Shown: positions 1-25,587 of the stretch, in pieces
How positions within the stretch are numbered: the first letter of the stretch is position 1
Layout: every line of letters starts with the position of its first letter
NCBI GenBank assembly: GCA_031274075.1
Contig: JAISQQ010000369.1
Span: 1 to 25,587 of the forward strand
From: Accumulibacter sp.
GTDB lineage: Bacteria > Pseudomonadota > Gammaproteobacteria > Burkholderiales > Rhodocyclaceae
Reading direction: 5' to 3'
Length of the DNA: 25,587 nucleotides
Made by a program: the position numbers and the translations under genes
Notes under the pieces: generated by a model
The model's input: the letters and a program-made list of their open reading frames with translations, nothing else
What the model was told of the DNA's origin: nothing
Databases searched by the model: none

Positions 1-1
1 G

Positions 2-220
2 TTCAAGAAACGCGCCGCGGCGAAGGCCGCCGCGCGGGAAGCCTCCAGGATCGTCAAGAACGCGGGCGCGGCGTCGGATCCAGCGATGAAGTCGTCCATG
101 ACTACGATTCGGAACGCACACACGCTGGAGTACACGCAAAATGCCGTCCGACGGGAGGACGACGCTCCCGACGACAAGGCTTCCTCCGACGCTCACAGTA
201 CGCCGACTATCCCCTTCTGA
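2..220 (+). CDS. C-terminal end of an unidentified protein (partial)
   Basis: An open frame enters from the left edge and stops at TGA 218-220. It encodes about 72 residues, starting FKKRAAAKAAAREASRIV and ending TPTIPF. The first 25 codons end almost entirely in G or C, as expected for coding DNA of this genome, and the Ala/Lys/Arg-rich start looks like a helical or linker tail. The frame converges with gspK: its stop overlaps the gspK stop region by about 14 bp. I do not recognise the family, and the start lies outside the window. Confidence 0.45.
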   Translation, partial: FKKRAAAKAAAREASRIVKNAGAASDPAMKSSMTTIRNAHTLEYTQNAVRREDDAPDDKASSDAHSTPTIPF

Positions 221-1169
221 CCCACACGATCTCGGGCATCCTGCCGCGCTGGCGGTAGAGCAGCGCCTGCAGGCGAACATAGACACGTCCGTACCAGGCT
301 TCCGCCTCGGACAGGAAATACTGGCTCTCGACGGTATAGAGGGTCGCGGGCGCGGATGCGCGCAGTTTTTCCGGCAGGGCCTTGACAAAGTCCTGTGCCG
401 ACGTGAAATGCGCCCGCGCGCGGCGGCTGACGAGAGACTCCGCGTCTTTCAGCGACAAGCCCGGCGTCACCGCCATCAGGACTTCCGGCGGCGCGAAGTT
501 GACGTTGACCGCCGTCGATTCGGGCAGCAGCACGGTCAATGGCTCGATCATCGCCAGTTTGTCGATGTCGGCGCCGGTCAATCCGGCCAGTTCCCCCAGT
601 TCCGCCTGGCTGGCCACCGGCAGCAGCTTGCCGGTGATCCGGCCCGCCGCCGCGTCCAGCTTTTGCGCCTTCAGCCACAGCGTCACCTGCGCCGCCATGG
701 CTTCGGCCATTTTGCCCGCCCAGGCGGCCGGCAGGCTCTGTGTAGACAAGAGGCGTTGCAGCGCCAGCAGGCCGGCGGCGTTCACCTTGCCGCCGCTCTG
801 CAGAGTGTAGAGATTCAGGCGGCCCTGCAATTCGACGATCCGTCCGCCGACGCGCCCGTCTTCGACGTTGATCGGCGGCACCGGCACCGTCCAGGCTTCG
901 AGCAGATGATCGACGTGGTTGTTGCGCATGTCGTCGCGCAAGGAGAGCCGCGCCAGATCGATGGCGCTCAGCACGGTGGACTGGGCGGCGGCAAAATCGA
1001 CCCGGTTGCCGAGCTGCGTCAGCCACAGCCGCTCCCTGGCGCTCAACGCGAAGGCCAGCGAAGCCACCAGCGCGGCGATGAGAATCGCCGTGATCAGCGC
1101 CATGCCGCCTTCCCGGCGGCGGAAATGGTGGAAATGGCAAAAACGGCAAAAATGCCGAAGCTTGCTCAT
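207..1169 (-). CDS. gspK: T2SS minor pseudopilin GspK
   Basis: GspK is the large minor pseudopilin that, with GspI and GspJ, caps the periplasmic pseudopilus which pushes folded substrates through the secretin. The 320-residue protein starts MSKLRHFCRF, followed by a short basic leader and then G-G-MALITAILIAALVASLAF. This is the GspK-type cleavage site with a hydrophobic N-terminal helix (about residues 22-42). Length and the later segment 'NVNFAPPEVLMAVTPGLS' fit the GspK alpha domain, where members typically have N-N-A-P/L-L. The start ATG overlaps the gspJ stop as ATGA (1166-1169), so translation is probably coupled. It is the last gene of the F-K operon. No terminator is visible before the convergent gene at the left edge. 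Confidence 0.93.
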   Translation of the reverse strand: MSKLRHFCRFCHFHHFRRREGGMALITAILIAALVASLAFALSARERLWLTQLGNRVDFAAAQSTVLSAIDLARLSLRDDMRNNHVDHLLEAWTVPVPPINVEDGRVGGRIVELQGRLNLYTLQSGGKVNAAGLLALQRLLSTQSLPAAWAGKMAEAMAAQVTLWLKAQKLDAAAGRITGKLLPVASQAELGELAGLTGADIDKLAMIEPLTVLLPESTAVNVNFAPPEVLMAVTPGLSLKDAESLVSRRARAHFTSAQDFVKALPEKLRASAPATLYTVESQYFLSEAEAWYGRVYVRLQALLYRQRGRMPEIVWVRRG

Positions 1170-1825
1170 GGCATGTGGAAGGTCCGTTCGAACGCGCCGT
1201 GTCCCGCCAGCGCCAGGCGGATGCGGATCGCCCGCGGCCGCGCCAGGGCCTGGTTGCCCGGCCATTCTCCCAGCCAGGCGTTGGCGGCGCTAAGAAACGC
1301 CGTTTCGCAGCGCTCGACGGCTTGCAGCAAAGGCGTGTCGCTGGCCCGCGCCGTGTTGTCCTCCTGTACGACGCCGAAAAGATTCACCGTGCTCACCCGC
1401 AGCGTCAGACGCCCCTCTTCGCAGAGATAGCGCACGCGCACCTGCGCGCGATTCTCGTCCTGGCGGATCAGTTCGACGAAAAAGCCGACGCTCTCGCCGT
1501 TGCTCAAGATGTTGCCGCCGCGCAACGGGGGCAGCAGAAGTTCCGGAGCGTCGCGTAGCGGGTGCGGCACGCTTTGCAGGAAATCGGCTTCCATGCGGTC
1601 GAAAACCAGGCCCAGCTCGCGCCAGAAGCGTATCTCCTTGTCCAGCGCGCTTTTCGTCGAAGCCACCGAATCGAGTCCGCTATAGGCGATGACGCTGGCC
1701 AGGGCGAAGATCGCCAGGGCCACCAGGATTTCCAGAAGGGTGAAACCGCCTCCGGGAAACGCGCTTCCAGAAGCTGTTTGCAATCTTCTCCCTGGGAGCA
1801 CAGGTATCTTACACAAGCTCATCAT
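1166..1825 (-). CDS. gspJ: T2SS minor pseudopilin GspJ (start inside a repeat element)
   Basis: GspJ is part of the pseudopilus tip complex with GspI and GspK. The type IV prepilin motif GGG|FTLLEILVALAIFAL is clear, with cleavage after G27 and the required Glu at +5 (E32), followed by the hydrophobic helix. The mature part runs to RTFHMP and has the usual GspJ length. The leader is odd: 27 residues (MMSLCKIPVLPGRRLQ...) instead of the usual 6-10. The only good start is ATG 1825 (or 1822), preceded on the minus strand by GGAGAGAGG at 5-nt spacing. Both lie in repeat element C1, which is repeated at 22378-22512 with the same Shine-Dalgarno and ATGATG. The element therefore seems to have replaced the native start. 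gspJ overlaps gspK by ATGA. Confidence 0.9.
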   Translation of the reverse strand: MMSLCKIPVLPGRRLQTASGSAFPGGGFTLLEILVALAIFALASVIAYSGLDSVASTKSALDKEIRFWRELGLVFDRMEADFLQSVPHPLRDAPELLLPPLRGGNILSNGESVGFFVELIRQDENRAQVRVRYLCEEGRLTLRVSTVNLFGVVQEDNTARASDTPLLQAVERCETAFLSAANAWLGEWPGNQALARPRAIRIRLALAGHGAFERTFHMP

Positions 1826-1950
1826 GAAAGCCTCTCTCCGAGCCGCCTCCGGGAGCGCGACCCGCCCCGCTTTTGACCCGCGCCATGATACGGCCGCCGC
1901 CGTTGCGGGGCGGAAGCCCCGCGCTCCCAGCGAAGATCGCAAACGCGCTC
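1769..1950. repeat. Family C inverted-repeat element, copy C1, between gspI and gspJ
   Basis: The left end reads AGAAGCTGTTTGCAATCTTC then CCTGGGAGC. The right end, read on the other strand, gives GCGTTTGCGATCTTC then CTGGGAGCGCGGGG, so the two ends are imperfect inverted repeats. Inside is a stretch (about 1812-1915) repeated near-identically at 22380-22505, including CATCATGAAAGCCTCTCTCC. The element fills the whole gspI-gspJ spacer and ends directly at the gspI stop codon. No ORF for a transposase is present, so it is MITE-like. Confidence 0.75.
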
Positions 1951-2325
1951 TCAGTTCTGCTGGCGCGCGACATAGACGATCTGGCTGGCCACGGCGTGTT
2001 CCGGCCGCTCCGGCAGGAATACCTTGATTTCGACGCGCCGGAAGCTGTAGTTGGGCGTCCCGCCGACCTCCTGCCGCCACAGGAATTCCTGCCGTCCCTG
2101 CACGGCCCGGCCGCTGGAAGCGCCCATCGGCGGAAACACGCGCGTGGCGCGCAGCTCGCCCGCCAGGTTCTGCGCCACCCACCCCGCGCCGGTGCGCGCC
2201 TTGAGATCGGCCACCGTGTCGATGGCGAAGCGGGTCGAACGCATCGCGGCCGCCATGGCGATGCCGATGATGACCAAGGCCACCAGCGTCTCCAGCAGCG
2301 TAAAACCACGAAGGCGAGTGCTCAT
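1951..2325 (-). CDS. gspI: T2SS minor pseudopilin GspI
   Basis: GspI nucleates the pseudopilus tip with GspJ, GspK and GspH. The 124-residue protein starts MSTRLRG|FTLLETLVALVIIGIAM: a short basic leader, the Gly|Phe prepilin peptidase site, Glu at +5 and the hydrophobic helix. Length is typical for GspI. The start ATG at 2325 was chosen because it gives the canonical leader; the upstream open frame is low in family resemblance. The gene sits 103 bp after gspH. Repeat C1 separates it from gspJ, which in most T2SS operons abuts or overlaps gspI. Confidence 0.92.
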   Translation of the reverse strand: MSTRLRGFTLLETLVALVIIGIAMAAAMRSTRFAIDTVADLKARTGAGWVAQNLAGELRATRVFPPMGASSGRAVQGRQEFLWRQEVGGTPNYSFRRVEIKVFLPERPEHAVASQIVYVARQQN

Positions 2326-2428
2326 CGCCAAACCCGCTCCGGCCGGGGACCCCCGTCCGCGAGAAAGCCGGGAGCCGGCCCCGGCCTGAGAATTGCCCAC
2401 CGATGGCCCGCCCGCCGCGCCGGGGAAG

Positions 2429-2914
2429 TCAGGGCGCATTGCGGATTTCGATGCGTCCGAGCGCATCGCCGACGATATCGAGGGACTGCGTACCGGCGGT
2501 CAGGGTCAGCGTAAACGCCTCGGCCAGGCCGCCGAACGAGAAAACGAGCCGTTCCCCGAGCGGCCGCGAGGCGCCGTTGACGTAAAGGGCGCTGAGCGAG
2601 ACGCCCTCCGCCAGGCGCCCAGGGGAAACGGCATCGGCGTCGGACAGCGCCACCCAGGCGTCGCGCTCGCGGTGCGCCGCCCAGAACTGGAATCCCTGTC
2701 CATCGCTGGAAAACGCCAGCGATTGTCCGCGCATCACCGCCTCGTCGCGGGCGGCTTCAAGGCGGCCCGCGAGCATCTCGCCGGCCAGGCGCAAGCGCCG
2801 GCCATCGGAAAAATCGAGCTTGATCATCGCCACGCCCAGGGCGATCGCCGCGATGGCGCAGGCGACGATGATCTCGATCAGGGTAAACCCCCACACCCGG
2901 CGCCGACCATTCAT
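2429..2914 (-). CDS. gspH: T2SS minor pseudopilin GspH
   Basis: GspH is a minor pseudopilin joining the tip complex to the GspG shaft. The 161-residue protein begins MNGRRRVWG|FTLIEIIVACAIAAIALG with cleavage site, Glu +5 and N-terminal helix. The C-terminal half has the GspH/FimT-type beta-rich pattern. The Shine-Dalgarno GGAG lies 7 nt before the ATG on the minus strand, so the start is secure. Repeat B1 lies between it and gspG. Confidence 0.92.
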   Translation of the reverse strand: MNGRRRVWGFTLIEIIVACAIAAIALGVAMIKLDFSDGRRLRLAGEMLAGRLEAARDEAVMRGQSLAFSSDGQGFQFWAAHRERDAWVALSDADAVSPGRLAEGVSLSALYVNGASRPLGERLVFSFGGLAEAFTLTLTAGTQSLDIVGDALGRIEIRNAP

Positions 2915-2930
2915 TCACATACTCCAATCA

Positions 2931-3022
2931 GAAGACAGAGGACAGAGGACAGAAGACAGTAATATTTGCGGGCGCTTCGCGCCCGGTAGTTAACTGTCCT
3001 CTGTCTTCTGTCCTCTGTCCTC
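2931..3022. repeat. Family B heptamer hairpin element, copy B1 (gspG-gspH spacer)
   Basis: Left arm 2931-2960 consists of 7-bp units GACAGAG/GACAGAA. Right arm 2993-3022 is its inverted counterpart (CTGTCCT/CTGTCTT units), with only a few mismatches over 30 bp. Between the arms is the short palindrome GGGCGCTTCGCGCCC at about 2970-2984. The whole element would fold into one long hairpin in the operon mRNA. Related copies are at 9285-9373, 9529-9561 and 22617-22674. Confidence 0.85.
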
Positions 3023-3028
3023 CGAAAC

Positions 3029-3484
3029 TCACATCCACGACCCGATATCCGCGTCGTACCCTTCGCCGCCCTGCTGCCCGTCGGCGCCGTAGCTCATCAC
3101 GTCGATCTCGCTCTTCAAGCCGGGATAGAGGTAGAGGTAGTCGTGTCCCCAGGGGTCCTTCGGCGCTTTTTCCAGGTAGCCGCCATTCTTCCAGTTGGCC
3201 GGTACCGGTTCCGACGCCGGCTTTTCCAGGAGCGCCTTCAAGCCCTGCTCGGTGGTCGGATAACGGCCGTTGTCCAGCTTGTACAGCTTGAGCGCGGCGA
3301 TCAGCGTGCCGATGTCCTGCCTGGCGGCGACTACCCGCGCCTCGTTCGGACGGTCGATGATCTTGGGCACGATCAGCGCGCCGAGAATCGCCAGAATGGA
3401 AACGACGACGAGGATCTCGATCAGCGTGAAGCCCGCCGCGCCGCGCCGCGCCGCCGGATGCCTCCGGATCGCGTCTGTTTTCAT
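3029..3484 (-). CDS. gspG: T2SS major pseudopilin GspG
   Basis: GspG is the main subunit of the T2SS pseudopilus. The 151-residue protein shows the prepilin site AAG|FTLIEILVVVSILAILGAL, then the highly conserved segments VPKIIDRPNEARVVAARQDI, DNGRYPTTEQGL, PKDPWG, and the C-terminal YGADGQQGGEGYDADIGSW, which carries the calcium-binding loop of GspG. The start is put at ATG 3484 (MKTDAIRRHPAARRGAAG), which gives a normal basic leader. The frame is open upstream to ATG 3616, which overlaps the gspF stop as ATGA, and ATG 3595 has a better Shine-Dalgarno (AAGGAG). A leader of about 55 residues is therefore possible but unlikely to be a working prepilin leader. Confidence 0.95.
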   Translation of the reverse strand: MKTDAIRRHPAARRGAAGFTLIEILVVVSILAILGALIVPKIIDRPNEARVVAARQDIGTLIAALKLYKLDNGRYPTTEQGLKALLEKPASEPVPANWKNGGYLEKAPKDPWGHDYLYLYPGLKSEIDVMSYGADGQQGGEGYDADIGSWM

Positions 3485-3595
3485 CAAAAACCGACTCCGG
3501 TTGGAAACCTCCCCCTTCAGGGGAACAATCTTGCACGGGAGGGGCGTAAGCCCTTCCGTGCTTTCGTCCGGCCTGCCGGACGTGGATTGAAACAT
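3485..3595. repeat. Palindromic spacer between gspF and gspG, kept open in the gspG frame
   Basis: On the plus strand it holds three inverted repeats in a row: CCCCTTCAGGGG (about 3512-3523), GCACGGGAGGGGCG with its partner ending CCTTCCGTGC (about 3534-3562), and GTCCGGCCTGCCGGAC (about 3567-3582). It has the look of a mosaic repeat, but I see no second full copy in this window. It has no in-frame stop in the gspG frame, so either an in-frame leader extension or a plain spacer is possible. Confidence 0.5.
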
Positions 3596-3612
3596 GATGG
3601 AAGCTCCTTGAT

Positions 3613-4815
3613 TCATTTGACGAACTGGTTGATTTCAAAGACCGGCAGCAGGATGGCGAGCACGATGAACAAGACCACGCCCCCCATGAGCAGGACGACG
3701 GCCGGCCCGAGCAGGGTGGTAAACGCCTCGATGCGCCGGGACAGCTCGCGCGAGAGTTCCTGCGCCGCCCGTTCGAGCATGCGGTCGAGGCGGCCGGTGG
3801 CCTCGCCGCTGGCGGTCAGGTGGATGAGGATGGGCGGGAACTGGCGCGTCATCGCCAGCGCCCGCGACAGGCCCATGCCCTCGCGCACCTGCGCGGCGGC
3901 GGCATTGGCCGCCGCGCGCTGCACCTGGTTGCTCATCACCCCTTCCGCCGCGGCCAGCGCGGACAAAAGCGGCACGCCGCTGCCGACCAGGATGGCCAGG
4001 GTGCTGGAAAAGCGCGCCGTGTTGGCGGCGCGTTCGAAGTGGCCGAAAAGCGGCAGATCGAGGCGCAGGGCGTGCACCCGCAGGCGAAAAGCCTCGCCGC
4101 GCATGGCCGTGGCGAAAAACGCCGCCGCGATCACCGCCGCCGCCAGCAGCCACAGTCCCCAGTCGCCGACGAAGGCGCTGATCGCCAGCAGTATGCGGGT
4201 CATCAGCGGCAAGGTCTGGCGCGCGCCCTGGAACACCTGCACCATCTGCGGCACCACCCAGGCCAGCATGCCGACGATGACCAGCGCCGAGACCACGAAG
4301 ACGACCGCCGGATAAATGAACGCCAGCGCCACCTTGGAAATGAGCTCGGCGCGCTCTTCCAGGTAAACGGCGAGCCGCTGCATGACGCCGGCGAGGCGTC
4401 CGGACTCCTCGCCCGCCTTGACCAGCGTCGGGTAGAACGACGGAAACGCACGCGGCAGCGCGACCATCGCCGCGGAAACCGAAAGGCCGCTGGCGATGTC
4501 GCCGCGCAGCACGGCGATCAGGCGTTTTTCGCGCTCGTTGTCCGACTGGTCCGCCAGCACCGTCAGCGCCTCGTCCACGGTCAGGCCGGCGTCGAGCAGG
4601 GCCGAGAGCTGGCGCGAAAAGCGCGTCAGCAGCGAGCTCCCCAGGCGCAGCCGCGAACGCTCCGCCGAACCGCTCTTTTGCGCGTCGATCTCGGCGGCGA
4701 GCAGGCCGCGTTCCCTGAGCGCGGCCCTCGCCTGCCGGGCGCTCTCGGCCTCGAGCGTTCCCTTGACGGGACGCCCGCCGGCAAGCGGAATGGCGGTGTA
4801 ATGGAATTCAGGCAA
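3613..4815 (-). CDS. gspF: T2SS inner-membrane platform protein GspF
   Basis: GspF is the polytopic inner-membrane protein that, with GspL and the ATPase GspE, assembles the pseudopilus. The 400-residue protein has the two repeated GspF/PilC cytoplasmic domains (about residues 65-185 and 268-390). Each has an F(S/A)..L..L...G motif: TRFSRQLSALLDAGLTVDEA and ARFSSTLAILVGSGVPLLSA. Three hydrophobic segments follow the usual order, ending FIVLAILLPVFEINQFVK. The start is placed at TTG 4815 (LPEFHYTAIPLAGG), preceded by GAGGG at 5 nt. This matches the family start (M-P-x-F-x-Y-x-A), and the upstream ATG (4905) would add an unrelated tail. It opens the F-K half operon. Its upstream region is shared with the divergent GH28 gene. 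Confidence 0.94.
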   Translation of the reverse strand: MPEFHYTAIPLAGGRPVKGTLEAESARQARAALRERGLLAAEIDAQKSGSAERSRLRLGSSLLTRFSRQLSALLDAGLTVDEALTVLADQSDNEREKRLIAVLRGDIASGLSVSAAMVALPRAFPSFYPTLVKAGEESGRLAGVMQRLAVYLEERAELISKVALAFIYPAVVFVVSALVIVGMLAWVVPQMVQVFQGARQTLPLMTRILLAISAFVGDWGLWLLAAAVIAAAFFATAMRGEAFRLRVHALRLDLPLFGHFERAANTARFSSTLAILVGSGVPLLSALAAAEGVMSNQVQRAAANAAAAQVREGMGLSRALAMTRQFPPILIHLTASGEATGRLDRMLERAAQELSRELSRRIEAFTTLLGPAVVLLMGGVVLFIVLAILLPVFEINQFVK

Positions 4816-4948
4816 GGAACCCTCGTGTTTTCGCAAGCGTGGCCGGTACGGCAAGAACCAGCCAGGACGCCCGATATTACCCCAACAGAAACCCCGGATC
4901 GACAAACCGGCGCTTTTGACCCATACCGGATGAGCATGGCCCCATTGG

Positions 4949-4961
4949 GAAATAGTATTTC
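4949..4961. promoter_or_regulatory. Perfect palindrome in the gspF / GH28 divergent region
   Basis: The 297-bp region 4816-5112 between gspF and the GH28 gene holds GAAATAGTATTTC, a perfect 6+1+6 palindrome in a locally AT-rich patch. Its GAAA-N5-TTTC form resembles operators of IclR-type pectin regulators such as KdgR, but that is inference. I find no convincing -35/-10 pair nearby in either direction. Confidence 0.35.
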
Positions 4962-5112
4962 AAATACCCAAGCCCTTGTCACTAGAATGCTTACGCCCGG
5001 CAAGCGACAATTCATCGCCGTGCGTTTTTTGTTTCACCAGAAGACGGGTTTCCCCGCATCCTGAGCATAAAGGGTCGAAACGTCTATTTTCAATTGGGTA
5101 TAGGAGAAAGCA

Positions 5113-7496
5113 ATGTCAGCGCGAAATCGTATCGTTAGTTGGTCAACCTGGGGATTGCTGCTGCTCGCGGCAGGACTGATCCCCGCCTGCGGCGGTGGCG
5201 GCGGCGGTAGCAGCAGCGGATCGGATTCCCCCCCCCCCCCGAAATAACTGAACCGGAAATACCCCTGGCCACGGGCCACGGGCTTGACGTACTACCCGAA
5301 GCAAAAGGACCTTTCTTCGACATCACGGTCTATGGCGCGGTTCCGTATGGCGACGCCACTGTCAACACGCTCGCTATCAACAGCGCCATCGACGCGGCGG
5401 CAAGGATGGGCGGCGGCACGGTGGTCATCCCGCCTGGAAGATTCAAGGTCTGTTCGATCCACCTGAAGAGCAACGTCGGCATCCACTTCACGAGCACCGA
5501 TTCGGTGCTACAGGCCGGCGGGTTCAACGCGGCCACCGGCGGCGCGGAATGTATCTATGACAACCCCGAGAACAACCTGTGGATCGGCATCCAGGATTTC
5601 GGGCACAGCCACTTCAAGAACAGCATGATATGGGGCATCGATGTCAAGAACATCCTGATTTCCGGCCCCGGTCTCATCGAGGGCGGTTTCGTCGACATCA
5701 ACACCGGCAGCGTGGTCGAGGTGTTGCAACGGTCCGATAAATCGGAAATGTCGAACCGCACCGAGGAATTTCCGGTTACATGGTCCGCAACGAACGGCGC
5801 GAACAAGGCGATCGCGCTGTTCCGCTCCGAGAATATCGTCATGCGCGACTTCAAGATAAGCATGGGCGGGCACTTTGGCATCATCGGCACCGAAGTGGTT
5901 GGCTGGACGATGGACAACCTGGTGATCGACGGCCCCCGCGATGCGCTGGACATCGACTCCTCGCAGGACGTGACGGTGCGCAACTCGGTCTTCAACGCGC
6001 CACGGGACGACGCCTTCGTGATCAAGGGCTCCTTCGGCGGCGGTCGCTTTTTCCCCGTCAAAAACATATTGGTCGAAAACTGCACGATCAGCGGCTATGA
6101 CATGGGCTCCGTTCTGTCCGGCGCCAAAACCACGTACTGGGCGCAGGGAAATGGCCCTTTCGGACGTTTCAAGCTCGGCACGGAAAGCACCAACGGCTTT
6201 GACACTGTCACCGCCCGCAACCTGACCTTCGAGCATTCGCGCGGTTACGTGCTGGAATCGGTGGACGGCGCAGAACTGAAGAACATGGTGTTTGTCGACT
6301 CGGTGATGCGGGACGTCATCAGCTCGCCCATCTTCGTCCGTCTGGGTGACCGCGCCCGCGCGCCGGTCACGGGCATACTCACCGACGAAACCTATCCGAG
6401 TTCAGATGATAATCGGAGAGGCCCGGACATTCGGCTCGACGATCAAAAGTTTGTTATGCCGAACCTACCGAAGTACGGCAATTTCCCGCCCATCCGCTAT
6501 ATTCCGTCCTACAATAAGAACTATGCGCCAACGATCGGCGGCAGCGTCGTCCCCGGCATCACCATGGGTACCGTCACCGTCGTCAACCAGACGACGCCCA
6601 CGCGGCTCAACCCGGTCTCGCCGTACCCGAACGACCCGCGCTACGCCAACGCGATCGCCGTGCCGATAGCCAAGGTGTATAACATCAAGATCGACAACAT
6701 CAAGATCACCGACGTTGACCCGCGCCATCCGATTATGATCGCCGGCCTGGTGGACAACCCGGTCGAGAACGTCAGCATCAGCAACGTCAGCGTCGAGTAC
6801 CGGGGCGGGCTGAAGATGGAACATGCCGTCGAGCAGCGTTGGCTCCAAAGCTATACTGACGTCCCAATCTACGGCTCGCCTGGGGTGACGCAGAATCAAA
6901 TGGTCTTCTGGAACCGCGGCACTACGGACGAGACAGGGCTGCCGCGAATCTATTGGGATCCCACGGCCAATGCCGGCGCGGGTGGCTGGAAAGACGATCC
7001 GTACAATATTCCGGAAGCGCCGAGGGTGTATCCCGAGACCAGTAACTTTGGCACGCTGCCTGCCTACGGTCTCTGGGCGCGTCACGTGAAAGGACTCAAG
7101 GTCGACAAGGTCCAGTTCAGCTTCACGACCGAGGACGAGCGGCCCGCCGTGGTCCTGGACGACGTGGATACGGCCAGCTTCACGAACTTCTCGGCGCAGG
7201 TGAAAAGCGGCACGCCGGTGTTCGTGACCGTGACCCACACGAAGAAGCGCCCGCCCGTCTTTGAATACGTGCCCGACGAACCCTACAAGACGACGACGGT
7301 CAGCAACATCTCCACGCCAGCGGGCATGACCGTCGAGGAAGTGACGATCGACCGTCCGGAACCCAGTACGCCGCCCGACTCGCTGTACTCGCTGCCGACC
7401 GTGCCGGACGCCACGCATCCGTATTCTTACCCCGTGCCAAATACGTCCTATCCTTTCCCCAGGACAGTCTGGCCGAATATTGAGCCGCCTCAATAA
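5113..7496 (+). CDS. Secreted GH28 polygalacturonase-like lipoprotein, frame broken at a C13 tract (probably phase-variable, OFF)
   Basis: Likely hydrolyses pectic polysaccharide outside the cell. The start ATG 5113 has GGAG at 7 nt. The N-terminus is a lipoprotein signal (WGLLLLAAGLIPAC, Cys26), then G6, SSSGSDSPPPP. At the C13 tract (5228-5240) the frame ends as K-stop after 44 residues. With 11 or 14 C the codons join the frame running from GAA 5241 to 7496, giving about 794 residues. That frame begins EITEPEIPLATG and carries the parallel beta-helix of GH28: GGGTVVIPPGRF, GPGLIEGG, DALDIDSSQDVTV (about 5940-5978) and APRDDAFVIKGSF (about 5997-6035), which supply the catalytic Asp residues. 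The usual Gly-His-Gly motif is replaced by GYDMGS (about 6094). It lies between gspN and gspF on the opposite strand and is probably T2SS cargo. A sequencing error in the tract is the alternative. Confidence 0.8.
5228..5240. repeat. C13 homopolymer tract inside the GH28 lipoprotein gene
   Basis: Thirteen consecutive C encode the Pro linker after the lipidated Cys. The count puts the upstream signal-peptide frame and the downstream enzyme frame out of register; 11 or 14 C would restore it. Tracts of this length are classical slipped-strand mispairing sites. Confidence 0.85.
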
Positions 7497-7670
7497 GCGA
7501 ACGGTCGCGCGCCAGTGGCGCGGCGCGCGACCCGCCATTGGGACACATCGGCACTTTCGAGATCATGACTATCCCTCATAAAAAAGCTCCAATCGGGTAG
7601 AAGGAGAAGATCGCCGGCTCGCCTCTCCGCGGGTCTCCCCCCAGGGCCGGCGTGATTCTCCCGACCCTTG

Positions 7671-7705
7671 GCACCAGCCGTTTCGGCGTCTGGTGCTTTT
7701 TTTTT
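7671..7705 (+). terminator. Rho-independent terminator of the GH28 gene
   Basis: GCACCAG pairs with CTGGTGC around a short GC-rich loop and is followed by nine T. It lies 175 bp after the stop codon. The DNA between (7497-7670) holds a second GC-rich inverted repeat right after the stop (GTCGCGCGCC...GGCGCGCGAC, about 7503-7530) and no gene that I can recognise. Confidence 0.85.
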
Positions 7706-7740
7706 ATGACTATCCAATCAGCGGGCGCGGAGCGGATGAG

Positions 7741-8050
7741 AACCTTTCTCTGGGAGCGCGGAAATGGCGGCGCTTACCGGGCGCTTCGCGCCCGAAAGAA
7801 CACTGACACCTGACATCTGATCCCTGATCCCTGAAACGTAGGGCGGGAAAGCGCAGCGCCTCCCGCCGGGCGTTCTCTCCGGCGGCATCGCCGCCGCGCA
7901 TCGTATTCAGCGGCCTTTGAATCGTGCGGCGCGTTGCGCCGTGAAAAGGACCGGCGGGAGGCGCTGCGCTTTCCCGCCCTACGGTGTGCGCCAACGGTTT
8001 TGCGCCAACGCCCAGGCGGGGCGGGCGCCCCGCGCTCCCAGGGAGAAAGC
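7741..8050. repeat. Composite nested repeat: family C ends enclosing B-like and A elements (copy C2)
   Basis: The outer ends are inverted copies of TTTCTC-CTGGGAGCGCGG (7745 onwards and 8027-8049). Inside lie a GGGCGCTTCGCGCCC hairpin followed by 7-bp CTGACAY/CTGATCC units (7777-7834), then a complete A element (7838-7982). The composite ends 2 bp before the gspN stop codon. This, together with the terminator region, accounts for the gene-free 7497-8052 stretch. Confidence 0.7.
7838..7982. repeat. Family A palindromic element, copy A1
   Basis: 145 bp bounded by GTAGGGCGGGAAAGCGCAGC and its exact inverted copy ending in CCCGCCCTAC, about 33 bp of terminal inverted repeat. The interior contains GGCCTTTGAATCGTGCGGCG. 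Near-identical copies are at 17817-17955 and 18438-18581. No coding capacity. Confidence 0.85.
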
Positions 8051-8052
8051 CT

Positions 8053-8787
8053 CTAAAACCTCACCACGAACCCCTCTCCGGCCTTGGGCAGGGACGCCAG
8101 CAAGGGAGAAAGGCCGGGCAAGGGCGACTGCGGCGCCAGGTTGAGCTGGCCGTTGACTTTGGACTGGCCGGCGTCGAAAGTCCCTTTTCCACTGACCCGC
8201 AGCACGCCGCTGACGGTGGCGAGCTGCCAGTCGCCCCGGCCCGCGCCGTCGGCCTTGCAATCGAGCCGGTAATTGCCCAGATCCCCCTGCGGGTACAGCG
8301 CCGTGAACAGGTGTTCGACCGCCACCGACGCCGCCATCGGCGAACGCCCGCTCAAGTCCAGGTTTTTCGCGCTGACGCGCAGCACGGCGCCCAACTGCGC
8401 CGATTTGAGTTGCGCGTGCAGCGCGGCCAAGGGTTCCAGCGGCAAGGCCACGCTGACCCCGTTCAATTCCACGCCCCCGGGGCGAATCGCCAGTTCGAGC
8501 CGGCTCGTCCGGTCGGCCAGCCGGCCGCCGACCGTCCAGGCCAGCTTCCCTTCCAGCAGCGCCCGCGGCAGGAAGTTCCACGACGCCTGCTCCTGGACGA
8601 GCATGCCGCCCACGCCGACCGCCGAGGCCCGGCCATTCCAGAGGGACCCTTCGACTTCCCTGAGCTGGATTTCCGGCGGCAGGAGCAGCGTCGCCAGACT
8701 CGCCGGCAAACGGACGGCCAGCGCCAGGATGAAGACGCCGGCGACGAGCAGGAGCGTCCGCCACGAGACGGGCAAGCGGCGTTTCAT
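8053..8787 (-). CDS. gspN: T2SS protein GspN
   Basis: GspN is an accessory T2SS protein anchored in the inner membrane with a large periplasmic domain; its exact role is not settled. The 244-residue protein has an N-terminal membrane segment (TLLLVAGVFILALAVRLPASL, residues about 11-31), then the beta-rich periplasmic part with the family-typical segments VEGSLWNGRA, SWNFLPRALLEGKLAWTV and FDAGQSKVNGQLNL. The start ATG overlaps the gspM stop as ATGA (8784-8787). It ends the C-D-E-L-M-N half operon, and composite repeat C2 follows immediately. Confidence 0.9.
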   Translation of the reverse strand: MKRRLPVSWRTLLLVAGVFILALAVRLPASLATLLLPPEIQLREVEGSLWNGRASAVGVGGMLVQEQASWNFLPRALLEGKLAWTVGGRLADRTSRLELAIRPGGVELNGVSVALPLEPLAALHAQLKSAQLGAVLRVSAKNLDLSGRSPMAASVAVEHLFTALYPQGDLGNYRLDCKADGAGRGDWQLATVSGVLRVSGKGTFDAGQSKVNGQLNLAPQSPLPGLSPLLASLPKAGEGFVVRF

Positions 8788-9272
8788 GGCGCGCTCTCCA
8801 GTTCGACGACCACCCGCGCGGTTCCGCTGGCGGAACCGTCGCTCCTCGCGCCGAACACCGCGACGCGCGCGCCCGCCTGCTGGCGCATGGCGTCGAGCAC
8901 GTCCAGCGCCTCCTTCACCGGCATTTCCGGCAGGCGCATCTCGACGCGCGTCGGCGACAAGGCCCGCAGTTCCGCGCTGATCCCGCTTTCGGCAAGCTGG
9001 GCGTACAACACGCTGCGCAGATCCTCGCCACCCGGCCGCGCCGCCGCGTCGGCCACGCTTTTTCCGGCGGACGGCCGCGCGCGCATGCGGTTGAGCAGCA
9101 TCTCCAGTTCGGGAACCCGTTTCTCCAGCGCGGCAATGCGTTGAAACAAGGGCGCGCACACCCCGAACCACAGCGCCAGCAAGGCCACCGCCGCCAGCCA
9201 TGCCGCGAGAATCCGGCGTTCGCGTCCGGAACGCTCCTGCCACCACTGCCCTAATTTCTGCTGGATCGGCAC
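8784..9272 (-). CDS. gspM: T2SS inner-membrane protein GspM
   Basis: GspM is a bitopic protein that binds and stabilises GspL in the inner-membrane platform. The 162-residue protein has a short cytoplasmic start (MPIQQKLGQWWQERSGRERR), one membrane helix (ILAAWLAAVALLALWFGVCAPL, about 21-42), a heptad-like segment and a C-terminal ferredoxin-like domain. Length and topology are typical. It overlaps gspN by 4 bp. A 307-bp repeat-filled spacer separates it from gspL, although gspL and gspM are normally coupled. Confidence 0.9.
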   Translation of the reverse strand: MPIQQKLGQWWQERSGRERRILAAWLAAVALLALWFGVCAPLFQRIAALEKRVPELEMLLNRMRARPSAGKSVADAAARPGGEDLRSVLYAQLAESGISAELRALSPTRVEMRLPEMPVKEALDVLDAMRQQAGARVAVFGARSDGSASGTARVVVELESAP

Positions 9273-9284
9273 GATGCTTATCCA

Positions 9285-9373
9285 GAGGACAGGGGACAGA
9301 GGACAGAAGACAGTAATATTTGCGGGCGCGAAGCGCCCGGTGACTGGACAGTCCTCTGTCCTCTGTCTTCTGA
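9285..9373. repeat. Family B hairpin element, copy B2 (gspL-gspM spacer)
   Basis: GACAGAR heptamer arm at about 9288-9314, a GGGCGCGAAGCGCCC palindrome at 9325-9339, and the inverse CTGTCCT/CTGTCTT arm at about 9350-9373. It shares TAATATTTGCGGGCGC with B1. Confidence 0.8.
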
Positions 9374-9472
9374 GCGCCGGAACGACGCGCTTATGCTTGT
9401 CTCAATGTTCATGCGATAAACTCCTGGAACGATTGCATAACCGCCACCGCCCTTGAAACATGACGGGTCTTC

Positions 9473-9561
9473 GTAGGGCGGATGCCTCCGCCGGTCGTAA
9501 ACCTCCGGCGCAAAGCGCCGCATTTTGGACAGTCCTCTGTCCTCTGTCTTCTGTCTTCTGA
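9473..9561. repeat. Half of an A-type element joined to half of a B element
   Basis: 9473-9527 reads GTAGGGCGGATGCCTCCGCC and then CTCCGGCGCAAAGCGCCGCA, which resembles the first half of the element at 21910-22023. It breaks off into a lone CTGTCCT/CTGTCTT arm of family B (9529-9561). The stretch 9374-9472 between B2 and this chimera shows nothing recognisable. This looks like a repeat that has been cut by, or recombined with, another. Confidence 0.6.
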
Positions 9562-9579
9562 ACACTTGACCCGAACCCC

Positions 9580-10658
9580 CTATTGTTCCCGCTCTAGGCG
9601 GTAGTTGAACTGCGTGAAACCGGGACCGGCCGGCATCTGTTCCGGCTTGCCGAGCGCTTCGAGCGATGACTTGAATTGCGCGGCGTCGCTGTCGGTCAAG
9701 GTCAGGCGCACGCCTGCCTCGCTGACTTCGACGGCGCGCGGCCTGAGTGGAATCTTGAGGCGGGCGGCGAAGGCGACGGCGGTATCGAGCGCGTCGTCCC
9801 GCGCCTGCGTCGATTCGCGCTGCTTGCTTTCCCATTGCAGGATGGGATCGATGATCGGCGTGCCGGGATAGGCGGCGGCGAAGGTCTGCCGGATTTCGTG
9901 CTGCAGGCGCGCCACGCGGTTTTCCAGATGCCGCCAGTGCGCGGCCGTGCCGAGCAGGGCCAGCGCGGCCGAAACGGCCAAGAGCACGCCCGCCGCGCGC
10001 AGCGGCCTCAAATCGAGACGCTGGCTGGCGAAGCGCGCCAGCGCCGCGGGCAGGCCGCGGCAATCGGGCGGGCAAGGCCGGCGCGCGAGGTCTTCGACGC
10101 GCTGGAGCGTTTCTCCGGGCGCGAGCCGCGCCAGCGCCGCTTCGTTGCCGACGATGCCGAACAGCCCGGAAACGGTGCGGAAGATCGTCCCGCCTGCCGC
10201 CGCCGCGTGCACCGCCGCGTCCTCGCGCTCCGGCAGCAGTTCGTACTCCGGGATGAGCCGCGCCGCGTAGTGGCCGGCCGCCGCCAGGCGTTCCAGGGCG
10301 CTTTCGAGCCAGCTCCGGCGGCACACCCAGACGCGCCGCTCGGTTCCCTGCGGCGGGCCGGGCACGGCCAGCGCGTCGTCCCGGTCGCCGAGCAGCCGGT
10401 CTTCGAGCGCCTGCCGCACCAGGGCGTCGAGATGCTTGCCCGCGTTCACCGGCAATTCGAGCCGATGCATCGACACGCGGCAGGCGGGCAGGAGAATTTC
10501 CAGTTCATCCGCCGCCGGCAATTCCGCCAGCGGACTCACCCCGCTCCCGGCCACGGCGTAGCCGGCGGAAAAACCGATCCAGGCCAGTTCTGTCCACGCC
10601 TCGTCGGGCGGCAGGCTGAGGCGCAGGATGGAAAAACGCGGCGCGGCCATGATCGCGC

Positions 10659-10662
<4 letters not shown>
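9580..10662 (-). CDS. gspL: T2SS inner-membrane platform protein GspL
   Basis: GspL links the cytoplasmic ATPase GspE to the platform. The 360-residue protein has the actin-like cytoplasmic domain (about 1-235), one membrane helix (AAGVLLAVSAALALLGTAAHW, about 245-265) and a periplasmic ferredoxin-like domain ending in NYRLEREQ. The start ATG 10662 overlaps the gspE stop as ATGA. ATG 10650 is a possible alternative, because the GGGAGG lies only 1 nt before 10662. gspL here follows gspE directly, whereas most T2SS operons have F to K in between. Confidence 0.9.
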
Positions 10663-12128
<1,466 letters not shown>

Positions 12129-12135
12129 GGCAGGC

Positions 12136-14295
12136 TTATGGCAGGTAGCTGGCGGCGTCCGCGGCGGGGGCCTCGCCGGTCTCCGTCTCCGCCGGCGCAT
12201 CTACCGGCGCCTCCGCCGGCGCGCTTCGCGGCGGCAGTCGCACGGGGGGGTCGCCGTCCGGCGCCGCGAACTTCTCCTGCTCGGCGCGCAGGTATTCGTA
12301 GCGTTCCGACGACAAGCCCTGGCTCGATTTCGCGTCGCGCAGGATGGTCGGGCGCAGGAAGACCATCAGATTGACCCTCGAACGATCGTGTATCTCGTAG
12401 CGGAAAAGACCGCCCATCCAGGGAATGTCGCCCAGCAGCGGCACCTTGAACTTCGATTCGGTCACCTTGTCCTCGATCAGGCCGCCGAGAACGATCGTCT
12501 GGCCGTCGTCGACCAGCACCTTGGTGTCGATCTGGCGGACCTTGGTAGCCAGGCCGGCGCCGCTGGTGTCGACCGAGTTGTCGACGCTCGACACTTCCTG
12601 GGCGACCGTCAGGGTGATCGAACCGCTGTCGGAAATCTGCGGCTTGATCTTGAGCACGATGCCCACGTCCTTGCGCTCGACGGTCTGGAACGGGTTGCTG
12701 GTGCTGCCGGAGACCGTGGTGTAGGAACCGGTCAGGATCGGGATGTTCTGTCCGACCATGATCCGCGCCTCCTCGTTGTCGAGCGTCAGCAGGTTGGGCG
12801 TCGACAGGACGTTGCCGTTGCCGTCGCTCTCCAGCGCCGTGGCCAGCACGCCGAAATTGCCGTTGAACAGTCCGAAACTGAAGGTGGAAGGAATCGACAT
12901 CACCCCCGAGAGATAGCCCGAATACAGCGCGCCGAGGTTGGTCGCCGTCGGGCTGATGTTGGAAACGGCGCCGCCGGACAGCGATCCGTCGGTGCCCGCG
13001 ACGGCCCACTGCACACCCAGTTCCTCGCTCCGGGAGACATTGACCTCGGCGATTAGCGCTTCGATGTAGATCTGCGCCCGGCGCACGTCCAGCTTGTCGA
13101 TCACCGCGCGCAGGTTGTTGTAGACGTGGTCCGGCGCGGTGATCACCAGGGCGTTGGTCGCGGTGTCGGCGCGGATGAGCACCGTGGCGCCGGCGACCTC
13201 GACGCTGACGCCCGCCGCTCGCCGCGCACCGCCGCTGCCCGACTGCGACGCGCCGGTGGACAGCATCGAGGTTTGCGAGCTGGTGCTCGAGGTGGAAGTG
13301 CCGCTGCCGTCCGTTCCGCCGAAACTCGAACCCGAGCCGGTCAGGCCGGAGCTCGAGGAAGAAACGCCGGACCCCGAAAAGCCCGACGAGGAAGCTTCCT
13401 CGCCGCTGCCGGTCAGGATTCCCTTCAGCGTGTCGGCCAACGCCACGGCGTCGGCGTTGCGCAGATAGACCACGTTGATGTTGCTGCCGGACGCCGGCGG
13501 CGTATCGAGGCTGGCGACCAGCGCGCGAATCTGCGCGCCGTGCGCCGCCGCCTGGCTGCGCACCAGGAGCTGGTTGTTGCGCACGTCGGACACGATCACC
13601 GTGCGCTTGACCCCTTCGGGGGTCGGCATCGGCGACGGCGCGCCCTGGACGAAGACCTCGGGCATCAGGCGGCCGATGGTCTGCGCCACGTCCAGCGCGG
13701 ACGCGTAGCGGATGCGGATCGGGAAGATGTCGCTGGCCGCCGGCTGGTCGACGTTGTCGATGATCTGGCCGATGCGCGCCACGTTGTCGGCATAATCGGT
13801 GACCACGATGGTGTTACCGCCGGCGTAGGCGCCGAAGAAATTGTTCGAGGAAACGAGCGGCCGCAGGGACGCCGCCAACTGCGAGGCCGAGGCGTGGGTC
13901 AGCGGAAAGACCTGGGTGACGACGCGGTCCCCGGACGCCCGGCCCTTGCGCGTAAACACCTCCAGCGCCTGGGTCTTGGCGTCGGCGTCCGGCATGATCT
14001 TGACGATGCTGTCGTTTTCCACCGCCGTGATCCCCTGCTGGCGCAGCGCCGAGAGCAGGATCGGAAAGATCAGCGAGCGCGCCACCGGCTGGTTGGAAAT
14101 GATGTTGATCGTGCCCTTGACCTTCGGATCGATGACGAAATTCTTGCCGGTGATGAGGCCCACGGCCTTGACCGTGGACTCGATGTCGGAATTGACGAAA
14201 TTGAGCGTCACCGCGTCGTCCGTCGCCCGCGCCGCCGTCAGGCCGGCCCCGGACAGCGCGATGCACAGCAACACGCGGAGGGAATATTTTTTCAT
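12136..14295 (-). CDS. gspD: T2SS outer-membrane secretin GspD
   Basis: Forms the outer-membrane channel of the T2SS. The 719-residue protein has a Sec signal peptide (MKKYSLRVLLCIALSGAG...ARA), the N0 domain (VTLNFVNSDIESTVKAVG), N1-N3 domains and the secretin core. The core has GQNIPILTGS, QEVSSVDNS and the signature VPLLGDIPWMGGLF. A Ser/Gly/Thr-rich low-complexity insert (about residues 290-345) sits inside the N3 domain loop. The C-terminal tail after residue about 660 is Pro/Ala/Glu-rich. The start ATG overlaps the gspC stop as ATGA. I see no gspS pilotin gene here. Confidence 0.96.
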   Translation of the reverse strand: MKKYSLRVLLCIALSGAGLTAARATDDAVTLNFVNSDIESTVKAVGLITGKNFVIDPKVKGTINIISNQPVARSLIFPILLSALRQQGITAVENDSIVKIMPDADAKTQALEVFTRKGRASGDRVVTQVFPLTHASASQLAASLRPLVSSNNFFGAYAGGNTIVVTDYADNVARIGQIIDNVDQPAASDIFPIRIRYASALDVAQTIGRLMPEVFVQGAPSPMPTPEGVKRTVIVSDVRNNQLLVRSQAAAHGAQIRALVASLDTPPASGSNINVVYLRNADAVALADTLKGILTGSGEEASSSGFSGSGVSSSSSGLTGSGSSFGGTDGSGTSTSSTSSQTSMLSTGASQSGSGGARRAAGVSVEVAGATVLIRADTATNALVITAPDHVYNNLRAVIDKLDVRRAQIYIEALIAEVNVSRSEELGVQWAVAGTDGSLSGGAVSNISPTATNLGALYSGYLSGVMSIPSTFSFGLFNGNFGVLATALESDGNGNVLSTPNLLTLDNEEARIMVGQNIPILTGSYTTVSGSTSNPFQTVERKDVGIVLKIKPQISDSGSITLTVAQEVSSVDNSVDTSGAGLATKVRQIDTKVLVDDGQTIVLGGLIEDKVTESKFKVPLLGDIPWMGGLFRYEIHDRSRVNLMVFLRPTILRDAKSSQGLSSERYEYLRAEQEKFAAPDGDPPVRLPPRSAPAEAPVDAPAETETGEAPAADAASYLP

Positions 14296-15146
14296 GGCTG
14301 GATATCGTAGCGTTGGGTCATGGAAACGCCACCGCGGATGAGTTCGAGCGTCACCGAGGGACTCTGGCCGAAGTGGAAAAAAACGAGCGAAATGTCGGCG
14401 AGCTGGGCGAGCGGACGCTGGTTGACCCGCTTGAGCACGTCGCCGTCCTTGAGCTGCAGCAACTGCGCAAACTGTTGCGCCGCCACCTGGTCGATACGGA
14501 TGCCGCCGTCCGGCGCGTTGGACAGCCCCTTGTCCCAGCCGGCGACGTTGCCGCCGCGCATCACCGCGATCATCTGCCCGTGGGTTATGCGGATCGCGTT
14601 CGCCGGCGGCGCGGCCGCCGACGTGGCAGTGGCAGCTCTTGGCGGGGTGCCGCCACCGGCGCTGGCATTGCTGGCATTGGCGCCGGAAATCATCGCGCGC
14701 GCTTCCGCCTGCGGCAACTTGATCTCTTGCCGGGCGCCGCCGAGTTCTATCGTGGCGCCGTCGGGCGCGACCGAAAGCAGGCGGCTCCCGGAATCGACGG
14801 AATCTCCCGTGCGCACCGCGATGCCCTTGCCGTCGCTGCCCTTGAGCAGGGCCACGCCGTCCCGCCGGCCGGCGATCACCGCCATCAGCGCATAGTCGCT
14901 CGCCGCCGGCGCGTCGGCCGCGGTTTCGCTCCCGAACCAGCCGAGGAAGGCGTCGCGGGATTCGGCATGCAGCGGCGAAGGCCGGGGCGGCGTCGGCATC
15001 GGTCCATCCGTCGCCGGAGCGAACAGCCACCACGCCAGCCCGGCCGCCTGCCAGCACAGCAGCACCACCGCGGCGCGCTCGAACCACGGGAACAATCTTT
15101 CCGCCAGGAAGCGCGCGGCACCCGGAAAACCCCCCGGCCAAACCAT
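14292..15146 (-). CDS. gspC: T2SS protein GspC
   Basis: GspC connects the inner-membrane platform to the secretin and takes part in substrate recognition. The 284-residue protein has a short cytoplasmic start, one membrane helix (AAVVLLCWQAAGLAWWLF, about 25-42), the periplasmic homology region (YALMAVIAGRRDGVALLK and following), a Ala/Gly/Ser/Thr-rich linker, and a C-terminal PDZ-like domain (LLQLKDGDVLKRVNQRPL). Start ATG 15146 (MVWPGGFPGAARF) is supported by GGGAG 7 nt upstream; the longer frame above it lacks family resemblance. It is the first gene of the C-D-E-L-M-N operon. Confidence 0.92.
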   Translation of the reverse strand: MVWPGGFPGAARFLAERLFPWFERAAVVLLCWQAAGLAWWLFAPATDGPMPTPPRPSPLHAESRDAFLGWFGSETAADAPAASDYALMAVIAGRRDGVALLKGSDGKGIAVRTGDSVDSGSRLLSVAPDGATIELGGARQEIKLPQAEARAMISGANASNASAGGGTPPRAATATSAAAPPANAIRITHGQMIAVMRGGNVAGWDKGLSNAPDGGIRIDQVAAQQFAQLLQLKDGDVLKRVNQRPLAQLADISLVFFHFGQSPSVTLELIRGGVSMTQRYDIQP

Positions 15147-15256
15147 CAGCGCGCTCCCGCCGAAAAACCCCGGCCCCAGCCGGCCAAAACCCTCCCATCG
15201 ACCACCTGCCACCCCTCTCCCATGACCCGTTTTCGCCGCGCAAGCGATCACGCCCG

Positions 15257-15340
15257 CTACGGCGCGTCCCAATTCAAAATACCCATTGTGCCATATCCGG
15301 AATCGGCGTCCCCAAGATTTTTGAGCTTCGCCTGGGACAT
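15257..15340 (-). CDS. Possible small ORF upstream of gspC
   Basis: 27 codons (MSQAKLKNLGDADSGYG...NWDAP) with GGAG 8 nt before the ATG, 110 bp upstream of gspC on the same strand. No family recognised. It could be a leader, a remnant of a lost gene, or chance. The rest of the 15147-15668 spacer holds a B-like repeat, an operator-like palindrome and the promoter of the PL10 gene. Confidence 0.2.
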   Translation of the reverse strand: MSQAKLKNLGDADSGYGTMGILNWDAP

Positions 15341-15387
15341 CGCACGATCTCCATGAGTCAACCCGTGCGCGCGGAAACGGCACCGCC

Positions 15388-15447
15388 TATCGGGCGCTTC
15401 GCGCCCGCAAGAATTACTGATACCTGACATCTGACACCTGATCCCTG
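15388..15447. repeat. B-like element: GGGCGC hairpin plus CTGACAY heptamers
   Basis: GGGCGCTTCGCGCCC followed by CTGATAC, CTGACAT, CTGACAC, CTGATCC units in a 7-bp period. It matches the block at 7777-7834. A short AACGCGCCGTACGATTCAAAGG just after it resembles the interior of the A elements. Confidence 0.65.
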
Positions 15448-15523
15448 GCACGGGAAACGCGCCGTACGATTCAAAGGCCGTTGTATCGGAAACACAAGCT
15501 CCGTTCATTCGGAAACGAAAAAA

Positions 15524-15538
15524 TGGAATGCCGTTCCA
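15524..15538. promoter_or_regulatory. Operator-like palindrome TGGAA-N5-TTCCA upstream of the PL10 gene
   Basis: TGGAATGCCGTTCCA is a 5+5+5 inverted repeat flanked by A-runs, ending 7 bp before the -35 box. The arms and spacing equal the known IclR operator form (TGGAA-N5-TTCCA). An IclR-family gene begins at 25458. The link between them is inference. Confidence 0.45.
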
Positions 15539-15545
15539 AAAAATA

Positions 15546-15574
15546 TTGAACCCTTATCGTCGTTGTCGTATATT
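15546..15574 (+). promoter_or_regulatory. Sigma-70 promoter of the PL10 pectate lyase gene
   Basis: -35 TTGAAC (15546-15551), 17-bp spacer, -10 TATATT (15569-15574). The start of transcription would be near 15581, leaving an 88-nt leader before the ATG. Confidence 0.7.
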
Positions 15575-15668
15575 ACTCGCCAGCCAGGTCTCGACCCTGT
15601 GCCTTGCCTGGTGAATCCGCCATCCGGTATGGCGCTATCCGACTACACACAGAAATGAGGGAAAAATC

Positions 15669-17720
15669 ATGAAACGCAGAACTTTTCTCGGTTCATCCAT
15701 CCTGGTACCCATTGCGATGACTACGGCCGCCTGCGGGGGGGGGGGGGGGGGTGGCGATGATGCGCCGCCCGTCGTCGATCCGACCCAGCCCATCGATCCC
15801 GATCCGGTAAGGGCCGCGGCCAAGGACGCCATGCGGCGCGCCGTCACCTACATGGACGAGAACGTCTCGTACCGGGGCGGGTATGTATGGAATTACCTGG
15901 ATTCCGACAGGACCCAGTGCTGGGGTGAAATGCAAGCCTACCCCACGATGTGCTGGATGCAGTCCGCCACCCCACAAGTGGGTGACGCCATCCTCGACGC
16001 CTACCACGCCACGGGCGACGAAACCTTCTACAAGGCGGCCGAGCACACCGCGCTGGCACTGGTTGAAGCGCAGCACCCCGCAGGCGGCTGGAATTACATC
16101 TACGACTTCGCCGGCGAAGACTCGCTGAAGCGCTGGTACGAAACGATCGGCATCAACGGCTGGCGGCTGGAGGAATTCCAGCACTATTACGGCAACGCCA
16201 CTTTCGACGACGCCACCACCGCCAATGCCTCGCAATTCATGCTGCGCATGTACTTGGAAAAGCAAGACCCGCGTTTCAAGGCTTCGCTCGACAAGGCCAT
16301 CGCCTTCGTGCTCGACTCACAATTCAAAACCGGCATCGCCGCCGGCGGCTGGTCACAGCGCTTCCCGAGGGCGTACAACGCCACCCAGGCGATGCCCGCG
16401 CCCAACTGGCCGCCGACAGGGCCGAACTGGACGCATCTCCAGGCCGGAAACCAGAACGGCGATTTTCTTTCCCACGGCCCGGGCGGACTTGGTATCGGCT
16501 ACACCGGCATCTTCTGCGGCATGGAAGACCGCGACTATACGAACTTCGTGACCTTCAACGACGACGTGATCACAGAGAACATCAAGTTCCTGATGCTCTG
16601 CGTCCTCGGCCTCGGGGACATGAGCCTCAAAGCGTCCGCCGTGGCCGCCATGGACTGCGTGCACCGGATCATGTACCGCTACGATCCCGCAGTTGATGGC
16701 GCTACCGTTACAAGGTTTGGTGAGGTTATTCCCTGCGTGAAGCAGGCGGGCTGGGGCTTGCAGCACCTCTCGGCGGATACGCTGGACGCCTACGGCGTGC
16801 TGCGTCCCGCCGGCGCGCCGGCCGGCGCGCGCGGCTATGAGTCGCGGGGGCTGTGTCCGGCCGTCACAGCAGCCAACATCGACCTGCTGTTCGACTACTT
16901 CCGGCTGACCGGCGACAAGAAGTATCTCTACGGCTTGGAGGACGCGCTCGACTGGCTGGATAGCTGCCCGTTGAGAAACGATCAGAGGTCAATCACTTCC
17001 TCTAGACCGGACGGCGACCCGGAAAGCATATTGGGCAACACGCACCCACGGGTCGTGGAACTGGGTACCAACCGGCCGCGCTTCCCGCATCGCTATGGCA
17101 CCAACATCTGGAACGGCGCATATTACTTCGATTACGACTGGCGCAACACGCCCAGCCATTACGGCGCATCAGCAAACGCCGCCACCGGCGGGCGGCGTAC
17201 CACGCTGGACCGGTTGAAAAATCTGCCGAACGTGGATATCGCCGCGATGGTGGCCAATTCACCGCTCAACGTCACGGGCAAGCGGGCTCTGCCCAGATAC
17301 TTCTCGGTCGGAGGCGAAGTGAATTTCTCGCATCTTTGGGAAAACGCGGTGAAGGGATCACCGGCCAGGACCGAGGAGCAGACCAATACGACGGTCAGCG
17401 ACCTGGGCGACAGGAACTACTGGGTTGCCACCATCACCAACTATACCAATCCCTATACGCGGAACGGAGACAGCACGCCGTACCTCGGCAAGGAGTACAT
17501 GAGCCGGCACGTGGGCGACATCACTGATACCTCGCCCTACAGTTCGGCGGCGGCCCAGATGCCCGCAATGCCGCCTTACACCGACGCGCCCAAGCCCGTT
17601 CAGACGGGCATCAACACCACTGGACAAGGCGGCAGCCCCAGCTTCATCAGCCAGTTGAACAACCTCACGGCCTTTATAGAGCCCATCACAGCAGTAAGCG
17701 ATCCGACATACAAGAGCTAG
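15669..17720 (+). CDS. Secreted PL10 pectate lyase lipoprotein (phase-variable, ON)
   Basis: Predicted to cleave polygalacturonate by beta-elimination outside the cell. ATG 15669 follows GAGG by 8 nt. The signal MKRRTFLGSSILVPIAMTTAAC combines a twin-arginine motif (R3-R4, RRTFLG) with a lipobox Cys22, so Tat export of a folded lipoprotein and hand-over to the T2SS is likely. Next comes a G-rich linker encoded by G17. The body (about residues 45-600) matches family 10 pectate lyases: CWGEMQAYPTMCWMQSATP, PAGGWNYIYDF, AAGGWSQRFPRAYN (about 224), and ELGTNRPRFPHRYGT (464-478), which corresponds to the conserved active-site Arg segment of PL10. The family call is strong; the residue assignment is tentative. 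It is divergent from gspC, which supports T2SS cargo status. Confidence 0.9.
   Translation: MKRRTFLGSSILVPIAMTTAACGGGGGGGDDAPPVVDPTQPIDPDPVRAAAKDAMRRAVTYMDENVSYRGGYVWNYLDSDRTQCWGEMQAYPTMCWMQSATPQVGDAILDAYHATGDETFYKAAEHTALALVEAQHPAGGWNYIYDFAGEDSLKRWYETIGINGWRLEEFQHYYGNATFDDATTANASQFMLRMYLEKQDPRFKASLDKAIAFVLDSQFKTGIAAGGWSQRFPRAYNATQAMPAPNWPPTGPNWTHLQAGNQNGDFLSHGPGGLGIGYTGIFCGMEDRDYTNFVTFNDDVITENIKFLMLCVLGLGDMSLKASAVAAMDCVHRIMYRYDPAVDGATVTRFGEVIPCVKQAGWGLQHLSADTLDAYGVLRPAGAPAGARGYESRGLCPAVTAANIDLLFDYFRLTGDKKYLYGLEDALDWLDSCPLRNDQRSITSSRPDGDPESILGNTHPRVVELGTNRPRFPHRYGTNIWNGAYYFDYDWRNTPSHYGASANAATGGRRTTLDRLKNLPNVDIAAMVANSPLNVTGKRALPRYFSVGGEVNFSHLWENAVKGSPARTEEQTNTTVSDLGDRNYWVATITNYTNPYTRNGDSTPYLGKEYMSRHVGDITDTSPYSSAAAQMPAMPPYTDAPKPVQTGINTTGQGGSPSFISQLNNLTAFIEPITAVSDPTYKS
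15735..15751. repeat. G17 homopolymer tract inside the PL10 lipoprotein gene
   Basis: Seventeen G follow the lipidated Cys codon (TGC 15732-15734). With 17 the frame is open. Loss or gain of one or two G would truncate the protein just after the lipobox, while steps of three only change linker length. Confidence 0.9.
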
Positions 17721-17732
17721 ATTGATGCCGTG

Positions 17733-17770
17733 CACACCCGAGCCTCGCGCCCGGGTGTGCTTTTTTTTTG
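17733..17770 (+). terminator. Rho-independent terminator of the PL10 gene
   Basis: GCACACCCG pairs with CGGGTGTGC and is followed by about nine T, starting 12 bp after the stop codon. Confidence 0.92.
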
Positions 17771-17816
17771 CCGTTGCGGCACTTCCGCACCGGCCCACTA
17801 GGGCGTTGGCGCCCCC

Positions 17817-17955
17817 GTAGGGCGGAAAAGCGCAGCGTCTTCCGCCAATCCCCTTCACGGCGCAACGCGCCGCACGATTCAAAGGCCGCCGAATGATAGA
17901 GGCGCCGCCGCCGGAAAGAACGACCGGCGGGAGGCGCTTCGCTTTCCCGCCCTGC
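17817..17955. repeat. Family A palindromic element, copy A2
   Basis: Starts GTAGGGCGGAAAAGCGCAGC and ends with the inverse ...TTCCCGCCCTGC. The interior CACGATTCAAAGGCCGCC is inverted relative to A1 and A3, so this copy lies in the other orientation. Its first arm carries several mismatches. Together with the terminator it fills 17721-17998. Confidence 0.8.
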
Positions 17956-17998
17956 GATTGTCTACTGGATGCGGGCGGCCCGCGCCTTTTCGGGAGGC

Positions 17999-18283
17999 TC
18001 AGGCGGCTTCGAGCACCCGCATTTCGACGCGCAGCCCGGCGGAGGAGGCCATGTTTACCAGCGCATCCAAGGCAAACAGGTCGATCTTGCTGCGCATCAG
18101 GTCGGAGACGCGCGGCTGGGTCACGCCCAAAAGCCGGGCAGCCTGCACCTGGCTCATTCCGGTGCGGATGAGGTGGTTCTTCAGTGCCGTCATCAGGACG
18201 GAACGCAGCCTCATGTTCTCCGCTTCTTCCGCAGTGTCCTCGATCGCGTCCCAAACGCTGGCGAATCGTTGCTTGCTCATCAT
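17999..18283 (-). CDS. HigA-like XRE-family antitoxin (orphan)
   Basis: The 94-residue protein has a helix-turn-helix of the Cro/C1 type: RTGMSQVQAARLLGVTQPRVSDLMRSKID (about residues 40-68). It starts with SVWDAIEDTAEEAENMRLRS and ends in GLRVEMRVLEAA, the layout of HigA/RHH-independent XRE antitoxins of Gp49-like toxins. Start ATG 18283 (or 18280) has AGGAG at 5 (8) nt. Such antitoxins normally follow a complete HigB/Gp49-like toxin gene and repress the shared promoter. Here only the first codons of the toxin remain. The helix-turn-helix looks intact, so it could still act as a DNA-binding protein. Confidence 0.85.
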   Translation of the reverse strand: MMSKQRFASVWDAIEDTAEEAENMRLRSVLMTALKNHLIRTGMSQVQAARLLGVTQPRVSDLMRSKIDLFALDALVNMASSAGLRVEMRVLEAA

Positions 18284-18284
18284 A

Positions 18285-18326
18285 ACTACTCCTACCCTGG
18301 AACTCGACGGGCTTGGAATCGGTCAT
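18285..18326 (-). pseudogene. Remnant of a HigB/Gp49-like toxin gene (5' end only)
   Basis: ATG 18326 begins MTDSKPVEFQG, the N-terminus usual for Gp49-like HigB toxins, and is then joined directly to the Shine-Dalgarno and start of the antitoxin. About 90-100 toxin codons are missing. The original operon order (toxin, then antitoxin) is kept. The family assignment rests on a short stretch plus the neighbour, so it is inference. Confidence 0.55.
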
Positions 18327-18334
18327 GCCTGGAC

Positions 18335-18352
18335 CATACAATATTTTGTATG
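18335..18352. promoter_or_regulatory. Operator-like palindrome of the toxin-antitoxin promoter
   Basis: CATACAATATTTTGTATG, 7-bp arms CATACAA/TTGTATG around TATT, 9 bp upstream of the toxin start. On the minus strand TTGCGA and TATGGT with 17 bp between them overlap it and could be the promoter, which fits autorepression by the antitoxin. Confidence 0.6.
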
Positions 18353-18369
18353 TCCTCGCAAACTGACTT

Positions 18370-18648
18370 AGAAGCTGTTTGCGATCTTCTCTTGAACGCA
18401 CAGTCGACCTGTGTGCGTGAAAACAGCGACGGTTCGGTAGGGCGGGAAAGCGCAGCGCCTCCCGCCGGTCGTTCTCTCCGGCGGCGCAGCCGCCGCTTCT
18501 ATTATTCGGCAGCCTTTGAATCGTGCGGCGCGTTGCGCCGTGAAAAGGACCGGCGGGAGGCGCTGCGCTTTCCCGCCCTACGGGGTACGCCAATACCAAG
18601 GTGGGCTGGTGCCCCGCACTCCCAGAGAGAAGATCGTAAACAACTTCC
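18370..18648. repeat. Family C element with a complete A element inside (copy C3 with A3)
   Basis: The outer ends AGAAGCTGTTTGCGATCTTC (18370) and the inverse of GGAAGTTGTTTACGATCTTC (18648) form an inverted repeat, with CTGGGAGTGCGGGGC next to the right end. A3 (18438-18581) lies inside with both GTAGGGCGGG ends intact. This copy is directly upstream of the antitoxin operator. The gene-free 18284-19028 stretch otherwise holds a D repeat and the terminator at 18938. Confidence 0.75.
18438..18581. repeat. Family A palindromic element, copy A3
   Basis: 144 bp with the same 33-bp terminal inverted repeats as A1. Interior GGCCTTTGAATCGTGCGGCG-type sequence is shared with A1 except for a few changes (AGCCTTTGAATCG here). 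Confidence 0.85.
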
Positions 18649-18701
18649 CGGAACGTCTTTGGATCAAGGACTGACACAGTTCATCGTATGAACGTTGATG
18701 T

Positions 18702-18784
18702 GTATAAGCGCCTCATCCCTTTGATCGCCGGGACCCCGTTCGTTCCTCAAATTCCTGGATTCCGGCTGGCGCTGGAATGACGGG
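18702..18784. repeat. Family D element
   Basis: CTGGATTCCGGCTGGCGCTGGAATGACG preceded by a segment (TATAAGCGCCTC...GATCGCCGGGACCCCGTTCG) that is also found, diverged, at 24284-24405. The palindromic core is the widespread REP-like repeat of beta- and gammaproteobacteria. Confidence 0.65.
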
Positions 18785-18937
18785 GTGGAGAGAGTCCTCG
18801 CCTGCACTCAAACGTAAAACGCTTCAGCAAGATCTGAAAAAAGATCTGAAAAATGAAGCCCGACATTCGGAACCTTGGGCTTCGCAGGCCCGGATCGAGC
18901 CATCGCGCATTCACCTTCCGCGCGCGGGTTTCCGGAT

Positions 18938-18964
18938 AAAAAAACCGCCCCCGAAGGGGCGGTT
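18938..18964 (-). terminator. Rho-independent terminator of the GDPD gene
   Basis: On the minus strand AACCGCCCC-TTCG-GGGGCGGTT is followed by a run of T. A 9-bp perfect stem with a stable tetraloop, 65 bp after the stop codon. Confidence 0.93.
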
Positions 18965-19028
18965 CCTGTTTCTTCGATCCGGACCGGCGCTTGGCCGCCC
19001 ACCCGGAATCAACAGGCCACGAGCGGCG

Positions 19029-21128
19029 TCAGTTCGACGATTGCTGCCGCAGGAACCAGTCGCGCGCCATGACGCCCAAGTTGGGATAGTTGCTGAAAAA
19101 GCCGTCCAAGCCCATGTCCAGGTAGTTGTAATACTCCTCGGCGGCGGCGAAGGCATCGACCTTGTTGAAAGTCCAGGCATGAACCAGCAAACCCGCGTCG
19201 TGAGCCTGCTTCACGAACTCCTTGCTCATTGGCAGACCGAGACTAGCCGTGTCGATGGAAAGACTGATGCCATCGGCAACGGATTTGACGGTAGCCAGAT
19301 TCACAATGGGAAATCCATAATTGGGCACGGTGCCATCAACGGGCAGAGTCGTCTGGGAGGTCAAAACTATCTTGGCGATGCCGTTGTCCATGATCGGCAA
19401 GCCCAGCAATATCTGCGGGATGTTCTTGCCTTGCGCCACTTGTTTGTCGTGCAGGCTCTTGATCGTGTCCCCGCTGAACGACTGGATGATGACCGGGACG
19501 TCGGTCGAGGGGAGGCCCTTGGTGGCGAGAGTAGCCAGGATGCGGTCTTCCATCAACGGGTCCGCCTGCTTGGCTTCAGGATAGATGCCAATCGGGCGGT
19601 CATACTTCGCACTCTGCGCCTTGGCAAAATCCACCACTTCGTCGAAGGTTGGAATCCTGAAACTGTTGTAGCTGGTATCGCTCGGCGTGTAGCCGGGGTA
19701 GCTGGTTTCCGCAGTACCGGCGTCCGAATTAGTGACGGTCAGCTCTCTGATTTCGGCTAGGGTGAAATCGCTAACGTAATAGCAAACCCCATCACGATCA
19801 GTATCGTCGCTAGGGTTAATGCAAGACCCTCCACGGTTACTGAACCTGCTAGTGGTAACGTTTGTGTTCCCATCGAGCGTGGTGTCGTGCATGACCACCA
19901 GAACGCCGTCACTGGTCGTTTGCAGATCGGGCTCGATGAAATCGACTCCCATCTTGATCGCCAGTTCGTAAGCGGCAAACGTGTGCTCGGGCAGATAACC
20001 ACTGGCGCCCCGGTGGGAAGTGACCTGCGGGCCATCGGAGACGAATTTGTGGATAGGCTCCTTGAACTGGTCGCGCGCCAGGACCGCCAGATCGGGATAG
20101 TTGCTGAACATGCCGTCCATGCCCATGTCGAGATACTCGCGGTATTCCTTTTGCGCCGCGATGGCGTCGACCTGGCTGAACGTCCAGCCATGCACCCTCA
20201 GCCCGGCGGCGTGCGCCTGTTCGATGAATTCGCGCGTCACCGGAAAACCGTCGGTATAGTAGGGATCGCCCAAACCGACGCTGACGCCGTCGGCGATTTT
20301 CTTCACTTCGGAGAAATCGAGCGCTTCTATGGAATCGTCGCTCCAGCCTACGAGGTCGCGCCAAACCCCCATCTTGGGAACACCATCTTTCATCACCGCC
20401 ACGCCCAGCAGGATCTGCGGAACCTTTGTGCCCTGCGCCTGCTGCTTGCCGTGCAGGCTGCGAATCGTTTCTTCGCTGAACGACTGGATGAATACCCGGC
20501 TGTCGGGCTTGTTCATGCCATGGGCGGACAAGGTGGCCAGGATGCCGTCTTCCATCTCCGGATCGGCCTGCTTGGCTTCGGGGTAGATGCCGATTTCGCG
20601 GCCCACCTTCGCGCTCTGCGCCTTGGCGAATTCGATCACTTCATCGAAGGTCGGAATCCCGAAACCGTTGTAGCGGGCATCGCTCGGCGTGTAGCCGGGA
20701 TAGCTGCCTTTTGCGGTGCCGGCGTCCGAATAAGTGACGGTCAGCGTCCTGATTTCGGCCAAGGTAAAATCGCTCACCGGATAGTTGTTGTGGCCATTGC
20801 GCTTGGCGAAGAGATCGGCGACATTGGTGTTCTGATCGAGCGTGTCGTCGTGCATCGCCACCAGATGACCGTCCTTGGTGAATTGCAGATCGGGCTCGAT
20901 GTAGTCGGCGCCCATCTGGATCGCCAGTTCATACGCGGCGAGCGTATGCTCGGGCAGATAACCGCTGGCGCCCCGGTGGGAAATCACAATGGGTCCGCCA
21001 ACCAGACCGGGGTTGACCGGATCGGGTGTCGACGGCTGATCCGAATCGCCATGACCGCCGCCACCGCCGCCGCAAGCCGACAGCACCAGCGCCGTCAGCG
21101 ATAACATCAAGAATTTCCTGTAACTCAT
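19029..21128 (-). CDS. Tandem-domain glycerophosphodiester phosphodiesterase lipoprotein
   Basis: Predicted to hydrolyse glycerophosphodiesters to an alcohol and glycerol-3-phosphate at the cell surface or in the periplasm. The 699-residue protein has a lipoprotein signal (MSYRKFLMLSLTALVLSAC, Cys19), a G6 linker and two full GDPD domains (about 47-355 and 366-695). Each carries HRGASGYLPEHT, IEPDLQ and MHD, the catalytic and metal-binding motifs of the family. The repeats are very similar in protein and DNA. Domain 2 has an extra, less GC-rich loop (DDTDRDGVC; 19790-19860) that resembles a calcium-binding Asp loop. Start ATG 21128 is chosen because it begins the signal peptide; it overlaps the stop of a 16-codon leader ORF as ATGA. 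A Pho-box-like promoter lies upstream. The C-G6 tether matches the two pectinases, so T2SS surface export is possible. Confidence 0.92.
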   Translation of the reverse strand: MSYRKFLMLSLTALVLSACGGGGGGHGDSDQPSTPDPVNPGLVGGPIVISHRGASGYLPEHTLAAYELAIQMGADYIEPDLQFTKDGHLVAMHDDTLDQNTNVADLFAKRNGHNNYPVSDFTLAEIRTLTVTYSDAGTAKGSYPGYTPSDARYNGFGIPTFDEVIEFAKAQSAKVGREIGIYPEAKQADPEMEDGILATLSAHGMNKPDSRVFIQSFSEETIRSLHGKQQAQGTKVPQILLGVAVMKDGVPKMGVWRDLVGWSDDSIEALDFSEVKKIADGVSVGLGDPYYTDGFPVTREFIEQAHAAGLRVHGWTFSQVDAIAAQKEYREYLDMGMDGMFSNYPDLAVLARDQFKEPIHKFVSDGPQVTSHRGASGYLPEHTFAAYELAIKMGVDFIEPDLQTTSDGVLVVMHDTTLDGNTNVTTSRFSNRGGSCINPSDDTDRDGVCYYVSDFTLAEIRELTVTNSDAGTAETSYPGYTPSDTSYNSFRIPTFDEVVDFAKAQSAKYDRPIGIYPEAKQADPLMEDRILATLATKGLPSTDVPVIIQSFSGDTIKSLHDKQVAQGKNIPQILLGLPIMDNGIAKIVLTSQTTLPVDGTVPNYGFPIVNLATVKSVADGISLSIDTASLGLPMSKEFVKQAHDAGLLVHAWTFNKVDAFAAAEEYYNYLDMGLDGFFSNYPNLGVMARDWFLRQQSSN

Positions 21129-21175
21129 ATGACCCCCCAAAAAGATACGAATGCCGTTGCGAAAATTTCCATCAT
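21125..21175 (-). CDS. 16-codon leader ORF coupled to the GDPD gene
   Basis: AGGAG lies 5 nt before ATG 21175 and 8 nt before a second in-frame ATG, but only 1 nt before the in-frame GDPD ATG at 21179. The leader MMEIFATAFVSFWGVI ends at TGA 21125-21127, which overlaps the GDPD start (ATGA). The GDPD gene itself has only a G6 run as a ribosome site, so translation may depend on the leader. Confidence 0.45.
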   Translation of the reverse strand: MMEIFATAFVSFWGVI

Positions 21176-21204
21176 TCATACTCCTGTCTTAAAACACGCG
21201 GCTC

Positions 21205-21238
21205 ATTCTGGACAGAATTCGTGACAGAACGATGAAAC
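21205..21238 (-). promoter_or_regulatory. Pho-box-like promoter of the GDPD gene
   Basis: On the minus strand GTTTCATCGTT and CTGTCACGAAT (21238-21217) are two 11-nt half-sites in the PhoB direct-repeat form, taking the place of the -35 box. Six nt further is CAGAAT (21210-21205) as -10. The same layout recurs at 22187-22154. Glycerophosphodiesterases are often phosphate-starvation genes, which fits. Confidence 0.5.
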
Positions 21239-21617
21239 GACCGGCGATGACCGGCCTTTCCAAGACAGGACCTTGCACTTGCGCCTGAAAGTTCGTTTGA
21301 AAATCCGGGAAATCCGCGCTGGCGAGTATCTTGAGACAGGAAAAAACTTCCAATGAATCAATCCATTGGCGTATCGCCCCCCCTCACGATGACGTCGCGC
21401 GTCATTCTTCGAACAGACAGCCACGACAGGCATGTTCGTTTAGGAACATTTATGTCGCAAATGGAACACTATGTGTTGTCGCCGTTTTTGTCAATAGGAA
21501 TCATCGAGTCGGGCGCGGGATGATCCCGTTCGCGTCGTAGCGGTTTCCCCTTGCTCATCATCGTTGGGCTTCGCAGGTTCAGTTCGACCCATGCCTGCTG
21601 CTCGGCGCACGAAACGC
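21239..21617. other. Gene-free stretch with nothing firmly recognised
   Basis: Contains short inverted repeats (CCGGCGATGACCGG near 21240) and a few short open frames without family resemblance. One of them on the minus strand near 21480-21600 (..AWVELNLRSPTMMSKGKPL..) might be a gene remnant, but I cannot support it. Confidence 0.4.
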
Positions 21618-21642
21618 AAAAGCCCGGAAAACCGGGCTTTTT
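21618..21642 (-). terminator. Terminator after the DUF2283 gene
   Basis: AAAGCCCGG-TTTT-CCGGGCTTT hairpin, 20 bp after the DUF2283 stop. A short T-run exists on both sides, so it may act in both directions. Confidence 0.7.
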
Positions 21643-21661
21643 CAAGCGCCGCGGGTGAAAA

Positions 21662-21847
21662 TCAGGCGGCTTTGGGGAGCGGCTGGCTTTTGCGTTTGCT
21701 GATCGAAAGCACTTCGATTCCCACGATATGGCCTTTCGCGTCATAGTCCAAGATGATGCCGGGTTCCAGTTGCCGTGTCGTCTCGATCTCCGCATCGGAG
21801 ATTTCCAGATAAGCGGCGTCGGCTTGAGGGTCAAATTCGAGTTTCAT
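21662..21847 (-). CDS. DUF2283 family small protein
   Basis: The 61-residue protein starts MKLEFDPQADAAYLEISD and continues EPGIILDYDAKGHIVGIEVL, the pattern of DUF2283, followed by a basic end (SKRKSQPLPKAA). DUF2283 genes commonly form two-gene units with a DUF4258 gene upstream, often discussed as toxin-antitoxin-like pairs; function is not proven. Here the ATG overlaps the stop of a DUF4258-like remnant (ATGA 21844-21847). The gene itself is complete and has its own terminator. Confidence 0.85.
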   Translation of the reverse strand: MKLEFDPQADAAYLEISDAEIETTRQLEPGIILDYDAKGHIVGIEVLSISKRKSQPLPKAA

Positions 21848-21909
21848 GGGTCGCTTGCCTCATCATCAAGATAAACCGTCACGATGCGCACAGGGGTCGC
21901 ACACTCATT
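21844..21909 (-). pseudogene. C-terminal remnant of a DUF4258 gene
   Basis: The frame ending at TGA 21844-21846 reads ECATPVRIVTVYLDDEASDP, like the end of DUF4258 proteins (x-V-R-I-I-T-V-Y-x-P-D). It is cut at 21909/21910 by an A-type repeat, and nothing like the N-terminal part is visible beyond the repeat. Identification rests on the motif and on the DUF2283 neighbour. Confidence 0.5.
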
Positions 21910-22023
21910 GTAGGGCGGATGCAATCCGCCGATTGTAAGTTCCGGCGCAAAGCGGCGCATTTTTTAGATTTGCGCTGGCTTCGCCTTCGGAAGGGTACGA
22001 CCGGCGGATGGCGTTCGCCCTGC
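21910..22023. repeat. A-type element (variant) truncating the DUF4258 gene
   Basis: Begins GTAGGGCGGATGCAATCCGC and ends with the inverse CGGCGGATGGCGTTCGCCCTGC. The interior GTTCCGGCGCAAAGCGGCGCA is shared with 9500-9522. Confidence 0.7.
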
Positions 22024-22038
22024 GAAACTGTCCCTGAC

Positions 22039-22147
22039 AAAAAAAAGCGACTGGCACGAATGTCTGTCGCTCAAGGGGAGGCCCCGAAAAATGAGGTAAA
22101 ACGGGGCGATCGGAGAGACTCCCTAATTTCTACTCAAATTTCTACTC
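22039..22147 (-). ncRNA. Candidate small RNA from a Pho-box-like promoter
   Basis: Read on the minus strand, transcription from the -10 at 22159-22154 would start near 22147. The RNA would begin with two perfect copies of TGAGTAGAAATT (22148-22125), then a small GGAG/CTCC hairpin (22122-22112) and a GCCCCG...CGGGGC hairpin (22107-22081). It would end in a GCGAC...GTCGC hairpin with a TTCG loop followed by eight T (22070-22039). No ORF with a ribosome site fits in the ~105 nt. Promoter, hairpins and terminator are visible; that it is a small RNA is inference. It could instead be the leader of a gene that was lost. Confidence 0.4.
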
Positions 22148-22153
22148 ACCAGC

Positions 22154-22187
22154 ACTCTAGACCGGATTCATGACAAAACGATGACTG
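22154..22187 (-). promoter_or_regulatory. Second Pho-box-like promoter
   Basis: Minus strand: CAGTCATCGTT and TTGTCATGAAT (22187-22166), 11-nt period, then 6 nt and -10 TAGAGT (22159-22154). Half-sites and spacing agree closely with the GDPD promoter at 21238-21205. Confidence 0.5.
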
Positions 22188-22204
22188 CGCCTGCTGTCCC
22201 GAAA

Positions 22205-22238
22205 CCGGCCCCGTCCATTATCGACCGGACGGGGCCGG
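22205..22238 (-). terminator. Strong GC hairpin, probably a terminator
   Basis: CCGGCCCCGTCC and GGACGGGGCCGG pair perfectly (12 bp) around a 10-nt loop. The T-run is weak in both directions. It lies between the gene tail ending at 22278 and the Pho-box-like promoter, so it separates two minus-strand units. Confidence 0.6.
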
Positions 22239-22277
22239 GCCGGTTCCCGTTTGAACCAAAGGCAGGCGGTCTCCGCA

Positions 22278-22358
22278 TCAGGCCGGGACGACCGTGAAGG
22301 TGTACGAACTCGTCGTCGTTCCGTCCCGCGCGAGCGTCGAGCCGTTCACCCGCATCGT
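22278..22358 (-). pseudogene. Possible 3' tail of a lost gene
   Basis: The minus-strand frame MRVNGSTLARDGTTTSSYTF..VVPA ends at TGA 22278-22280, followed after 40 bp by a strong hairpin, as the end of a gene would be. The composition resembles a C-terminal beta-domain of a surface protein. Just upstream are two in-frame stop codons (TAGTAG, about 22359-22364) and then repeat C4, so the body is gone. Codon bias is equally good on the opposite strand, so the strand is uncertain. Confidence 0.25.
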
Positions 22359-22377
22359 CTACTACGAGTGCCGCGTC

Positions 22378-22512
22378 ATCTTGCACAAGCCCATCATGAA
22401 AGCCTCTCTCCGAACCGTCTCTGGGCGCGCAGGGTATCCGCCCCGCTTTTGACCCGCGCCATGACACTGCCGCGCTGTTGCGGGGCTGATGCCCCGCGCT
22501 CCCAGAGAGACA
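22378..22512. repeat. Family C element, copy C4 (partial)
   Basis: Matches C1 from CTTGCACAAGCCCATCATG through GAAAGCCTCTCTCCGA to GCCCCGCGCTCCCAG, and includes the same minus-strand ribosome-site and ATGATG. It lacks the outer GATCTTC ends; on the right it runs into a short GACAGAGGACAG (family B) piece. Confidence 0.7.
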
Positions 22513-22555
22513 GAGGACAGTGTTTCTTGCGACGGCTTCGCCGCCGGAGGTCGAC

Positions 22556-22589
22556 GAACTGGATTCCGGCTTGCGCCGGAATGACGGCG
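22556..22589. repeat. Family D repeat core
   Basis: CTGGATTCCGGCTTGCGCCG followed by GAATGACGG: REP-like palindrome, identical in its core to the copies near 24350 and 24375. Confidence 0.7.
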
Positions 22590-22616
22590 GTATCGGAGGA
22601 TAGATGACATGACGGA

Positions 22617-22674
22617 TCAAGTTCAATCACCGGGCGCGAAGCGACCGCAAATATCACTGTCCCTGTCTTCTGAA
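22617..22674. repeat. Family B fragment, copy B4
   Basis: Inverse orientation: CACCGGGCGCGAAGCGACCG, then CAAATATCACTGTCCCTGTCTTCTG. It has one arm and a mutated hairpin (one arm base changed), so it is degenerate. 21848-22753 is thus a gene-poor stretch made of remnants and repeats. Confidence 0.6.
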
Positions 22675-22753
22675 CCCCGTATTCCCGTCCGCGGCAAAAT
22701 CTCGTACCCTTGCGGGACTTTGAGATTCGAGACAAATCCACCACGGAGGGAGC

Positions 22754-23137
22754 ATGTTGGAATCGTTCGGCAATCTGGTAAGCACCATCGACGGCTTCGT
22801 CTGGGGGCCGTTCGTGCTGATTCCCCTGTTGTTGGCCGTCGGCGTGATTCTGACCGTCGGCCTGCGTTTCCTGCCCTGGCGGGAACTGTCTCACGCCTTC
22901 GCGACGATGTGGCGGGGACGGCGGCATCACCCCGGGCACAAGGGCGAACTGACGCCGTTCCGCGCCCTGATGACCTCGCTCGCGGCGACCATCGGCACCG
23001 GCAACATCGTCGGCGTGCCAGTGCGTCTTCGGGCGCAGCGGCGCAAGGCATGCCGACGCGCAATAAAGCCCTGGAATGGACAAAAAACCGCTGAACAGGG
23101 GCATGATGGGAATCCTCGGCGCATAGCCGAAGCGTAA
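22754..23137 (+). pseudogene. Truncated sodium:alanine symporter (AgcS family)
   Basis: ATG 22754 with GGAGGG 3-8 nt upstream. The first ~88 residues match the N-terminus of AgcS/AlsT transporters: IDGFVWGPFVLIPLLLAVGV (first membrane helix), VGLRFLPWRELSHAF, and GELTPFRALMTSLAATIGTG followed by NIVGV. The normal continuation, and over 350 residues of the remaining transmembrane helices, are missing. After about 23018 the frame reads an unrelated basic tail (RLRAQRRKACRRAIKPW) to a stop. The DNA after the break (23018-23400) contains no rest of the gene and nothing I recognise. Ribosome site and start are intact, so a short non-functional peptide could still be made. Confidence 0.85.
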
Positions 23138-23415
23138 GGACATTACGCCACGGGCAGCCTGGGCTGAATGAAACAAGGCCGAGGATTTCCTGCTGCCCAC
23201 AATCATCGGGTTCTACAGGCTTCGTCCAAGTTACGCTTGCTGAATCATCAATCATCCTTTCCGCGCCAGGGAGCAATGACCCGGAAAATGCGTATGCTAC
23301 ACGTCGATGACGTGAGTCGTTTGGCGTGTACCTGTCCGCCACGGCAAGTCAGCCAGTGTCGCGGCGACTCTTGCGTCGCTTGACATACCCTGGCCGATAA
23401 AACGAGGAACGCCCG

Positions 23416-24243
23416 ATGCCCGCCCGTTTCAAACTTCGCAGCGCCCATCCGGTTGAAGACGGCATTCGCGCCGACGTCCTGGCCGCGCTGTCCGATATCG
23501 AACGCAAGCACGAGGTCACGGTGCTCTATGCCTGCGAATCCGGCAGCCGCGGTTGGGGCTTTGCGTCGCCGGACAGCGATTACGACGTGCGCTTCATCTA
23601 CGCGCATCGCCTGTCCTGGTACCTCACCGTGGATGCCGGACGCGATGTGATCGAACTGCCGATCAACGACGCGCTGGACATAAACGGCTGGGAATTGCGC
23701 AAAACACTGCGACTCCTGCTGCGCTCCAACCCGGTATTGCTGGAATGGCTGGATTCGCCCATCGTCTATCGCGCCGAGCCGGAAACCCTGTCCCGCCTGC
23801 AGGCGCTGGCGGTGGATTATTTTTCGTCCATCAAGGGCTATCGCCACTATTTGCACATGGCGAAAAACAATTTTCGCGGCTATCTGCAAACGGATAGCGT
23901 GCGCCTGAAAAAATACCTGTATGTGCTGCGTCCCCTGCTCGCTGTGCGCTGGATCGAGGCCAACAAGGGACAAGCGCCCATGCGCTTCGCCGACCTGGCC
24001 AGCGGCGTGCTGGATGACGCGCCCTTGCTCGAAGAAATCGATCGCCTGCTGGAAATCAAGATGTCCTCCAATGAAACCGAATACAGCCCGCGCTGGCCCC
24101 GGATTCATGCGTTCATCGAGCAGGAACTGAATCGTCTCGAGCACGCGCCGCGCGCGGAAAATCCGCTTCCTCCCGGCCTGCGCGCGACGCTGGACGCGTT
24201 TTTGCGGGAAACGGTGTTGCGCTATGACGCCGCCTGGGTTTGA
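23416..24243 (+). CDS. RlaP/YcgL-type nucleotidyltransferase
   Basis: The 275-residue protein has the polymerase-beta nucleotidyltransferase core GSRGWGFASPDSDYDVRFIY (about residues 42-61), with the GS motif and the D-x-D metal ligands (D55 and D57 region). It continues with the extended helical region (GYRHYLHMAKNNFRGYL, KKYLYVLRPLLAVRWIE) typical of the predicted nucleotidyltransferases of the RlaP/PF10127 group. Full length for that group. ATG 23416 has GAGG at 8 nt. TTGCGT and CGATAA (18-bp gap, 23371-23400) could serve as promoter. Known relatives occur beside RNA ligase or repair genes; here no such partner is visible, so the substrate is unknown. Confidence 0.85.
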   Translation: MPARFKLRSAHPVEDGIRADVLAALSDIERKHEVTVLYACESGSRGWGFASPDSDYDVRFIYAHRLSWYLTVDAGRDVIELPINDALDINGWELRKTLRLLLRSNPVLLEWLDSPIVYRAEPETLSRLQALAVDYFSSIKGYRHYLHMAKNNFRGYLQTDSVRLKKYLYVLRPLLAVRWIEANKGQAPMRFADLASGVLDDAPLLEEIDRLLEIKMSSNETEYSPRWPRIHAFIEQELNRLEHAPRAENPLPPGLRATLDAFLRETVLRYDAAWV

Positions 24244-24283
24244 CGCCTCAAATACGGGGCGCCCCGCTTCGCGGCATGAGCGT

Positions 24284-24405
24284 CGATATAGGCACAGAGG
24301 CGTCGTCCCTTTGCTTGCCGGGATCCAGTTCGTTGGTCAAACTTCCTGGATTCCGGCTTGCGCCGCAAATTCCTGGATTCCGGCTTGCGCCGGAATGACG
24401 AGGTA
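24284..24405. repeat. Family D element with an internal tandem duplication
   Basis: Two copies of CTGGATTCCGGCTTGCGCCG lie in a row (about 24349 and 24375), the second with its full GGAATGACG end. The upstream part (CCCTTTGCTTGCCGGGATCC) is shared with 18715-18740. It begins 40 bp after the nucleotidyltransferase stop. The rest of the gene-free stretch, 24406-24619, shows nothing I can assign. Confidence 0.65.
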
Positions 24406-24619
24406 AAAATAGCCGCCGCCGGCACTGAAACGTTCTGAATCACTTCTCGACTCCGCTGCCCAACCCTTTTCTTGTTTGTGATTCACCTTCTGGATGATGT
24501 TATGCGAGAGCTTGAAAGCGTTGATTCTCGTCATGTCCCTTGTGTCGTTGTGCCTGAATTGAAGTTTTCAGGATAAACGGCAAAAACACCAGAACGCGCC
24601 AACGTGCGCGAGCCGCCGG

Positions 24620-24973
24620 TCACGGTTCGAGCGGCGGCAGGCCGTGGCGTCGCCGCGCGCGGTCGCAGGCGTCTTCGCCCATGCCGAGCGGCGCGTAGGG
24701 CGCGAAGTCGCGGCAGGGGCCGGGACGCTGCCGGTAGATCGAGCAGCGCGCGCTCCTGCCGATTTCACCTTCCAGCCCGACGCAGCGCGGCGGCGCGTCG
24801 TCGGTGCCGCGCAGGCGATACAGCGTCGGCGTCAGGCGGACGGCCATCCGCTCGGGAACGCCGTCTTTCCCCGGAGCCGCCAAATCCTCGCGGTGAAAAT
24901 CGACGCGAAACGCGGCGCAGCAGGCTCCGCAACCCAGGCAGGCGTATTCAGGCGCGTTCGGCTTCCCGTTCAT
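24620..24973 (-). CDS. YkgJ-family cysteine-cluster protein
   Basis: The 117-residue protein has CLGCGACC near the N-terminus (C12, C15, C18, C19) and RCSIYRQRPGPCRDF further on, with one more Cys after it. This is the pattern of the zinc- or iron-binding YkgJ (UPF0153/CxxCxxCC) family, whose biochemical role is unknown. Start ATG 24973 is chosen because GGGGAA lies 6-8 nt upstream; ATG 24991 lacks a ribosome site. It stands alone on the minus strand. No cofactor-dependent neighbour hints at a pathway. Confidence 0.9.
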   Translation of the reverse strand: MNGKPNAPEYACLGCGACCAAFRVDFHREDLAAPGKDGVPERMAVRLTPTLYRLRGTDDAPPRCVGLEGEIGRSARCSIYRQRPGPCRDFAPYAPLGMGEDACDRARRRHGLPPLEP

Positions 24974-25209
24974 CGAATTTCCCCATTTCACGTTCTACCC
25001 CAGTCGAGCACGGCGCGATACGGCGCATGCCTCGACGCCTGGCGCCTGCGCTCGAACGGCGTCGGCGGCGATGCCGGAATCACCGGACTCAAGTTCCCAT
25101 GTAACCGGGAGAAGCGGCGATGAATGTATGAAAAAGCCAGGATATCCACCATGATTCGTGGCGGCCCCAAGGCATTGCATGTAAAATCGATCTTAAACTA
25201 CAATTCAAA

Positions 25210-25245
25210 CCGTACTCAGGGTACAAACCTTACTCGGGGTACAAA
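25210..25245. repeat. Two tandem 18-bp units
   Basis: CCGTACTCAGGGTACAAA and CCTTACTCGGGGTACAAA, two differences. The first unit contains GTACTCAGGGTAC, itself nearly palindromic. The spacer 24974-25457 has no gene. At 25258-25285 is AGGGGACAGACCACGATT, a sequence often seen beside REP-associated (Y1) transposase genes. The following 60 bp read MARNAREKET.. on the minus strand, which may be a transposase remnant; this last point is weak. Confidence 0.45.
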
Positions 25246-25457
25246 CCGCAGGGTAATAGGGGACAGACCACGATTAAATTTTTAGGTAATCTTTGAGGCG
25301 TCGTCTCTTTCTCCCTTGCGTTCCTCGCCATGCCCCGCCGCCCGGGGAATTGATCGTGGCCTGAGCTCTATTATTGCCATTCTTGTGTGGATGTAGTTTG
25401 AAATTGAAAATGGAATAATTGTCCTTTTGCAACTGCCCGTGATTTTTTTGGAAAATC

Positions 25458-25587
25458 ATGCTGGAAATGCTGGAAAAAAGTTCGCCCGAAAGCGGCGGCG
25501 TCAAAGTTCTGGACAGGGTGCTGGATATCATTGATGTGCTGGCCCGGGCGGGAACTTCTTTGGGTTTGGGCGAAATAGCCCACAGCG
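25458..25587 (+). CDS. IclR-family transcriptional regulator (N-terminus, partial)
   Basis: ATG 25458 with GGAAAA 3-8 nt upstream. The 43 visible residues end in VKVLDRVLDIIDVLARAG and TSLGLGEIAHS, the first helices of the IclR winged helix-turn-helix (x-S-L-x-R-A-L-x-I-L-x-L-L...G-x-x-L-x-E-I-A). The gene runs off the right edge, so the effector domain is not visible. IclR members include KdgR-type regulators of pectin breakdown and also many unrelated ones. Confidence 0.8.
   Translation, partial: MLEMLEKSSPESGGVKVLDRVLDIIDVLARAGTSLGLGEIAHS

Follow-up and report, generated by a model that had tools for sequence, protein, structure and literature searches.

Phase variation, familiar chiefly from the surface proteins of pathogens, has for the most part been studied as a means of evading immunity and phage. 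In Neisseria, an intragenic poly-C tract of 6–15 residues sets the autotransporter protease NalP ON or OFF by frame, as confirmed by immunoblot (PMC3723659), and the wider phasome includes autotransporters, glycan enzymes (lgtA, for example) and fetA, a gene for iron acquisition (PMC5953494). G/C tracts of Bordetella (fim3, bapC, tcfA) are polymorphic between species, and several are tied to envelope proteins, exported proteins or lipoproteins (PMC1891110), while a poly(A) homopolymer in the 5' coding region of Listeria inlA undergoes frequent reversible frameshifts (PMC2831843). Helicobacter bizzozeronii carries a polysaccharide lyase together with 43 contingency genes, although the accessible part of that account does not state that the lyase is among them.

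Here we analysed a 25,587-nt stretch of an Accumulibacter sp. genome (the window), in which two long mononucleotide runs, C13 and G17, lie inside genes for putative polysaccharide-degrading lipoproteins next to type II secretion system (T2SS) genes (Table 1). Like nalP, one of these is a secreted degradative enzyme gene with an intragenic poly-C tract and frame-dependent ON and OFF states, here predicted. NalP, however, is a protease from bacteria that live in humans as commensals and pathogens, whereas the enzymes here resemble plant-type polysaccharide cutters, their runs lie at or just after a predicted lipid tether, and their switching is a prediction. Bordetella shares both a betaproteobacterial affiliation and the G/C composition of its tracts with this genome, but the accessible part of that report notes no polysaccharide-degrading enzyme among them; the inlA tract is of the A/T type, whereas clean tracts in the source genome are G/C runs of 12–21 nucleotides. 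Judging from the sequence, C13 and G17 are probably simple-sequence contingency loci, that is, phase-variable, hypermutable tracts located where the genes for these secreted polysaccharide-degrading lipoproteins encode the tether. Among the open-access papers listed by our searches we found none that dealt with phase-variable pectinases or described phase variation in Accumulibacter, nor any useful paper linking Accumulibacter or Rhodocyclales to termites. As far as those searches go, these runs are the first candidates for phase variation among relatives of Accumulibacter and the first in tethered enzymes that degrade plant polymers.

Table 1 Coordinates of features in the window
Feature	Position	Strand	Remarks
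T2SS genes gspK, J, I, H, G, F	207..4905	-	Pfam matches for K, G, F; H, I, J assigned from order and reading
AGGAGA, ribosome-binding-like	upstream of GH28-like signal frame		read by eye
GH28-like gene, signal/lipobox frame	5113..5247	+	44 codons, ...GLIPAC-GGGGGG-SSSGSDS-PPPPK; ATG 5113, TAA 5245-5247
Predicted lipidated Cys, GH28-like protein	5188..5190	+	lipobox I-P-A-C; read by eye
C13 run, GH28-like gene	5228..5240	+	Pro codons; signal and enzyme frames differ
GH28-like right-handed beta-helix enzyme frame	5241..7496	+	intact; ORF listing from ATG 5406
T2SS genes gspN, M, L, E, D, C	8053..15383	-	N, L, E, D by Pfam; M by order
PL10-like pectate lyase	15669..17720	+	lipoprotein signal MKRRTFL...TTAAC, Tat-like; in frame
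Predicted lipidated Cys, PL10 protein	15732..15734	+	read by eye; lipobox TAAC atypical at -3
G17 run, PL10 gene	15735..15751	+	Gly codons, abutting lipobox Cys; in frame
Two-domain GDPD lipoprotein	19029..21179	-	Cys-Gly6 tether, mixed codons, without run; in-window control

The first-pass annotation had labelled the two enzymes as GH28 and PL10 pectinases. The PL10 identity was supported, with PF09492 matching at 51.4 bits (cut-off 22; residues 176–235 only) and a profile of the protein matching the structures 1r76 (E = 1.1e-4) and 1gxm (E = 2.5e-4). The GH28 label had to be softened: because PF00295 scored 19.5 bits, below its cut-off of 22.9, we call the protein GH28-like, even though its family profile matched solved polygalacturonases (5olp, E = 4.3e-20; exopolygalacturonase 2uve, E = 3e-13); Pfam Beta_helix scored above its own cut-off. 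The GH28-like gene sits between gspF and gspN on the opposite strand, and the PL10 gene is divergent from gspC, itself assigned on a match of 26.7 bits, just under the cut-off of 27. On the strength of this adjacency, both proteins may be T2SS substrates. In the sister genome G030, a PL10 relative also lies near a gspC-like stretch, and no T2SS match was found within the 13 kb examined beside the GH28-like gene.

The frame states first proposed for the two genes were both borne out. C13 puts the GH28-like gene out of frame: the signal frame closes at 44 codons, and past the run the enzyme frame is open for 751 codons; the 683-codon PL10 ORF, in turn, is intact across G17. Both runs had also been placed at the same point of a Gly-rich linker, which is only roughly so: G17 touches the lipobox Cys and encodes Gly, but C13 starts 13 codons further on, behind six Gly codons of mixed GGC/GGT and the sequence SSSGSDS, and encodes Pro. 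Lipidated cysteines were called by the lipobox rule, the signals read by eye being IPAC (GH28-like), TAAC (PL10) and LASC (a GH3 lipoprotein described below); we take the MKRRTFL signal of the PL10 protein to be Tat-like.

The two runs are not chance. No other G/C run in the window exceeds 7 nucleotides, and runs of at least 13 were absent from all 1,200 windows simulated with Markov models of orders 1, 3 and 5 (400 windows each, C13 and G17 left out of training). Both lie inside coding regions and are of lengths that are hypermutable elsewhere.

We then compared relatives, where a single fixed in-frame length would have spoken against variation. The GH28-like gene is present in only two of 28 genus genomes, the source genome and G030, and the two orthologs (79% identical) differ in both length and frame: G030 has C16 in the same place, in frame, so that both frames are represented, and the bases flanking the run have diverged. 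Counted against phase variation are the database protein for the G030 gene, which begins past the run (the contig reads through it), and the PL10 relative in G030, which has lost its lipobox Cys and has a run of G11 only. Across the enzyme parts, dN/dS between the source genome and G030 was about 0.29 for the GH28-like protein, 0.35 for GH3 and 0.41 for PL10, and by this measure these parts are under purifying selection. Since the enzyme frames are open and under such selection, we rejected pseudogene decay of long standing; decay that began very recently would escape pairwise dN/dS.

It might be argued that the cell itself carries in-frame runs and that the OFF states are length errors, since short reads stutter over long G/C tracts, 20 of the 109 catalogued tracts lie at most 150 bases from a contig end, and run lengths taken from this 474-contig assembly may be off by one. 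Such errors would, however, account at most for the frame, and not for the existence of the run, its counterpart in the G030 ortholog or the excess across the clade described below; an out-of-frame state is, moreover, seen in two of the three enzymes' genes. We regard this explanation as highly improbable. Less probable again is that RNA polymerase or ribosome slippage on the run yields enough in-frame product, giving leaky expression in place of a heritable switch. Long homopolymers can cause transcriptional slippage, and the OFF genes do retain open, conserved enzyme frames; but such slippage needs no difference in DNA length between sister species, and it is best known for A/T runs.

A third tethered enzyme of the source genome shows the same arrangement. 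In a GH3 lipoprotein (contig C22), G13 directly follows the LASC lipobox, and the gene is out of frame, the signal frame closing after 52 codons; as in the GH28-like and PL10 genes, run length sets the frame downstream of the signal. Because the GH3 orthologs in G030 and G011 have an in-frame Gly tether of mixed codons, the GH3 run appears to have arisen within a pre-existing tether. Among 399 genomes from the order, two carry the motif of Ala or Ser, Cys and at least 12 G, and the source genome has two copies of it. Cys followed by Gly is common to source-genome lipoproteins and PL10 homologs (most, but not all, of about 40 N-termini, compared as proteins), and it is the pure G run that sets this PL10 apart; the other source-genome lipoproteins inspected have mixed Gly codons. 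On these comparisons, the pure run is a derived feature of the PL10 Gly tether. Searching the source genome with one lipobox pattern gave five other Gly-tethered lipoproteins, all with tethers free of runs. The resulting contrast (carbohydrate enzymes 3/3, others 0/5; Fisher p 0.018) is post hoc and sets groups found by different search routes side by side, and we do not lean on its p value.

Long runs are also a feature of the genome and its clade. The source genome has 12 runs of at least 12 G, against 0–4 in each of 79 further genomes from the order (none in 58, 1–4 in 21). Within the genus, such runs occur in 13 of 28 genomes and number 4–35 in 10 of them. In a MutS tree, seven of the tract-rich genomes group together as one clade (support 95/96); G007 is tract-rich by count and falls outside this clade, with 4 of its 8 runs in catalogued stretches, 2 of those of low complexity.

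This breadth raises the question of neutral expansion, in which weak mismatch repair or polymerase bias lengthens G runs everywhere, Gly/Pro linkers are merely permissive and the frame breaks are no switch. We found no mutL in the source genome (88.7% complete), G031 or G004, so raised slippage without an adaptive role may be at work; mutS was not found in G001 or G011 and was partial in G004. Four tract-rich genomes (G030, G012, G033 and G034) nevertheless have both genes, and we therefore rejected mismatch-repair loss as the sole general cause across the 28 genus genomes, while allowing it for the source genome; mutS and/or mutL was missing from 5/9 tract-rich and 5/19 other genomes (G007 counted among the others; Fisher p 0.21). 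Neutral expansion also fits the many tracts away from surface genes, 14 of 80 clean tracts adjoining genes of other families and a further 36 adjoining pieces without a family, but sits poorly with the five run-free Gly tethers of the source genome. On balance, we consider it unlikely.

For these 80 clean tracts, the best adjoining gene piece was a surface or surface-glycan gene in 27 cases and a methyltransferase in 3. Surface or glycan neighbours thus make up a raw 27/44 of the tracts having a family; the first 40 gene pieces were chosen by eye (surface in 22/31 with a family) and the remaining 38 scanned (3/11). The surface share fell with this second set, and we lowered our confidence in the contingency reading slightly. 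Other tracts fall within or next to genes without a surface role, namely pdxA, a CNNM/CorC transporter gene, glyS and a GGDEF/EAL gene. The tract-associated classes include autotransporters, TonB receptors and surface-glycan genes. The classes beside many tracts are ones known from phasomes.

The first-pass annotation had proposed that the surface pectinases exported by this T2SS are phase-variable. That proposal gained partial support, from the tract-rich genome and clade, the phasome-type classes adjoining many tracts and the third tethered enzyme with a run at its lipobox. As contingency loci, the runs would change in length by replication slippage, at inferred rates. With signal and enzyme in one frame, a lipid-anchored enzyme would be made (ON, provided that the protein is expressed and lipidated); at other lengths, a short signal-plus-Gly peptide would result and the enzyme would not be exported (OFF). 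In the assembly, PL10 would be ON and the GH28-like and GH3 enzymes OFF, with reversible switching and T2SS export as presumed steps. The runs would then be members of a phasome of the Accumulibacter lineage, alongside autotransporters, TonB receptors and surface-glycan genes, and independent switching of each enzyme would give a clone several combinations of degrader and non-degrader.

More tentatively, and with rather less than even confidence, we suggest that this Accumulibacter-relative lineage runs a heritable, combinatorial on/off lottery in which the GH28-like, PL10 and GH3 enzymes vary independently, through runs that evolved in ancestral Gly/Pro tethers, so that cells that make a public good and cells that do not would occur in one clone, next to a phasome made up of adhesin, receptor and glycan genes. 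If so, random heritable switching of several anchored enzymes would be a genetic route by which labour is divided, or cheating arises, during biomass breakdown, and an Accumulibacter-like lineage would have acquired a phasome of its own. Gene callers, for their part, may list such genes as beginning within the enzyme and miss the signal.

The first-pass annotation had read the GH28-like gene as OFF at C13 and the PL10 gene as ON at G17, and this holds, since the GH28-like signal frame stops early and the PL10 frame is intact, with run lengths that are taken from the assembly and may be off by one. Beyond C13 the GH28-like enzyme frame stays open for 751 codons. Every other G or C run in the window, which is a single contig (C66) of a genome of 3.18 Mb in 474 contigs (88.7% complete), has a length of at most 7, and no run of at least 13 appeared among 1,200 windows simulated with Markov models (400 for each of orders 1, 3 and 5). 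Protein relatives of the window genes include Candidatus Accumulibacter sp. proteins, and we treat the genus as Accumulibacter-like.

Positions of the two enzyme genes and of neighbouring features in the window
Feature	Position	Strand	Detail
T2SS gene block	0.2-15.4 kb	minus	gspK, G, F, N, L, E, D by Pfam; gspC just below its cut-off
GH28-like gene		plus	between gspF and gspN
GH28-like start ATG	5113	plus	
GH28-like Cys codon (predicted lipobox)	5188	plus	then six mixed Gly codons, SSSGSDS, C13
C13 run, GH28-like gene	5228-5240	plus	
GH28-like signal frame stop TAA	5245-5247	plus	after 44 codons
PL10 gene			divergent from gspC
PL10 Cys codon	15732	plus	G17 directly after, in frame; ORF of 683 codons
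Related intergenic repeats	7756-7994, 15369-15486, 17813-18593		hairpin-like inverted arms; several copies about 87-100% alike
GDPD lipoprotein	19029-21179	minus	two tandem GDPD domains, from ~1 kb internal duplication, 72-83% alike (DNA)
RlaP-family nucleotidyltransferase	23416-24243	plus	RNA repair pathway, PF10127

A third enzyme gene of this kind lies on another contig of the same genome (C22), where a frame of 832 codons with Pfam matches to GH3 N, GH3 C and Fn3-like is preceded by a signal ending in LASC with G13 immediately next; because the signal frame extends no further than 52 codons, this gene is also out of frame. Its orthologs in two genomes of the genus, G030 (71% identity) and G011 (69% across its first 236 residues), are in frame and encode the Cys-Gly tether in mixed codons, so that most simply the pure G run would have arisen within a pre-existing Gly tether. 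The GDPD lipoprotein in the window has the same Cys-Gly6 tether, again in mixed codons.

The GH28-like gene was found in 2 of 28 genus genomes, our own and G030 (79% identical). The G030 gene carries C16 at the same place and is in frame, and C13 in our genome is out of frame; the bases flanking the run have diverged on either side. The database protein for this gene (P0122) begins 3' of the run, though the contig reads through it. G030 also has a PL10 relative (L079, on contig C141), in which G11 runs on into GGA codons, in frame; the lipobox Cys has been lost along with one Arg of a Tat-like signal. Given these losses, this enzyme may be released rather than anchored.

Slipped-strand mispairing at the G or C runs would switch each tethered enzyme by frame, and from the sequences we consider it likely that these enzymes are controlled in this way. 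Between our genome and G030, dN/dS of the enzyme parts is about 0.29 (GH28-like), 0.35 (GH3) and 0.41 (PL10), pointing to purifying selection, which argues against the out-of-frame genes being old pseudogenes. Mononucleotide phase variation itself is long known, and in function its nearest precedent is the meningococcal surface protease NalP, whose state depends on a poly-C run of 6-15 (PMC3723659). Two aspects seem new, with no such report found in the open-access literature: its occurrence in an Accumulibacter-like lineage, and its position at or close to the lipid tether of secreted enzymes whose kinds degrade plant polymers.

Lipidation of the enzymes, their pectin activity and their export by the T2SS are inferred. 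Adjacency to the T2SS is kept in part only, as in G030 the PL10 relative has a gspC-like stretch about 1.3 kb away and the GH28-like gene has no T2SS match in the 13 kb covered. The intergenic repeats lie just 3' of the GH28-like gene and on either side of the PL10 gene, and both genes look as if they had been inserted or moved between them.

Our genome holds 12 runs of at least 12 G, of which four are at the low-complexity ends of C196 and C463 and one is at the end of C82. Across the 28 genus genomes, 15 have none, three have one and ten have four to 35, and of 79 others drawn from the order, 58 lack such runs and 21 carry one to four; such counts may be low, since some contigs end in these runs. 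A MutS tree was built from 21 genus genomes (G004 as a partial sequence), the record UBA704 of Accumulibacter and two Dechloromonas. In it, seven tract-rich genomes (G000, which is our own, G004, G012, G030, G031, G033 and G034) form one group with support of 95/96; all 13 tract-poor genomes fall outside it, as does one tract-rich genome, G007. G001 and G011, which gave no mutS match, are absent from the tree. For mutL there was no match in our genome (88.7% complete), G031 or G004, and mutS is partial in G004. With G007 counted among the others and matches below the family cut-off scored as missing, mutS and/or mutL are missing from five of the nine tract-rich genomes and from five of the 19 others (Fisher p 0.21). 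Given these gaps, mutational pressure may supplement selection or partly take its place. Of 399 genomes of the order, two contain the motif Ala-or-Ser, Cys, at least 12 G: our own, with two copies, and G236, from another family. Lipoboxes that end in Gly-Cys escape this pattern, for instance a G23 case at the end of a G030 contig. The G236 gene (L274, C10:141033) is lipoprotein-like, with G14 immediately after the lipobox Cys, out of frame, and is an independent example of a tether that carries a run.

We catalogued 109 of the 142 genus tracts, those left out (33) lying largely near contig ends; 80 were clean, 20 were no more than 150 bases away from a contig end and 9 fell in low-complexity stretches. 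Beside each clean tract the best open piece was chosen by length and GC3; some pieces may have the wrong strand or frame. Pfam assigned 27 pieces to surface or surface-glycan families (a grouping of our own), 3 to methyltransferases, 14 to other families and 36 to none. The surface set comprises the tethered enzymes (GH3, PL10 and the GH28-like genes of our genome and G030), six TonB receptors or plugs, seven autotransporters or their repeats, two acyltransferase-3 proteins, two glycosyltransferases, and one each of UDP-sugar dehydrogenase, polysaccharide synthesis protein, AlgX/DHHW, hexapeptide transferase, DegT-type aminotransferase and Kdo kinase. Known phasomes are made up of surface genes of such kinds (PMC5953494 and PMC3234257). 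Surface-type matches made up 22 of the 31 pieces with a family in the first 40, picked by eye, and 3 of 11 in the other 38, where glyS, GGDEF/EAL, CstA and HD-domain genes speak against a surface bias. Elsewhere in our genome, a C14 run (L066, C183:14431-14444) precedes the start of another Gly-tethered lipoprotein, one with a PKD domain, by about 175 bases and is a possible promoter-type phase-variable site. A C21 run (L067, C368:8716-8736) separates the signal-like start from the plug domain of a TonB-receptor gene, which is out of frame in our genome.
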